Shown here: positions 1 through 64,000 of the stretch, in pieces | How the letters are laid out: every line of letters starts with the position of its first letter | Position numbering within the stretch: the stretch's first letter is position 1 | Source: Spirochaetia bacterium | GTDB taxonomy: Bacteria; Spirochaetota; Spirochaetia; Sphaerochaetales; Sphaerochaetaceae | Length of the DNA: 64,000 bases | Assembly (NCBI GenBank): GCA_022482625.1 | Contig: JAKVOU010000001.1 | Span: 1,226,784-1,290,783 of the forward strand | Direction: 5' to 3' | Notes under the pieces: model-generated | The model's database searches: none | What the model saw: the letters and a program-made list of their open reading frames with translations, nothing else | What the model was told of the DNA's origin: nothing | Made by a program: the position numbers and the translations under genes

Positions 1-66
1 GCTCCTTACAAGGATACCCAGGCATCGGCTGTTGTCTGTCTTTTGTTTCCTGAGTATGCTTTGCAT

Positions 67-873
67 ATGGATGCAAAAACAATTTCACTGCTTTATTTTT
101 CTCCAACGAAAACAACCAGGGAAATCGTACAGGCCATCGGCAAAGGATCAGGATTGCAGATATTGCAGGATATTGACCTCACAGCCCCACAGGTACGGGA
201 GTCTGTAATCGAGCTGAAGGCAGATATCGTCATCATAGGAATCCCTGTCTACGCTTTTACGATTCCTAGTACCGTCTATCCATGTCTGAATCAGCTGGAA
301 GGGAAAGGGAAGCCGGTGATTTTAGTTACAGTCTATGGCAACATGAGTGCAGGGCATGCACTGACAAATCTGGCCAGTCTCTGCACTGCAAGACATTTCA
401 TGGTAACCGGAGGAGGTATTTTTATCGGCAGGCATTCCTTTTCTTCTCCACAGGCACCTCTCGCTTCCGACCGTCCCGATAAAAAGGACCTGCAGATTGC
501 AGAAAAATTCGGAAAAGATATTGTCCATAAACTAGTACAGCCAGGACCAATACTACCGCTTACATTTGCCGATAGCAAATATTCTAAGAAGGCAATGACA
601 AACCCTACACATCTGGCACGAATTGTTGCCGGACCTTCTAAGTTCGACCCCACGCTATGTACCGGTTGTCTTTCCTGTGTACGAAACTGTCCTGCAGGAG
701 CAATTGACAAAAAGACAATGCAAACAAATGCAGCAACGTGTATCAGATGTTATGCTTGTGTAACCACTTGTCCCACAAAAGCCCGTACGGTCTCACTTCG
801 CTTCAGACCTGTATTGCACGCCGTATTTTATATGAAGAACAAAGCTCACCCTATGCCGCAGCTCTATCTTTAG
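67..873 (+). CDS. EFR1-type flavodoxin/ferredoxin fusion protein
   Basis: The N-terminal two thirds look like a flavodoxin-type FMN domain (early motif FSPTKTTREIV, the FMN-phosphate loop pattern SPTxTT). The C-terminal 70 residues carry two 4Fe-4S cluster motifs, CTGCLSCVRNCP and CIRCYACVTTCP, both complete. Proteins of this kind are predicted cytoplasmic electron-transfer proteins; the partner is unknown. The frame is open to the window edge, and TTG at 43 is also possible. I chose ATG 67 because the flavodoxin fold starts right after it, although no good ribosome-binding site is visible. The gene is 268 residues from this start and ends 25 bp before the convergent neighbour. Confidence 0.8.
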   Translation: MDAKTISLLYFSPTKTTREIVQAIGKGSGLQILQDIDLTAPQVRESVIELKADIVIIGIPVYAFTIPSTVYPCLNQLEGKGKPVILVTVYGNMSAGHALTNLASLCTARHFMVTGGGIFIGRHSFSSPQAPLASDRPDKKDLQIAEKFGKDIVHKLVQPGPILPLTFADSKYSKKAMTNPTHLARIVAGPSKFDPTLCTGCLSCVRNCPAGAIDKKTMQTNAATCIRCYACVTTCPTKARTVSLRFRPVLHAVFYMKNKAHPMPQLYL

Positions 874-897
874 GTATCGGCAAATGGCCCATCAAGC

Positions 898-2286
898 CTA
901 TTTATCTGTAGGAAAAGCCAATAATCTGGCAGCGAGTTCCTGTACCTGTGTGAAATGTGGATCCGAAGGAATCAAAATCGTCGACCTCGTTCTCTTGAGA
1001 ACTATATTATGTTTGAAGGCCTCAAATGATGAGAAATTACCATTCATTCTCATGTTGTCATAACTGGTAAGGGCTCTGGCAAACATCATCCTCCGGGTTT
1101 CTCCGCTACCTATGACCACCCCATGCCTTCTTCCCATGCTGGAAGTACAGGCTCCGGTATGCAGACAGAATTCATTGCTTGTTCCACCTTCATACAAAGC
1201 CCAAGGCGGCAGTGTCCTTCCCCCATAATCAAACAACATAGTCGCATCATGGAGAGGTATATCCATGGCCGTCCGATCAGCCTTACCCAAGGTAAAAGAA
1301 AGATAAATCATCTGTAATCTTGGATTTATAACACTTGACCATATTGGTTCATCAGCTTCAAGGTCATTTTCTGCATAGATAGCATCAGTGGTACCGAGCA
1401 TACCGGGAACAGTCTTGAAGTCCATAGTCATATTTGTTGCCAAAGGCACCTTATCAAGGGGAAAGCCCTTTTCATCCGCAATGATATGTCCATTGCATCC
1501 GAAGCAGCGTTCATGTTTGGTAACATGCCAGAGATTGCAGCTGGAATTGAGCTGGCAACCGGATTCAAGGAACGGAGGAGCAATGGCATTGTCATAGCCG
1601 ATATCACAATAGAGACGCCCCAGGGAAACATTGGTTATATAGAGCACAGAATAAATCACCGGTTGGTTTGGAAACACAGTATCAAGGCGTTCTGCACGCC
1701 AGTTGTCTGATTTTTTGAATACACCGCTCCGGGACAGCATCCAGACAGCCCCGGTTTTGAAATCCGAACCATACCGTTCGACAACCCACGAAGCCCTATG
1801 GCGATCATATAACTTGTCAAGAAGAGTTGCTTGAGCATCAGTCTCCTTTGTTTCCTTTGCTGCTGTATCTTCATGTCCAAGCAGAAGCTGGTCATATGAC
1901 TGATTCTCTTTCGGTCCTGGTATCTGCCCATCTTTCTGCCCGGTAGAATTCTCAGGTCCCGTTGCAACATGTGCAGTATCAGAATCGGAGTCAGGTCCAG
2001 TATGCTCTCTATCCGCTTCTTCCACGGGCTCTACCTGCAGGCGATAACCATTGAGTTGGTCAAGCAACTCACAAGTCATCGGCAGGGTAAGCTGGTTCTG
2101 AAGTGCCGTCTCACGTGAAAAAGGAAACTGATGCAACTTGTTGGCATTGACCCAACCACCGTGGATATCCATGGCACTGAAGGCAACCAATCGTCCGCTT
2201 TTGTCTTCGATTACGGCACGTATCAAATCATTACTCAATACTGTTGCAGTACGCTCATCATTCAGACGAACCCTACGAATATCCAT
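898..2286 (-). CDS. uncharacterised protein, possibly mutarotase/aldose-epimerase-like
   Basis: I do not recognise this 462-residue protein with certainty. It has no signal peptide or membrane segment. Residues 1-80 and 155-462 are rich in beta-strand-like hydrophobic alternation and aromatic residues (for example WVVERYGSDF, GGRTLPPWALYEGG), which suggests a galactose-mutarotase-type beta-sandwich. Between them, at about 85-150, lies an acidic, polar, low-complexity stretch rich in D, E, G, S, T and Q that looks like a flexible insert. The ATG has a good GGGGGA site 6-7 bases upstream. It is divergent from the alpha-galactosidase gene across about 100 bp that must hold both promoters; a TATACT lies at 2338-2343. 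A role in sugar handling is inferred from that neighbour only. Confidence 0.55.
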   Translation of the reverse strand: MDIRRVRLNDERTATVLSNDLIRAVIEDKSGRLVAFSAMDIHGGWVNANKLHQFPFSRETALQNQLTLPMTCELLDQLNGYRLQVEPVEEADREHTGPDSDSDTAHVATGPENSTGQKDGQIPGPKENQSYDQLLLGHEDTAAKETKETDAQATLLDKLYDRHRASWVVERYGSDFKTGAVWMLSRSGVFKKSDNWRAERLDTVFPNQPVIYSVLYITNVSLGRLYCDIGYDNAIAPPFLESGCQLNSSCNLWHVTKHERCFGCNGHIIADEKGFPLDKVPLATNMTMDFKTVPGMLGTTDAIYAENDLEADEPIWSSVINPRLQMIYLSFTLGKADRTAMDIPLHDATMLFDYGGRTLPPWALYEGGTSNEFCLHTGACTSSMGRRHGVVIGSGETRRMMFARALTSYDNMRMNGNFSSFEAFKHNIVLKRTRSTILIPSDPHFTQVQELAARLLAFPTDK

Positions 2287-2390
2287 CAGATTCCCCCTAC
2301 CTATAAAAAAAATGATGCAAATTATTTCCTAACGTTATATACTATCCTAAATTTCATGCAGTTGTGCAACCTGCAAAGGAGCGTTTTCAA

Positions 2391-4727
2391 GTGATAGAAC
2401 TGAAAGATGGCATCTTCAATCTCAGCACGACAGGTAGCACCTACCTTTTCTGTATCAATTCCAGCAGACATCTTGAACATCTGTACTATGGACAGCATCT
2501 TGACAGAGATTCGATTTCCTCCGATGCATTGTTCCCGATACTGACAAACCCGATAGGAACAGGTGTCGCTTATACCGAAGAAGATCCGACAATGCTGGAG
2601 ATTACAAAACAAGAAATCTCTACTCCAGGAAAAGGAGACTTCAGGGAAAGCTGCATACGACTTACTTATGATAACGGTATGGATACACTTGATTTTCTTT
2701 ATCAAAACCATCAGCTGTTCCATGGCAAACCTAGGACATTTACAGGTCTCCCCGAGTCATATGGAGCCAGGGAAGAATGTGATAGCCTGCAAGTAACCCT
2801 TGCAGAAAAGAAGCTGCCACTGAGATTGATTCTTACCTATACAGTCTACACAAACTGTGATGTAATTACTAGAAAAGCATACATCTGCAATGATGCAACG
2901 GCTTCTGTCATGGTCAAGAACCTCAGTTCCCTTCAGCTTGATCTGGATGACAGCAACTGGGATTTGATCACTTTCAACGGAGCATGGGCAAGAGAACGCC
3001 ATATTGACCGTAGTCCCCTGTCACCTGGAATCAGGATAAATGACAGCAAGACCGGAGTTTCTGGTGCCGAACACAACCCCTGTATTTTTCTTGCAAGAAA
3101 AGACTGTGATGAACTGCATGGGGAATGTCTTGCAACGAATCTGGTCTACAGCGGCAACCATAGGGAAAGCATCGAAGTCAGCCCCTATGGTCAGACACGG
3201 ATCCTTACAGGAATAAACAGCTATAGCTTCAACTGGGAACTCGCACCAGGAGAACACTTTGCAACTCCTGAAGCAATCATGACCTATAGCGGAGCGGGTC
3301 TGGATACTGCCAGCCGCAATTTGCATTATTTCATCAACAACCACATCGTAAGAGGTTACTGGCAAAACAGGCAACGCCCTGTAGTAGTCAACAACTGGGA
3401 AGCTACATACTTCAACTTCAACGAGGACAAATTGCTGAGCTTGGCAAAAACGGCAAAAAAAGTCGGTGCGGAACTTTTCGTACTTGACGATGGTTGGTTC
3501 GGAGCACGGGACGATGATACAAGCAGCTTGGGCGATTGGGTCGTCAATACCAGTAAATTGTCCTCAGGCCTAGGAGCTTTTTCTTTCAAAATTCACCAGT
3601 TAGGTCTGATGTTTGGACTTTGGGTCGAACCGGAAATGGTCAGTCGCAACAGCAATCTTTTTGATACACATCCAGATTGGGCAATCATGATACCAGGCAG
3701 AGCACCCAGTGTCGGACGTCATCAGTTCATTCTTGATCTGACACGGGAAGATGTCAGGGATTATCTCCTTGAGGCGCTTACTAAGATTTTTGCACTTGGA
3801 CAAGTAGACTATGTCAAATGGGATATGAACAGGGTCTTCAGTGACATTGCTTCGAGAAATAATGATATCAGGGACATGGGTGAATTCAACCATCGCTATG
3901 TACTGGGTCTATATGACCTGTTGGATAAACTTACAAGACGTTTTCCGAAAATCCTTTTCGAATCCTGTGCATCTGGCGGCAATCGCTTTGACTTAGGCAT
4001 GCTCTGTTTCATGCCCCAGACATGGACCAGTGATGATACCGATGCCTTGGAACGAATCTATATCCAGGAAGGAACCAGTTATGGTTATCCGCTCTCTGCT
4101 ATGTGTTGCCATGTTTCGTCTGTACCGAACCATCAGACATTGCGAAAAAGCAACATCGAGACCCGGTTCAATATTGCAGCTTTCGGGAACCTAGGCTATG
4201 AACTTGATCTGACGGAATTATCTGCTTCAGAACTTGAAATAATTGCAGAACAGATTGCTTTCTATAAGGCACATCGCAACCTATTCCAATATGGAACATT
4301 CATTCGCCTCCTTCATGATACGAATACAGTAAGATGGGCAGTGATGAATCCCGACAAGACAGAAATGTTGCTTCTTGATTTCCGATTGTTCAATAAGCCG
4401 AATCCAGGCCTTGACGTCCTTAAGTTTCCTGTCGCTGCGCCGAAGACTCGCTATGAAGTCTACCCTCGCCCCCAGCGAATTCCAATGGAAGTCTTTGGAA
4501 AACTGGCAGATTGCCTGATTGATGATATATCATACGGAAAAATAAAGAGAAAGGAAACTGCTTATATTGACAGTGAAACCGTACATTATTCCGTGACAGG
4601 GGAATTTCTTGCAAAGGCAGGAATTCATCTGACACAGACTTTCGGGGGTACCGGTTATGACGGACATCTGACACGCGTACTTGATGATCAGTCTTCCCGC
4701 CTGTATGTATTCATACGGGCTGAATGA
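2391..4727 (+). CDS. alpha-galactosidase, glycoside hydrolase family 36
   Basis: A large GH36 enzyme, expected to release terminal alpha-1,6-galactose from raffinose-type sugars or galactomannan. The (beta/alpha)8 catalytic domain is clear: LFVLDDGWFGARDD, then YVKWDMNR with the nucleophile Asp, then SCASGGNRFDLGML and WTSDDTDALERI with the acid/base Asp. An N-terminal beta-sandwich and a C-terminal beta domain flank it, as is usual for the 720-780 residue bacterial forms. No signal peptide is present, so the enzyme is cytoplasmic and needs an importer for its substrate. I chose GTG 2391 (778 residues) because AAAGGAG at 2375-2381 sits 9 bases before it. The frame also allows GTG 2364. Confidence 0.93.
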   Translation: MIELKDGIFNLSTTGSTYLFCINSSRHLEHLYYGQHLDRDSISSDALFPILTNPIGTGVAYTEEDPTMLEITKQEISTPGKGDFRESCIRLTYDNGMDTLDFLYQNHQLFHGKPRTFTGLPESYGAREECDSLQVTLAEKKLPLRLILTYTVYTNCDVITRKAYICNDATASVMVKNLSSLQLDLDDSNWDLITFNGAWARERHIDRSPLSPGIRINDSKTGVSGAEHNPCIFLARKDCDELHGECLATNLVYSGNHRESIEVSPYGQTRILTGINSYSFNWELAPGEHFATPEAIMTYSGAGLDTASRNLHYFINNHIVRGYWQNRQRPVVVNNWEATYFNFNEDKLLSLAKTAKKVGAELFVLDDGWFGARDDDTSSLGDWVVNTSKLSSGLGAFSFKIHQLGLMFGLWVEPEMVSRNSNLFDTHPDWAIMIPGRAPSVGRHQFILDLTREDVRDYLLEALTKIFALGQVDYVKWDMNRVFSDIASRNNDIRDMGEFNHRYVLGLYDLLDKLTRRFPKILFESCASGGNRFDLGMLCFMPQTWTSDDTDALERIYIQEGTSYGYPLSAMCCHVSSVPNHQTLRKSNIETRFNIAAFGNLGYELDLTELSASELEIIAEQIAFYKAHRNLFQYGTFIRLLHDTNTVRWAVMNPDKTEMLLLDFRLFNKPNPGLDVLKFPVAAPKTRYEVYPRPQRIPMEVFGKLADCLIDDISYGKIKRKETAYIDSETVHYSVTGEFLAKAGIHLTQTFGGTGYDGHLTRVLDDQSSRLYVFIRAE

Positions 4728-4733
4728 CATAGC

Positions 4734-4771
4734 AAAAAAAACCTCCCCAGGCTTGCAATCCTAGAGAGGTT
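4734..4771 (-). terminator. Rho-independent terminator
   Basis: A 12-bp stem (4771-4760 paired with 4751-4740, with two G-U pairs), an 8-base loop, then a run of eight T ending at 4734, all on the minus strand. On the plus strand two of the pairs are lost and there is no T run. Confidence 0.7.
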
Positions 4772-4910
4772 GCCGTTAATACGGCAAAAGGCATCACCAT
4801 TATTACCTCAAAAATGAGGGGGAAAACAACAATGGCGATAGAACAGTGGGCAGAACAAAAAAACTAAAAAGTCTATGTACGGGATATAATCAACCGACCC
4901 ACTGCCAGAC
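4734..4910 (-). ncRNA. predicted structured small RNA, about 175 nt
   Basis: No gene fits the gap 4728-5242. Read on the minus strand, 4910-4734 folds into successive helices: 4906-4898 with 4850-4842; 4839-4831 with 4801-4793, enclosing the small hairpin 4819-4806; 4787-4781 with 4776-4770; and a terminator stem 4771-4760 with 4751-4740. Three of these helices contain G-U pairs on the minus strand that become A-C mismatches on the plus strand, so the minus strand is favoured. A sigma70-like promoter precedes it (TTGACA, 17 bp, TATTTT) and a run of eight T follows the last stem. I do not recognise the family; it does not look like 6S, SRP, tmRNA or RNase P RNA. It may be a trans-acting RNA or antisense to the alpha-galactosidase 3' end. 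Confidence 0.55.
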
Positions 4911-4916
4911 AATTTG

Positions 4917-4945
4917 AAAATATCATAATTTACTACTTATGTCAA
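4917..4945 (-). promoter_or_regulatory. sigma70-like promoter of the predicted small RNA
   Basis: On the minus strand a perfect TTGACA (4945-4940) is followed by a 17-bp spacer and TATTTT (4922-4917). This predicts a start near 4910, at the base of the first helix. No minus-strand protein gene lies downstream before the terminator at 4734. Confidence 0.55.
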
Positions 4946-4971
4946 CAGACATGATAAATTTTGTCCTGTTG

Positions 4972-4989
4972 TTTTACTATATAGTAAAA
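4972..4989. promoter_or_regulatory. 18-bp perfect palindrome upstream of the small-RNA promoter
   Basis: TTTTACTATATAGTAAAA is a perfect inverted repeat about 27 bp upstream of the minus-strand -35 box. It could be an operator for either the small RNA or the diguanylate cyclase gene at 5243. The rest of 4990-5242 is AT-rich and shows no further gene or clear hairpin. Confidence 0.35.
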
Positions 4990-5242
4990 AATATATGTAG
5001 TAAAAAAATACATTTCCTGCTTCTATTGGGTTTATTAGATTTTTCCACTTATTTTCTTCACTATATTGTTAGGTAAAATAACAATATCAAGCAAATAAAA
5101 AATTAGAAACTTATGACAAATATTAATAGATAAATTTATCAAATTAATTTAATTCATAGCTTTTCAAAAATATGCCACGGATGATATCCTTTTATTAAGC
5201 ACAAAATTATTATACTATTAGTATCATCAAAAGGGGTTTTAC

Positions 5243-6574
5243 ATGCATATGGATTATCAACCAGCCAAGGATGATTCCGGCTTTTTGTTCAATTTGGTAT
5301 TAAAAGAGTTCAATTATATATTGGATGTTGACTTGACTGAAAAAGAAATAGTACAGTCCATCTCAAACATTCAGGAAATTCCAGATGGGTTGACCTATGA
5401 ATTCTTTATCACAAAGTTCGGAGAAAACGTGCCGCTAAGCCATAAGACAGCTGCAAGGAATTTCATGCACAGTATTACTACCGCTGTAGCAACCGGCAAT
5501 CTTACCCCACAGTTTGTCGAACTTAGGTTTACAGATATCCAGGACAATATTAAATCCAAGTGGTCCGCCATAAAATGCATCTATCGAAGGGATGTGCATG
5601 GGCATCTACATGGATACATCATTTCACGTGACATAACTATGGAAAAGGAAAATGAAGTACGCGTAATAAAAAGTGGACAAAGAGATCCCCTGACAAATCT
5701 GATCAACAGATTTGGTTTTGATTATCTCAGCGGAAGTGTCCTTGCCCATGCAATTATCTATCAACAGAAATTAGCATTGTTTTTTATCGATATTGACTAT
5801 TTCAAGCAAATCAACGACACCCATGGTCATCAATTCGGAGATCAGGTACTCAAGGTAGTTGCAGACAAAATCCGAAAGCAATTCAAGGAAACGGATATTA
5901 TCTGCAGATGTGGAGGTGATGAATTCATTGTCCTGATGGATGGGAACCCTTCCGCTGATACTGCATGCAGAAAGGCAGCAGACTTATGTAAAGCTGTTTC
6001 AATGATTGAATTTCCTTCTGCATACGTCAAAGTTTCAATTTCAATCGGAATTTCTCTGTTTCCTGAACATTCAGAAGATCCAGACATGTTGGAACATCTG
6101 GCGGACCTTGCATTGTATGAAGCAAAAGCAAAAGGGAAAAATCAATATAGGCTTTTCAGTGAAGAAAGCACCAATTCCCTTGAGCTTTCTTATCAACAGG
6201 AACGTCAGGGACAGAAAAACGGATCTTCCACAGCCCTTCTTGAGCTGGTCCTTGATGATTTGGCTATAGGAATAGTCGTCATCGAAGCTGAAAGCTATCG
6301 TGTCCTCTATATCAACGAAAAAGCAAGAGAACTTTTCAAAATAGATAGGAACACCAATATCTGCGGGCAACTCTGCTTCCAGTCTCTGAAAGGAAACTCA
6401 GGCCCTTGTCCTGACTGCAATCTGACAGGTTGGAAAAATAAAAAGATCTGTAGAAACAGCCGTACCTTATATCAGCAGATAAAAACCAAGATGATTGATT
6501 GGAATGGTCAGATTTCCTATATCCAATATATCAGTGCTTCTTTACCTACTGACGGACCAAAGACAGGTAGATAA
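5243..6574 (+). CDS. diguanylate cyclase (GGDEF) with flanking PAS-like domains
   Basis: Makes cyclic di-GMP from two GTP. Residues about 20-130 look like a PAS-type sensor ending in a PAC-like segment (HGYIISRDITMEKE). Residues about 145-310 form a GGDEF domain with the intact signature CRCGGDEFIVLM. The expected inhibitory site RxxD five residues before it reads KETD, so feedback inhibition by c-di-GMP is probably lost. The C-terminal 110 residues look like a second PAS domain with a cysteine pair, GPCPDCN. No membrane segment or signal peptide was seen, so the protein is cytoplasmic. AAAGGGG lies 6 bases before the ATG. Its end overlaps by 29 bp the end of the convergent phosphodiesterase gene, an arrangement that could couple the two opposing activities. 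Confidence 0.9.
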   Translation: MHMDYQPAKDDSGFLFNLVLKEFNYILDVDLTEKEIVQSISNIQEIPDGLTYEFFITKFGENVPLSHKTAARNFMHSITTAVATGNLTPQFVELRFTDIQDNIKSKWSAIKCIYRRDVHGHLHGYIISRDITMEKENEVRVIKSGQRDPLTNLINRFGFDYLSGSVLAHAIIYQQKLALFFIDIDYFKQINDTHGHQFGDQVLKVVADKIRKQFKETDIICRCGGDEFIVLMDGNPSADTACRKAADLCKAVSMIEFPSAYVKVSISIGISLFPEHSEDPDMLEHLADLALYEAKAKGKNQYRLFSEESTNSLELSYQQERQGQKNGSSTALLELVLDDLAIGIVVIEAESYRVLYINEKARELFKIDRNTNICGQLCFQSLKGNSGPCPDCNLTGWKNKKICRNSRTLYQQIKTKMIDWNGQISYIQYISASLPTDGPKTGR

Positions 6575-9065
6575 TCGGACTTTTCATTCCAGTGCCAAGA
6601 TATGCAGCTATCATCTGGACTTTTTCAATCGTACCATCCGGCTTTTGCAGATGTACTTTTTCCTCCAGTATCCTGTGTGAGTTCAGCACCCTGTTAATCA
6701 AATTACAGAAAATTTTATGGTCTTCGCCAAAAAGGCCAAGTTTTCCCAAATCATCAAGTAAGATATCCTCATCAGAGAAACGGTCAATGTAATACCTGTT
6801 CGCAGTAAGTAGCTCAAGACGTCCATCAGGAGAAACAAGCACAAAAGCAACAGCCCCCTTGATTTCTTCCAACAAGTCTGTTACATATGCCAGATTACAG
6901 TCCTGAAAATCCTTGTCCGGAATATTCAAAGGTAAAGGGGATCCTATAGCTAAGCCATTTTTTTCAATGAAGTCATCCAGCTCCTGCGGAGGCATCGGTT
7001 TTGCATAATAATACCCCTGTACCAAGTCACAGCCGATTCCTCTCAGGAAAGAAAGCTGCGGCAAAGTTTCAACACCTTCAGCAATGACTTTCAGTCCCAT
7101 CCACTTAGCCATCCTGACGACAAAATTGATGATATCCCTGCTTTTCTCACTGGATTTGAAACTTGAAAGAAATCTCATATCTATCTTCAGATAATCTACC
7201 GGCAAATCCTTGAGAATGTTCAAACTGGAATAGCCGGATCCAAAATCATCCATCATGACAACGAAACCACGCTTTCGCAAATCATTGACCATGGCAATCA
7301 ATTCACCGGTATTGACCATATAGGCGCTTTCGGTAATCTCTATCTTGACCATGCTGGGATCAAGACCATAGGATCGCACAGTCTCTTCCTGTTGCTGGCC
7401 CAGGGTTTCACTTGAAATGCTACGTCTGCTCAGATTGACAGAAATCGGAAACAATGGAAGTCCATGGGCCTTCCTCTCTGCAAGGTAGATACAGGCATGT
7501 TCGAGAACATATTGGTCAAGTTTGATAATGAAACCATTCTGCTCAAAGACAGGAAGGAACTGTGCCGGTGCCAGCAGACCCTTTACAGGATGTTTCCATC
7601 TCACCAGCACTTCGGCACTGACAGCTTTGTTCTGTTCCAAAGAAAATACCGGCTGATAATAAAGGACAAACTGTCCGGTCTTAAGGGCAAGTTCCATCTC
7701 GCCATGGATCTGCTGTTCTTCCTTGACTGCATGGCTCATCGAAGGGTCATAGTATGCATAGGTACAGATACAGTCACCTTTGACAGATTGCAAAGCCAGA
7801 TAAGCCCTCGCCAGCATAGTCTCCACACCTAACGTATGGTCAACAATTTCGTATACACCGAAATTGATCAACGGCCTGAAAAGGATGCCCTGTTCGGAAA
7901 GATCGATAGAAAGCAACTGAGAAAGCTTTTCTGCATCAAACTGTTCCTTCTCGACACAGAGGACGAACGAATCGTTTTCCAATCTTCCATATGTCCCTAC
8001 GAATTTCGTCTTGTCAGACAGAACAGAAGCAATTTCCACAAGAAGGACATTGCCGCTGCTGTGCCCGAATACTTCATTTACCATCCGGAACTTACTGACA
8101 TCTAGATAAATCATGACATAGTCAGTATGAGGATTCATCCTGAGCAGCTTCGAGGTACAGCTGACAAACGTCTCCCTGTTGTATAATCCTGTAAGCAGGT
8201 CATGCCGAGCCTTGCGTCGAAGCAAGGCTCTCCGCGATTCCAATTTTTTCCATTGCTGCCTTACTTTGGAAATATCTTCCATGGAATAAGCAAAATAACC
8301 TTTAAGACCTTCAAGCTTGGACAATCTGGAATTGACCCAACGTTCTTCTGAACCATTGTAACATTGTATCCTATGCTCAATTGAGAAAGAACTTAGTTCA
8401 CCATCCAACACCCGTGAAAGTTGGAAAACAAAGCGATTGACATCCGGTGCAGGAATAAAGGAGGTCAGACAATCAATATCAATGATATCAGGCATCTTTG
8501 ACCAACCGCCCAAATCCAATAATTTTTTATTGTATTTTATTACATGCAAAGATTTTCCATCTGTTGTAGAGCGAAGAATAATGAGACCACCAGGAAACAC
8601 TTCTGCAAGAGAATCAAACAAGCTGACAAGTACATGTTGGTACGAAATTTGATATTCATGAAAATCAAGGAGACTCTTGCGCATCTGCCCAAGTCCTTCG
8701 GCAACAGCTTTGACACCGGATTGATAAAGCTTGAGTTTCATTCCCTCGGCAAGAGGTACCGGGACATAGACAATTATATAGACCTGTGCAACAAGGTGAG
8801 CAAATCGTTCAATTCCTTTCAAAGAAGCAATACTATCAGTACTGTCACTATAAATAACAACCAACATAGGTGATATCGTTTCAGACAAATCTGGCTGCGG
8901 AATTTCATCGATATTGTCATATATACCCACCGAATTTTCTTCCACTGGGTGGATGACAAGAACCTTTCCTCCCTTGCACTCTTCCAAATGTTGCATGACC
9001 AATTGATCCATCTGCTTATCATTCATCCAATTGTTTTCCTTATTCCCGACATGGTTAGCCAGCAT
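6546..9065 (-). CDS. c-di-GMP phosphodiesterase with degenerate GGDEF and EAL domain
   Basis: An 839-residue signalling protein. After a roughly 270-residue sensory region (PAS-like, ending YSMEDISKVRQQ) comes a GGDEF-family domain whose signature is degenerate (GRLENDSF in place of GGDEF), so it should not make c-di-GMP. The EAL domain that follows keeps the catalytic residues: VRWKHP, SVNLSRR, KIEITES, MMDDFGSGYSS and VIAEGVET. The EAL signature itself is EVL. The enzyme should hydrolyse c-di-GMP to pGpG. A further PAS-like C-terminal region of about 130 residues follows. The start is uncertain: ATG 9065 is given, but ATG 9026 has an AAGGAA site upstream. No membrane segment was seen. It opposes the neighbouring diguanylate cyclase. 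Confidence 0.88.
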   Translation of the reverse strand: MLANHVGNKENNWMNDKQMDQLVMQHLEECKGGKVLVIHPVEENSVGIYDNIDEIPQPDLSETISPMLVVIYSDSTDSIASLKGIERFAHLVAQVYIIVYVPVPLAEGMKLKLYQSGVKAVAEGLGQMRKSLLDFHEYQISYQHVLVSLFDSLAEVFPGGLIILRSTTDGKSLHVIKYNKKLLDLGGWSKMPDIIDIDCLTSFIPAPDVNRFVFQLSRVLDGELSSFSIEHRIQCYNGSEERWVNSRLSKLEGLKGYFAYSMEDISKVRQQWKKLESRRALLRRKARHDLLTGLYNRETFVSCTSKLLRMNPHTDYVMIYLDVSKFRMVNEVFGHSSGNVLLVEIASVLSDKTKFVGTYGRLENDSFVLCVEKEQFDAEKLSQLLSIDLSEQGILFRPLINFGVYEIVDHTLGVETMLARAYLALQSVKGDCICTYAYYDPSMSHAVKEEQQIHGEMELALKTGQFVLYYQPVFSLEQNKAVSAEVLVRWKHPVKGLLAPAQFLPVFEQNGFIIKLDQYVLEHACIYLAERKAHGLPLFPISVNLSRRSISSETLGQQQEETVRSYGLDPSMVKIEITESAYMVNTGELIAMVNDLRKRGFVVMMDDFGSGYSSLNILKDLPVDYLKIDMRFLSSFKSSEKSRDIINFVVRMAKWMGLKVIAEGVETLPQLSFLRGIGCDLVQGYYYAKPMPPQELDDFIEKNGLAIGSPLPLNIPDKDFQDCNLAYVTDLLEEIKGAVAFVLVSPDGRLELLTANRYYIDRFSDEDILLDDLGKLGLFGEDHKIFCNLINRVLNSHRILEEKVHLQKPDGTIEKVQMIAAYLGTGMKSPIIYLSLVRQ

Positions 9066-9145
9066 ACCATATCCATCATGAGATTCTTCATTTCATAATA
9101 GCACAAACAAAAGCATTTAAAAAGCATAGTCAGCAATACTATCAT

Positions 9146-9391
9146 TCATACTTTGGAATAAGTCGCCTTGATACTCACCGAAGGAATCTGGCCCAGTCTG
9201 CCAGCCAAAGAACTGATGAAATCCTGAGGAGCATCAAGTACAATGGAAATGACGGAAAGATGTTTTTTCGGATATGGCAACCCCATCCTCCCGATGATAT
9301 AAGAAGCAGCCTCATGCAGGCATTCGTTGACTTGCTCTACGGAATCGCCGCTTTCAATGATTATTGCCAGTATCGCTATCCTGGTTTCCAT
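9146..9391 (-). CDS. TM1266-type iron-only hydrogenase system putative regulator
   Basis: The 81-residue protein matches the small ACT/NikR-C-like family found beside hydrogenase maturation genes. It starts METRIAILAIIIES, holds ASYIIGRMGLPYPKKHLSVI and VLDAPQDFISSLAGRLG, and ends in SKV, all typical of that family and of its usual 80-85 residue length. It has no DNA-binding domain of its own and is likely a ligand-sensing dimer. No hydrogenase or HydEFG gene lies in this window, so the functional link is by family only. The downstream neighbour is the convergent phosphodiesterase region; the upstream neighbour is the histidine phosphatase gene, 83 bp away. Confidence 0.8.
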   Translation of the reverse strand: METRIAILAIIIESGDSVEQVNECLHEAASYIIGRMGLPYPKKHLSVISIVLDAPQDFISSLAGRLGQIPSVSIKATYSKV

Positions 9392-9474
9392 ATGGCCCTC
9401 CCTGAGGCAACAGCCCCTGTTTCAGCATACCAGCAATCAAAAACAATGGCAATTGACAACAGACAGTACTTTTC

Positions 9475-10122
9475 TTACATCCTACGTGCAAAGGGCAGTG
9501 GTTTGATCTCCCGAAGTACTGCGGCATGCCCATCAAAAGAAAGTCTCAGGGCATATCCCTGTCCATTGTCCATATGTATCTGTGAAAATTGGGATCTTTC
9601 AAAAGCTCCCAAAGTAACAAGCAAAACCCGTGAAGCGACACTATGGGAAACAAAGCACAAGCTATGCAAACCATCCTCGTGTAATTCCCTAAGGCTGGAA
9701 GTCAGAAAATCAGACATTCTCTGAGCTATCTGGATAAAACTTTCTTCATCAGCCAATCGCTTGTCAGCTAACCAATTGGAAAAAAAGTGCTGTAGGTTGC
9801 CCCCACCCTGTGGCAAGTTTTCAAATTTACCGAAATTGATTTCCCTAAGAGAGGAACTCGTCCCGTCAAGCGTGGCCCTACCAGCATAGAGAGTATTGAA
9901 TGTATCGACGCAACGGTCCATATCCGAAGAATAATTCCTATCACAAACAGGATATAATCGCTCTTGGCTCAGCCTTTCAAGCTCCTTCCTTCCTTTCTCC
10001 AACAAAGGGACATTGCTCTGTCCGCTGAGTGTGGAAAGACGGTTTCCCAATGAATAGCCATGGCGTATGAGCAAAAACTGAAATTCGTCTTCTGTATGCA
10101 TGCATACAATATTCCAAATCAT
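9475..10122 (-). CDS. histidine phosphatase family protein (phosphoglycerate mutase-like)
   Basis: A 215-residue member of the histidine phosphatase superfamily. The catalytic motif LIRHGYSLGN is near the N-terminus, followed by the typical PLLEKGRKELERL segment, the acid/base region LREINFGKFEN, and the second histidine in CFVSHSVASR. The substrate (a sugar phosphate, a nucleotide or phosphoprotein) cannot be told from sequence. ATG 10122 is the longest start; ATG 10101 (MHTEDEF) is equally possible and places the RHG motif nearer the usual distance. It lies 18 bp after the Na/Pi cotransporter gene, so the two are probably cotranscribed. Confidence 0.85.
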   Translation of the reverse strand: MIWNIVCMHTEDEFQFLLIRHGYSLGNRLSTLSGQSNVPLLEKGRKELERLSQERLYPVCDRNYSSDMDRCVDTFNTLYAGRATLDGTSSSLREINFGKFENLPQGGGNLQHFFSNWLADKRLADEESFIQIAQRMSDFLTSSLRELHEDGLHSLCFVSHSVASRVLLVTLGAFERSQFSQIHMDNGQGYALRLSFDGHAAVLREIKPLPFARRM

Positions 10123-10140
10123 TGCCGGTTTGACAAGTAG

Positions 10141-11844
10141 TCAAGCCTTTTTTTGTTTTCTCTCTTCGACGCTTACATCCAATCCATAGGAAAGAGAGGA
10201 ACAGATATCCATAAGATATGTACCTACATTCATCACGTCCCCCATGATTGAATTGAAATATGGTGTCATCATAGGATTACATATGCCGCTGTCCAACCGT
10301 ACCATATGGTTTGCCTTCATTGCCTCTTCCATATCACCGAGTTGTTCTTTTTCCCTGATTACCATCATGATGCTCAAATCGTCACCACTTTTCAATGTCT
10401 GGAATGCATTTCGACTCATTTCAACAACTCCGGATAACAAATGTCGTACTTCACGTTCTCCGGCATCTGAAAATTCCAATCCCTTGGCATGCATTTCTTC
10501 CAATTCCTCAAGCATCCTGCGAATCTGAATGGCAATTCTTTCCAATCCTGATGCAACGAGCAACAGCTCGGTCACTGTATCTGTCTGGGCTTCAGTAGAA
10601 GTCCCGACGCTGATCAGCCTGGAAAGGTAATGTTGCACTTCCCGCTGCAAATCACATAGCTCTTTCCACTTTGCCTTCAGCAAGCGGACTTGTCCCGGTT
10701 CAAAAGGTACGACAGCCTGCTTCGTATCCTTCAACGTTGAATAGAATACATCGCAGCTCTGCAATACTTCCTGCTGGCACATATGGAGTGCAAACACTGG
10801 TTGGTTAAGCAGTTTTTCATCTAGGAATACCTTTGAGGAAACCTGTTCATGATGCTGCACTTCTTCTGCAGAAGGTGGAACAATCGTCATCACAATCTTT
10901 ACCATCAACCATACAAAAGGTATCCACAGCAGGGTATTGATGACATTGAATGAAGTATGGGCATTGGCAATCTGCCTGGAAATCACTTCAAGTTCGGGTC
11001 CCTTCGGAGAAATGAACTGAACCAACTGTGCGAACGGATGCATCAGGCAGACAAACAGGAGACTGCCGACGACATTGAAGATGCTATGGGCAACTGCAGT
11101 CCGCTTGGCATTGCGGCTTTGTCCGATGCTTGCAAGCAAAGCAGTAATGGTAGTACCTATATTATCACCAAGCAGGATAGGAATAGCGCCCGTAAGTCCT
11201 ATAATCGAATGGACACCATCAGGGCCAGGAGTACTTGCAAAGTTCTGCAGCACGGCAATAGTCGCCGAAGAGCTTTGTACGACGATTGTCATCAATGCAC
11301 CTGTAAGTACCCCAAGGAAAGGAACATGTGAAACCTTTCCGATCAAACGTATGAACACTGCTGAATGGGCCAATGGTTTCATCATTGATCCCATCGTCTC
11401 TATTCCTACGAACAGCAATCCAAAAGCAAAGATAGTAAGCCCAATGTTCTTTCTTTTCTCATTCTTGCCGACAAAATAAAGGAGAAAACCGGCAAATAAT
11501 ATCGGCCAGATATAATCTGACAACTTGAAGGCTATCAGCTGAGCTGTCATCGTCGTACCGATATTTGCACCGAAGATAACAGAAATTGCCTGGGGAAGAT
11601 CCATCAGACCGGCACTGACAAACCCTATGACCATGACCGTCGTTGCGCTTGAACTCTGCAGCACCATGGTGGTAACCGTACCGGCAAGAACTCCGAAGAA
11701 TACATTCTTTGTCAGGATACCAAGGACTTGTTTCATCCTTTCGCCGGCAACTTTCTGCAGGCCTTCACTCATAAGATTCATACCATAGAGGAATATGGCA
11801 AGACCACCCAATAAGCCAAATATAATGCCGAAAGCATCAGCCAT
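10141..11844 (-). CDS. Na/Pi cotransporter family protein with PhoU-like tail
   Basis: A 567-residue membrane protein of the NptA/YjbB type. It has two inverted repeats of Na_Pi_cotrans helices with QSSSATTVMVIGF and QSSSATIAVL signatures, each followed by a GANIGTT or GDNIGTT motif. The last 200 residues are cytoplasmic and helical like PhoU, a common partner of phosphate transport. It is expected to move phosphate (often export) with sodium. AAGGAG lies about 10 bases before the ATG. A sigma70-like promoter lies 70-100 bp upstream. Confidence 0.9.
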   Translation of the reverse strand: MADAFGIIFGLLGGLAIFLYGMNLMSEGLQKVAGERMKQVLGILTKNVFFGVLAGTVTTMVLQSSSATTVMVIGFVSAGLMDLPQAISVIFGANIGTTMTAQLIAFKLSDYIWPILFAGFLLYFVGKNEKRKNIGLTIFAFGLLFVGIETMGSMMKPLAHSAVFIRLIGKVSHVPFLGVLTGALMTIVVQSSSATIAVLQNFASTPGPDGVHSIIGLTGAIPILLGDNIGTTITALLASIGQSRNAKRTAVAHSIFNVVGSLLFVCLMHPFAQLVQFISPKGPELEVISRQIANAHTSFNVINTLLWIPFVWLMVKIVMTIVPPSAEEVQHHEQVSSKVFLDEKLLNQPVFALHMCQQEVLQSCDVFYSTLKDTKQAVVPFEPGQVRLLKAKWKELCDLQREVQHYLSRLISVGTSTEAQTDTVTELLLVASGLERIAIQIRRMLEELEEMHAKGLEFSDAGEREVRHLLSGVVEMSRNAFQTLKSGDDLSIMMVIREKEQLGDMEEAMKANHMVRLDSGICNPMMTPYFNSIMGDVMNVGTYLMDICSSLSYGLDVSVEERKQKKA

Positions 11845-11910
11845 GCAATTGAATCTCCTTCTATGCCTGTATGTTAAAAAAGTATGAGAATTTTACCACT
11901 CCATGTGATG

Positions 11911-11962
11911 AAGATATCAATAATGACTTTGGCTTGTCAATTTATAGATAAAAATTTTATCT
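11911..11962 (-). promoter_or_regulatory. promoter of the Na/Pi cotransporter gene with adjacent palindrome
   Basis: On the minus strand TTGACA (11940-11935), an 18-bp spacer and TATCTT (11916-11911). Directly upstream at 11946-11962 is the palindrome AGATAAAAATTTTATCT, a possible operator or activator site. The remaining gap 11963-12270 is AT-rich, with no gene or other motif that I can support. Confidence 0.5.
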
Positions 11963-12273
11963 AAATTATTCCTTAAATTTGCTTATATTATTAAATCTCT
12001 CCATTTATCAAACCACATATTTCTTCAATGGCCCAACAAGGTAAATATAAACAAAATATAGTATTTTTTATTATAACTATAAGTCATTAATTATTTTTGA
12101 AACAAACTGGATACAGCAAAATGTAGCAACAACATGCAAAAATCTTCAAATAATGTCTTTTCAACACGGAAAAGCATTTCTTATACAACATCTATCTTCT
12201 TTTTTCTCCTCTTACATATTATTTTGGTAACAAATCTGCTTTCCACATGTATGGTAAAAAGGAATTAAGCCGC

Positions 12274-12335
12274 AAAAAGAATAGGATCTGCAAATATTTG
12301 CAGATCCCGCAGTGTCCGACGCATATGTATGCGTC
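12274..12335 (-). terminator. tandem hairpins ending the GH63-like gene
   Basis: Read on the minus strand, the first hairpin has arms GACGCAT (12335-12318 overall) around a 4-base loop. The second, at 12307-12284, is a perfect 24-bp palindrome with arms GGATCTGCAAAT, followed by TATTCTTTTT. The second is a likely Rho-independent terminator 58 bp after the stop codon of the GH63-like gene. Confidence 0.65.
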
Positions 12336-12364
12336 ATAGAGTAAATTCCTATCTCGAAATAGAA

Positions 12365-14626
12365 TTACTTCGAATAAACCACCAAGCCATCCTTCCAACT
12401 ATGGGGAAAAGAAATTTCCAAGGAATCAGGCTTTTTCGAAAAAGTAAAGACAAAGCTATCACTTTGCTTCTCAACGTGAAAAACCAAATCAGGTTCATCA
12501 AACTGAATTGTTCCCAAAGAAGACAAAGAAATGCACCAATGTCTGCCAGATCTCTTTACAGAAACAGCACATTCTTTCAAACGGATATTGCTTAGAGAAA
12601 AATCTGTATATTCCTGTGATACTGGATTAAAACAAAAGCCATGCTCACAAGGACTGATACCAGCAACAAAACGTATAATCAAATCAATGTAGAGGGACCC
12701 CCATCCTTGGAAAGGAAGGCCAGCCCCTTCTCCTGTCTCTGAATGATAATATTCATAGCAATTTTGATTCTGTACCGTATGTTGCAGAAACCGATCAAGT
12801 AAAATACCAGCTTCCCTAGGATATTCCTCACTGATACCATAAATCAAAGACCAAGTTATCTGAGGCCAATTTGCGCCACGCCAGAAATCCTTGGGATCAT
12901 AGCATTTTTCTATCCTGCTTACCGATGGTACAGGAACCTCCGACAAGAATTCCTTGTCAGATAGAAGATAGTCGTTGATGAGACAATCCTTCTGTGCCTT
13001 GGTGGGAATATCAGTAAGGAGGGGAAGAAGCCCTGCAGCGGTACGGACTTTGATCTGTTCAGATGTTCCTGCAATGACATCGTAATAAAAACCATCCTCC
13101 GGACAGTACATTACAGCATTCATACTTTGCTTTTCCTTTTCCATACGGGTCCGAATCCCCTCCGGTTCCGTTTTCCCAAGTAATTTTGCTATCCTCAGAA
13201 TGGTACCGCGTAAGATATAGACATACACATTGAAATCAACACTTTCAACATAGGGGTCAAGCACTCTGTTCCGGGTCACAGCATCAAACCGAGGGCTGTT
13301 ATCCCATCCTGACTCCCAGATATTCACATAACAGGAAAGCCCTCTTTTCCCTAAATCCCGATAGACACCAAGCCATCGTTCATAAGCAACCAAAGAATCA
13401 TAGAAATACTGCAGGTAATCCTTATGGCCATATTTGCAATATACTTGCCAGAGGGAAATACCGATGACAGGTGGTTGGGTTGTACCAGATGTATGGAAAT
13501 CTCCATCCATCCACTCCCTTCCATTTGTCGGATACATAAACAATTCATAAGGCAACATGCCGCAACGCCATTGGTTTTTCACAAAATTCTTCATTTCATC
13601 TTCAGCCGGACCGGGTTTGTTATACCAAAGCAATGCAATGTTCTCAAACGCAGAGTCCCAGAAAAACTGATTGAAATAATGGAATTTGTTGACTGAGGTG
13701 AAAGGATACGGCAAATGTTTCCTTGTACAGGAAATTCGGCTTGAATGCAAAACATACCAACTGGTAGCATATATACGTTCAAGATCCGTGTCGACACAGG
13801 AAAACACAGGAAGTTCTTCAACTAAATGATCCCATCGGTTCTCAAGTTCCCGTGAAACTTCTCCATAGCAACAACTATGGGATTGACGGTCTTTGGAAGT
13901 ATGTATTGACAACTCAACTGAAAAATGAGCTTCACCGTTTTTTTCAAAATTCGGTATCATTGTCATATGATAGGCAAAATTCCGTGCCGCAAGTGTCGAT
14001 AGCAAACAGTTGTTTTCCTTACGTGCTTCAAGAGCAACCCAATACCGGAATCTTTTTTTCAAGTTAAAGCTGGAAAAATACTGTTGCCGTTCTACTTCTG
14101 TCTCCAAGACAGGCCGCAATCCAATATGTTCAGCCGGTTGAGAAAGGCTCAGGACAAAAGATTCATCTTCCCACACGCCTTCAATATGTGAAGTATCAGG
14201 AACTGCTGCATGCACAAAAGCTTCTTCCAACCAATGATAGGGAATACCTTCCGGTGAAAACAGGCAAGCACCGGATATACCTAACTGCAGGTCTTCTCTT
14301 GGCAAGTCACTTGACGCCGCCAAAGAAATATCCAACAGGACCCTGTCATCAATCACTGCAATTTTTTGTACATAGGTCAAACCATTTCCCGTATACTTTT
14401 TAATTTCCTCAATGGGAGACGAAGACCTTTCCACAAGTTCCATAGCAACAGGTAGTTTTCCTTTGTATATGGCAACTTCAAACAATGGTTGGAACTGCAT
14501 CAAAGAAGCCCAATATCCATGGGATATACCCAGACTTGTCTCTTTTTCAGCCTGTTCTACCGTCAGTAAATTGCCAAAATATGCTGACATATCAGGCAAA
14601 AGAGAAAAGAATTTCTTTCTATTCAT
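12365..14626 (-). CDS. glycoside hydrolase of the GH63-like (alpha/alpha)6 type
   Basis: About 753 residues. The C-terminal two thirds have the motifs of GH63-like and mannosylglycerate-hydrolase-like enzymes: FFWDSAFENIALLW, YELFMYPTNGREWMDGD, WESGWDNSPRFD and FWRGANWPQITW. These hold the Asp and Glu residues expected for an inverting glycosidase. The N-terminal 250 residues are beta-rich. There is no signal peptide. The exact substrate (alpha-glucoside or mannoside, glycosylglycerate) cannot be told. ATG 14626 overlaps the stop of the ABC ATPase gene by 8 bp (ATGAATAG), which argues for translational coupling; an ATG 12 bases further upstream is also in frame. The gene is the last of the ABC importer operon, so the importer probably brings in its substrate. 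Confidence 0.82.
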   Translation of the reverse strand: MNRKKFFSLLPDMSAYFGNLLTVEQAEKETSLGISHGYWASLMQFQPLFEVAIYKGKLPVAMELVERSSSPIEEIKKYTGNGLTYVQKIAVIDDRVLLDISLAASSDLPREDLQLGISGACLFSPEGIPYHWLEEAFVHAAVPDTSHIEGVWEDESFVLSLSQPAEHIGLRPVLETEVERQQYFSSFNLKKRFRYWVALEARKENNCLLSTLAARNFAYHMTMIPNFEKNGEAHFSVELSIHTSKDRQSHSCCYGEVSRELENRWDHLVEELPVFSCVDTDLERIYATSWYVLHSSRISCTRKHLPYPFTSVNKFHYFNQFFWDSAFENIALLWYNKPGPAEDEMKNFVKNQWRCGMLPYELFMYPTNGREWMDGDFHTSGTTQPPVIGISLWQVYCKYGHKDYLQYFYDSLVAYERWLGVYRDLGKRGLSCYVNIWESGWDNSPRFDAVTRNRVLDPYVESVDFNVYVYILRGTILRIAKLLGKTEPEGIRTRMEKEKQSMNAVMYCPEDGFYYDVIAGTSEQIKVRTAAGLLPLLTDIPTKAQKDCLINDYLLSDKEFLSEVPVPSVSRIEKCYDPKDFWRGANWPQITWSLIYGISEEYPREAGILLDRFLQHTVQNQNCYEYYHSETGEGAGLPFQGWGSLYIDLIIRFVAGISPCEHGFCFNPVSQEYTDFSLSNIRLKECAVSVKRSGRHWCISLSSLGTIQFDEPDLVFHVEKQSDSFVFTFSKKPDSLEISFPHSWKDGLVVYSK

Positions 14627-15677
14627 TGAACAACCCATATTTCCTTACCTTCAGGTAAACTTTTTCATTCAAGTGCAACTCTTCGTGTATCTCCACCAAA
14701 ACAAAAGTTCCTGAATTACCTAGAGTAATCTGATATCTGTAGATATTTCCCAAGAAATAACATTTTGTCACAAGGCCGCAAAAACTTTCTGGTTCTGATA
14801 CAGCAACCAAAGATATGTCTTCAGGACGCATAAACAGGATCGTCCCTGCTGATTCTTTGGAAACAGATGGAAGCGGAATCAAAAAGCCATCAGCCAGGAC
14901 AAAAGATTTTCCACCCCTGAGAGTCCCAGGAAGCAGATTTGCCTTGCCGATGAAATCTGCAACAAAACTGTTGGCTGGTTCCTGATAGATTTCCTTAGGC
15001 GTCCCGATTTGTTGTATGCAGCCTGAACGTATGACTGCAATACGGTCCGATATCTCAAGCGCTTCTTCCTGGTCATGTGTCACGTAGATGGCAGTAACCC
15101 CCAGTTTCTGTTGGATTGACTTTATCTGCTGCCGCAGGATAATCCGAAGTTTTGCATCCAAGTTTGACAGTGGTTCATCAAGCAACAGCAGACGAGGGTC
15201 AATAACCAAAGCCCTGGCAATTGCAACCCGTTGCTGCTGTCCTCCGCTGAGTTCTTCAGGATACTTGTGTTCAATTCCTGGAAGTTCAACCAAGTCGAGA
15301 GCCCACTTGACTTTTTCATGAATAGCAGAAGCGTCATAGTTACGTATTTCAAGGCCATACGAAATATTATTGAAAATGGATTTGTTTGGCCATAAGGCAT
15401 AGTTCTGGAATACAAATCCTATGTTCTTTTCCCACGGAGGCAAAGCTGTAGTATCTTCACCATTGAAAAAGATATGACCCGATGTCAATTTCTCAAAACC
15501 GGAAACACTTCGTAACAATGTAGTCTTGCCACAGCCGGAAGGGCCAAGCAATGTAAAGAATTCCCCTCCGCCGATCTCAAGGGAAATACCTCCCAATGCC
15601 TGCAATTTCCCAAAATTTTTTCTTGCATCGACAATCTTTACGGTAGTTGCCTGCTTGCTCTGTTCAGATACTTTCAA
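14619..15677 (-). CDS. ABC importer ATPase, Fe3+/polyamine/phosphonate-type (FbpC/PotA-like)
   Basis: A 352-residue ATPase. Walker A GPSGCGKTTLL, Q-loop FVFQNYALWP, signature LSGGQQQRVAIARAL, Walker B LLLLDEPLSNLDAKLR and the switch His (YVTHDQEEA) are all intact. A C-terminal TOBE-like domain (about residues 240-352) follows. The start is a TTG with GGAGG 6 bases before it, and it overlaps the permease gene by 14 bp. It powers the fused permease upstream. The class usually moves iron, polyamines or phosphonates, but the glycosidase in the same operon suggests a sugar-like cargo here. Confidence 0.9.
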   Translation of the reverse strand: MKVSEQSKQATTVKIVDARKNFGKLQALGGISLEIGGGEFFTLLGPSGCGKTTLLRSVSGFEKLTSGHIFFNGEDTTALPPWEKNIGFVFQNYALWPNKSIFNNISYGLEIRNYDASAIHEKVKWALDLVELPGIEHKYPEELSGGQQQRVAIARALVIDPRLLLLDEPLSNLDAKLRIILRQQIKSIQQKLGVTAIYVTHDQEEALEISDRIAVIRSGCIQQIGTPKEIYQEPANSFVADFIGKANLLPGTLRGGKSFVLADGFLIPLPSVSKESAGTILFMRPEDISLVAVSEPESFCGLVTKCYFLGNIYRYQITLGNSGTFVLVEIHEELHLNEKVYLKVRKYGLFNE

Positions 15678-17715
15678 TCCTAGCCTCCTTCGGCCGCCGG
15701 GCTTTTACTGTAATGATATACAAAGGAACATACAGCATGATCATCAAAAGGACAGTCATGGAAGATGCAACCCCGAAATCTGCGCCGGCATCAATTGTAT
15801 TTTCGAATATGACCGCAGTCATTGGTTTCCATGGCGGACGATACAGAATAATCGTAGCGCTTATCTCCGTCATGATTTGCAGGAAAGCCAACGTCATACC
15901 ACTCACTACACCGCTGAGCATAAGCGGAAACGTTATCTCCCTGAAGCTTCTCAAAGGCTTTGCTCCTAGGCTTTCTGCAGCCTCACCCAAGGCAGGATGT
16001 ACCTGATAAAGCGATGATTCTGCACTTTTCACGGCATAGGGAAGCTTCCTGATGAAATAAGCAAGCATAAGGATGACCCATGTACCTGTCAACAGCAAGG
16101 GTTTCTGGTTGAAAAGCAGAATAAATCCGATGCCAAGTACAGTACCAGGAATGATATAGGGAATCATCACCAGTTGGTTAAGCGCATTGGAAAAGAACGG
16201 ATATCGTTTTTTCACCACTACATAGGCGATGCCGATGCCAAAGATGAAATCCAACAACGTAGCACTTAGCCCTGTCAATAATGTTACACCGATCGAATAT
16301 AGGTTTGTATGGAACAGACGGGTAAAGTTACCCAAAGTCCATTCAGAAGTCGGAATTCCAGATTTCCATTTGACAAAGGCAGATATTGCAACCGTCACAT
16401 GTGGCGTAAAGGCAAACAGTAGTACAATTCCGGTCAACAGGTAAGTAAAGAATATCCTTTGCCTTCCTGCAGCCCTCACTGATGGCTGATGTGTTTTTAC
16501 TGAGGCATATGAACGGCGAGCAAGATAAATTCGCTCAGCCATCAGCAATACAGAAGAAAAGAGAACCATCAGCATACTCCCGGTACTGGCAAGTGAAAGG
16601 TTCCCGCCGACTTCACTCATATACTGTTTGTAAATCAGCACTGGCAACACATCAAGATGGATGGAAATGATATATGGTGTTCCGAAATCAGTAAATGCAG
16701 TCATCATAGCCAGATATAGGCCATTGACAATCCCTGGGACAGCCAGAGGCAACTCGACCTTCCAAAAAGTCCGCCGAAGGCCACCGCCAAGGCTCATGGA
16801 GGCTTCTCTCATGGAATGATCTACTGAGGTAAAAGCATCATAGGTAAGCAAGAAGATAATAGGAAAAACCAACCAAGTGATGACCCAGATAATTCCATGG
16901 AGCCCGACAATTGTCCAATCGAGATGCAAAGCTCTTGTAATGATGCCAGTACGGCCCAACAGCATTCTCCAGGCATAAGCCCCAAGAAACGGAGGAGCAA
17001 CCGATGCCATGGTTATGATCGTAATGACCATACTTGTCCCAGGAATACGGTAACGCGCAAACAGGTACGCAAGTCCTACCCCGAATATGGATGCAAACAA
17101 CGTCGAAAGCACCATGATGATGAAACTGTTTTTTATTGCATCAGCATAGTCGGACCTTCCTAAGAATGTCCTATAATTTTCCCATGTGGCATGGGTGTGC
17201 TTGTCAACGAATGAAATGAATGCTCCAGGTGTATAGGAAATCACTACCTTATTGCCGCTTACTTCCGCTGCCATAGGAACTGTTGCATTGCTTTGTCCTG
17301 CAAAAGGATTTGAAAATACCTTCTGTGAGATCCAAAGGGCATGTCCTCCTGACTCCACCTTGAGTTCATCATGGGACAATGTCGACACCTTCGCCTCTTT
17401 CTGTCCCATAGACAATGCAAACGCCCCAGGGGAAACAGTTGTTGCAGTATATGACTGTTTTGAAGATGTTTCTTCTATTGTAATTATTTTGCCACTATCG
17501 TCACTGTTGACCTTCAGACGTTCGATGGTTTCATTTTCAGGAAGCAATGAGCCATTGACGGCATCGCTTTTTACCGTAAAACTTCCACCGTCTGTCTTGA
17601 AGGATGACTTCAATATCCAGATTTGTGAGCAAATGATAAGCAGAGAAAATAGAACAATGGTAAAAATCGTAAAGATTTTCCAAGGATCTCTGCCTATTTT
17701 TTTCAGATTTGGCAA
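15664..17715 (-). CDS. fused ABC importer permease (two FbpB-type halves) with large N-terminal extracytoplasmic insert
   Basis: A 683-residue inner-membrane protein. The first helix (about residues 15-35) is followed by a roughly 150-residue soluble domain that is rich in Ser, Thr and Lys and predicted outside the membrane. Two binding-protein-dependent transport domains then follow. EAA-like loops are visible as EASMSLGGGLRRTFWKVELPL and EAAESLGAKPLRSFREITFPL (about 21 residues each, both ending in a conserved Pro-Leu). A single chain thus replaces the usual permease dimer, as in some FbpB proteins. The N-terminal soluble domain is unusual and I do not recognise it. The start is TTG with AGGAGGG upstream. 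Confidence 0.88.
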   Translation of the reverse strand: MPNLKKIGRDPWKIFTIFTIVLFSLLIICSQIWILKSSFKTDGGSFTVKSDAVNGSLLPENETIERLKVNSDDSGKIITIEETSSKQSYTATTVSPGAFALSMGQKEAKVSTLSHDELKVESGGHALWISQKVFSNPFAGQSNATVPMAAEVSGNKVVISYTPGAFISFVDKHTHATWENYRTFLGRSDYADAIKNSFIIMVLSTLFASIFGVGLAYLFARYRIPGTSMVITIITMASVAPPFLGAYAWRMLLGRTGIITRALHLDWTIVGLHGIIWVITWLVFPIIFLLTYDAFTSVDHSMREASMSLGGGLRRTFWKVELPLAVPGIVNGLYLAMMTAFTDFGTPYIISIHLDVLPVLIYKQYMSEVGGNLSLASTGSMLMVLFSSVLLMAERIYLARRSYASVKTHQPSVRAAGRQRIFFTYLLTGIVLLFAFTPHVTVAISAFVKWKSGIPTSEWTLGNFTRLFHTNLYSIGVTLLTGLSATLLDFIFGIGIAYVVVKKRYPFFSNALNQLVMIPYIIPGTVLGIGFILLFNQKPLLLTGTWVILMLAYFIRKLPYAVKSAESSLYQVHPALGEAAESLGAKPLRSFREITFPLMLSGVVSGMTLAFLQIMTEISATIILYRPPWKPMTAVIFENTIDAGADFGVASSMTVLLMIMLYVPLYIITVKARRPKEARIESI

Positions 17716-17815
17716 TTTGCCCTCCTGTCATGCCAAAGAAAAATCTCCGTTTCCTGTAAACGGTCAACCGTGTACAAAGAAACGGGATATCCAAACTAAA
17801 TCAGAAAGGCATGTC

Positions 17816-18817
17816 TTATTTTATTGTCAATGCATCAAACTTGGCGCTTACGACATCTCTGGGTTCACTTGCCGTGAACAACTTGAGATCACCGAGCTTA
17901 GGCAAACTTGCCGGTGGATCCACGTCTTTCCTTGCAGAGCGACGTTGTATTTTCTCGACTGCAATTTCATGAGCTTCCTTTGAGCAAATGAAATCAATCA
18001 ATGCTTTGCCAAGCTCAGGATGTGGACAGCCTTTGACCAGACCAAGAGCATCCATCTGTACGGTCACAGCATCTGGTTCGTAGATGAGCTTGACAGGAAG
18101 TCCTTGTTGCTCCCATTTTACGCCAAGGTCTTCATTGATAAAGCCTACAGGAACTTCACCATCCTTCACAGCCTTGAACATTGCATCAGAACTGGAAGTG
18201 ATCACACAGTTCGTCAGAAGTACCTTTACAAAATCCCAACCATATGCATTCACCAAACCGGATACAATGGTATAACCTGTTCCAGATTGGTTAGGATTCG
18301 ATAAAGCTATGCCACCCTTTTTCCATTTTGGATCAGAAAGTTCCTTGGCCGTTTTTGGGTAATCAGCAGGTTTCAGCATACCGGTATTCACCATGATCGG
18401 TTGGCACATAATCGTAAAGGGATGCCACTTGTGTGTAGGATCATTGGTTATCATTGCACCATCTTCAGACGATTCATAGGAAGCAAACAAATCTGAATAG
18501 GAATCATATGAAACTGTATCGCCGCCAAACATTATATCAGCGGCAGGATTTCCTTTTTCAGCCTCAAGTCTGGAAAATATCTCTCCGCTACCCGCTTTTA
18601 CGATCTGGACATTCACACCAGGATATTTTTGTTTGAAAGCATCAAAAATAGGATCAGTAATCTCAGGACCACTAGGTGTATAGACAGTAACGGTCCCCTG
18701 CAAGGAACCACTTGATTTTTGTGCAGGGCTAGCTTCTGTGTTTTCTCCTTGTCCATTTGCAAAGACAAGGCCTCCGACACAAAACATCAATGCAGCAATT
18801 TTTCCAAATTTTTTCAC
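17816..18817 (-). CDS. ABC importer periplasmic binding protein, Fe3+/AfuA-type
   Basis: A 333-residue class of solute-binding protein usual for iron, thiamine or phosphonate importers. A signal peptide (KIAALMFCVGGLVFA, cut before NGQ) is clear; no lipobox Cys is present at the cut. Family motifs include VTVYTPSGPEITDPIFDAF, PAADIMFGGDTVSYD, DPKWKKGGIALSNPNQSGTG and VPVGFINEDL. The start is GTG with TGGAGG 7 bases upstream. It is the first gene of the operon, downstream of a strong promoter overlapped by repeat sequences and a palindromic operator. The ligand is unknown. Confidence 0.88.
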   Translation of the reverse strand: MKKFGKIAALMFCVGGLVFANGQGENTEASPAQKSSGSLQGTVTVYTPSGPEITDPIFDAFKQKYPGVNVQIVKAGSGEIFSRLEAEKGNPAADIMFGGDTVSYDSYSDLFASYESSEDGAMITNDPTHKWHPFTIMCQPIMVNTGMLKPADYPKTAKELSDPKWKKGGIALSNPNQSGTGYTIVSGLVNAYGWDFVKVLLTNCVITSSSDAMFKAVKDGEVPVGFINEDLGVKWEQQGLPVKLIYEPDAVTVQMDALGLVKGCPHPELGKALIDFICSKEAHEIAVEKIQRRSARKDVDPPASLPKLGDLKLFTASEPRDVVSAKFDALTIK

Positions 18818-18833
18818 AACAATACCTCCATAT

Positions 18834-18894
18834 AGATATATCCATTTTTAGTTTTGGTACTATTAATGGTACTATCACTTTCTACAACTGTCAA
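18834..18894 (-). promoter_or_regulatory. importer operon promoter with repeat and operator
   Basis: On the minus strand TTGACA (18894-18889), a 17-bp spacer and TACCAT (18871-18866). The -10 box lies in a direct repeat TGGTACTA-TTAA-TGGTACTA (plus strand 18855-18874). Downstream, between promoter and start codon, lies AGATATATCCA (18834-18844), one base from the palindrome seen at two nearby sites. The layout suits repression by the neighbouring GntR/LacI-type protein. Confidence 0.6.
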
Positions 18895-18989
18895 CAAAAA
18901 GTTTTTCCTTATTTAATAGAGAGTATTTATTGTCATATAAATGAAAAAAAACAATATAAAATCAAAAATAGTCTTTAGATTGGCAAAAA

Positions 18990-19001
18990 TGGATATATCC
19001 A
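18990..19001. promoter_or_regulatory. operator-like palindrome TGGATATATCCA
   Basis: A perfect 12-bp palindrome between the repressor gene and the importer promoter, about 95 bp upstream of the -35 box. It matches 20162-20171 (GGATATATCC) and, with one mismatch, 18834-18845. It may serve as an auxiliary operator for DNA looping. Confidence 0.55.
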
Positions 19002-19045
19002 ATACAGAGCACTGAGAGAAACTCACATTAAGATTTCGACAGGGC

Positions 19046-20137
19046 TCAGACAGAATCTCCAGGAATTAGCTGGGACGAAAGTCTAATTTGCCGTGGTAGC
19101 ATATGGGGGTCTCGGATATTACGCATCAAAAGCTGCGCAGCTTCTTGTCCTACTTCATAGTCAGGTTGCACAATCTGACAAAAAAGTCGAAGCCGCGTCA
19201 ATGGGACAGAAAGTTTATCATGAAGTGCAATTGCACAGTTGTCAGGAAGTATTGAAATACTATCCCTGACTATTACATCGAGTGCCGAAAGCAACCGATT
19301 GTTCAATGCAACTATTGCATCATAATCCGGCATGGAATTCAATGCTTCAGAAAGCTTATGAATTTCTTCAGGATCAAGTAACTGCGGCGTCAGGAGATTA
19401 TCATTGAGTCTGACAATCCATTTGTCAGATACGGTAATCCCATGCTCATGCATGGCAGCCAAATATCCCTTTTCCCGCTCATCAAGACTTGAGCAAAACA
19501 ATCCGGTAAGCAATATAATCCTCTTATAACCATGTTCAAGCAAAAACCCCGTCAGTTCATAAGCACTTTCAAAATGGCCAGAAGTAACTGCATTGGCCTG
19601 CATACCTGGTACAGTACGATCCATTAGGACAAAAGGGACATGTTTTTCCTGAAGCAAAGAAATAATTTCCTGATTCTGCCTTACATAATCACCTTCACTG
19701 CTTATTACAGGCGCATAAATGACACCGCTCACATTTGTTTCCAGCAGGGAGAGGAAATAAGCTTTGGTTTTCTTGAAATCACGGTCTCCGTTACAGATAA
19801 TGGTATGCATACCTTCTTTCCAAAGGAAATCCTCAATACCACGAAGCAAAGTAGAACCGAATCTATCCGTTACATCGTCAATGGCAACTCCGACAAGATT
19901 TGTTTCATTCTGTTTTTCTTCAAGACAATGTACAAACGTTCCCCTTTTGTGGGGAATCCTTTCAAGTGTCTTGTCTGCTACCAAAAGCTGCATAGCTTTC
20001 TTTATTGTTATCCTGCTTACCTGATATTGATCCGCAAGTTCCCTTTCGGATGGAATTTGCTCGCCTGGGTTCCATTTCTTTGCATGAATATCCCTACGTA
20101 ATATATCCAATACTTTTTGGTATTTGTAATCTTCCAT
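19046..20137 (-). CDS. transcriptional repressor, GntR DNA-binding head with LacI/ribose-binding-type sensor (AraR-like)
   Basis: About 363 residues. Residues 1-65 form a GntR-family winged helix (KYQKVLDILRRDI, PSERELADQYQVSRITIKKA, GTFV). The rest is a periplasmic-binding-protein-like effector domain (NLVGVAIDDV, GVIYAPVISSEG, VPFVLMDRTV, GYKRIILLTG), so an imported sugar is the likely inducer. I favour ATG 20137 (MEDYKYQ). An in-frame ATG at 20173 lies within the palindrome GGATATATCC that I read as its own operator. It is upstream of, and in the same direction as, the importer operon and very likely controls both itself and the operon. Confidence 0.85.
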   Translation of the reverse strand: MEDYKYQKVLDILRRDIHAKKWNPGEQIPSERELADQYQVSRITIKKAMQLLVADKTLERIPHKRGTFVHCLEEKQNETNLVGVAIDDVTDRFGSTLLRGIEDFLWKEGMHTIICNGDRDFKKTKAYFLSLLETNVSGVIYAPVISSEGDYVRQNQEIISLLQEKHVPFVLMDRTVPGMQANAVTSGHFESAYELTGFLLEHGYKRIILLTGLFCSSLDEREKGYLAAMHEHGITVSDKWIVRLNDNLLTPQLLDPEEIHKLSEALNSMPDYDAIVALNNRLLSALDVIVRDSISILPDNCAIALHDKLSVPLTRLRLFCQIVQPDYEVGQEAAQLLMRNIRDPHMLPRQIRLSSQLIPGDSV

Positions 20138-20161
20138 GCTTTTAGTATACACCATAAGATA

Positions 20162-20208
20162 GGATATATCCATTTATTTCGTCTGAACTGTCAACATTAA
20201 GAAGAAAA
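20162..20208 (-). promoter_or_regulatory. repressor gene promoter region with overlapping operator
   Basis: On the minus strand a TTGACA lies 17 bases before the palindrome GGATATATCC (20171-20162), which thus covers the -10 position. Binding there should shut off the repressor gene. TATACT nearer the ATG is an alternative -10. This is the third copy of the palindrome in the locus. Confidence 0.5.
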
Positions 20209-20335
20209 TCTTTCATCTTTAAAATACTATAAGTCCCTTTGAATTCTGAAACAGATTTATCCTATAAATCATCAATCTTCCAGCCGACATAGTTACAGCA
20301 ACCAGCCCAAAATGTCCATAAGATCTGTCATTTAT

Positions 20336-20369
20336 CAAAAAAAGGGTCGCCTGTTTAACAGACAACCCT
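20336..20369 (-). terminator. Rho-independent terminator after tRNA-Ala
   Basis: On the minus strand an 11-bp stem (AGGGTTGTCTG with CAGGCGACCCT, two G-U pairs), a 5-base loop and seven T. It begins 10 bp after the tRNA 3' end. Confidence 0.8.
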
Positions 20370-20378
20370 CTCTTCCTG

Positions 20379-20452
20379 TGGAGCTGATCGGACTCGAACC
20401 GACCACCTCTTGAATGCCATTCAAGCGCTCTAGCCAGATGAGCTACAGCCCC
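20379..20452 (-). tRNA. tRNA-Ala, anticodon GGC
   Basis: The minus strand folds as a complete cloverleaf: acceptor GGGGCTG with CAGCTCC, D arm GCTC/GAGC, anticodon stem CTTGA/TCAAG with loop ATGGCAT (anticodon GGC, reads GCC and GCU), and T arm GTCGG-TTCGAGT-CCGAT. The discriminator is A and no CCA is encoded. The genomic island begins about 100 bp upstream of its 5' end, so the tRNA is a neighbour of the insertion and not its target. Confidence 0.95.
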
Positions 20453-20553
20453 ATATCAGCGCACTCGGCCGACTGGGATACAATAGTACATTTCTTGGCA
20501 AATTGTCAATGGAATCAACGAAAAAGTATCATGTATTCCATGCAGGCAAGCAC

Positions 20554-20570
20554 CTATTCCCCCATTCGAC
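20554..20570. other. candidate left attachment site (guaA 3'-end remnant)
   Basis: CTATTCCCCCATTCGAC resembles the guaA end TTATTCCCATTCAATCG apart from a 2-base insertion and few changes. The shared decamer CTGCAAACCG at 20581-20590 and 39218-39227 is an alternative core. Confidence 0.4.
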
Positions 20571-20619
20571 TGCTCGTTTTCTGCAAACCGTTCCAACCTA
20601 TTCATTTCGTGATTTTATG

Positions 20620-20637
20620 GCGTATCATATGATACGC
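20620..20637. repeat. 18-bp perfect palindrome near the island's left end
   Basis: GCGTATCATATGATACGC. The half-site GCGTATCA or GTATCAAAA recurs in other non-coding parts of the island (34532-34542, 38516-38527, 38538-38547 inverted), so it may be a binding site of an island protein such as the XRE repressor or excisionase. Confidence 0.45.
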
Positions 20638-20669
20638 TTTTCGTCATATTCATATCGTACAAAATCTGC

Positions 20670-20688
20670 TGTACTCATTTTGTACTCA
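20670..20688 (+). repeat. TGTACTCA tandem pair, left end
   Basis: TGTACTCATTTTGTACTCA. The copy at 39181-39199 differs at two bases and has the same orientation. The two lie about 100 and 60-80 bp inside the proposed ends, as expected for integrase arm-binding sites. Confidence 0.5.
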
Positions 20689-20694
20689 AAAGGA

Positions 20695-22866
20695 TTATAT
20701 ACTCATCATCTTATTATAATGATCTATATAGCCCTCAATTTCGAACACTTTTTTAAATGCGGAACGGAAACTACAATAGTCAAACTCCTTGATATCAAAA
20801 ATGTTTTGACCTTTAGAATGAGATTCTCTATTCATGTATCTGTTAAAGGCCATATAACTCGTTTTTTGTAATTCCGGTCTTTGGAATATTTGAGCAAAGT
20901 CCTGCTTTTCTACAAAATTGAAAAAATATTCCATTACATTTCTCATGCAATTCGCTATCAATGCTGGAGCCTGCTTTTCGTCTTTTATAATATGCCAATA
21001 TGCCTGATAATCATTTTGAATATCCTCATATTTCATGTTCTCAAAATAGCTACTCTCTGTGTTCTTACATATTCTAAAGAGTTTTTGAGTTTCCTTTCGC
21101 TCCTTATGATTTGTATTGGTCAGTTCATAAAAGAAATAAAGACTGTGAGTTAAAATAAAAAGTTGATCATATTTTTCAGTCCTTAAAAACTCATTATGAA
21201 TTAGCCTACCAATATTGAAAACATAAATATGTGACAAACTGGATATAGGATCATCAATCACTACAATCTTCTTATTTGAAGCCTTCTCAGCAATTGATTC
21301 TCCCTTGCACAATTCTATAAAATAAAGAAAACTAATTACCATTTTCTCGCCTTCGCTCAAGGTTTTAAAGACATTTTCATCTGAATCATCACGCTTTAGT
21401 TTATATAGTGCTTCCTCCTCAGAATACTTCTCTATAGTAAAATCTGTAATCCCAATATCTATCAAGCCATTCTTTATATTCTCTACTGCTTCATCGATAT
21501 TTACCGTTTTCTTTCGGTTTTCCTCTATCAGTAACGTATTAGTTTTAATCTCAGATGATTTTGTCTGTAAATCTTTTTGGGCATTTTTTACTGATTGCTC
21601 ATAAGTCTTTTCATTTGCTGTATATAACTCAATTACAGCATTATACTCTTTACGCATAAGCTGCCAAAATCTATCCCTGATTTTTCCCTTAGACCCTTTT
21701 ATATCAGTTATTCTTTGATTATAGAGAGCAATTTCACCGTTAGCGTTTTCAATAATACTGTTTATAGATGCTATTATTTCTTTAATCGGCTGCAGCGAAA
21801 CCTGAATGCTAGGGGTCTTTGACTTCTCCCTCAGAGTGTTTAGATTTTGCTCTGATACAGATATAAGATTCTCACTAAGTTTTTCTATATCTGTTTTCTT
21901 TTTTTCGAGAAAAGCATCTTCTTTAATAACATTCAAAAAATCCGTTGATTTTTTTATTTCTTCATCATATCTTAAAATCATCTGCTCAATCTGAGATTTG
22001 TCACGATTATAACTCTCATCAAAATAAGCACTGATTTGATCAAGGAAATTCTGTGTAATAGTTTTCTGCTGACAGAAAGGACATACTCCTTTTTCTCCAT
22101 CTATATGAACATATTTAATTCCTGAATTAACCCAATCTGAATTTCCCAACTCTTCAATTAACGTGGCTACAGAACTGTTCTTATTTCCAACTATGACTTT
22201 AGAAAGCAATTCAGATTGTTCAATATCTTCAACATTAATCAAGACTTTTGATAAGAGTTGTCTGCTCTGAGCTTCACCTTGAAGTTGCTGCGCTTCTATC
22301 TTTAAATCATCTACGGAATAATCAATCTCTCCTTCCGGCTTTTCTAAGGAAATAAGATGTTTAAAAAGGGTATCTTTATTACCTTTTAGTCCATCTAAGC
22401 AAAACTCTAAGACCCTATCACCGCCAGTGTATTCCGTCTTAATTTTCCATATTTGTTTCTTGTATTCTTCAATCTCGCTTAAATGTTTTTGCTCATCTTC
22501 TGTCTTTTTCTCTTCAATTTTCTTCTTTTGCTCAGTCAGCTTTTTTACTTCAGAACTTGCAGTATCAATTACTTTTTGAGCTTTAGCATTTCCCTTTGAT
22601 AAGGTGAATATACCATGTATTCCCTCCGGTTCATAAAAGGTATCCTGAACAAATTTTTGATTATAAACTAATATCGCATCGTTGTCTTCGAGTCCCTCTA
22701 TCCTACATTGTGAAAACCTCGGTGCAGTCTGATCATAAAGAAATTCTGAGAAAGTACTCTTTCCCGTTCCATTTAACCCATATAACAAGTTTACTTTTTT
22801 GTCAGTATCAAGCACTGCCTCTTTTCTATAACTTGCCACCCCTTTTAAAACAATTTTTGAAATCAT
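20695..22866 (-). CDS. rloC: RloC/PrrC-type anticodon nuclease with ABC ATPase head and zinc-hook coiled coil
   Basis: About 723 residues. The N-terminus is an ABC-type head with Walker A GLNGTGKST (about residue 30). A long coiled coil (about 95-450) follows with a CPFC zinc-hook motif near residue 262. The head then returns with signature LSEGEKMVISF and Walker B KIVVIDDPISSL. The C-terminal region has RNVME and, about 40 residues on, a His in RESHS. This fits the R-x3-E...H catalytic triad known for PrrC and RloC, nucleases that cut tRNA anticodon loops. RloC proteins differ from PrrC by the zinc hook and are often linked to type I restriction genes, as here. ATG 22866 has GGGGGAGA upstream and starts 19 bp after the hsdR stop. 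A more general AAA_13 ATPase role is the alternative. Confidence 0.75.
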   Translation of the reverse strand: MISKIVLKGVASYRKEAVLDTDKKVNLLYGLNGTGKSTFSEFLYDQTAPRFSQCRIEGLEDNDAILVYNQKFVQDTFYEPEGIHGIFTLSKGNAKAQKVIDTASSEVKKLTEQKKKIEEKKTEDEQKHLSEIEEYKKQIWKIKTEYTGGDRVLEFCLDGLKGNKDTLFKHLISLEKPEGEIDYSVDDLKIEAQQLQGEAQSRQLLSKVLINVEDIEQSELLSKVIVGNKNSSVATLIEELGNSDWVNSGIKYVHIDGEKGVCPFCQQKTITQNFLDQISAYFDESYNRDKSQIEQMILRYDEEIKKSTDFLNVIKEDAFLEKKKTDIEKLSENLISVSEQNLNTLREKSKTPSIQVSLQPIKEIIASINSIIENANGEIALYNQRITDIKGSKGKIRDRFWQLMRKEYNAVIELYTANEKTYEQSVKNAQKDLQTKSSEIKTNTLLIEENRKKTVNIDEAVENIKNGLIDIGITDFTIEKYSEEEALYKLKRDDSDENVFKTLSEGEKMVISFLYFIELCKGESIAEKASNKKIVVIDDPISSLSHIYVFNIGRLIHNEFLRTEKYDQLFILTHSLYFFYELTNTNHKERKETQKLFRICKNTESSYFENMKYEDIQNDYQAYWHIIKDEKQAPALIANCMRNVMEYFFNFVEKQDFAQIFQRPELQKTSYMAFNRYMNRESHSKGQNIFDIKEFDYCSFRSAFKKVFEIEGYIDHYNKMMSI

Positions 22867-24314
22867 TCTAGTCTCCCCCAATTGTTTACGCTGCTATCGC
22901 GTTATCATTTATGCGTTCTATTACCTTTCTAATTCCCATCCAGATATTAAGATCTGTAAATATCTCAACCACACTTCCCTGATCCGTAAACGGAGATTCT
23001 TGAAGCACAGACAGATCTTTCATCATGCCGTTATGAACGATATACTCAACAATCTGGTTAACAAAGTATATCTGTCGGCTATCAAGGTTGTTATTCTCCA
23101 AGTACTTTGAAAATGCTGCCTTCGCTGCATTCATATCAAGTCCAATGATTTCACGGACAAGTTCCCCCAAAGGCTTAGAACCATATTCCTGCTCATATTC
23201 TTCTTTGGTGCCAAGTTCAGACCAAAGAACCTTTTCCAGTGCCTCTATATCACTATGAGACAATGGAATATTGGACTTAAGCTTCTTGATTGCCTCATTG
23301 TCCTGATGTTCACGGATATAGTATTCCGCTTTTGCCTTATAATTCTTCAGATCATCATTTTCAAGCTCTGATTCATTCCAAGTAACATCAAGGATATCAT
23401 CCTCAAAGTTCGTATCGTAACGAAGCTTGGTATGAGGAATATACTTCATGAGATTACGGAGTTTTTCTCTGATTTCCTCGAACTCGTTAATACCGCAGTT
23501 GTCGATATAATCTGTATGAAGGATCTTATCGATAAGTTCCGCTTGCACCTTTATTTCCGGGATATTGGCCACTCTTGCGATACTACTAACTCGTTTAAAT
23601 AAATCGCTACGGGCTTTACCGTATTTCTTACCCACAAGATAAGCAAGTTCAATACCATACATAAGCGCATCAAAACGCACGGCACTTGCTTCGTCATCAT
23701 TTGGAAGGATCAGCAGAGCAAGCTCTTCTCGGACAATCAATGTATCTTCATATGTCAGTGATTGATAATTTGCCTCTTGGGAATACAAGTCAACATATTT
23801 CAAGTGCTGCCTTACCGCAAAGTTTTCACGAGGAAGCTCCTGCACTTTACCAGTCATCGTTTCTACCAATGCGTTACGATAAGCTATAAGCCTATCCACC
23901 TGGTCAAAGTCCTGCAACTTATATGCAATCTCAAACTGGAGATTAAAGATAGCTCCTTGAAGCGCGATCATATTTGCAGTAGGTTTTCCCTTGCTCATAC
24001 GGAAGAACTCAAAGTTACCGCAGAAATCAAAGATGTAAAACTTGCTCTTGTCTTCTCCGTCGATGAGTCCCGGGCAAAGTCTGGTACCACGTCCGATCAT
24101 CTGCCAGAACTTGGCATAACTCATTACCTTCTTAAAGAAAACAAGGTTCAATACTTCCGGTACATCGATACCGGTATCCATCATATCTACAGATATTGCT
24201 ATCTGAGGTAGCTTATTAGGCTCAGAGAACTCATCTATCAAAGTCTGAGCATAGTTAATTCTATTGTCGATCACCTGCGCAAATCCGTTCAAATGCGGGT
24301 AATCCTTATTAAAG

Positions 24315-25935
24315 GAGGTTTTTGCAAAACTCACGAATGCCTGAATAAATATTCACGGATGATGCATATCCATGCAGAAGCCATGCCTGACAGCTGCAGG
24401 GGATGGAAACCGGCCGCATCACGTAGCCTTCATGGCCTGCCGCAGGCCTGCGCGCACACGCAGGACGGACGCCCTCCCGGGTGCCTGCACTCTGCCATCA
24501 TTTCCATTCCTTCCTGCTATGCGCTCTTCTTCCTTGCCGCCTGCTGCCGTGCTTCCAGCACCTTGCCCATCCGCTTGACGGTCAGCAGCAGCACCGCAAG
24601 CCGCAGGTCGAAACGTGCCCTCGGCCCCCGGCCGTACAGCGCCTTCGGCAGGAAACACTCCTTCAGCTCGCTGTTGGTACGCTCCACCGTGGTCCGTGCC
24701 CGGTACCTGGCGCGTCCCGCAGGGTCCATCTCCTCCTTGGCCCCGTTGCGGTCGGCCTTGAAGTCGATGAGCGGCACCCTGCCCATGGCAAGCACCCTGT
24801 CCCTGATCGCCCCGCTGCTGTAGCCACCGTCCATGAGGGCATACAGCCAGGTGCACCGCCCTGCGGCGATGCGCAGCAGGGGGATCGCCGGCTGCGTGTC
24901 ATGCACGCACGCCCCCGTCACCGCACTGGCCACCGGGATGCCGCTGTCGTCCACTGCCAGGTGTACCTTGTAGCCCACGCGCCACTGCATGTGCCCCCTG
25001 CTGTTCCGCTTCCCCGTGACCGTGCACCGCTGTTCCAGCGTGGCCAGGTAGGCATGGGGGTCCCCGCTGTCGCGCAGCTGCACCAGGCGTGCCTCCTGCC
25101 CCTTCCTTTCCTGCACCGCCTTCTCCTCTGCGCTGCCGGCCTTCGGGCGGCCCCTCCGGCCCTTCTGCCGCTTCGCCCTCACCGCAGGCTTCTCCCGTGC
25201 ATCCACGGGCGTGCTGTCAAGGCTCAGGTGGCACACCGTCCTGCCTGCATAGAACTGCCTGCACAGCCGGTCATGGATCCCCCGGAAGTCCATCTCCTCC
25301 AGCAGCCGTGACGTCCGCCTGCTCACCGACGACGGGCTGGGTACCCGCCCCAGCTGTGTCACCGTCCTCAGGTTCGGGCTCGACTGCAGCAGGGCAACCG
25401 CAGCCGTGACGGTGTCCAGGCGGAAGAAGAGCAGCACCGCACGCACCGCCAGTATGTCCATCAGGCTGTAGCCCCTGCGCCCGGTACGCCCTCCCGCAGG
25501 CCGTGAAAGCCGCGTGGGGACCAGGGCAACCAGTGCCTGCCAGTAGCGCAGGAACTCCACCTCCTTCGGGGTGGGCTCAAGGAAGAAGCAGCCGCACAGG
25601 TCCTGCCGGTCGAAGAGGAGGGGTTGCAGTGAAAGGCGGTTCGGTGTACTATCCATGGTAAAGGCTCCTTTTATTCTTTTTTACAATCAAAGTATATCAA
25701 AAGCGAGCCTTTTTTCATACCCTAAAAAGAATTGTTTTTCAAGAAAAAGATGACGGTACACCTGTCCTTTGCCGTACGGGGCGGGGCTGTCCTCCCGGCA
25801 CCATGGCATGCCGGTGCAGCCTTCCCCTCAGTTTCTCCCCTTTCTTTCCCTTCCGGGCACAGGCCGGGAATCCTGCTGAGAAAACTGCATATTTATGCAC
25901 ACTGACCCATCAGTTTCGAGTTTTGCAAAAACCTC
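24315..25935 (-). mobile_element. insertion sequence with IS4/IS5/IS1182-like DDE transposase
   Basis: The ends are exact 18-bp inverted repeats, GAGGTTTTTGCAAAACTC at 24315-24332 and its complement at 25918-25935. The 4-bp direct duplication AAAG flanks it at 24311-24314 and 25936-25939. It is 1,621 bp with one transposase gene. The coding part is far richer in G and C than everything around it, so it came from a different genome background than either the island or the host. The repeat perfection and intact hsdR flanks indicate a recent insertion. Confidence 0.95.
24517..25656 (-). CDS. DDE transposase of the insertion sequence
   Basis: A 379-residue transposase. The N-terminal part (about 60-130) resembles the DUF772 DNA-binding domain (YSLMDILAVRAVLLFFRLD). 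The DDE triad is visible as LSLDSTPVDAR, YALMDGGYSSGAIRD and TTVERTNSELK, with the Y-(2)-R-(3)-E-like arrangement of the IS4/IS5 superfamily. AAAGGAG lies 9 bases before the ATG, and a TATACT-type -10 is seen further upstream inside the element. The gene appears intact, so the element could still move. Confidence 0.9.
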   Translation of the reverse strand: MDSTPNRLSLQPLLFDRQDLCGCFFLEPTPKEVEFLRYWQALVALVPTRLSRPAGGRTGRRGYSLMDILAVRAVLLFFRLDTVTAAVALLQSSPNLRTVTQLGRVPSPSSVSRRTSRLLEEMDFRGIHDRLCRQFYAGRTVCHLSLDSTPVDAREKPAVRAKRQKGRRGRPKAGSAEEKAVQERKGQEARLVQLRDSGDPHAYLATLEQRCTVTGKRNSRGHMQWRVGYKVHLAVDDSGIPVASAVTGACVHDTQPAIPLLRIAAGRCTWLYALMDGGYSSGAIRDRVLAMGRVPLIDFKADRNGAKEEMDPAGRARYRARTTVERTNSELKECFLPKALYGRGPRARFDLRLAVLLLTVKRMGKVLEARQQAARKKSA

Positions 25936-27867
25936 AAAGATCTCAATAATCTTTTCCGCATGATCATGATTCTTAGCAAAGATAATTGTCTTTCCAAGTT
26001 TCTGACCGTAGTCTACCTTGATACCTTCGGTCATAACAGTATGAAGTACCTGACAAATTGTATCTTCATTGAAAATCCACGAATTGAGTGCTGATGAGCT
26101 GATGGCCTCCGGAACATCTCCGTCTTCCATTTCAAAAGTGCTTTCATATATTGCTTTATCCTCATCGGAAAGATCCGCATATACAATTCCCTGCTCAATG
26201 AACTTTAGCTTTGTTTCTACAGACAGGAAATCTACAAGGTATCCGTTGGTTACAGCCTGTCCCAGCTCATATCCATAAGTAGGAACACCGGGTTCTAATT
26301 CAAATATCTCATACGTGTTCTTATCGATATCATCCTTAGGCGTAGCCGTAAGACCTACAAGCGGTGCATCGAAGTAGGAAAAGATATCTCTATATTTGTT
26401 ATAAATGGATCTATGGGCCTCATCACATATTACGAGATCGAAATGTCCGCTGGTAAAAAGCTTCTGCTCCTCAACCTTTACAGAATCAATGCAGTTCATC
26501 ATTGTCTGATAGGTAGAGAAAACGCAGTGTGCTGTATAGTTATCTTTCTCCTCACAAAGGTTTGTCACTGAAAGTGACGAGTAATTATTTACAAACGCTC
26601 TCTTTGCCTGAGTTACAAGTGATGTTCTGTCAGCAAGGAAAAGGATATTTTGAATCCATCCAGCATCAAGGAGCACATGACATAACTCAATTACAGTTCT
26701 TGTCTTACCAGAACCTGTTGCCATGACAAGTAGCGCTTTACGTCGGTTCTTTTTATCAAAGCTGTCACATACAGCTTTAATTGCGGCTTCCTGGTAGTAA
26801 CGACCGGCAATCTTCTTATCTACGTTTATATGATCAAGGGACGTCCGCATCCTTCTGAGATTGAACATCTTCTCAAGGTCAGCCTTAGAATATATGCAGG
26901 CAACCTTCCTCTCCGGATACTGTCCATCTATTATTCTTGTTTCAAAACCATTGGTTAGGAAAATACAAGGTCTTCTCTTGTACTTTTTTTCCAAAATATC
27001 CGCATAAAGCTTTGCCTGCTGGCGTCCCTTTGATACATCGACACAAGTTCTTTTTGCCTCTATAACTGCAAGTGGTTTATGTGTATTGTCATAAAGAACA
27101 TAATCTACATAGCCAACTTCAGATTTGTTAGGCATACCCGGGAGTTCCACTTCATTGATCCAGTCGGAACCTTCTTTCCATCCGGCATCCATGAGCATAG
27201 CATCAATATAAATCTTTCGTGTTTTATACTCAGAAAGATCCAGTGGTTTCGTAACATAAGTCTCTGCCTGCTCTTCACGCCGAGATGTCAGTTCTTTCTT
27301 TAATGCAAAATTCTCTGCAATTAGTTTTTCTATATCAACGTCAGGGAAATCCTTTTTTACCTGTTCGTTTTCGTCCTTGACCAGCAGAGACTTGTCAAAG
27401 GTATGCTCCTCATATTTATCAGCATAGCAGTAACATACGAAATCAAAGAAGATCTGAAGGTTCTCAAGACAAAGAATCACCTGATCCTCCGTAATCTTCT
27501 TGCCGGAATGAGCAGCATTGTTTCCCATCTTACGAATAAAGTCCATGCGCTTCATAAGATTTTCGTCGATGATATCCCTGAATTCCTCCGTGCTCATTAG
27601 ACTTATCAGATTATCCTGATAAGGCATGGTAAGTGATGCATCAACGGAATACATCCACTTTATTGCAAACTCCATCGCCCTACGGCAGTTGATGATGCAG
27701 GAGGTAGCATCTATATATAAAATTTTCTCAGCCGCAATCGCAATATCAGAAAATGTGTTAAATTTCGGCTCATTTTTCAAATAATCGAAATTGGTCATAA
27801 TACTACCTCCTTGCCATCGTATAATTCAAACGTTTCGCTCTATTTCGAACAAAACTTATGGCATATC

Positions 27868-28393
27868 CTATTTAAATAATTCAGACTCTTCATTATATAA
27901 ATCCAACAACCAAGGTTGCGAAACATACGTCAGTATCATTTCGTTATTCCAGCCCAATGTAAATGCTTGTTCTGGCATGTGTAGAAACAGGTTATTTACT
28001 AAGTAAATCGTATCTCCAGAATTCTTATCCAAAGTGATTGTCTTATCTTTACTTCTCAAAACCTGTAAAATAATAGCTTTTTGTCTTGGGCTGAGTGTCT
28101 GAAGTTTTTTCTTTAAATTCGCCCTGATTCGCTTATTTCTTCTTCTATCTGTAATAATTGAAATCACCGAAAAAAAACAATCATCGTTGAAATTAGAGCC
28201 ACGCTCAATAAAAACACTATGCCAATGACCCGATTCCACAAAACAGGTAATTCACCGAGACTCATTTCCTTTAAAAGATTATCCAGAAGAAAAAGCAGTA
28301 AACCTGTCAGAATTGCTACAGCAACTAAAGCAGGCGTTATTTTTTGAAATTATCAAATGTTTTCTCCGCTATGCTATCAACTGATACACTCAT
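27868..28393 (-). pseudogene. SieB-like superinfection exclusion protein, two frameshifts
   Basis: Starting at ATG 28393 (MSVSVDSIAEKTFDNFKK), the frame breaks at a 6-base A run (28345-28340). It continues one frame over with two membrane segments (ITPALVAVAILTGLLLFLL and VIGIVFLLSVALISTMIVFF), breaks again at an 8-base T run (28177-28170), and ends with a conserved soluble tail (LSPRQKAIILQVL, SGDTIYLVNNLFLHMPEQAF). Adding one base to each run gives a clean 175-residue frame, the usual length of the SieB family, which blocks superinfecting phage at the membrane. It lies between hsdS and hsdR. Decay, phase variation and sequencing error are all possible. Confidence 0.7.
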
Positions 28394-28707
28394 CTATCGC
28401 TTACCTTTCTTTATTCCTTGTGAAATCTGCTGTCTTACTTCTGGCATTTTCATTGCTTCTGTCAACAACGACGGACTAAGCTTCGCTTCAAAATCTTTCC
28501 CTTGAAGCTCTAACTGGTGTGCATGCTCCAGATTCAATTTTTCAAGTTCCATTTGGGGCTTTCGTTCCAATGCATCCAAATCAACTTCGTGCTGCTTTAA
28601 AATAACATTTATATCATTCTTTGCCTGTTTCCGGGCTATAGCATAACTGATATTCCAGATATCAATGCACATAACACAGAAACCATGTAGGGTAAATATT
28701 CTTGCAT
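28394..28707 (-). pseudogene. small membrane-anchored coiled-coil protein, one frameshift
   Basis: From ATG 28707 the frame reads MQEYLPYMVSVLCALISGIS, a probable membrane anchor, and then stops. The next frame continues as ARKQAKNDINVILKQHEVD, a charged coiled coil ending in MKMPEVRQQISQGIKKGKR. One extra A in TATCAGTTAT would join them as a 104-residue protein (GISSYAIARKQ). I recognise the pattern as a small protein that accompanies SieB-like genes, but no function is known to me. It follows hsdS and abuts the SieB-like gene, so it belongs to the defence operon. Confidence 0.55.
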
Positions 28708-28715
28708 AGCCTCTC

Positions 28716-29891
28716 CTAACCAAAATATTCTTGCATCAAACTATCAAAAAGCATTTGCGTTTCTTCTTGTGCCTTTTGAACAACAACTTTTGATTTGTCG
28801 ACTTGTTTGACGAAGTCTGCGAACTCTTTCTGTAGTTCCATTGGTGGTAACATCACAGGTATTTTCTTTAACTCTGTTTTGGTAATAGTCTTGGTAACAG
28901 CTCCATTGACACATCCAGAAATCAGAAACTCACCATAATTGGTATGTAGATACTGATATAAATATGGCATAAGAATATTTTCTTTTATTCTTACCATAAT
29001 CTGATTAAGTCCTAGTGAAACTGGTCTATTCAAATATGGCATAACGTAGTTTTGACCAGCACTACCTATCTTGCATATAATCAACTCGCCACCAAATATC
29101 TGTGATTTTTTAAAGAAGTCATATGCCTCTTTTGAAACATATTTGACATCGTTAGTAAAATCATTCTTTGTGAAATTCGTAAAACGAACCATCATTGCAT
29201 AATCTTCTTCATCTTTCATATCAAGATGATCAACCACTACCTTATTTGCACCATTGGAACCGATATCTCCCATATAATCAACGATATCAATAAAAGGTAT
29301 AGTATCGTACTTATTAGGATTCACCCTTGCATCTCCAAATAACTCGACAAATCGGGCTTTAATGAGTTCGTCTAAAGCAGATAATTCTTCCTGTCTTAAT
29401 GAAATAATGGACTCAATATGCTTCAACTGATTTACAATATCTGTTCTCTCTGATACAGATTTCATATCAATTTCCAAATCACCAATATCAGACAAACTTA
29501 TAGATGGATAAGCAGCATCCTTGACTAGCTGATTAGGTTTATGAAAAGTAAAATAATATCTTAAATATTCAGAGCAATCTTCGTTTGGGGTAATGCATGC
29601 CAAATGGCTTACTACATACGCATCCTGTGGCAAAACATATACATACCCTTTCATACAAGACATTCCACTTTTAGCAAATAAAATTGTTCCTCTCGGATAT
29701 ATTTTCAACCTATGCTCTTTAGCAACATTCTCTGATACTTGCTGAATATCATTGATGTCTTTTCCTTCAATCAATTCTTGAAGATTACCTGCCTTAATAA
29801 AAGGTGTTCCATTATCACAATAATTGCTATCACCTTGTGGTGCTCCTTGCCCAGCGCCTATTACGGCAATATCTTTTAACAATCTTCTCAT
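28716..29891 (-). CDS. hsdS: type I restriction-modification specificity subunit S
   Basis: A 391-residue HsdS with two target-recognition domains, each followed by a conserved helical spacer. The first ends near ISLRQEELSALDELIKARF and the second near LQKEFADFVKQVDKSKVVV. The DNA sequence it recognises cannot be inferred. It is 57 bp downstream of hsdM; a small CGTCC-CGAA-GGACG hairpin lies in the gap. The gene is intact, so HsdM2S methylation should persist despite the broken hsdR. Confidence 0.93.
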   Translation of the reverse strand: MRRLLKDIAVIGAGQGAPQGDSNYCDNGTPFIKAGNLQELIEGKDINDIQQVSENVAKEHRLKIYPRGTILFAKSGMSCMKGYVYVLPQDAYVVSHLACITPNEDCSEYLRYYFTFHKPNQLVKDAAYPSISLSDIGDLEIDMKSVSERTDIVNQLKHIESIISLRQEELSALDELIKARFVELFGDARVNPNKYDTIPFIDIVDYMGDIGSNGANKVVVDHLDMKDEEDYAMMVRFTNFTKNDFTNDVKYVSKEAYDFFKKSQIFGGELIICKIGSAGQNYVMPYLNRPVSLGLNQIMVRIKENILMPYLYQYLHTNYGEFLISGCVNGAVTKTITKTELKKIPVMLPPMELQKEFADFVKQVDKSKVVVQKAQEETQMLFDSLMQEYFG

Positions 29892-29948
29892 CTAATATCA
29901 TCCCTACAAATCCGAATTTATGTTAATACGTCCCGAAGGACGCAACAG

Positions 29949-31448
29949 TTACTCATTTAGAAGCTTTTCAAGCTCATCCATTTCCTGGCTGATCTGCTTC
30001 TCAATATCTCTGATATTTGCCATGATCTCTGATGTCGGTGGATACTCTACCGCAACATATTCAACCTCTTTGTATTTATTGATTGAGAGATCATAACCGT
30101 TATCAGCAATTTCCTTCTTAGATACCATGAAGGACTTTTCTGTGCGTTTTCTGTCCTTTTCAATCTCAAGGCTCTTGAATCGGCTGATAATATCAGGGAT
30201 ATCATTATCCTTGATTTCAGAGCGCTTATCATCAAGGCTGAAACCGTCTGCGGTCATATCATAGAACCATACATCATCTGTTCCGCCGTGACCGGTCTTG
30301 GTAAAGATGAGTATTCCTGTTGAAACTCCAGCATAAGGTTTAAACACACCGGAAGGCATGGAGATAACTGCTTCAAGTCGCTGGTTCTCTACAATTTCTT
30401 TTCTGATAGCCTGATGTGCTTTGGAAGATCCAAAGAGCACACCATCAGGAACGATACATGCACATCTTCCTCCAATCTTAAGCATTCTTACAAACAATGC
30501 CAGGAATAAAAGTTCTGTTTTCTTGGTCTTACATACCTTCTGAAGATCTGTTGATACAGTATCTGCATCATGGTTGCCCTTAAAGGGTGGATTAGCCAAA
30601 ATAAGGGAGTACATATCCTTATCAGGGTTCTGATCTGATAAGCTGTCACGATACTCGATAAATGGATTCTCAACACCATGAGTCATCATATTCATGGCAC
30701 CGATACGAAGCATGGTTCTGTCCATGTCATATCCGTGGAACATATCATTCATGAAATGATTTCTGTTCTGTTTATCAAGAAGAACTTCTTTCTTGTATTT
30801 CTCTCTTAAGTAGTCACCACTGGTAACAAGGAATCCGGAAGTTCCGCAAGCAGGATCACAGATACTGTCTGTCGGTTTCGGATCCATCATCTCTACCATC
30901 ATACGAATAATATGTCTCGGAGTTCTAAAATGGCCGTTAACACCAGACTGAGCAATCTTGGAAAGAAGGTACTCATATACATCGCCTCGGATATCTGTCT
31001 GATGAAGCGCTTCCATCATGGAGTAAATCTCGTCCATTGCATCCACAATCTTGGAAAGCATCAAAGGAGTATTTACCTTAAAGATCGCGTCATCCATATA
31101 TTTGCTATATGCAGAATCCTTGTCTCCGTGAAGATTCTTTATAAAAGGGAATACCCACTCCTGGACAACGGAGTACATTCTCTGCGCCGGGAAATCATGG
31201 AATGTAGACCACTTAAGCTGATTACCGTCAACCTTGCGGTCTCCAATCTCGACTCCATCTGCAAATATACTCTTGTAAGGAAGTCCAAGCATAGCAGCTT
31301 CCTTTGCACGGAGATTGTCTGTATCATCCAAATCCTTTATGAACATGAGATACGTCATCTGCTCAACAACATCAAGCGGATTTGTAATTCCACCGTTCCA
31401 AAAGATCTCCCACAAACTATCAATCTTATTACCAAGTTCTCCGGTCAT
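29949..31448 (-). CDS. hsdM: type I restriction-modification DNA methyltransferase subunit M
   Basis: A 499-residue N6-adenine methyltransferase. The SAM-binding motif DPACGTSGFLV and catalytic NPPF (LILANPPFKG) are intact, within the usual HsdM layout: N-terminal helical domain, then SAM domain, then C-terminal helices for HsdS binding. It starts 12 bp after the fic stop codon, so the two are one operon. It should protect host DNA by itself with HsdS. Confidence 0.95.
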   Translation of the reverse strand: MTGELGNKIDSLWEIFWNGGITNPLDVVEQMTYLMFIKDLDDTDNLRAKEAAMLGLPYKSIFADGVEIGDRKVDGNQLKWSTFHDFPAQRMYSVVQEWVFPFIKNLHGDKDSAYSKYMDDAIFKVNTPLMLSKIVDAMDEIYSMMEALHQTDIRGDVYEYLLSKIAQSGVNGHFRTPRHIIRMMVEMMDPKPTDSICDPACGTSGFLVTSGDYLREKYKKEVLLDKQNRNHFMNDMFHGYDMDRTMLRIGAMNMMTHGVENPFIEYRDSLSDQNPDKDMYSLILANPPFKGNHDADTVSTDLQKVCKTKKTELLFLALFVRMLKIGGRCACIVPDGVLFGSSKAHQAIRKEIVENQRLEAVISMPSGVFKPYAGVSTGILIFTKTGHGGTDDVWFYDMTADGFSLDDKRSEIKDNDIPDIISRFKSLEIEKDRKRTEKSFMVSKKEIADNGYDLSINKYKEVEYVAVEYPPTSEIMANIRDIEKQISQEMDELEKLLNE

Positions 31449-31460
31449 TATAGTTCTCCT

Positions 31461-32537
31461 TTATTCCTTATCTCTGTTCCAAACATATTTTGTATATCTG
31501 CCGCCACCGATCTTTATGATGTTTTCCGATGACAATAGTTCGGCCAATGCTCTTTCAACTGTTATACGACTGATGTCAGGGCATTTCTCCATAATCTGCG
31601 ACTTTGTGATTTCACCGTATGTGTTCTTAATTAGTTCAGCTACACGTTCCGGTTTCGAAAGACCGCTGACAACCAGAGTCTTAACCCTGTCAGAAAAATC
31701 TCTGTATGCGGCAACTACAACGCCAAGCATATACTGTACAAACGGCACATAATTATTTTCTTCTTCATGCCAGTTAATAGAGCTTTCCTGTAGGCATTCA
31801 TAGTATGAAGCCTTGGTCTTTTCTATAAGATGCTCGATACTGATATACTTTCCTACGATATATCCAGCTCTATATAATAAAAGCAATGTAAGTAGCCTGC
31901 TCATTCTTCCGTTACCGTCATTAAACGGATGGATACATAAGAAATCCAATATGAACATTGGTATCAAAAGAAGCGGATCTATCGTTCCAGTTCCAAGAGC
32001 TTTATCAAATTCATTACAAAGGTTCTCGATTGCTTCAGGCGTTTCCCATGCAGGAACTGGTCTGAATCTTACGAACTTGTTACCCTGCTCATCTTCTTCC
32101 TCAATGATATTGTCCGCAGCTTTATACTTTCCGCCGATATCATAACCTTCAAATTTATATAGACCTCTATGAAGCTGAAGGATCATATTCGGCCTTATCG
32201 AAATATAATCATGACTTTCATGAATTGTATTAAGAACATCTCTGTACCCGGCGATTTCTCGCTCATTTCTCGTCTTAGGTGTGGTCTTATCCTTAACAAG
32301 TGCTTTTAATCTGGCATCAGAAGTATAGATACCTTCAATCTTGTTGGATGCCTCAGTACTCTGAATCTTGGCTATCTCTACAAGCTGTGTCAGTGTATCT
32401 GCCTTCGCTTCAATAAAAAGTGACTGTTCGCCTTTATACTCATGGATCTGTGTAAGCAATGCCACAATCTCAGGTGTCAGTAGCTTTTCCATTTTTTTAC
32501 TATAATCAAAATTTCTCAATTCAATATCCTCATTCAA
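31461..32537 (-). CDS. Fic family protein (AMPylase-type) with C-terminal winged helix
   Basis: A 358-residue Fic protein. The active-site motif HPFNDGNGRMSR is complete, so transfer of AMP (or another nucleotide) to a protein target is expected. An N-terminal inhibitory motif S-x3-E-G is present (SNKIEG, about residue 68), marking class II self-inhibited Fic proteins. The last 75 residues look like a winged helix (ISRITVERALAELLSSENI). The start appears to be TTG 32537, with no strong ribosome-binding site. It is the first gene of the defence operon and lies directly behind a strong promoter surrounded by repeat operators, which its own winged helix may bind. Confidence 0.9.
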   Translation of the reverse strand: MNEDIELRNFDYSKKMEKLLTPEIVALLTQIHEYKGEQSLFIEAKADTLTQLVEIAKIQSTEASNKIEGIYTSDARLKALVKDKTTPKTRNEREIAGYRDVLNTIHESHDYISIRPNMILQLHRGLYKFEGYDIGGKYKAADNIIEEEDEQGNKFVRFRPVPAWETPEAIENLCNEFDKALGTGTIDPLLLIPMFILDFLCIHPFNDGNGRMSRLLTLLLLYRAGYIVGKYISIEHLIEKTKASYYECLQESSINWHEEENNYVPFVQYMLGVVVAAYRDFSDRVKTLVVSGLSKPERVAELIKNTYGEITKSQIMEKCPDISRITVERALAELLSSENIIKIGGGRYTKYVWNRDKE

Positions 32538-32563
32538 ATATCAATTCACTCATAAGCGGATAT

Positions 32564-32664
32564 AATGATGCAATTAAATGATAATACGCAATATACTCAT
32601 TGTCAACATTAACTACATCATTTTTTTAAAAATGATGTAGTTAAGCAATTAATGATGTAATTAA
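32564..32664 (-). promoter_or_regulatory. defence operon promoter with four operator repeats
   Basis: On the minus strand TTGACA (32606-32601), a 17-bp spacer and TATCAT (32583-32578). Four copies of AATGATG(T/C)A(A/G)TTAA lie at 32564-32577, 32609-32622 (inverted), 32631-32644 and 32651-32664. One overlaps the predicted start point and three sit upstream of -35. The middle two form a perfect 13-bp inverted repeat, CTACATCATTTTT and its complement. This is strong evidence for tight control of the fic-hsd-rloC operon. Confidence 0.7.
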
Positions 32665-32696
32665 AAAATCTGGCGGGAGAATTGACTCTCTCGCCA
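32663..32696 (-). terminator. terminator after the mobilization module
   Basis: Hairpin TGGCGAGAGA...TCTCCCGCCA on the minus strand (one A-C mismatch) followed by TTTTTT. It separates the small mob-linked gene from the defence promoter. On the plus strand the stem is fully paired and ATTTTT follows, so it may act both ways. Confidence 0.5.
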
Positions 32697-32705
32697 TTTT
32701 TCATA

Positions 32706-33050
32706 TTATCCAATTGCTTCTGCATCTACCCAGGCATATTTACCCTTCTCATTTTTCTTTACGGTACATCGCCACCATGTTTCATCCTCTACCTTTTCAA
32801 AATCAACCTCACACTGCTTAGGACTATATTTGTCTTCGCCATTCCTGGTATGCCGGAAGCAAAACAGTTTAAATCTATTTCCATCAGCTGTTTCAAAATA
32901 ACATATCAGCCCCATCGAAAATGATTTCCGATACCATCCTCTGAATATCAGCTTAAGATCATATACACCTTCCTCTTTCAAGGTTTCATAGGAGCGATCA
33001 TCCCGCTGTTCAAATTCATCTGGCGTTGTAAGTACACCATACATATTCAT
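32706..33050 (-). CDS. uncharacterised 114-residue island protein
   Basis: I do not recognise the family. The protein is soluble, with many aromatic residues and mixed charge (FRGWYRKSFSMGLICYFET, DETWWRCTVKKNEKGKYAW). ATG 33050 has AGAAGG 5-6 bases upstream; a TTG at 33074 is in frame and overlaps the end of the relaxase gene. It is the last gene of the mobilization module, ends before a terminator and appears intact. A role in mobilization is suggested only by position. Confidence 0.55.
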   Translation of the reverse strand: MNMYGVLTTPDEFEQRDDRSYETLKEEGVYDLKLIFRGWYRKSFSMGLICYFETADGNRFKLFCFRHTRNGEDKYSPKQCEVDFEKVEDETWWRCTVKKNEKGKYAWVDAEAIG

Positions 33051-33070
33051 ATTTACCTTCTTTCTCACAA

Positions 33071-34372
33071 TCAAATTGCGATATCATGTTTTTTATCTTT
33101 TACAATCTCTAACTCACTTTTCTGCTGATCCTGCTCCGATGCTTTCTGTTTACTGAGTTCTAGCTTCTCACGAAGAGTCTTTGGTCGGATGAATTCCTTA
33201 AAGAGATCCAGCAGATTATGACTCTTAAGAAATTCTGTACATTGTTTGTACTTGTCCTTCCATTTTTGGAGTTCTCCGGTCAGTTCAGCAATCTTCTTTT
33301 CCTTGGAATCCAATGCCCGGCCATACTGCCTATTCAAATTTTCAAATGTGCCGGCAGCTCTGTATCTTGCAATCATCTAATCAAAGATTTTCTTTGGAAT
33401 CTTTACCATAGGTTCTCCTCCAAAAATCGGAGTTGTCACAGTGGCCATTTCCCTGATTTCTGAGATTTCCTTATCTACCGGTTTGCCTGCATCCAAGATT
33501 TTATCGAGAGTCTTTGCCTTTACTTCAACTTTTTTCTCAGCTTCAGAAATTCGCTCATTGATTTCATGCAGCGTTTCCTGTTGCTTTGAAATCTCCGCAT
33601 CGATATCAGCCATTGCTTCGGTAATTTCAATCTTCTCAGAGTTCAGAATCTCAATTTCTGCTTCTGTAGCTTCTTTCTCCCTCATGGCTTGTTTATATTC
33701 CGGGATGCTATAACTATCACAATCTACGCCGAGAATCTCCATCTCAATTCCTCTATCGTAACATAGTTCCATGAGATAGTTTCGCTCTCGTTCCTGCCAA
33801 TGCATGGTCTCGTTATCTGTCTTGGCAACAGCCGGAGCGATTCCCATTTCCTGCAAAGCCTTCGTCAGGCTATTCCTCGTTTTTAGTCCGGTCTTATAAC
33901 CATGAGCAACCGGAATATAATCCAGATGCAGATGAGGTGTTGCCTCATCCATATGAAAAACTGCATTGAATAGAATCAAATTAGGATTCCTTTCCTGAAA
34001 TGTCCTAACATACTCATTCAGAACTTCCTTGGCCTGCTTTGCATCCTCTGACAGCACTCCATTCTCATCCAATACTCCAGTATCATCTTTCTTTCCAATC
34101 TGAACCAAGGTCTCGTAAAATTGTTTTTCTTTATTCCCGGAATTTTTTATCTTCGCCAGATAGTCATCAATCTTACGATCACTGCGCTTTTGCTTGGCAT
34201 TATATTCTGCCACTGCCTGCCCAAAGATCTCTTCGTAAGCAGATTGCAATGACTGCTGAAGATAATACATATTCCAGGAGACTCAATCCTTATCTATATT
34301 ACTGGCAATGAACTCTCTGTTGTTATGACGAAGACTTCCTTTGCCTTTTACAAAAGATAATGTTTTTGCCAT
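33071..34372 (-). pseudogene. MobV/MobL-like relaxase (plasmid recombination protein), two in-frame stops
   Basis: From ATG 34372 the frame begins MAKTLSFVKGKGSLRHNNREF, meets TGA at 34285-34283 (codon 30), and resumes in the same frame with the relaxase core. The core includes the metal-binding NAVFHMDEATPHLHLDYIPV (H-D-H-x-H-type). A second stop, TAG at 33379-33377, separates the coiled-coil tail (MIARYRAAGTFENLN). With both stops read through the protein would be about 433 residues. Each stop is one C-to-T change away from Arg (CGA) or Gln (CAG). The relaxase is expected to nick at the island's transfer origin; as it stands it should be non-functional. Confidence 0.8.
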
Positions 34373-34399
34373 TCATCCATACCTCCTTTTCTGCGCTTA

Positions 34400-34545
34400 T
34401 CTTTTCCCGCCTAAGCGGGCCCGCCGCATACCGGCGGGGTTCTGTTACTCTTGAAAATCATGTACATTAGCACATGCGCGAAATTTGCAAGCACGAAGTG
34501 TCGGAAGTAACGTTTTATTAGTTTTGACACTGCGTATCAAAACAT
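34400..34545. other. candidate transfer origin / structured non-coding region
   Basis: The 180-bp gap before the relaxase gene holds two GC-rich hairpins (CCCGC-CTAA-GCGGG and CCCGCC...GGCGGG, about 34409-34440), an inverted AGTGTC...GACACT pair (about 34496-34530), and GCGTATCAAAA at 34532. Placement beside mobV is typical of oriT. The GC-rich hairpins could also end the upstream VapE-like gene's message. Confidence 0.35.
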
Positions 34546-34553
34546 AAGTCGCT

Positions 34554-35831
34554 CTACCGAAGGTTGCCTTCAGCAGGACTCCTGCGGAGAGCTTCGATGC
34601 TATTGTTCATAATATTTCCGATTTCCTGAAGCTCCCACTGCTTCGGATTATCAGAATCTCGCCTCAACGCATCTCGGTAGATCATCCTGCTACAGACATA
34701 ATCATCATGATAGCTATCGAGCCAGACCTGAATGATTCCGACATTTGTATCTTCCGGCATATGCTCTTTTTGCAATTTCTTAATATACTCAGCCGTTTTT
34801 CTGGAAAGCTTAAGTTTAAAGTCTTTATTCCTCCGATAGAAATCCATTATCTCAGCCCAGACCTGAATGATGTACTCTCTGGACTCTAGCTCATTCTCCA
34901 GAATGTGTTTTTCAGCCATTTCCATATTCACAGTGATGGGAGCAAATCTACGATTTCCGGTACGATCCAAGGGAAGAAAATCCAGCATATTGCTGGTTCC
35001 CACAAAAACGCATTGTCTTGGCCTGTCCTCAGGATGCACTTCATAAGGAATCTTATAATTGTCCTTTTGCTTGCTGAGGAAGGACTTGATCTCCTCCACA
35101 GTCTTTGCATTAACTGTAGCAAGCATCTCCGGCATTTCGATGATCCAGTGTCCTTGAAGCTTACGGTACACATTATCATCATCCAGCCTTCAAAGGTCGT
35201 CTGAAAACCATTCATCCTTGATTGCAAGGAGCCGGAAGAGTGTAGACTTTCCGGCTCCCTGACCTCCGATAAGGCATACCATAATTTCAAATTTGCATCC
35301 CGGATCATAGATTCTGTGAATCGCTGCCTGCATCAACAGTGTCATAATCTCTGTTTCGTACTCTGACTTTTCTACGCCAAGATACTTTGGCAGAAGATCT
35401 CCAACTCTGCTGATACCGTCCCACTTTAAATTCTCCAGATAATCCTTTATGGGATGAAAATGATTTTGGCTTGCAATGATATTCATTGCCTTTCAAATCA
35501 TCTTGTAATTCTTCAATCCATAAGTTCGTTCCAGTAGCCAATCAATCTGATCAATATCTACATCGCGAATTCCACCGGTTGGCATATCCCACCCAAGATT
35601 TTTAATAATGTCCATCTTGTTTGTGAGATCGTTATGACAAATGGCTCCGGCAAGTGCCGGATCATACTGAAGTGCTGTCATACAGTTATCGATGCTTTGA
35701 CAGATCTGACCCTTCTCGTTTGTCTGAAGCATGTTCTTAACATCTTCCGTAGTATAGAAAGGTCTTTCATTAAGCACTCTTGCTGTTTCTTCCCAGGATC
35801 GTTTCTCCTGCTCGCTTAACATTTGCGACAA
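34554..35831 (-). pseudogene. VapE-like P-loop ATPase (virulence-associated E family), two in-frame stops
   Basis: One continuous frame of 426 codons interrupted by TGA at 35495-35493 and 35192-35190. The Walker A GGQGAGKSTLFRLLA lies in the middle piece, and the family motifs HWIIEMPEMLA and DRPRQCVFVGTSNMLDFLP in the last. Proteins of this family act as replication helicases of phage satellites and mobile islands, next to a CHC2 primase as here. Both stops are CGA-to-TGA candidates (context MI-stop-KAMNIIA and DDL-stop-RLDDDN, where relatives have a basic residue). It overlaps the primase gene by 62 bp. It is probably inactive. Confidence 0.78.
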
Positions 35832-36417
35832 TACGGCTCACCTCCTTCCCATCTGTCAGAAAGAAGTCTCTGGCTTCCTCTTCCGAACCCATACAAAGGA
35901 TATCCAACCAGTATCCGATGATCGCCTTAACATGCATCATATAGGCAAATCCATTTGATACATACACCACATGCGGATCTGCATTCATAAGATGCTCTTC
36001 GGACTGTTCAATCAACTGCTCACATTCCAGCAGTTCATCAATTTCTTTTCTCTTCCACTCCTGAAAGTGCCCCTTAATATCAGTGATTCTTGCACGGTCT
36101 GTACGCTGCCTCTCGATAACTTGTCTTTCCTGATCTGAAAGCCTATGGTCAGTTTCAACTCCTAGCGCAAAATCTTCGTTGATCTTACAGGCTGCTTCAT
36201 ATTGTCCAATGCCAAAGAACGCTGCAACATAACTAATCGCATCACCGTGCGCTTCGTATCCGAAGCAGTGATAATGATCAATATCAACCTTCATACTTGG
36301 ATGCTTATCATCATGGAAGGGACAACATGCCATTCCATTCCTGTTCAACTTTAGACCATAATGCATTGCCACATCTTTTGCAGAAACGCGGGCCTTTACT
36401 TCTTCAAAAATATTCAA
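35770..36417 (-). CDS. CHC2 zinc-finger DNA primase-like protein with altered zinc ligand
   Basis: A 215-residue N-terminal-primase-type protein, likely priming island replication with the VapE-like ATPase. The CHC2 finger starts CCPFHDDKHPSMKVD and continues DHYHCFGYEAHGD, where the family has CFGC. The fourth zinc ligand is thus Tyr (TAC for TGC), a G-to-A change that should disable zinc binding. After residue 90 the protein is helical and charged, without a TOPRIM domain. The frame is otherwise open. Confidence 0.75.
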   Translation of the reverse strand: MNIFEEVKARVSAKDVAMHYGLKLNRNGMACCPFHDDKHPSMKVDIDHYHCFGYEAHGDAISYVAAFFGIGQYEAACKINEDFALGVETDHRLSDQERQVIERQRTDRARITDIKGHFQEWKRKEIDELLECEQLIEQSEEHLMNADPHVVYVSNGFAYMMHVKAIIGYWLDILCMGSEEEARDFFLTDGKEVSRIVANVKRAGETILGRNSKSA

Positions 36418-36458
36418 ATAGTGTCCTCCTGAATTTCATTTTTTTGTTGTTTGTACCC

Positions 36459-36552
36459 AGGAGCTTTGATATACTGAACTTGCAAAATTTAGTAATCGAA
36501 AGCTCCTTACGGGCTTTTCACTTAAAATCCTCTGTTACCAGCAGAGGATTTT
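36459..36552 (-). terminator. terminator of the mobC-like gene and leader inverted repeat
   Basis: A hairpin with 11-bp arms AAAATCCTCTG (36524-36534 with 36542-36552) overlaps the mobC-like stop codon and is followed by A/T-rich sequence. Further on, 36459-36467 and 36499-36507 (AGGAGCTTT with AAAGCTCCT) form a second inverted repeat before the primase gene. Both may limit read-through from the integrase region. Confidence 0.45.
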
Positions 36553-36844
36553 ATCGTTTCATCAGTTTCAATAATTCCTGCAGAATCATCTGCAACTCTT
36601 CGGAATCATAGGCATCACCCCTTTCCATTTTTTCGTTGATATCTTCCAAAACCAATGCCAACCGGTCTGATTGATACATGCCGGCTACGATATTGATCTG
36701 TTGACCAAGAATGGCCGCCCTGTAATATTCCCCTTTTTGTATTCCGGCCACTTTGATGCGGGCTTCAACCAGCTTCTTTTCTTCATCGCTAAGCCAAAAG
36801 GCGATTGTATTATGGCGTTTTCTTGCTTTTCTCTCGCAAGGCAT
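36551..36844 (-). CDS. MobC-like relaxosome accessory / mobilization protein
   Basis: A 97-residue basic protein with a predicted ribbon-helix-helix start (TIAFWLSDEEKKLVEARIKVAG, in which the strand TIAFWLS precedes two helices). It then has the pattern GEYYRAAILGQ usual in MobC-type mobilization proteins. The C-terminus is acidic-helical. Such proteins bind oriT with the relaxase. The ATG at 36844 (MPCERKAR) lies within the 3' end of the integrase gene (overlap about 35 bp). Confidence 0.7.
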   Translation of the reverse strand: MPCERKARKRHNTIAFWLSDEEKKLVEARIKVAGIQKGEYYRAAILGQQINIVAGMYQSDRLALVLEDINEKMERGDAYDSEELQMILQELLKLMKR

Positions 36845-37913
36845 CTTCTTCACCTCGATTCACTTTTCCAAGAGCATCTGCAATCTTAAACTGTGCATCT
36901 GCCGATGGATGACAGTATGTTTCAATGGTTGTGGTCACTTTTTCATGACCCAGTCGCTTGGAAATTGCCAGAGGGCTGATTCCCATATCCACCAACAGGG
37001 ATGCATGAGAATGTCTTAAACAATGCACCGTAATTTTCTTTACACCGGACAGTTCAATCCCTCGTTCCATCTCATGCTCAAAGAACCGCTTGGTCCTTTC
37101 AGGAAAAAGTCTTGATCCGGGCCTTGGCTTATACAAACAGGCCATATATTCCTGCAAAGCCAGTGCGAGTTCATCGTGTATCGTGATCTGTCGGATTGAG
37201 TTCTCCGTCTTGGGTGTAGAAATGATGCCTTTTTGTTTCAGCCTTGTATAAGATTCATCGATTGTAATTACTTTGTTTTCCAAATCGATATCTTCTACCT
37301 TCAGGGCCAGTAATTCTCCTACACGGATTCCGGTCCAAAAGAGAATCTGAAAGCCAATCCACGACTCATGCTTATCACTGACGGCATCCAGGAATTGTCT
37401 GAATTCCTCTAGTGTCCAATAAGGTCTTTCATCTGCTCGCCCCTTTCCCATACTTCCTGCTTTCTTACATGGATTCGATTTGAAATCATAGAAGCTAACT
37501 ACATAATTCAATATTGCGGAGAGCTGATTATTGATGGTTCTCAGATACGTTGGCTTGAATCCCATTCCCATCATTTCACCTTGCCACTTTCGAATCTTTG
37601 CCGGAGTAATTTCATTGATCGGAGTAGTTCCGAAATACGGAAGGATTTTCTGATTCATCAGGTATTCCTTGTTATCCATCGTTGTTTCTTTCAGTCGCTT
37701 ACTCATATCCGTTTTGTAGATATCCCAGAAATCCGAGAGCGTCATACTTGGATCCGATGCCTGCTGTAACAGGAAATGACTCAGCCAGTCTTCTGCTTCT
37801 TTCTTGGTTCGAAAACCTCTCTTAGAAGATTTCCTTTTGGTTCCGGTCCAATCCGTATATCTGAACTGTATATACCAGGTTCCGTTGGAATCTCTTTTTG
37901 CACTATTTGCCAT
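36810..37913 (-). CDS. int: tyrosine recombinase (site-specific integrase)
   Basis: A 367-residue integrase of the Tn916/phage type. It has an N-terminal arm-binding domain (TWYIQFRYTDWTGTKRKSS), a SAM-like core-binding domain (about 75-160) and a catalytic domain with all key residues: Arg in TGIRVGELLAL, HCLRHSHAS, His in KRLGHEKV, and the nucleophile Tyr in TTIETYCHP. It is intact, in contrast to the mobilization genes beside it. It should catalyse integration at the guaA 3' end. Its stop overlaps the mobC-like gene and its start overlaps by one base the stop of the excisionase-like gene, so they are cotranscribed. Confidence 0.95.
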   Translation of the reverse strand: MANSAKRDSNGTWYIQFRYTDWTGTKRKSSKRGFRTKKEAEDWLSHFLLQQASDPSMTLSDFWDIYKTDMSKRLKETTMDNKEYLMNQKILPYFGTTPINEITPAKIRKWQGEMMGMGFKPTYLRTINNQLSAILNYVVSFYDFKSNPCKKAGSMGKGRADERPYWTLEEFRQFLDAVSDKHESWIGFQILFWTGIRVGELLALKVEDIDLENKVITIDESYTRLKQKGIISTPKTENSIRQITIHDELALALQEYMACLYKPRPGSRLFPERTKRFFEHEMERGIELSGVKKITVHCLRHSHASLLVDMGISPLAISKRLGHEKVTTTIETYCHPSADAQFKIADALGKVNRGEEDALREKSKKTP

Positions 37914-38113
37914 TATGCTATTGCCACCTCCCTGTGTGAGCTTCCGAAATACTTCTCATCAAAGTAATCCTTAGGGATCTTGCCATCCACTACCAGATAT
38001 CCCTGCTTTGCCAGTTCCTGGTTCATCTGTTTCACGATGGTGTAGCTCTTAGTTCTTCCAACGCCGATCATCTTTGAAACTTCCGACGCCTTGTAATAAA
38101 GTTTTTCATCCAT
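37913..38113 (-). CDS. excisionase-like small DNA-binding protein
   Basis: A 66-residue protein with a winged-helix/MerR-like reading (LYYKASEVSKMIGVGRTKSYTIVKQMNQELAKQG, of which KASEVSKMIGVGRTKSY is the helix-turn-helix). It is similar to small proteins (DUF3173/Xis type) upstream of Tn916-like integrases. It probably directs excision by the integrase. It is intact and ends in a one-base overlap with the integrase start. Confidence 0.75.
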   Translation of the reverse strand: MDEKLYYKASEVSKMIGVGRTKSYTIVKQMNQELAKQGYLVVDGKIPKDYFDEKYFGSSHREVAIA

Positions 38114-38426
38114 ACTTTTCGTTCCTTTCTTTTTTCATTTTTGTAAGTTTCTTTACCAACAGCCGATCTGATAGCTGGATCACCATCACACATACGTCGC
38201 TTTCCGTATCTCCGAGAATTAGTTCCCCCAAGCTTTCCCCATTACGTGCGACGGTTTTTCACCGTTCAAGTTGTGGCTGGGAAGGAGTATCATTTGTGGC
38301 CGTTACTGCGATTGAAGGTTCCATACCTTCATTTGGGAATTGTCCTTTTACCGCTCCATCATTTTTGATATCATCGCGAGAATCCGTATCGCTGCTAGCC
38401 TCCGTAACCGACTGCGTCTTATTCAA
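38106..38426 (-). pseudogene. uncharacterised short frame upstream of the excisionase gene, with in-frame TGA
   Basis: On the minus strand an open frame of about 107 codons runs from about TTG 38426 to TGA 38108-38106. It is interrupted once by TGA 38261-38259 (context LER-stop-KTVARNG). Its final stop overlaps the excisionase ATG by 8 bp (ATGGATGA), the spacing of a translationally coupled gene. The tail ELILGDTESDVCVMVIQLSD looks protein-like. The start is unclear, since a further TGA precedes the TTG. I do not recognise the family. It may be another island gene lost by a CGA-to-TGA change, or chance. Confidence 0.35.
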
Positions 38427-38479
38427 TTTTCAAGGTTCATTCAAATCCGGCTGAGGATTCGTTATTCAAGCCGTATTAT

Positions 38480-38547
38480 TTGATACGTGTCAATATCTTT
38501 TGATTGCATTTTCGTATCAAAAGATATAAAATTAGTTCAAAAGATAC
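38480..38547 (+). promoter_or_regulatory. operator cluster and promoter region of the XRE gene
   Basis: Contains TTGATACGTGTCAA (38480-38493, near-palindrome) and the perfect 12-bp inverted repeat ATATCTTTTGAT / ATCAAAAGATAT at 38493-38504 and 38516-38527. A third half-site CAAAAGATAC lies at 38538-38547. A TTGATT and TATAAAAT-like pair lies within. The sites sit where the XRE protein would repress itself and perhaps the divergent excisionase side. Confidence 0.55.
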
Positions 38548-38595
38548 GCAAGGTTCAACTATGCCTATCATGTACATCGAAAGGAGCGTGTTTCC

Positions 38596-39090
38596 ATGAC
38601 TATTGGAGAAAACATTCGTCGAATCCGTAAAGAACGCGGACTCACATTAAAACAGCTCGGTGATGAAGTTGGTGTCAGCGAGGCTTATATTCGTGCTTAC
38701 GAAACCGGAAGGAGAAACCCTAAGCAGCAATCTCTCGAAGCACTTGCCAAGGCTCTGCATGTAAATGTAGAGGCACTAACCGGTGCTGATTTTGATGGCG
38801 TGAAAGCAATGCATAAGCTTTTTCAGGTTTTCAGACAATATAGTGGGGAGCTTGTAGAGTACAAAGATAAAGATGGCAATGATCAGATTGCCGTCGGTTT
38901 CGGAAGTCTCATGCTTATGAGTTCCTGGTTTGATCGATATGAGAAATATCAGGACGATATTAAAAAATGCGAAATGATAAAAGATGTAACAGAAAGAGCA
39001 AATGCTCTTCTGAAAGCGGAAGAAGATTTTAATCTCTGGATGGATATCTATCCGGAATCCGAACCCTGGAGAGAAAAACTCCAAATGTAG
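38596..39090 (+). CDS. XRE-family helix-turn-helix regulator
   Basis: A 164-residue protein. Residues 1-60 form a standard XRE helix-turn-helix (GENIRRIRKERGLTLKQLG, VSEAYIRAYETGRRNPKQQS, LEALAKALHV). The C-terminal 100 residues are helical with no recognised domain. AAAGGAG lies about 10 bases before the ATG. It is the only plus-strand gene of the island and lies at its right end, divergent from the integrase unit, as expected for the element's repressor. A weak AATCCT...AGGATT hairpin after the gene (about 39129-39147) may end its message. Confidence 0.88.
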   Translation: MTIGENIRRIRKERGLTLKQLGDEVGVSEAYIRAYETGRRNPKQQSLEALAKALHVNVEALTGADFDGVKAMHKLFQVFRQYSGELVEYKDKDGNDQIAVGFGSLMLMSSWFDRYEKYQDDIKKCEMIKDVTERANALLKAEEDFNLWMDIYPESEPWREKLQM

Positions 39091-39180
39091 AAACAGCATG
39101 ACCAATTCATGGATCAGATTGGCCTGAATCCTAAAAATCAGGATTAAATTACCGGGTCAAATTTCAACAGAATAAAAATC

Positions 39181-39199
39181 TGTACTCAAATTGTACTCA
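39181..39199 (+). repeat. TGTACTCA tandem pair, right end
   Basis: TGTACTCAAATTGTACTCA, matching the left-end pair at 20670-20688 except for two bases. It is preceded in both places by an AAAATCTG stretch. Confidence 0.5.
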
Positions 39200-39211
39200 G
39201 CGCAAAATATA

Positions 39212-39253
39212 AAATCCCTGCAAACCGCTTAAATAAACGGTTTGCAGGGATTT
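39212..39253 (-). terminator. guaA terminator
   Basis: A perfect 16-bp stem (39212-39227 with 39238-39253, arms AAATCCCTGCAAACCG) and a 10-base loop, 7 bp after the guaA stop codon. On the minus strand TATATTTT follows. One arm shares CTGCAAACCG with the island's left end. Confidence 0.75.
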
Positions 39254-39259
39254 GATGTT

Positions 39260-39276
39260 TTATTCCCATTCAATCG
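39260..39276. other. candidate right attachment site in the guaA 3' end
   Basis: The last codons of guaA (encoding TIEWE and stop) read TTATTCCCATTCAATCG on the plus strand. An imperfect copy lies at 20554-20570. Insertion here keeps guaA intact. Confidence 0.45.
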
Positions 39277-40810
39277 TCCCTGGTGGTTTGCTTGTGATAT
39301 CATATAGCACCCTGTTGACTCCCGGAACCTCATTGCAGATCCTTGAGGCAGCTCTCTGCAGGACTTCAGGCGGCATACGATACCAATCTGCGGTCATGGC
39401 GTCCTCACTGGTCACGGCTCTCAAGGAACAGACTTCACGATAGGTCCGATGATCACCCTGCACGCCTACGCTTTTAACAGGAAGCAGACAAGCAAGTGCC
39501 TGCCAAATATCATTGTACAAGCCGGCTTTTCTTATTTCCTCAATGAAAATTGCATCAACTTCACGCAAGGTATCAAGCCGCTCCTTGGTACATTCCCCAA
39601 CACAGCGAACCCCTAAGCCAGGCCCGGGGAAAGGATGACGTGAAACCATTTCCTCCGGTAGGCCAAGTTCTCTCCCTAGCTGTCGCACCTCATCTTTGAA
39701 CAAAGACTTGAGTGGTTCCAAAAGTTCCCATTTGAGATCCTTCGGAAGTCCTCCGACATTATGATGACTCTTGATGGTCGAAGAGGGACCACCGAAAGCA
39801 CTCTTTGATTCGATGACATCAGGATACAGTGTTCCCTGGGCAAGGAATGAAATATTCCCAGCTTTCCTTGCCTCCTTGTAGAAGGTATCAACAAAAAGCT
39901 TACCGATGATCTTACGCTTTGCCTCTGGCTCCGTAATGCCCTTCAATGCTGTAAGGAAATCATCCTCTGCATCCGCATACTGTAGTCTTATCGCATAATG
40001 ATCACGGAAAATTTTCTGAACCATTTCAGCTTCGCCTTTGCGTAGCAACCCATTGTTTACAAATACGCAGACAAGCCTGTCACCTATTGCACGGTGTATC
40101 AGCACAGCAGCAACAGAAGAGTCTACACCTCCGGACAAACCACACAGGACCTGACGGTCCCCTACCCGTTCCTTGATTTCCTTCACCGCATCATCAATAA
40201 ATGACCCCATGCTCCAAGTAGGCTTACAACCACAGATATTCAGGACAAAATTAGCAAGTATCTTGTTTCCTTCTACCGTATGGACGACTTCAGGATGGAA
40301 CTGGACTCCATAGAACTTGCGCTCTTTATCCTGTACTGCTGTATATCGGCAATTAGGGGTACTGGCACAGACCGTGAACCCCGGTGCCGGACACGAAACA
40401 GAATCGCCATGGCTCATCCAAATCTGGCTGCCTTCTTCCACTCCCTCAAAAAGCTGCGAAGAAGCTGTTATATGCAGTTTTGCAAATCCATATTCTTTCT
40501 TTTCAGGACAATTTACCTTTCCGCCGTTCTGGATAGTCATGGCCTGCAGCCCGTAGCAGATTCCAAGGATAGGGATGCCCAAGGCATAGACTCCTGCATC
40601 CGGCCGGGGAGATCCAGCATCTCCGACACTCGCAGGTCCTCCGGAAAAGATGATGCCCCTAGGATGAAGCTTTTCAATCTCTTCTATACTGCTGCCAAAT
40701 GGAAGGATCTGGCTATAGACATGGTGCTCCCGTACCCGTCTGGCTATCAGTTGGGAATATTGGGCACCGAAATCAAGTACCACAATCATGTCATTTTGGT
40801 TCTGTTTCAT
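39260..40810 (-). CDS. guaA: GMP synthase (glutamine-hydrolysing)
   Basis: A 516-residue enzyme that makes GMP from XMP, ATP and glutamine. The N-terminal class I amidotransferase has ILGICYGLQ (nucleophile Cys) and GVQFHPEV. The ATP pyrophosphatase has LSGGVDSSVAA. The C-terminal dimerisation domain ends in the conserved GTIEWE. The length is as expected. The gene is intact although a mobile island abuts its 3' end. Confidence 0.98.
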   Translation of the reverse strand: MKQNQNDMIVVLDFGAQYSQLIARRVREHHVYSQILPFGSSIEEIEKLHPRGIIFSGGPASVGDAGSPRPDAGVYALGIPILGICYGLQAMTIQNGGKVNCPEKKEYGFAKLHITASSQLFEGVEEGSQIWMSHGDSVSCPAPGFTVCASTPNCRYTAVQDKERKFYGVQFHPEVVHTVEGNKILANFVLNICGCKPTWSMGSFIDDAVKEIKERVGDRQVLCGLSGGVDSSVAAVLIHRAIGDRLVCVFVNNGLLRKGEAEMVQKIFRDHYAIRLQYADAEDDFLTALKGITEPEAKRKIIGKLFVDTFYKEARKAGNISFLAQGTLYPDVIESKSAFGGPSSTIKSHHNVGGLPKDLKWELLEPLKSLFKDEVRQLGRELGLPEEMVSRHPFPGPGLGVRCVGECTKERLDTLREVDAIFIEEIRKAGLYNDIWQALACLLPVKSVGVQGDHRTYREVCSLRAVTSEDAMTADWYRMPPEVLQRAASRICNEVPGVNRVLYDITSKPPGTIEWE

Positions 40811-40852
40811 TAAAAGCTCCTTGCATCATGATAATCCTTGCCCACAAAAATT

Positions 40853-41364
40853 CTAAAGCAACTGTTTGACAGGTGGATATGCCTTGATCACGGCCTTGGA
40901 CAACAAAAGTCCAAGGACTCCTCCTACGGCTGCCTGTCCGATATTTCCAGGAATTTCTGTGGCAGCAGCTTCAAAAGTCGTCATAAAGATACCGGAACAG
41001 GCAAAATATCCTCCTGCTACGATCAACACGGCACTTATGATGCCGAATACCTGCCGAATCATTCCACCCTTCCGTACAAGCAGCGCCACACACAGCCCTT
41101 CGAGTCCATGGACACAGAAGGAAATAGGTGCCCATTGAGGATAAGAAGATATGATATCGGCTACAGCAGTACCGATACCGCCGGCCAAAAAGGCAACAAA
41201 GGGATTGAAAGTAAAAGCAACAAAGCAAATAGCTACATCACCAAGATTCAGATACCTTTGCCAGGTGTGGGAATCCTGACTACCAACGTAAAGACTGCTA
41301 CAACCGCAGTCAACACTGCAATCGTTGCAATACCTAACGAACTATGCATCCTGGAATTTTTCAT
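40853..41364 (-). pseudogene. ECF transporter S component, single-base frameshift
   Basis: From ATG 41364 the frame reads a first membrane segment (IAVLTAVVAVFTLVV) and then RIPTPGKG before stopping. The next frame continues as YLNLGDVAICFVAFTF and AGGIGTAVADIISSYPQWAP to the end. One base missing in CAAAGGTATCTG explains the break; with it restored the protein has 170 residues and five or six membrane helices, as in this family. The motif RIPTP...INLGD is typical of S components related to those for small vitamins or heterocycles, but the ligand cannot be named. It is the last gene of an ECF unit with its own T and ATPase genes. Confidence 0.8.
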
Positions 41365-41379
41365 CGAGAAGCCTCCGAT

Positions 41380-42141
41380 TCATGACTTGAATAATAGACA
41401 CACAATAGCAAATATCAGGACTATGAGCAAGGATGATCCGAAGGCATGCCGATAGCTATCAAGACTATGGAAAGAAGAACGCTTTGCTGCCCTTCCGAAT
41501 CCTCTAGCCTCCAATCCCATGGCCAAAGTCGGAATGGAACGTAGTGAAACGACCATGGCACTTGTCAGTGTCGGGAGAAAATCCCTGAACCGATGTTTCT
41601 TACGAGGAGCATCAGCTGCACGTCTGAGTTTATGGGAATCCTGAATCTGAAGAAATGCATCTGCTATGGCAGGTATGGACCTGAATACCAAGCTTATCGT
41701 CAGACACACAGAAAAAGGAATCCTGAAGAATTGCAATGCAAGCATAAAATCATACATTTTCGTTGTTGCCAGCAATAGTGTGCAGACATAAGCAAGGCTG
41801 ATGAATCTCAAGTCTATCAGTGCAACCTGCAGAAGGCCTTCCCGTGTAGCCAACGTAAAGCCAAAAACTGAAAACATGGGTGTCCCATCACTATGGTACA
41901 TGGGCAGGAACAGCAACATGATGACAAGCATCGGCAGCAATGTGAGAAAAACATTGAAAGTAGGCTTTTTCCCGACAGATAGCAATGAAGCAACCACTAG
42001 TATTGCGGCCATACAGGTTACCCCTGACAACCGTACCGGCAAGAACACAAAGATTGAACATAGCAACGTGGCAATGACCTTGCTTCGTGGATCAAGCTTA
42101 TATAGGAGACCTTTTCCTCTGACATACATGACAGTATTCAA
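41380..42141 (-). CDS. ECF transporter T component (CbiQ/EcfT-like)
   Basis: A 253-residue membrane protein. It has several hydrophobic helices (for example VIATLLCSIFVFLPV, LLPMLVIMLLFLPM) and the Ala-Arg-Gly coupling motif in GLEARGFGRAAKRSSF. The T component joins the S component to the ATPases. It overlaps the ATPase gene by 4 bp and precedes the S gene by 15 bp, forming an operon. Confidence 0.88.
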   Translation of the reverse strand: MNTVMYVRGKGLLYKLDPRSKVIATLLCSIFVFLPVRLSGVTCMAAILVVASLLSVGKKPTFNVFLTLLPMLVIMLLFLPMYHSDGTPMFSVFGFTLATREGLLQVALIDLRFISLAYVCTLLLATTKMYDFMLALQFFRIPFSVCLTISLVFRSIPAIADAFLQIQDSHKLRRAADAPRKKHRFRDFLPTLTSAMVVSLRSIPTLAMGLEARGFGRAAKRSSFHSLDSYRHAFGSSLLIVLIFAIVCLLFKS

Positions 42142-43592
42142 GGAATCGCCTCCAATGTTCCATGGGAAAACACATATGTCCTGACAGCAAGGCTACGGGC
42201 AAAGGCTCGGTCATGGGTCACGACTATAATGCCGGCACCGGTAGCAGACAGCCTTCCCAGTACGGCATATGCCGCTTCATAAGAAAGAGAGCCTTCCAGC
42301 TCATCAAGGATAAAAAAATCACGGCATAGGCCTTGGTACACTGCAGCCTGAAGCAATTTACGGTCAGGGAAACTCATAGTCGAAGGTGTCTCAGAAGCTT
42401 GAAGATGATAAAGGCTGCAGCATTGGCTGACAAGTTCATCGACATCATCCCTATCCATCCCTGTATGCAACGGTCCCCAAGCAATTTCCTCACGGACCGT
42501 AGGTAAGAATATCTGAAAATCAGGATTCTGGAAAAGATAACCGACTTTAGCCTGCAAATGGAAAGCATCAACGGAATGCCCATCAAAGCAAATCTGTCCA
42601 CATTCAAAACCATCAAGGCCACAAAGGATCCTGGCCAATGAACTTTTTCCAGAACCATTTGCTCCCATCAACCGTACTATTTCTCCTTTTCTTACCCTGA
42701 AATCACTGACATCCAAACGAAAGGACCTATCACCCCCATCACCTCTGCGCTTCCTTATGGCAGACAAGCCATGGACTGAAAGCTCATGAACATCCTCAGT
42801 ATGTAGGCTGGCAAGCAGATGATAACCGGACAGTGCCTGTTTCTGATCTTCAAACTTATGCATGTACCCGGTTCCTTCTCCATGGGTAAAACGACTCTCC
42901 GCTTCCTGCTGGGTACAGGCTTGTAGTCTTCCTTCTTCCATAATGTAAATCTTATCAAATTTATCTATAAACTGTGGCAGGAACCTGGCAGAAAGGCAAA
43001 GTATCGATTTGGATGAAGCCGCAATCCGTTCTGCAAGCGCACTTCTCCAAGTATCATCAAGGTCATCGAAAGCTTCATCCAGCACAAGACCTGCAGGATC
43101 TATTGCATCTGCTATGGCAAGACTCAGCCGTTTCTTTTCTCCACCAGAAAGCTCAAATGGACTGACTTTCGCATAGCCTTCCATATCCCATGCTTCCAAA
43201 GCCTGCCTCACACGTTTGATCATCTGGGATCTTTCAAGTCCAAAGGATTCAAGGGGAAAAGCCACCTCATCCTCAACAGAAGTCGAAACAAACATGCCAC
43301 TTGGATCCGGTGATACATAGCAAGCCTCAGGCAACAGGTCATACGGCTGTACATCATCTATATTATGACCTCTCAGCACCACGGTACCAGACAACTGCCC
43401 GCTATAGAACTTGGGAATGAAGCCTAGACATGCCAAGGAAAATGTCGTCTTGCCACTATCAGGGGTGGCAAGCACAAGTGCATGTTCGCCTTCTTCAAGA
43501 ATGAGATCAAGGCCCCTAAGTACCGGGACATTCGTTTCATCGGTCCAGCTATGGTACGTAAAGGAAAGACCAGAAACTGTAAGAAACGGCAT
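42138..43592 (-). CDS. ECF transporter ATPase, two ABC domains in one chain
   Basis: About 484 residues. The first half has Walker A LATPDSGKTTFSL, signature LSGGEKKRLSLA and Walker B GLVLDEAFDDLDD. The second has Walker A GANGSGKSSLARIL and FFILDELEGSL, while its signature is degenerate (FPDRKLLQAAVYQ, no LSGG). One of the two sites is therefore probably non-canonical. I chose ATG 43592 (MPFLTVSGLSF), which has GAGG upstream and begins the domain; a longer frame reaches 43685 inside the acyltransferase gene. It powers the T and S components of the same operon. Confidence 0.88.
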   Translation of the reverse strand: MPFLTVSGLSFTYHSWTDETNVPVLRGLDLILEEGEHALVLATPDSGKTTFSLACLGFIPKFYSGQLSGTVVLRGHNIDDVQPYDLLPEACYVSPDPSGMFVSTSVEDEVAFPLESFGLERSQMIKRVRQALEAWDMEGYAKVSPFELSGGEKKRLSLAIADAIDPAGLVLDEAFDDLDDTWRSALAERIAASSKSILCLSARFLPQFIDKFDKIYIMEEGRLQACTQQEAESRFTHGEGTGYMHKFEDQKQALSGYHLLASLHTEDVHELSVHGLSAIRKRRGDGGDRSFRLDVSDFRVRKGEIVRLMGANGSGKSSLARILCGLDGFECGQICFDGHSVDAFHLQAKVGYLFQNPDFQIFLPTVREEIAWGPLHTGMDRDDVDELVSQCCSLYHLQASETPSTMSFPDRKLLQAAVYQGLCRDFFILDELEGSLSYEAAYAVLGRLSATGAGIIVVTHDRAFARSLAVRTYVFSHGTLEAIP

Positions 43593-43602
43593 ATCCACAG
43601 CC

Positions 43603-44355
43603 TCAGTTCCTCGGCTTTGGCAAAGAATAGAATGCCGTTTCCATATCCGATACGATTTTCTGGTAGGTTGCCTTCTGTCCTTCACGGTCCAAACCTTTCG
43701 TTTCTATGGGCGGAAGCACTTTTACATATACATCATTACGATGCCAGCCTTTCTTATCCTCAAGACACTGGCGGCTACCACGTACCACCAAAGGTACAAT
43801 GGTACTCTCTGCCCGGAATGGCATCTTGAAGCTTCCTTCTTTCATGACCCCGAAGCTGCCATCCTTGCTCCGTGTCCCGGAAGGGAAGATAATGACAGGC
43901 TGGCCGCTTTTCAATGTAGAGACGCCTTGCTGTATTGCCTTGATCGAAGAGCGCATGTTGCTACGTTCAATCAGGATTGTATGAGCTCCGCGGGTCAGAC
44001 TGGCAATAAACGGAATACGGGCTATCTCTGCTTTGGCAATCGGAATCATCTTGAGATGCATCGGACCTACATAGGTAATGAATTCGATGATTGACTCATG
44101 GTTGGATACGTAACAGATGTTGGCAGTTCCTTCTTTCGGCAGATGTTCCTTGCCTTCAACATGTACTTTTATCCACAGGAGAAAACAGACGAAGTTACCC
44201 ATCAGAGGAATTGATTTCCAAAACATTTTAAAGGAAGCATCATCCTTGTGAAAAAGCCGCAATATCCACGCTGGAAAAATGCAGAACAACGATTCAAGCA
44301 AAACACCACAAAGGAAGATAATTCCCCCGAACAGGTAATTGAAGAACTTAAGCAT
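43603..44355 (-). CDS. PlsC-type lysophospholipid acyltransferase
   Basis: A 250-residue membrane-associated acyltransferase with an N-terminal hydrophobic helix (FNYLFGGIIFLCGVLLESLFC). Motif I reads NHESIIEF, giving H-x4-E in place of the usual H-x4-D. Motif III reads FPSGTRSKDG in place of FPEGTRS. The family transfers an acyl group to lysophosphatidic acid in phospholipid synthesis; the changes may alter activity or specificity. ATG 44355 has GGGAGG upstream. It lies 10 bp before the ECF ATPase gene. Confidence 0.85.
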   Translation of the reverse strand: MLKFFNYLFGGIIFLCGVLLESLFCIFPAWILRLFHKDDASFKMFWKSIPLMGNFVCFLLWIKVHVEGKEHLPKEGTANICYVSNHESIIEFITYVGPMHLKMIPIAKAEIARIPFIASLTRGAHTILIERSNMRSSIKAIQQGVSTLKSGQPVIIFPSGTRSKDGSFGVMKEGSFKMPFRAESTIVPLVVRGSRQCLEDKKGWHRNDVYVKVLPPIETKGLDREGQKATYQKIVSDMETAFYSLPKPRN

Positions 44356-44459
44356 ACTACACCTCCCAGTCGTCAACCTAGTCACATACTATAGCTATCG
44401 TTCTTCAATTTTTCAACAGGACAGCCACATCAAATAGTATAGCTGTCCTCACAACTCAC

Positions 44460-46235
44460 CTATCGTCCGAAAATCCTGGCAAAAAGTCCTTTTTTCTGCG
44501 AATGGGATTGGGAAACAGGAACTTTTGCCGGTACAGCAGCCTTACTACCAGCAGGAGCCTTCTTTCGGACAGGAGCTTTTGTATTGCGAACATTGCCATG
44601 GGCACTCTTCTGAGTACCGGACGACTTTGGCTTTCTTTCAGGACGTCGGGCCTTTCCGACAGGGGCAGCAGTTTCCTGGTCCTGACAAAGCCTTTGGCCT
44701 TCCTGAAGAGGAGCTTTGCCTTTTACTCGGTTGCCGTCAGTATGTGAAAAAGATCCGCCTTCCTTGACATATTGCCTTTTATAATAATCAAGACGTTCTT
44801 CCAATGACATTGACTGAATCTTCTTATAGTCTTCCTTGCCTGGCGCCGAGTAAGGACGCTGCTGCTGCGGACGTGTCGGCCGCTTAGATGTTGCGGTAGC
44901 ACCGGCGTGGGCAGCATGATCCTTGTCATGGGAATGTCCATTCCTTCCGGTCCTACGGACTGAAGCAGACCGATTTCTCTTATGGGCAGATCCTCTGCCA
45001 TCACCTTTGCGACGGTCATGGTTGCCATGTGACGCATATTCCCTTTCAGAAACCAGATCACGGAATGAATACCCTTTACTCTTATCCTCTACTTCAGGAA
45101 GGGACCCTTCTTCCGGCCAAATTACGGGAATCTTCATATGGATATAATTTTCAATCGGCTCAAGTCCATAGATATACTGCTCACAGGCCAACGTCACAGC
45201 CTTGCCTGTATTGCCAGCCCTTGCGGTACGTCCGATACGATGTACATAGTTTTCAAAGTCTTCAGGAATATCGTAGTTGACGACCAATTCCAAATCATCA
45301 ATCTGCAATCCCCTGGCAGCGACATCGGTAGCAACCAAAAATTTCAGTTTGCCTTCCTTCATCTTGTCAAGCGTAGCCAGACGTTTTGATTGCGGCATAT
45401 CACCCATCAGATATTTGGCAAGAAATCCGTTGAGTGTAAGCCTCTTGGCTACTTCTACGGCCATTGCCTTGGTATTGGTAAAAATCAATGCATTTTCAGG
45501 ATGATATTTTGTCATCAGCTGAAGAAATAGCTGAAATTTGTCACTCTTTGCCACATGGTAGAGTTCCTGTGTAATCTTATCAACACAGATTTCTTCCGGT
45601 TCTATCTCGATTTCTTCAGCCTCATTCATATAGGACCAAGCCAGATTCCTTACCCTGGTACTGAGCGTTGCAGAAAAAAGCATGGTCTGGCGATCCTTGC
45701 ATGGCCTGAGCTTGGCAAACATTTCCTGTACATCAGGATAGAATCCCATGTCAAACATCCTATCAGCCTCATCCAGTACAAAGATATCAAACAGACGAAA
45801 ATCAATCTTTCCGCTTTTCTGAAAATCAAGCAACCTACCTGGAGTACCGACATAAATATCACAGCCCTGCTGTAATATCTGCTTTTGTTCTTCGTACCCT
45901 ACTCCGCCATAGAAGCACCCGACTACCAAGGATTCAAAACCAGACCCTAAAAGCTTGACATCTTTTTCAATCTGTACAGCCAGTTCCCTTGTAGGAGCAA
46001 CGACCAAAGCACAGGTTTTAGGTTTCCCTTGTTTTTCAGCCAATGCAAAGCGTTGTAGGATAGTCAGGGCATATACTGCCGTTTTTCCGGATCCTGTCTT
46101 TGACTGAACCATCAGATCCTTTCCTGCCAAGCTGACAGGTAATACCTTTTCCTGCACTTCAGTACAGGTTTCAAAGCCCGCGGCTTCGACGCCTTTCAAT
46201 ACTATTTTTTCGAAAGGCAATTCTGTAAATTTCAT
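44460..46235 (-). CDS. DEAD-box RNA helicase
   Basis: A 591-residue helicase. It has the Q motif (FTELPFEKIVLKGVEAAGF), SKTGSGKTAVYAL, PTRELA, VLDEADRMFDMGF, SAT (FSATLSTRVR) and HRIGRTARAGNTGKA, all intact. The C-terminal 200 residues are basic, with many Lys, Arg and Gly, and probably bind RNA. It is expected to act in ribosome assembly or RNA decay. A hairpin AGGACAGC...GCTGTCCT (about 44420-44455) follows the stop codon and may be its terminator, though without a clear T run. Confidence 0.95.
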   Translation of the reverse strand: MKFTELPFEKIVLKGVEAAGFETCTEVQEKVLPVSLAGKDLMVQSKTGSGKTAVYALTILQRFALAEKQGKPKTCALVVAPTRELAVQIEKDVKLLGSGFESLVVGCFYGGVGYEEQKQILQQGCDIYVGTPGRLLDFQKSGKIDFRLFDIFVLDEADRMFDMGFYPDVQEMFAKLRPCKDRQTMLFSATLSTRVRNLAWSYMNEAEEIEIEPEEICVDKITQELYHVAKSDKFQLFLQLMTKYHPENALIFTNTKAMAVEVAKRLTLNGFLAKYLMGDMPQSKRLATLDKMKEGKLKFLVATDVAARGLQIDDLELVVNYDIPEDFENYVHRIGRTARAGNTGKAVTLACEQYIYGLEPIENYIHMKIPVIWPEEGSLPEVEDKSKGYSFRDLVSEREYASHGNHDRRKGDGRGSAHKRNRSASVRRTGRNGHSHDKDHAAHAGATATSKRPTRPQQQRPYSAPGKEDYKKIQSMSLEERLDYYKRQYVKEGGSFSHTDGNRVKGKAPLQEGQRLCQDQETAAPVGKARRPERKPKSSGTQKSAHGNVRNTKAPVRKKAPAGSKAAVPAKVPVSQSHSQKKGLFARIFGR

Positions 46236-46352
46236 ATATTACAACCTTGATTGGAATTAATTTCTCAACAAAATCAAACAAACAGCATTTTTCTTTTTCC
46301 AAGATACATCAAATCAAAGCAAAAGGCAACGGGCATCAAGCCAAGGTAAATC

Positions 46353-47171
46353 TCAACACCTGTCCTGTTTTTCCCAAACTCGGATCCTTTCCATTATGGC
46401 TAAAGTCCTGTCATGGTTACAGGAAAAAACTTTCTTATCGACATGGGCTACAGGCATAGCTGCCATACTGGTCGAACTGATGAATACCTCATCATAGATA
46501 CCTGCAAGCACATCATTAAGAAGCGGAGCTTCATAGATGACATCCATCTTCATCTCTGAAGCAGCCTTTGCCACCCTCATCCGGGTAATCCCGCTAAGAA
46601 CAAGTTCATCAGGGGCTGTATATAGCCGGCCATCCCTGAATCCGAAGAAATTGCTCCTTGTTCCTTCAAGAATCCTGCCATGGCGATCCACCAGCACTGC
46701 TTCAAAGTCACCTTTTGCCTTTGCTTTTTCCAAGGCAATATAACTCATCAGCAGGTTACTTGTCTTAAGTGTAGGGAAAAGCCGTTCCCCACTGTAGCTG
46801 GAAAGACCTATGCCGTCGACATAGTAAGATTTCGGGTACGTAAGCAAAGGAGAATCGGTAATGAAACAAATCGGTTCCTGTCCACCTATGATAAGTATCC
46901 GCAGAGTACAATCCACGATACCCTCTGCAACAATCAACATATCAATCCATTCTGCAAGTGTCTTGTCATCAAACTCATAGGCAAGCCCGATACCTGCCGC
47001 TGAAGCAGCAAGCCTGGCAAGATGGTCTGCAAGAAAGACAGGTTTGCCACCCAAGACACGCAGGCTTTCATACACCGAAAAACTATACTGTACAGGCCTC
47101 GAAGTAACGCTGACGACCGCAGCATTGACATCTATCAGTTGTCCATTCCTAATTGCCTTAGCACCTATCAT
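46353..47171 (-). CDS. class IV PLP-dependent aminotransferase (branched-chain or D-amino-acid type)
   Basis: A 272-residue fold-type IV enzyme (IlvE, Dat, PabC family). Expected motifs are VYESLRVLGGKPVFLADHL, the PLP lysine in LKTSNLLMSY, and EGTRSNFFGFRDGRLYTAP with VLSGITRMRV. The substrate class cannot be fixed. Its ATG overlaps the ftsK stop codon by 4 bp (ATGA), so it is translated with ftsK. Confidence 0.85.
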   Translation of the reverse strand: MIGAKAIRNGQLIDVNAAVVSVTSRPVQYSFSVYESLRVLGGKPVFLADHLARLAASAAGIGLAYEFDDKTLAEWIDMLIVAEGIVDCTLRILIIGGQEPICFITDSPLLTYPKSYYVDGIGLSSYSGERLFPTLKTSNLLMSYIALEKAKAKGDFEAVLVDRHGRILEGTRSNFFGFRDGRLYTAPDELVLSGITRMRVAKAASEMKMDVIYEAPLLNDVLAGIYDEVFISSTSMAAMPVAHVDKKVFSCNHDRTLAIMERIRVWEKQDRC

Positions 47172-50100
47172 ATTGAATCCTCCGTCCCCAGGTCAGGATA
47201 ACGCAGCAGTTCCCTGGGTTTGCTGCCGTTTGCCGGCCCTACGATACCCTGGGCTTCCATCATCTCCACCAATCTGGCGGCTCTGTTATACCCAATCTTG
47301 AGCCGTCTTTGCAAGAAGGAGGCAGACGCTCCCTGTCTTTCTACGACAATCTTGAGAGCCGCATCCCACAATGCATCATCCGTATCGGAATCTTCGCCGT
47401 TGCCATAAGAAACATCGGAAGTATCATCGTCATCTTCAAAATAAGCCTCGTCAATATAATCAGGCTCACCTTGTTGCTTGGCAAAACTGACAATAGCCTC
47501 CACTTCCTCATCGCTCAGGAACACGCCTTGCATCCTAGTCACCGGCTTACCATTCTCACTGAAAAGCATATCACCTTTCCCTAGCAGGTTTTCTGCACCT
47601 GCAGTTCCCAGTATAGTCCTGGAATCCTGTACGCTGGTAACAGCAAAGGCAATTCGTGAAGGAAGATTGTTCTTGATGACACCGGTGATGATATCAACAC
47701 TCGGCCGTTGCGTTGCAAAAACCAAGTGAATGCCTACGGCACGCCCCATTGCTGTCAGTTGAGAGATCTTGTCGTCAAGATCTTTGCCAGCCGTACTCAT
47801 CAGATTGGCAAATTCATCGATGATGACCACGATGTATGGCAATTCTTCCCTTGCAATATGACTTGCATGAATCTTTTTGTTAAATCCCTTGATGTTCCTT
47901 ACCCCCATCTTGGAAAGCATCTTGTTTCTGCGTTGCATTTCCTCAATACAGAAATCCAGGGCTTTGAGAGCCCTTTTTGTCTCGCTGATCACAGGAGTCA
48001 GCAAATGAGGGATTCCATCGTAGACAGTCAACTCAACGACCTTCGGGTCAACCATAATCAAGCGGACCTGTTTCGGGCTCTTCGTATAGAGTATGGAACA
48101 AATAAGACTGTTGATACAGACACTCTTGCCTGAACCGGTAGATCCGGCAATAAGCATATGGGGAGCCGTAGCAACATCAAAGCATCTTCTGGCTCCTTTC
48201 AGTGTCTTGCCCATAGCCATCGGTACGGCCATCTGTGTTTCTTCTATTTCACTGAGGATTTCCTTGAAACCGACCGTCTGACGTACATCATTGGGAATTT
48301 CCACGCCGACTGCAGATTCGCCTGGAATAGGTGCCAAGATCCTGACCTTCTTTGCCTCTAGGTTCATGGCAATGTTGTCAGCCAATCCGTTTATCGCGCT
48401 GACCCTTATCTTCGGTTCTGGTACGATTTCAAACATCGTGATAGTAGGTCCCTTGATAATTTGGCGCAAAGTAACAAAATACTTGAACTGTGACAAGGTG
48501 TCCACAAGAATCCTGCCTTTCACTTTGGTCCTTTCATCAATTTCACTATCCAAGGCAGGATATTCTCTCAAAAGGCTACGTGGCGGAAATTTATAGGCAA
48601 ATCGTTCAGGATGCAAAAAATTCCCATAACTGCCGCTTTCCCTGCTGCTCAGACAGCCGATCGATGATACAAGATCTTCATCGTCATCATCATCCAAAAC
48701 TGCAGGGGCTGTTCCCTCATCGACCAATTCTCCCCCACCGACACCTTTTGCCGTACTTTGGGACAACATATCTTTCACCGACGTAGAAGGAGCATCATAT
48801 GAAACAGAAGCAGCACCATTGCTAGGCAATTGGGAAGAAAGGACAGTTTCTGCAGAAGGATGTATCATAGATTCTTCTACAGCCGAAGATCCATCGGGAA
48901 TCTGATAGCTCCCAGAAGGGACACCTCCGGCAGTTGCTGCCGCATCGGGAACATGGGTATCGTCAGCAGGTAAAGGTTCTGCAGGGAAATCAGACCTTGA
49001 TTTTCTTATGTGCTTCAGTTGCTCTTGCCAAATGACCGGCTTTCATGATTGCAGCAAGTCCATCCTCGGATTTTTTATCAGAATCAGAGGAATCTGCATG
49101 GCGTATCGTCTCTCCTCCCAAGAACAGACGTTCAGTAAGCTCATGGGCAGAATCAACTTCCTGCTCAGTAGGATCTTTATATTTATAAGGAGATGAGAGG
49201 GAATCGACAGTAAGATCCTCTTTTTTCCTCGCCAATGGCGATGGAGATTGAAATATCGTCTCCTCTTTGTTTTTCTGTATCCTTGCAGTAGCCTTGGCAA
49301 GCAGGCTGCCAGCAGTTGCCGTATCGGTATGTAAAGGATTCTGGATAGTTTTTTTCTTTGACTGTTCCATGGTCATCTTCTCGTTCAGAAGCTGCTGTTC
49401 GACTTTCCTCTTGGCTTCTTCCAAGGTCGCAAGAGAAACAAGCTGTGCTCCCCCGTTGGAAGGGACACCTACAGTGGGTCGTCTGATAGCTGCAGAAACA
49501 GGACATTCCTTAGTTTTTTCAGATACATCGATAGATGCATGGGTCAGTCGCGCATCATCAGTAGCATCAGGGAAAGATATAGCGGATTTTTTCCGATTGT
49601 CCTTTCCGAGAAAAGTAAGGTCAGGAACGTCAGTAGGAAGGGGTACCCCAAAACTACCGGTCGGGCCTGTTGCAGTATGATGCTCAGAAATCGGGACTTC
49701 ATGGACCGTTGGATGAGCAGCCGGACTTTCAGTAGCTTTCTGCTTCTGCCTATCAAGCTTTTTCAGCATCTTTTCCTTATGACGCCGATCAAGTTTGTCA
49801 CAAAGGAAAACAAACAGGGCCAGCAGAAAGATTTCCACAATAATCGCAAGTAAGAGATAATAGACAACTGTCTCCTTTCCGATACCGACCGAGGACAACC
49901 ATGAAAAGAAAACAGATGGCCTATATTGCCCAATACCGACAGAAATCAAAAGGAACAGCGTCGCACTCAGCAAAAGGAACATGAACGTCCTCAGGTACGA
50001 CCAAGGACGACCACGGCGGTTACGGAATATTTCCACAGAGACAATAAGTATGATGACTGCAGTAGGGAACAAACCAAGGGCAGAAGTAGACGAAAAACTC

Positions 50101-50354
50101 AGATAAGGTAGTGCCATGCGGGTGAGCTGGCTTGCAATCGGCATCAGGCTCACAGGAGCCTCCAGAGACACGACTATAGTAGCAGTGCCAAGGACAATGC
50201 CAAACAGCAGAAGTATCAATCCTATCATAAAAGAAAATTTTCCGTATCTGACAGGCTGCTTCTGAATTTTTTCAGCTCCCTGTTTCCTGTCAGCATCCTT
50301 TTTTTCTTTCTGGATATCTTTTGTTTTTATATGATCACCTGTATGTTTTTTCAC
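47168..50354 (-). pseudogene. ftsK: DNA translocase FtsK/SpoIIIE, apparent single-base frameshift
   Basis: The 5' part (50354-48990) has four membrane helices (SFMIGLILLLFGIVLG to YYLLLAIIVEIFLLAL) and a long Pro/Ser/Thr/Gln-rich linker, ending ATEAHKKIKV. The 3' part continues in the next frame as KSRSDFPAEPLPADD and has the motor (AGSTGSGKSVCINSL, VVIIDEFANLM) and the C-terminal gamma-type winged helix (FLQRRLKIGYNRAARLV). One extra A in the run at 49004-49001 accounts for the break; without it the gene has 1,062 codons, as expected for FtsK. FtsK acts in chromosome dimer resolution at the septum and is hard to lose, so sequence error is likely. Confidence 0.85.
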
Positions 50355-50542
50355 TATTTTCTCTCATTATAACAAATATCATGGACATCAGATTGTTTTC
50401 CAACATAAGATACCCTTTTGAGTATAGCATAAATATTGAAAACATTCTTGCCAAATAAAGAAAAACAAGTTTCTTTACAAACATAATTCAAAGAAGTTCA
50501 ATAACCCTCTGCCAAGCAAAACACAAAAACGTCTACCACGTA

Positions 50543-51217
50543 TCAATGTAATTTCTGTTTTGTAAGGACGCAAAGCCTTCTTTCTGCCTCAAGATACGGA
50601 ACAGACAGTTTTTCCACGCTGCAATTCCATTTCCCAGCACACTTCAGATCAATATCATGGAGCTCTTGGTCAAGTGTATCTGCCTTCCCCTTGTAGGCAC
50701 AGACTACCGAATTCTCATCAGTTATAGCATCGATGTCATCAAGGATGGCTACAAGCGGATGGAAAGCTCTGAATGTTACAATGTCAAAACGAGATTTCAA
50801 TTGTTTCAGATCATGAGGAAAAATCTCAACATGTCCCCGCAAGCCAAGCAAGACAAGTTCATTTTCCAAGAAACCAACCCTTCTGCCCATGCGTTCTACC
50901 AATGTAAAATGGTTATCAGGGAAAACAATTGCAAGCGGAATACCTGGTAATCCAGCACCACTGCCGACATCACAGAAAGTAGCTGCCGGCCGAGCTTTTA
51001 TCAACGTGGTAAATTGGTGATAGGCAGCCAAACTGTCCACGACATGCCGTATGATCAGATCATCACCACTTGCACCTACAAGTTTATAGACAGGATTAAA
51101 AAGTTCAATTTCAGCAACATAACGAAGCAATTTGTCTATTTGCTCATCACTAAGATCTATGTCGAGTTGCAATAGGCAGTCACGCAGCAAAGCTTCCCGA
51201 CCATTGCTACTTTTCAT
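50543..51217 (-). CDS. rsmG: 16S rRNA (guanine527-N7)-methyltransferase
   Basis: A 224-residue enzyme. The SAM-binding loop DVGSGAGLPGIPLAIVFP and the downstream FTLVERMGRRVGFLE are diagnostic of RsmG. It starts inside the mnmG 3' end (11-bp overlap), the classic mnmE-mnmG-rsmG order. The 188-bp gap after it, up to ftsK, is AT-rich with nothing else recognised. Confidence 0.95.
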   Translation of the reverse strand: MKSSNGREALLRDCLLQLDIDLSDEQIDKLLRYVAEIELFNPVYKLVGASGDDLIIRHVVDSLAAYHQFTTLIKARPAATFCDVGSGAGLPGIPLAIVFPDNHFTLVERMGRRVGFLENELVLLGLRGHVEIFPHDLKQLKSRFDIVTFRAFHPLVAILDDIDAITDENSVVCAYKGKADTLDQELHDIDLKCAGKWNCSVEKLSVPYLEAERRLCVLTKQKLH

Positions 51218-53015
51218 TGCGTCTCTCCTTTACATAGACCATAAGGATGGCTATATCGCTTGTTCTCAGGCCACTGATACGATTTGCCTGGCCAAGGCTT
51301 ACAGGCCGAATCAATTTGAGTTTTTCCCTGCCCTCAGCACTAAGCCCTTGGACTTTGTCATAGTCAAAGCCAGCAGGAATATGGATATGTTCCATTGAAT
51401 TGAAGCGATTGACTTCAAGTTGCTGACGAGCCACATACCCCTCATACTTGACATCCAACTGCACCTTATCCTTTATCTGTCGGGGATAGGATGCAAGTTC
51501 TGGGATGGATTGTTGGAGTATATCGATAGTCACTTCCGGCATCTTCAGAGCATGCAGGGCATTTTTCCCATCGTAGGAATGCTGATGTATCAACTCCCTT
51601 ACAGTTTCACACTGTCTTATTTTTTCCTGGAGCCTCTCCATCTTTTCCTTTGGCTGAAGTCCGATTCCATAACCGATGGGAGTCAGACGCTGGTCACAGG
51701 AATCATGCCGCATATTGAGCCTGTATTCTGCCCTGGAAGTAAACATCCTATACGGTTCCTTCGTTCCCTTTGTTACAAGGTCATCGATAAGGACTCCTGT
51801 ATAACTCTCAGCTCTGGAAAGGATTATCGGCTCTTCTCCCTTCAGTTTCTGGGCTGCGTTGATCCCTGCCATAAGTCCCTGGCAACCAGCTTCCTCATAT
51901 CCGCTGGTACCATTGGTCTGGCCTGCAATAAACAGTCCTTCCAACCGTTTTGTTTCCAATGAAGGCAACAGTTGCTGAGGATTGAGATAGTCATATTCGA
52001 CAGCATACGCCGGTCTGGTAATCTGGGCATGGCGAAGCCCGGGAAGCGTACGCATGAACTTTTCATAGACGTCCTCAGGCAAAGAGGAAGAAAGACCGTT
52101 CAGGTACATTTCTTCGGTGCCAAGACCTTCCGGCTCAATGAAAATCTGATGCCGATCACGATCAGGGAAACGGACGACCTTATCTTCTATGGATGGACAA
52201 TACCTGGGACCTTTCCCTGTTATTTTTCCTCCATACAGCGGTGATTTGTCGATATTGGCTCGAATGATGGCATGCGTAGTTTCGTTGGTCCATGTAATAT
52301 AACAAGGGACTGAAACCCTATTGACGGTATCATAATCGAAAGAAAAAGGTTGCATCGGGTCATCGCCAGGCTGTATCTCAAGCTCCTCAAAATCCAAAGT
52401 AGACTTGCGCACTCTGGCAGGAGTTCCTGTTTTCAACCGTCCTACATCAAATCCCATCTTCCGCAGGTTAGTACCAAGTCCTATTGCAGCAACCTCTCCA
52501 AGCCGACCGCATGGAGCATCATAACTACCGATGAAAATACGGCCTTCCATGAAAGTACCCGTAGTAAGCACAACGACCTTGCAGCTGATCCTATGCCCCC
52601 GTTGGGTAACAACTGCGATGATTTTGTTCTCTTCAGAAATGAAATCAACGACAGTATCCATGAACAGCGACAGATGTGTCTGATGCTCAAGTGTTTCTTT
52701 TGCAAGCCGGGAATAGGTAAACTTGTCAGCTTGGGCTCTTGGCGCTTGGACAGCAGGCCCCCGACTACGGTTGAGTATCCTGTATTGTATCATAGACTTG
52801 TCTATGAGATGTCCCATCTCACCGCCAAGAGCATCAATCTCCCGGACAATATTGCCTTTGGCAAGTCCGCCGATAGCAGGGTTGCAGGAAAGTCTGCCGA
52901 TGGCATCCAGACTCTGGGTAATCATCAACGTCTCAAATCCCATGCGGCTTACTGCAAGTGCCGCTTCTATCCCTGCATGGCCTCCTCCGACCACGATTGC
53001 ATCATAATCTCGCAT
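51207..53015 (-). CDS. mnmG: tRNA uridine-5-carboxymethylaminomethyl modification enzyme MnmG (GidA)
   Basis: A 602-residue FAD enzyme. The N-terminal dinucleotide fold VVGGGHAGIEAALA, the CNPAIGGLAKG loop, the GTSGYEEAGCQGLMAGINA motif and the helical C-terminal domain are all present. With MnmE it makes the wobble-uridine modification of several tRNAs. It follows mnmE closely (7 bp apart). Confidence 0.98.
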   Translation of the reverse strand: MRDYDAIVVGGGHAGIEAALAVSRMGFETLMITQSLDAIGRLSCNPAIGGLAKGNIVREIDALGGEMGHLIDKSMIQYRILNRSRGPAVQAPRAQADKFTYSRLAKETLEHQTHLSLFMDTVVDFISEENKIIAVVTQRGHRISCKVVVLTTGTFMEGRIFIGSYDAPCGRLGEVAAIGLGTNLRKMGFDVGRLKTGTPARVRKSTLDFEELEIQPGDDPMQPFSFDYDTVNRVSVPCYITWTNETTHAIIRANIDKSPLYGGKITGKGPRYCPSIEDKVVRFPDRDRHQIFIEPEGLGTEEMYLNGLSSSLPEDVYEKFMRTLPGLRHAQITRPAYAVEYDYLNPQQLLPSLETKRLEGLFIAGQTNGTSGYEEAGCQGLMAGINAAQKLKGEEPIILSRAESYTGVLIDDLVTKGTKEPYRMFTSRAEYRLNMRHDSCDQRLTPIGYGIGLQPKEKMERLQEKIRQCETVRELIHQHSYDGKNALHALKMPEVTIDILQQSIPELASYPRQIKDKVQLDVKYEGYVARQQLEVNRFNSMEHIHIPAGFDYDKVQGLSAEGREKLKLIRPVSLGQANRISGLRTSDIAILMVYVKERRNEK

Positions 53016-53022
53016 ATTTCAC

Positions 53023-54345
53023 CTATTTTCCTACACAGAATCCACTGAATATCTGATGCAGTATATCATCACTGGTTACTTCCCCGGTAAGGGAACCTAA
53101 GGCTGCAAGAGCTCGGTTAAGCTCAAGGGCAACTACATCCAAAGACATTTTTTCTGCATCCAATGCTGCATCAATTGCCTCACGGGCTTCCGTCAGCTGG
53201 CGTAACTGCCTATCTGACTCAATGACCAAAGCTGCATCGTCCGGTTCAGGAAGGCCTGCCGTAAGATGTTGATAAAGTTCGTCAAGCAAATCCTTTATGC
53301 CATCTCCTGTCAGACAGCTTATACATAGGCCATCCTTCGGCATCAAGTCCTTCTTCGTAAAGACCCTGATGCACCTGACATCCGAAAGCAAAGCAGTTTC
53401 CGGCATAGTTTCAGAAGTACCGTCAACAAGGTAAATGATTACATCTGCTTCTTCGAGCAACTGCCTTGTCCTTCTTATCCCTTCGCTTTCCACTTCATCA
53501 GCATTTTCCCTCAAACCCGCGGTATCATAAAGAAGGATCGGGATCCCTTGCAGTGAAGTCTGTGCTTCAAGATAATCACGGGTAGTCCCCTTTATCGGAG
53601 AAACGATAGCCCGTTGTTGCTTGAGCAACAGATTGAACAAGGAGCTCTTTCCTGCATTGGTATTACCTGCAAGAACAACTTTTGCTCCTTGCCCATATAG
53701 TCTTCCCATACCATAGGTCAAAACAAGAGACTGTATACCCTCACGAATCTGATTCAGCTTTTCTCTAGGGAAGCTGAAGTCATCTATTTCATCCTCTGCA
53801 TAGTCAAGCTGGATTTCGATTGACGCCTGAACGGAAAGAAGCTGCTGTTTCAGCTGTTCTATCCGATTCCTCAGGTTACCGCCAAGCCTTCCCAGTGCCA
53901 GACTACGTTCTCTTTGGCTTTGACTTGCCACCAATTCCTGTACAGCCTCGGCTTGTGTAAGATCCATGCTGCCGGCAAGAAATGCACGTAGGGTAAATTC
54001 ACCACCTTGTGCAGCCCTCATGCCAAGTTTTCCCAACAGTGAAAGTATCCTGCTGATTACAGCCGTTGACCCATGACAGGTAATTTCGAGAGCTTCTTCC
54101 TTGGTATATCCATGGCCTTCCCTACTCACAGAAAGTACCACTTCATCAATTTTTTCATCTTTGTCAACAAGGTACCCATGCACCTGCGTGGCATTCAGAG
54201 CCTTTTTCAAAGTTTCAGGCCGTGAAAACACCTGTGCCAGCATAGAAATGCACCCTTTGCCGCTGATCCTGATGATGGCAAGGGCACTTTGTTGCCATCC
54301 AGTGGCAAGTGCATAGATAATATCGCCTGTACTATATTCGTCCAT
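53023..54345 (-). CDS. mnmE: tRNA modification GTPase MnmE (TrmE)
   Basis: A 440-residue GTPase. The N-terminal formyl-THF-binding domain (residues 1-115), a helical domain and an inserted G domain with GNTNAGKSSLFN, DTAGLRE and TKKD are visible. The C-terminal CVGK motif has the essential Cys. It starts 102 bp from the divergent epmA gene; the gap holds both promoters. Confidence 0.98.
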   Translation of the reverse strand: MDEYSTGDIIYALATGWQQSALAIIRISGKGCISMLAQVFSRPETLKKALNATQVHGYLVDKDEKIDEVVLSVSREGHGYTKEEALEITCHGSTAVISRILSLLGKLGMRAAQGGEFTLRAFLAGSMDLTQAEAVQELVASQSQRERSLALGRLGGNLRNRIEQLKQQLLSVQASIEIQLDYAEDEIDDFSFPREKLNQIREGIQSLVLTYGMGRLYGQGAKVVLAGNTNAGKSSLFNLLLKQQRAIVSPIKGTTRDYLEAQTSLQGIPILLYDTAGLRENADEVESEGIRRTRQLLEEADVIIYLVDGTSETMPETALLSDVRCIRVFTKKDLMPKDGLCISCLTGDGIKDLLDELYQHLTAGLPEPDDAALVIESDRQLRQLTEAREAIDAALDAEKMSLDVVALELNRALAALGSLTGEVTSDDILHQIFSGFCVGK

Positions 54346-54447
54346 GGCGCGAATTATAAGTTAAGAGCACAAAAAGAGCAACAATCAGACTGCTTTCCTG
54401 CAGCCCCCTCTGTTATTTTTTCCGATATACAGATATTATCTGTCGAT

Positions 54448-55437
54448 ATGGAAAAAACGGATATGAAAACTGTGTCCAGAGCCCGCAGCAACCTGTACAC
54501 TTCAATAAGGAATTTCTTCAATGACAAGGATTACCTGGAAGTCGACACCCCGACCTTGTCCGGTGATCTTATACCAGAACCAACGATTGAAAATTTTGCC
54601 ACGCAGTTCTCCTCTCTCTTCGAGGGAAGCAGAGAACTTTACCTTATTCCCTCTCCAGAAATATTCATGAAAAAACTGATTGCACAGGGTTCAGGTTCCA
54701 TATATCAGTTCTCCCATTGCTTCAGGAACAGTGAACAACTCGGCAGGGAACATAACATCGAATTTTCGATGCTTGAATACTACAGTGTCGGAATGGATGA
54801 ACAGGATTCCATTTCCCTGACAGAGGAACTGCTTGCAAAGACTCATCTTCCCCAGGCACCGGAATATACACTGCCTCCTTTTCGGCATCTCACCATGGAA
54901 GAAGCCATGAAGACATATGCCGGTGTCGACTTGGATCATTGCCAGAGACAGTCTGATCTGGTCAAGGAAATCAAACGGTTGGGCTTGGAAGGAAATCCTG
55001 AGGGTGAAAGCTGGGAAGAAAGTTTCAATAGGATTTTTCTTTCACTGGTAGAACCGAATCTCCCGAAGGACAAGCCGCTTGTGCTTGACCGTTATCCCAT
55101 GCAGATTGATTGTCTGGCAGCCGACTGTACCGATGGCCCTTATAAGAAACGATGGGAAATGTACATTGCAGGAAATGAAGTTGCCAATTGCTATGATGAA
55201 ATGCGGAATGTTGAGAAAATCAGAGCCTACTATCGAAAGGAATCTGCAGTGCTGGCACAGCATCGGCTTGCAAGCGGCAGTGTCCTTCCAGATACAGATC
55301 CTTCCTTTGCGGATATCTTTGCTACATTTCCACAATGCAGCGGCGTTGCCATCGGCATGGATCGACTGCTGATGTGCCAGTTGGAAATAGAAGACATCAG
55401 GGGGGTGATTCTTTTTCCTTTTTCTGCTATGATATAG
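54448..55437 (+). CDS. epmA: EF-P-(R)-beta-lysine ligase-like protein (EpmA / GenX)
   Basis: A lysyl-tRNA-synthetase-like core without anticodon domain, 329 residues from ATG 54448, close to E. coli EpmA (325). Class II motifs are visible: VDTPTLSG, LIPSPEIFMKKLIAQGSG, FRNSEQLGREHNIEFSMLEY, and C-terminal SGVAIGMDRLLM. In known systems it links (R)-beta-lysine to Lys34 of elongation factor P. It is 68 bp upstream of efp, and a KamA-family aminomutase follows 4 kb on. The ORF extends upstream to 54289, but that part is not domain-like and overlaps mnmE; ATG 54463 is another possible start. Confidence 0.93.
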   Translation: MEKTDMKTVSRARSNLYTSIRNFFNDKDYLEVDTPTLSGDLIPEPTIENFATQFSSLFEGSRELYLIPSPEIFMKKLIAQGSGSIYQFSHCFRNSEQLGREHNIEFSMLEYYSVGMDEQDSISLTEELLAKTHLPQAPEYTLPPFRHLTMEEAMKTYAGVDLDHCQRQSDLVKEIKRLGLEGNPEGESWEESFNRIFLSLVEPNLPKDKPLVLDRYPMQIDCLAADCTDGPYKKRWEMYIAGNEVANCYDEMRNVEKIRAYYRKESAVLAQHRLASGSVLPDTDPSFADIFATFPQCSGVAIGMDRLLMCQLEIEDIRGVILFPFSAMI

Positions 55438-55505
55438 TGTCTTTGTGTGTAGTGCTGAAAAACAGAGCATAACAACAAATCTAATAAATTCAGAGGTATA
55501 TAAAC

Positions 55506-56069
55506 ATGATTAAAGCAGGTCAGATTGACAAGGGTACAGCTCTTCTGATCAAGGGCCAGGCTTTCGTCTGCATTGACCGCGAATTCGTCAATCCAGGCAA
55601 AGGCTCGGCATTCGTCCGTCTCAAGCTGAAGAGCCCTGCTACCGGACAGATTCTTTCAGAAACCATGAAATCCCAAGACAATGCAGAAGAAATTACGGTA
55701 GAAGACCGCGACGTACAGTATCTGTACAATGACAGCGAAAACTTCCACTTGATGCTTACAGATACATATGATCAGATTGAAGTGCCGATGGGCAATTTCC
55801 CTGATTACCAGTACCTGATGAAGGAAGGAGAGACTTACCGCTGTACTTTCTGGGAAGATCAGCTGCTTGACCTCCAGATTCCAAGCAAGGTTGTCTACAA
55901 GGTCGTTGATGCTGAAGAAGCCATCAAAGGTGATACAGTCCAAGGTGCTACAAAGTATGTAACAACTGAATGTGGCCTCAAGGTAAGAGTACCGATTTTC
56001 ATCAAGAAAGGTGAAAAAATCAGAATCAATACAGAAACCAAGGAATATCTTGAAAGGGTCAATGACTAA
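55506..56069 (+). CDS. efp: elongation factor P
   Basis: A 187-residue EF-P, with the conserved loop FVNPGKGSAF that carries the modified Lys (of PGKG) near residue 38. It has the usual three beta-barrel domains (SENFHLMLTDTYDQI, VKVRVP-like C-terminus). EF-P rescues ribosomes stalled at proline stretches. It follows epmA in the same direction; the pair implies beta-lysylation. A strong terminator follows it. Confidence 0.97.
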   Translation: MIKAGQIDKGTALLIKGQAFVCIDREFVNPGKGSAFVRLKLKSPATGQILSETMKSQDNAEEITVEDRDVQYLYNDSENFHLMLTDTYDQIEVPMGNFPDYQYLMKEGETYRCTFWEDQLLDLQIPSKVVYKVVDAEEAIKGDTVQGATKYVTTECGLKVRVPIFIKKGEKIRINTETKEYLERVND

Positions 56070-56098
56070 AAAAGTCTTATACCCTGGAAGAGTGCAGA

Positions 56099-56131
56099 GC
56101 ATCGGTCCCGACAGGGACCGATGCTTTTGTT
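56099..56131 (+). terminator. Rho-independent terminator of efp
   Basis: A perfect 11-bp stem GCATCGGTCCC-GACA-GGGACCGATGC followed by TTTTGTT, 29 bp after the efp stop. The convergent GH13 gene ends at 56133, so it may serve both. Confidence 0.85.
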
Positions 56132-56132
56132 C

Positions 56133-57437
56133 CTAAACAGGCTTTCTGCTGACATCAATCAGCGAGAACCCATGGGATTTCAGATCCAATCCACCTTCAC
56201 TTCCCATTGCAGAACAGCCATACAGTACCTTTCCTCCTTGCGGAAGAGTAATATTCCTGTCCTTTTCATCAATGTTAAGCATAAGGAAAAGACTTTTCTC
56301 GCCCAAAGTGCGGCGAAGAACAAGGAACTGGTTTTCCAACACTTCAACGGAAAGGTCTGCACAAGCAAAGAAATGCTTGTCTTTCCGCCGTAGGAAAGCA
56401 AATGTACGTATGTGGTTCAGAAGCTGCCGGTCTTTGATCGGCAGGTGCATGATATCGAACCAAGGCCGAAGAGAAGCATCATCGCCGCCGACTTTCTTCC
56501 CTTCAGCTCCCCATTCATCCCCATAGTATAAGGAAGGAAGCCCAGGCAAATAGTACAGCAGTGCATAAATCAGATACAAGTCACGGGAATCCGTCACTTT
56601 GGAAGCAAGGCGGTCCACATCATGGTTATCAGTAAAATTGTACAGCCTGTAGCCTACACTCCCCTCTTCAATGAATTGACGCGTAAGCGTATGGGCCAAT
56701 TCAAAGTAGTTGCTGCTGACGTGGCTGTGGAACAGGCCTTGATGAAGTTCATAGTCCGTTACGCTATCCAACATACCCTTACCTACATAGTCTGCATAGT
56801 TGCCATGGATGACTTCTCCCAGCAGAAAAAAATCAGGGTCGCTCTCTTTCAGTTCCCTATTGAGACGGGAAAGAAATGACTTTGGCAAGCTATAGGCACA
56901 ATCAAGCCTGAGTCCGTCTATATGGAACTCAGTCTTCCAGAACTTGGCAACTTGGATAAGATAATCGGACACCTGCGGGTTTGTCAGATCCAACAATGCC
57001 AAATCATCACAACCTTCCCATCCTTGGTAGCAGAAACCATCACCGAAGTGATTGTCCTTTGAAAAGTCCACGCCTTTGTACCATGCTGCATATAAGGAGC
57101 CACGGCCTTTCTCCTGCAGATCCCTGAAAGCATGGAATCCTCGCCCTGTATGGTTGAATACTGCATCCAATATGACCTTGATACCATGGCAGTGATAGAC
57201 ATGGACAAGATTCCTGAGCGTCTGGTTATCTCCCAGCCTTCTGTCTACCTTCAAGTAGTCATCCGTATCGTACCCATGACTTTCACTTTGAAATACCGGG
57301 CCAAGATAGACGGCATCTATGCCTAGGCTGACCAGATGGTCTGCCCATTTTTCCAATTCTGCAAGGCTATAAGGTCCTCTCGCAAATGCCAACGGATAAA
57401 ACTGATAGAATAATGCTTCCTTATACCATCGTCCCAT
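56133..57437 (-). CDS. GH13 alpha-amylase-family glycosidase (maltodextrin-type)
   Basis: A 434-residue cytoplasmic GH13 enzyme. The four conserved regions are DAVFNHTG, DGLRLDCAY (nucleophile Asp), LLGEVIHG (acid/base Glu) and FTDNHDVDR. It acts on alpha-1,4 or 1,6-linked glucans or oligosaccharides; the short domain set points to maltodextrin-type substrates. AGGAGG lies just before the ATG. The promoter (TTGACT, 18 bp, TATACT) is overlapped by the TetR operator at 57450. Confidence 0.92.
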   Translation of the reverse strand: MGRWYKEALFYQFYPLAFARGPYSLAELEKWADHLVSLGIDAVYLGPVFQSESHGYDTDDYLKVDRRLGDNQTLRNLVHVYHCHGIKVILDAVFNHTGRGFHAFRDLQEKGRGSLYAAWYKGVDFSKDNHFGDGFCYQGWEGCDDLALLDLTNPQVSDYLIQVAKFWKTEFHIDGLRLDCAYSLPKSFLSRLNRELKESDPDFFLLGEVIHGNYADYVGKGMLDSVTDYELHQGLFHSHVSSNYFELAHTLTRQFIEEGSVGYRLYNFTDNHDVDRLASKVTDSRDLYLIYALLYYLPGLPSLYYGDEWGAEGKKVGGDDASLRPWFDIMHLPIKDRQLLNHIRTFAFLRRKDKHFFACADLSVEVLENQFLVLRRTLGEKSLFLMLNIDEKDRNITLPQGGKVLYGCSAMGSEGGLDLKSHGFSLIDVSRKPV

Positions 57438-57447
57438 GGTACCTCCT

Positions 57448-57477
57448 AGTATACCGTACGGTATATAACATAGTCAA
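57448..57477 (-). promoter_or_regulatory. GH13 promoter with TetR operator
   Basis: On the minus strand TTGACT (57477-57472), 18-bp spacer, TATACT (57453-57448). The perfect palindrome TATACCGTACGGTATA (57450-57465) overlaps the spacer and -10, and its twin at 58060 differs by one base. Confidence 0.8.
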
Positions 57478-57493
57478 AAATTTTTTCGTTGCC

Positions 57494-58051
57494 TTAAGAA
57501 TAGATACCAAACTGGTACTGCCTCAGCAACTCATACAAGTTTCCTTCACTGATGGAATCTTTGTTACGGAACAGATAATCTACGACGACAGCAAGGCAAG
57601 TATGGGCAAACTGCTCTTCCCTGCCATGCATATTGCCAAGTTGTGCACGTGCGGCTTGGAATAGGCCAAGGAATATCCCAAAGAGCCTGTCAAGATATGG
57701 TCTGGCAACTGCATAGGCTTCACCACTGCTTCCTGCAAGATAAAAACGGAACAAGATTGAATACAATTTCGGATTGGCCTCAAAACAACGTGCAAATGCA
57801 AACACAAGGTTCTGCAATGAATTGGAAAAATTTCCTGAATAGTTTCCAGCATCCTTCAACAGACGGAAATCTTCTTCAAGTACATCCCTGAACAGGCTGG
57901 CATACAGGCCTTGCTTGCTGCCAAAATAGTAATAGAGTGTCGGTTTCGTCAGTTTTGCAATATCGACTATCTGCTGTATGCCGACTCCGTCATATTCCCG
58001 TTCATAGAATAGTTCCAAAGCAACCTGTTTCAGTTGTTCCCTGTTATCCAT
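57494..58051 (-). CDS. TetR-family repressor
   Basis: A 185-residue regulator. The helix-turn-helix (QQIVDIAKLTKPTLYYYFGSK, within residues 25-50) is typical. The ligand domain is helical with no recognised specificity. It lies between the MFS and GH13 genes, all in the same direction. Matching operators sit in front of it and of GH13, so it represses both. Confidence 0.92.
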   Translation of the reverse strand: MDNREQLKQVALELFYEREYDGVGIQQIVDIAKLTKPTLYYYFGSKQGLYASLFRDVLEEDFRLLKDAGNYSGNFSNSLQNLVFAFARCFEANPKLYSILFRFYLAGSSGEAYAVARPYLDRLFGIFLGLFQAARAQLGNMHGREEQFAHTCLAVVVDYLFRNKDSISEGNLYELLRQYQFGIYS

Positions 58052-58057
58052 ACACGT

Positions 58058-58086
58058 ACTATACCGTTCGGTATAACACGTGTCAA
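58058..58086 (-). promoter_or_regulatory. tetR promoter with operator
   Basis: On the minus strand TTGACA (58086-58081), 17-bp spacer, TATAGT (58063-58058). The palindrome TATACCGTTCGGTATA (58060-58075) overlaps the spacer and -10, implying autorepression. Confidence 0.8.
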
Positions 58087-58137
58087 CTGGCTCTCTTCAT
58101 CTCCTTCAAGACACGTTTTCATTTTCTCAAAAACGCA

Positions 58138-59451
58138 TCAAGCATCAGGAAGGCTATCGTCCTCCGGTTCCCCTCGGTCAACTTTGCGCATCAGCATGAA
58201 AGCAATGAACATATTGACGGCAGCAAAGAGAAACAGGCTGCCATAGCCGAAAATATCCATGAAGAAACCGGTAATAGGCGGTGCGATTATGGATGCCAAC
58301 TGTGAAAAGAAATAATAAAGGCCGGTATAGATACCCATGGTCTTATAATCTGCCATCTGCCAAAGCATAGGAAAACTATTCGTGACGACGGCAACCCAAA
58401 AGATGCCAAACAGGAAAAGCAAAGCCCAGAATGTATACTGCCGCATGCTTCTGCTTATGCCGCTTGTCAATCCATTGTGCAGGAAAATGGCAATAAGAAT
58501 AACCACCAGGGCAAGCAAAGAACCTCTGATGGTTTTTTTCCTGCCATGCTTATGGGCAAAGGAACCGGAAGGAATGGCAAAAATGGCATAGGCAATGCCG
58601 ACCATACCTGCTGCCAACGCTGCAGTGCCATGTGAAGTCTTCAGCACTTCTTCACTGTACAGTCCGATAAAAGGAAGTACTCCCTGATAGGCAATGAACC
58701 AGAACAGCAGGGAAAACAGGATACGCATGGCACTTTTGTCTTCTTCGGCAAAGATAACTTTCAACGATTGTCTGATAGGAACCTTTTCTTCTTTTTTTTC
58801 TTCCTCGGTATAGCTTCCGTTCTTTTCTTTTACAAAGAGGAAAAGAAGCAATGTGGCAACAAGGACAAAGAGGCTTGCAACAGGGTAAGCAAGGATATTG
58901 TCATGAAGTGTGCCACTTATGTTGAGTTTTACATCCATAAGCCTTGCAAGCAATACCGTTCCCAGGATAGTAGCAAGGCCACCCATCGTATTGATGACAC
59001 CGTTGGCTTCACTCCTGAGATTTCCAGGAATCATATCGGGCATCAAGGCTACAACGGGCCCTCGGACAGCCTGTTTGAAGATATTCAGGAAAAAGATAGT
59101 GATGATCAACAGCCAGAGTGACCTGAGTGCCGCAAAAGGAATCAAGCCGAATACAATGGCTGAAAGAGGTAGGAGAATGACTATGTAGGGCATACGTCTA
59201 CCTATCCTGGTACGGGTCCGGTCACTTAGCGCACTGAAGATAGGAATGAGAAAAATAGCAAGTACATTGTCCAATGTCATGATTATCCCGATGATTCCAG
59301 TAGAGCTAATATACTGTTTCAGGAAAATAGGTATGTAGTTGTCATACAGAGGATCCATCAGTCCCATGGTAAAGAAACCTAATCCGATGAGAAAGGTAAT
59401 CAGATAATATCCCTTCAGACTTCCCTTCTGCTTAGTTGCCGTAGTGTCCAT
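58138..59451 (-). CDS. MFS sugar transporter (GPH/SLC45-like)
   Basis: About 437 residues with twelve predicted membrane helices. The early loop SALSDRTRTRIGRRMPYI is the conserved signature, typical of the sugar:cation symporter group. I chose ATG 59451, which has AGGAGG upstream; the frame extends to 59616 but that part is unlike the family. It is upstream of tetR and GH13 in the same direction and probably imports their alpha-glucoside substrate. No copy of the TetR operator was seen before it. Confidence 0.9.
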   Translation of the reverse strand: MDTTATKQKGSLKGYYLITFLIGLGFFTMGLMDPLYDNYIPIFLKQYISSTGIIGIIMTLDNVLAIFLIPIFSALSDRTRTRIGRRMPYIVILLPLSAIVFGLIPFAALRSLWLLIITIFFLNIFKQAVRGPVVALMPDMIPGNLRSEANGVINTMGGLATILGTVLLARLMDVKLNISGTLHDNILAYPVASLFVLVATLLLFLFVKEKNGSYTEEEKKEEKVPIRQSLKVIFAEEDKSAMRILFSLLFWFIAYQGVLPFIGLYSEEVLKTSHGTAALAAGMVGIAYAIFAIPSGSFAHKHGRKKTIRGSLLALVVILIAIFLHNGLTSGISRSMRQYTFWALLFLFGIFWVAVVTNSFPMLWQMADYKTMGIYTGLYYFFSQLASIIAPPITGFFMDIFGYGSLFLFAAVNMFIAFMLMRKVDRGEPEDDSLPDA

Positions 59452-59624
59452 CCCAACCCTCCTGCCGTTTATCTTACCACACAAATATGAAGATTCCATC
59501 AAATTATAAAAAAACATAACCAATGTTGCCCTTACCATAAGCGCGTCGGATAGGCTTTCTGAAAATTTTTCCAGGATATTGATACATATAGACCAAAAAT
59601 GAAGAATCGTGTACACCAGATTCT

Positions 59625-60662
59625 ATGAAAGACGATATACATAGTTTACAAGAACTCAAGGCGAGATTTGCCCTGAGCAAAGATGAGGCAGCCTTCAAAG
59701 GAGGCAATGAAAGCTTGCCTGTTTCCATAACAAGTCATTACCTTTCCTTGATTGATCCTGATGATCCTGACGACCCTCTGCGCAGGCAGGTATTTCCCAA
59801 TTGCAAGGAAGAAGAAACAGAAAACCTTGAGACCCTTGATCCTTTGGCAGAAATTGATTATTCCGTTACACCGCGTCTGGTGCATCGCTATCGAAGCAGG
59901 GTAGCTTTCCTGACTACCGATATCTGTCCCATGTATTGCAGACACTGCTTCAGAAGACGTTTCACTGGCAATATGGTCGGTCCTGCAAGCGAAAAAGAAA
60001 TCGAAGAAGCCGCCGTATATATCGGCACCCATCATGAAATCACAGAAATACTTCTGACCGGCGGCGATATGTTTACACTCAGTGACGCAAAGATTGACCG
60101 GATGATTACCATTTTCAGGGAACACAGTCCAAAACTCATTATCAGGCTATGCACAAGAATGATCGTCACACAGCCAAGTCGTTTTTCACCTTCCCTGATC
60201 ACTATGCTTCACCGGCATAGCAGTGCACCATTCTACCTGCTTACACAATTCAATCATCCCCGTGAAATCTGCGAAGTCTCAAGAAAAGCAGTTTCACTTT
60301 TCGTCGACGCAGGTATCCCTGCATTCAATCAGACTGTCCTGCTGAAAGGAGTCAATGACAATGCAGATGTCATGGAGCAGCTATGCAATGACCTGCTTGC
60401 TGTCAGAGTCAAGCCATACTATGTCTTCCAAGGAGACCTTGTCAGTGGAACAGCACATCTAAGGGTGCCGCTCAGTACTTCAAGAGCATTGGAACGTGAA
60501 ATGAGAGACCGGCTTTCCGGTCTTGCAATGCCGAATTTCATGATTGATCTGCCAAAGGGCGGAGGAAAAGTACCCATTACCGACAGTTTTGTTGCAGGTC
60601 ATGACAATGACATCTGGCATTTCAATACCCTTGACGGTAGTACACGAAGTTACCCAGACTAG
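59625..60662 (+). CDS. KamA-family radical SAM aminomutase (EpmB-like)
   Basis: A 345-residue protein, close to E. coli EpmB (342). The radical SAM cluster motif CPMYCRHCFRR (C-x3-C-x2-C) is complete. The SAM-binding LLTGGDMFTLSD, the PLP lysine region and PKGGGKVPI are present, as in lysine 2,3-aminomutases. If it is EpmB it makes (R)-beta-lysine for EpmA and EF-P, both in this window. Its 3' end overlaps by 4 bp the convergent acetyltransferase gene. Confidence 0.88.
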   Translation: MKDDIHSLQELKARFALSKDEAAFKGGNESLPVSITSHYLSLIDPDDPDDPLRRQVFPNCKEEETENLETLDPLAEIDYSVTPRLVHRYRSRVAFLTTDICPMYCRHCFRRRFTGNMVGPASEKEIEEAAVYIGTHHEITEILLTGGDMFTLSDAKIDRMITIFREHSPKLIIRLCTRMIVTQPSRFSPSLITMLHRHSSAPFYLLTQFNHPREICEVSRKAVSLFVDAGIPAFNQTVLLKGVNDNADVMEQLCNDLLAVRVKPYYVFQGDLVSGTAHLRVPLSTSRALEREMRDRLSGLAMPNFMIDLPKGGGKVPITDSFVAGHDNDIWHFNTLDGSTRSYPD

Positions 60663-61147
60663 GAAAGGACCTTGACATAAAGCATCTTGCTATCACCAGG
60701 GCCATAGTAATCGGTCTGCATTCCTTCACAGATGTAGCCCTGCTTTTCATAAAACAAACGGGTCGGTTGATACAGATCGGTCGAAGATGTCTCTACATAC
60801 ACACGTGTTCCGCCCTGCCGCTGTATATCTTCCAAGGTCTGTCGCATCAGTTCCCTGCCGATACCGTTTCCCCGTAGGCTCTGGTCAACGGCAATCCAAA
60901 AAAGGTCAAAACTTGAGGCAGTTCCGTCAATATGTCCATAACAGGTGTAGCCGACAGCGCGTTCTTCTTTTTCACAAAAAAGGAAAAGATACCCACTGGC
61001 AAGACCTTTTTCCAACCGTTCCGCAACCAAGCTTACACCCATGTCAATCTCTTCCTTATTGAAGAAACCGCTGCTTTCCAGAATGCTTCGTACAGCCCCT
61101 TTGTCCATGGTTATGACGTCGGTACGATAGGTCAATGCAACATCCAT
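60659..61147 (-). CDS. GNAT-family N-acetyltransferase
   Basis: A 162-residue acetyltransferase. It has the acetyl-CoA loop VDQSLRGNGIGRELM (R-x2-G-x-G/A) and the C-terminal TRLFYEKQGYICEG. It is the last gene of the KamA-ATP-grasp unit, 1 bp after the second ATP-grasp gene, and is a candidate for N-acetylation of the amino-acid product. The substrate is unknown. It is smaller than the known beta-lysine acetyltransferase AblB. Confidence 0.88.
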   Translation of the reverse strand: MDVALTYRTDVITMDKGAVRSILESSGFFNKEEIDMGVSLVAERLEKGLASGYLFLFCEKEERAVGYTCYGHIDGTASSFDLFWIAVDQSLRGNGIGRELMRQTLEDIQRQGGTRVYVETSSTDLYQPTRLFYEKQGYICEGMQTDYYGPGDSKMLYVKVLS

Positions 61148-61148
61148 C

Positions 61149-62094
61149 TTATTCCCCTAACAAAGCAGAAACCAAATCGCCATATGCTATTCCTGCTTCA
61201 GCAGCTGCTGCTACAAAACCACTGTCATCTGCAATACAGGGATTGACATTTACTTCAAGCACATGGATGTCGTTTCCGTCAACTCTGAAATCTACCCTCA
61301 TGTAGCCTTTCGCTCCAAAAAGTTTCCAGCAAGAGAGACTGATCCTGCGCATTCTGTCAAGCATTGGCTGTCCGAAATCTTCAAGTTTGAAAGTCCTGAC
61401 CGTATGGCGGTACGAAAAGGAATCTTTGGTCCATTTTGCATCATAGTCCAGAATCCTCGGCTTGCCTGAAGGATAGTCAATGAATCTCAGTTCAGCAAAA
61501 GGAAATATCTTGACCTCGTTGCCGTGGGACAGCAATGACACATTGAATTCACGGCCATCAATGTATTTTTCACAGAAAAGCTGCGGATGATCAACCAGAA
61601 AAGTCTGCATTTCTTCCCTGGTGGAAAAAGTCTGCAGGTTGCCGTCGATACCGACAGATGCATCTTCACACCTTGGTTTGACAATTACAGGAATCCCTAC
61701 AAGCGTCGGGTCAATTTCCCTACAGTCAGCATAGGCCGGTGAAGGTATGCCAGCCAGCTTCATTGCTTCTTTACCTAACAGTTTATCAGAAGAAAGCAAC
61801 ATACCCAATTGGTTCCCACCGGTATATGGCACCATGCAATCTTCAAAAACGGCCGGTGCCAGATGAAGCAGGCGGCTACCATCTAGGGTTTCGACCAAAT
61901 TGAAGACTTTATCGGGTGCCAGTCGGTCAAGCAAAGCCTTGTCTCTTATAAGATCCAAGGTAAATTCTTCATCCATGCAGGTATGCCCGGCATGTTTCAA
62001 AGCCTTGGTAACCAGATTGACTTCAATCTGTGTATCTGCAACATCAGCAGAAGTACTGCCGGCAAAACTTTCATGGAAAAATCAGTACTTTCAC
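61149..62094 (-). pseudogene. ATP-grasp ligase (D-Ala-D-Ala-ligase-like), single-base frameshift
   Basis: From GTG 62094 the frame reads MKVLIF and then stops. In the next frame it continues as HESFAGSTSADVADTQIEV and runs to 61149. One extra C in ATTTTTCCATGAA explains the break; without it the protein has 314 residues and begins like Ddl-type ligases. The ATP-grasp core is complete: IPVIVKPRCEDASVGID, LFCEKYIDGREF, YMRVDFRV and LEVNVNPCIADDSGF. The 3' piece alone starts at ATG 62000. It should join an amino acid or peptide carboxylate to an amine, using ATP. Confidence 0.82.
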
Positions 62095-62099
62095 AGCTA

Positions 62100-63089
62100 T
62101 TATCTTGCCTTCATGCCTAATCTGTCCAAGGCACTTGAGAAGATTTCACGGATCAGATGATCATAATCCATTCCGACGAAACGAGCCAGCATCGGAAGAT
62201 CAGAATCAATCGGATTTAGTCCTGCAAGAGGATTTACTTCAAGGAACTGTACCCTTCCCTTGCAATCCATCTTCAAGTCGACTCTTCCGCCATCTCGGCA
62301 TCCAAGTGCACGCCAAGCACCCAAAGCAACTTTTTCACACTGTTCATTTACCTGTGCATCTTCCACAAGATGATAGGTAGTGCATTCCTTATAGTCCTGC
62401 TTTGTCTTATAGGAATAGATACCATCGTCACTTTTATGATCAACGACAATTTCCATACTTGCAATACAGCGGGCACTTGTACCGGTGCCTAGGATTCCTG
62501 TGGTAAATTCACGTCCTTCCAAGACAGTCTCCGCAATGACAGGCTGATCAAATGTCTTCAGCTGATATCTTGCCTCTTTTTCCAAGGAGTCTCTGTCATG
62601 GACTATGGACTTGCTGCTGATCCCCATTCCTGTCCCTCCGCCGACGGGCTTCAGAAACAAAGGAAATGGCAAATCAACAGCCGCAATATCCTTTTCTTCC
62701 GCAATCATATAATAATCAGGAGTAGGGACCCCGCTTCTTGCAACTACGGCCTTGGTCATTCCTTTATGCAGGCACAACGCAAGGACCATGGCATCAGAAA
62801 ATACACAGGGTATCCCATAGGCTTCAAGCAATGCCGGTACCTGTGCTTCCCGCGCCATTCCATGCAATCCTTCACAGATATTGAATACAATATCACACCT
62901 GCTGCCTTTTGCGAGAAATGCTACCAAAGACCTGATACCACCTATCCTGATTACCTGATGACCTTCTTTCTCAAAGACAGCTTCCAATGCCTCTATCGTC
63001 TGAAGGTTGTCAAACTCAGCGATAAGCTGTTCTGGATAGCCGGCCTTGCGATAGTCATCTTTCAGATCATATGTCATACCGATGATCAT
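62100..63089 (-). CDS. ATP-grasp ligase (D-Ala-D-Ala-ligase-like)
   Basis: A 329-residue intact ATP-grasp protein. It has the N-terminal FNICEGLHGMAREAQVPALLEA motif of Ddl enzymes, ATP-binding FLKPVGGGTGMGIS, and metal-binding RVDLKMD and FLEVNPLAGLNPIDSDLP. It is not a standard Ddl, because it lies in a KamA unit with a second ATP-grasp gene and not near murC or murF. It overlaps the KamA gene by 4 bp and precedes the next ATP-grasp gene by 5 bp, so the three are coupled. Confidence 0.9.
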   Translation of the reverse strand: MIIGMTYDLKDDYRKAGYPEQLIAEFDNLQTIEALEAVFEKEGHQVIRIGGIRSLVAFLAKGSRCDIVFNICEGLHGMAREAQVPALLEAYGIPCVFSDAMVLALCLHKGMTKAVVARSGVPTPDYYMIAEEKDIAAVDLPFPLFLKPVGGGTGMGISSKSIVHDRDSLEKEARYQLKTFDQPVIAETVLEGREFTTGILGTGTSARCIASMEIVVDHKSDDGIYSYKTKQDYKECTTYHLVEDAQVNEQCEKVALGAWRALGCRDGGRVDLKMDCKGRVQFLEVNPLAGLNPIDSDLPMLARFVGMDYDHLIREIFSSALDRLGMKAR

Positions 63090-64000
63090 CTGGCAGCTCT
63101 CTTTGTCTGCGGCAGAGGATAAGCAAATTTTCGGCCTTCATAGTTGTAAAGATAAATGTTGTCTTTATCACATCCTGCATTGTAATCAGGAATGATTGGT
63201 ACCTTGCCACCACCACCCGGGGTATCAATTACATATTGGGGCACTGCATAGCCACTTGTAAAACCTCTTAGTCCATGGATGATCTGCTTGCCTTTATCTA
63301 CCGTAGTCCTGAAATGCTGGGAACCGGTAATCGGATCACATTGGAAAAGATAGTATGGACGTATGCGTATCTGCAACAGCTTATGCATGAGTTCCAGCAT
63401 TACCGGTACAGAATCATTGACACCCTTGAGCAGTACGGTCTGGCTCCCCATCACGACTCCTGCATCAGCAAGACTGTTGGCAGCATATGCGGACTCTTCG
63501 GTAATCTCATCTGGATGAGTACAATGGATACTCATATACAACGGCTTGTAACGTTTGAGTATATCGAGCAACCTAGGAGTAATTCTCTGAGGCAACACCA
63601 TCGGCACCTTCGTACCGATACGAATCATTTCGATATGTGGTATACTGGTCAGCTCATTGAGCAACCAATCAATTTTCTCATCGCACAAAGTCAATGGATC
63701 ACCACCAGAAATGATGACATCACGGACTTGAGGCGTTTTCCTTATATACTCAATTGCCGCACTCCAATTCTGTTCCAATGCCTCTGTATGACCTCCGACA
63801 AGCCTGCTGCGAGTACAATATCTACAATAGGTGGAACAAAAACTGGTCGTAAGGAAAAGTACCCGGTCAGGATAACGATGTACGATACCGGGGACAGGAC
63901 TGGTTCCGTCCTCATGCAATGGATCATCACTTTCGCCAGGACTGGAATACGATTCCTTGATTGAAGGAATAACGGTCTTCCTGAGCGGATCGTCAAGATC
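63086..64000 (-). CDS. KamA-family radical SAM lysine/glutamate 2,3-aminomutase, cut by the window edge
   Basis: Only the last 305 residues are in the window; the frame runs on past 64000. The radical SAM motif CSTYCRYCTRSR (C-x3-C-x2-C), GGDPLTL, NQTVLLKGVNDS-like (SQTVLLKGVNDSVPV), LFQCDPITGSQHFR and the PLP-binding PGGGGKVP are present. It is closer to the clostridial lysine 2,3-aminomutase type than the EpmB-like paralogue at 59625. It likely makes beta-lysine (or beta-glutamate) as the substrate for the two ATP-grasp enzymes and acetyltransferase that follow. Confidence 0.88.
   Translation of the reverse strand, partial: DLDDPLRKTVIPSIKESYSSPGESDDPLHEDGTSPVPGIVHRYPDRVLFLTTSFCSTYCRYCTRSRLVGGHTEALEQNWSAAIEYIRKTPQVRDVIISGGDPLTLCDEKIDWLLNELTSIPHIEMIRIGTKVPMVLPQRITPRLLDILKRYKPLYMSIHCTHPDEITEESAYAANSLADAGVVMGSQTVLLKGVNDSVPVMLELMHKLLQIRIRPYYLFQCDPITGSQHFRTTVDKGKQIIHGLRGFTSGYAVPQYVIDTPGGGGKVPIIPDYNAGCDKDNIYLYNYEGRKFAYPLPQTKRAAR

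Follow-up and report, generated by a model that had tools for sequence, protein, structure and literature searches.

The gene rloC lies at positions 20695 to 22866 on the reverse strand of the window, which is the whole stretch of 64,000 nucleotides analysed here, and encodes a 723-residue protein with an ABC ATPase, a coiled coil bearing a zinc hook and, at its C terminus, a domain of the anticodon nuclease (ACNase) type. Its ATG start, as read from the open reading frame, is preceded by GGGGGAG; the TTG at 22881 taken as the start by the ORF finder, five codons further out, was rejected because the ATG has a good ribosome-binding site. Upstream lies hsdR in two pieces, both on the reverse strand: a 3′ part (22886 to 24314) with helicase C-terminal and EcoEI_R_C domains, by which Pfam places the C-terminal domain of HsdR in the EcoEI type, and a 5′ part (25936 to 27798) with DUF4145, HSDR_N and ResIII domains. 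Beyond it are a SieB-like ORF of 123 aa (27868 to 28239, reverse strand; Pfam SieB, 27.5 bits against a cut-off of 26), an unassigned 109-aa ORF (28394 to 28723), and the reverse-strand genes hsdS (28716 to 29891, Methylase_S), hsdM (29949 to 31448, N6_Mtase and HsdM_N) and fic (31461 to 32537), whose product is a SoFic-like Fic protein according to Pfam and PADLOC profile matches. Before the insertion described below, these genes formed one co-directional run, fic-hsdM-hsdS-(two small ORFs)-hsdR-rloC, in which 19 bp separate the hsdR stop from the rloC ATG, so that rloC is the last gene of the hsd operon.

The two parts of hsdR are separated by an insertion sequence (IS) of 1,621 bp (24315 to 25935, reverse strand), bounded by 18-bp terminal inverted repeats and a 4-bp target duplication, CTTT. 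It encodes a DDE_Tnp_1 transposase (24517 to 25656), transcribed in the same direction as rloC and matching IS1182/IS5 models distantly, and the hsdR 3′ part begins at the IS boundary. When the IS is removed, a stop-free hsdR frame of 1,095 codons is obtained. The interruption of hsdR noticed in the first-pass annotation is thus borne out as a clean insertion, which removes restriction; the hsdM and hsdS frames are intact, so that the damage is confined to the restriction subunit. The genome contains seven identical copies of the 1,621-bp element (L057-L063), each with its own 4-bp duplication, and the insertion in hsdR is therefore recent. Further copies in the same genome are diverged and partial.

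The whole run lies between the copies of a 20-bp direct repeat, CTGTACTCA(AA/TT)TTGTACTCA, of which the 3.47-Mb genome contains exactly two. One copy, CTGTACTCATTTTGTACTCA (20669 to 20688, forward strand), is found 6 bp past the rloC stop, and the other, CTGTACTCAAATTGTACTCA (39180 to 39199, forward strand), is near the 3′ end of guaA; both are putative att repeats. Between them, genes for mobilisation and integration (33377 to 37913, reverse strand) encode a Mob_Pre relaxase, a VapE-like protein, a CHC2 primase, a NikA-like protein and a tyrosine integrase, and these are followed by fic, hsd and rloC. The unique repeat pair, the enclosed mobility genes and the low GC content of rloC (32.4% versus 43.5% for the whole window) suggest that 20669 to 39199 is a putative integrative element of 18.5 kb with hsd-rloC as cargo and rloC as its last gene. 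One of its ends is by the guaA 3′ end and the other by a tRNA-Ala gene. This tRNA-Ala gene was considered as the attachment site and rejected, the repeat being about 216 bp away and the other end carrying no tRNA fragment. An empty site was sought in a few genomes of the genus, where the matches consisted of the tRNA gene only and the junction was not covered.

The ABC head, CPFC hook and C-terminal Arg-x3-Glu with a later His that had been noticed in the protein were all found in it. In ATG numbering, Walker A is GLNGTGKS (residues 30-37), the ABC signature LSEGE (503-507) and Walker B IDDPISS (537-543), followed by a linchpin His in TH (573-574). The hook residues 262-265 are encoded at 22072 to 22083 and the triad segment, R642-x3-E646-x36-H683, at 20818 to 20943, both on the reverse strand; Ser precedes the triad His (S682-H683), and the gap from Glu to His is 36 residues. 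Across 17 homologs of 25-90% identity, K36, the hook with its C262 and C265, LSEGE, IDDP, H574, R642, S682 and H683 do not vary, and position 646 is E or D. This invariance indicates that the motif set is more than a chance occurrence, and both hook cysteines are present in 39 of 39 relatives. Between rloC copies, dN was 0.05-0.07 and dS 0.72-0.89, a dN/dS of about 0.06-0.09 against relatives; this strong constraint is older than the IS insertion and says nothing on selection since.

RloC proteins have been defined by an ABC ATPase interrupted by a coiled coil with a CxxC hook, a length of 658-897 residues, and a C-terminal Arg-x3-Glu-x36-52-His in which Ser often stands before the His (PMC2610378). 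The window protein has every one of these sequence features, and its 723 residues fall within the published range. Its Pfam match is AAA_13 (377 bits), and PADLOC assigned 835 bits to the candidate family PDC-S06 and 42 bits to its PrrC model. PrrC proteins, at 341-416 aa and without hook insert, are about half its size. In comparison, the PADLOC PrrC model gave 325 and 447 bits with two shorter proteins encoded in other genomes of the class, and both of these adjoin frames that we read as HsdM by eye. When the RloC profile was aligned to these two proteins with hhalign (97% probability, E 1e-10), R, E and H were in register, so that R642, E646 and H683 fall on the nuclease triad of PrrC. When 61 relatives were searched with a single protein sequence, only the window's own copy was returned, and the PADLOC family model reached further; phmmer found no match to RloC among PDB sequences.

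In a tree of 51 sequences, the presence of the triad changes only once, with 100/100 support. The window protein is in the triad-bearing part, closest to copies from Lachnospiraceae and apart from His-less AAA_13 relatives, which comprise 12 sequences, all from viral contigs, in one clade (100/100). Neither of the findings named in the first-pass annotation as refuting the claim, residues other than the triad or grouping with plain AAA_13 proteins, was obtained. Motif definition, PrrC alignment, tree and PADLOC models together support the RloC-type identity first proposed from the sequence alone, and we regard the window gene, on its sequence features, as an ordinary, well-formed member of the known RloC family. 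The His-less clade (L108, L113, L117, L119, L120, L123, L124, L129, L138, L139, L140 and L153) keeps the ABC motifs and a CPxC hook, and L117 and L139 are without the Arg as well. A protein of Streptococcus phage Javan105 (L165, 2929-5187) is annotated as the translation-disabling ACNase RloC; its alignment to the window protein stops short of the His segment, and no Ser-His occurs in the stretch displayed there, so this annotation may be unsafe.

The full RloC model had a mean pLDDT of 81.7 and a pTM of 0.44, and its best solved match was a Rad50 head (Z 17.1, rmsd 3.5, 247 residues). In this model CPFC, the putative zinc hook, lies in a loop between long helices, and the region of H683 is poorly modelled (pLDDT below 50 at 681-693). 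The C-terminal domain alone gave a helical model. The assignment of this domain to HEPN comes from the literature (PMC3710099), and structure comparison gave no confirmation of it. Foldseek returned no significant match for the domain alone, and VIA-align gave no row of Z ≥5, with HEPN toxins at Z of about 3, like unrelated rows.

Enzymes of the RloC family cut tRNAs of their own cell upon phage attack or DNA damage, and their anticodon nuclease activity excises the wobble nucleotide. We consider the window gene, with a probability of roughly 0.8, to encode an RloC, that is, a Rad50-like protein with a PrrC-type ACNase, which travels as mobile cargo and is most likely self-controlled after the IS insertion. 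In the resting state, the ATPase-hook region would keep the nuclease inactive. A signal resembling a DNA break, for instance during phage infection or after genotoxic damage, would lead to an ATP-dependent change that activates it, and the active enzyme would then cut tRNA anticodon loops and stop translation. For the window protein, tRNA cleavage, internal switching and the DNA-break trigger are here extended from published RloC work. The gene would move as cargo of the element, together with the type I restriction-modification (R-M) genes with their EcoEI-like HsdR, the SieB-like ORF and the Fic gene, and RloC would most likely have stayed under its own internal control when restriction was lost.

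An unlikely alternative, itself compatible with RloC identity, is that the IS has separated rloC from its promoter, leaving a silent remnant that is unexpressed and will decay. rloC does lie downstream of the IS, promoter-like sites in this region are no more frequent than expected by chance, and a gene silenced by so recent an insertion would still appear intact. Against this, its frame and ribosome-binding site are undamaged; the transposase reads in the same direction as rloC and the IS has only a weak terminator-like site at its 3′ end, so that read-through is possible. It is less probable that the protein is an AAA_13 protein of the SMC/Rad50 type whose C-terminal domain targets other RNA or DNA than tRNA anticodons. 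The AAA_13 and PDC-S06 models are broad, the heads of Lamassu, Retron-Eco7 and SMC proteins also match the RloC model, and the His-less sister clade indicates that this domain is able to change. Such a target fits poorly with the full triad at the published spacing, the Ser before its His and the in-register alignment to PrrC.

With respect to control, RloC has been described as internally switched, its ACNase being governed by a DNA-responsive ATPase and the zinc hook, and hsdR, hsdM and hsdS mutants of Acinetobacter baylyi had a wild-type RloC phenotype, with data shown for hsdR and hsdM (PMC3874168). For the family as a whole, this literature largely answers the question, posed in the first-pass annotation, whether RloC is self-controlled. 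The data were obtained with other, distant RloC proteins, and internal control of the window protein would follow by extension. Since the known RloC enzymes have an on/off switch of their own, the broken hsdR probably does not unleash this one, and the idea that control was lost with HsdR found no support in that work.

The relatives also oppose it. In the closest, L032, a sheep-rumen Lachnospiraceae, an rloC 90% identical to that of the window follows an N-terminally truncated hsdR, of which the remaining part (1305-3260) has 95% identity. The rloC of Eubacterium ruminantium (L033) is 87% identical; there, homology breaks off about 80 bp into the hsdR tail (4942-5038), and no other hsd match occurs within 17 kb. 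A further copy (L034, 87%) has no hsdR within 250 bp upstream, the extent of sequence compared; L035 ends inside rloC and was excluded from the upstream comparison. Other members do have R-M neighbours: an Eco57I-type methylase with helicase (L039, L040), D12 and N6/N4 methylases (L042), or type I genes with open hsdR (L047, L051). No annotated R-M gene was found within 7 kb of four plasmid homologs (44-47% identity), whose annotation tables are incomplete. In one other genome of the class the hsdR-rloC order recurs, with an open hsdR frame of 1,075 aa 2 bp upstream, and in another rloC sits between hsdS and hsdR.

The comparison with PrrC, the nuclease of the type Ic system EcoprrI, holds in part: the ABC ATPase, the triad and the type I linkage are shared, whereas the PrrC partner is type Ic and the window HsdR EcoEI-like. 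PrrC is silenced by its linked R-M enzyme (PMC2610378). The least probable of the readings considered here is that a type I complex likewise holds the window RloC, so that the IS either deregulates it or leaves it to HsdM/HsdS or to the second type I system of the genome (G000:C1, about 229.5-233 kb; L069, L072), which has open hsdM (723 codons) and hsdR (1,012 codons) frames and could act in trans. The 19-bp spacing within one operon and the gene orders in the two other genomes of the class agree with such silencing; the A. baylyi mutants, the constrained rloC that close relatives keep with only hsdR fragments, and the different HsdR type argue against it, and an always-on tRNase would be expected to be counter-selected. 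We retain an internally switched RloC as the preferred reading. Since rloC of this subfamily is often beside R-M genes of several kinds, some R-M influence is conceivable; it is unlikely to be essential for linked RloC proteins.

Loss of hsdR beside rloC is recurrent: by IS in the window, by truncation in L032, down to an 80-bp tail in L033, and as a relic in Geobacillus kaustophilus. HsdR might form a second layer, sensitive to anti-restriction, over the DNA-break switch, and its recurrent loss might turn rloC into a solo mobile defence gene, a proposal that we consider rather improbable. The clean interruption makes the locus a convenient natural test of the dependence of RloC on a linked restriction enzyme. 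Should RloC stay inactive until DNA is damaged, even with hsdR broken, self-control would extend to an R-M-linked RloC; should it be toxic alone, some RloC proteins would be PrrC-like after all.

By the motif definition and residue numbers given in the literature, through which the comparison was made, the RloC proteins of G. kaustophilus and A. baylyi have the same split ABC head with CxxC hook, R-x3-E-x36-52-(S)H and size range (PMC2610378, PMC3874168). The window gene differs in host lineage and in its EcoEI-like hsd linkage, while A. baylyi rloC is not R-M linked. The prototype rloC of G. kaustophilus also adjoins its hsdR relic (PMC2610378), and with this precedent in the founding paper the arrangement would be unsurprising to a specialist. 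Campylobacter jejuni, set beside the window by description, likewise has an RloC-type gene in a type I hsd locus among the restriction-linked rloC/rloE/rloG (Miller et al. 2005, cited in PMC2610378), and unlike that arrangement the window rloC follows hsdR. R-M and Doc/Fic genes around rloC have already been described, the same set of R-M, Doc/Fic and ABC-HEPN being found in mobile contexts with RloC-like ABC-HEPN genes (PMC3710099). Beyond those neighbourhoods, the ends of the putative element, the IS-broken hsdR and the SieB-like ORF are described here, and new in this locus is the hsd-rloC cargo in a putative element beside guaA, related to DNA of rumen Lachnospiraceae.
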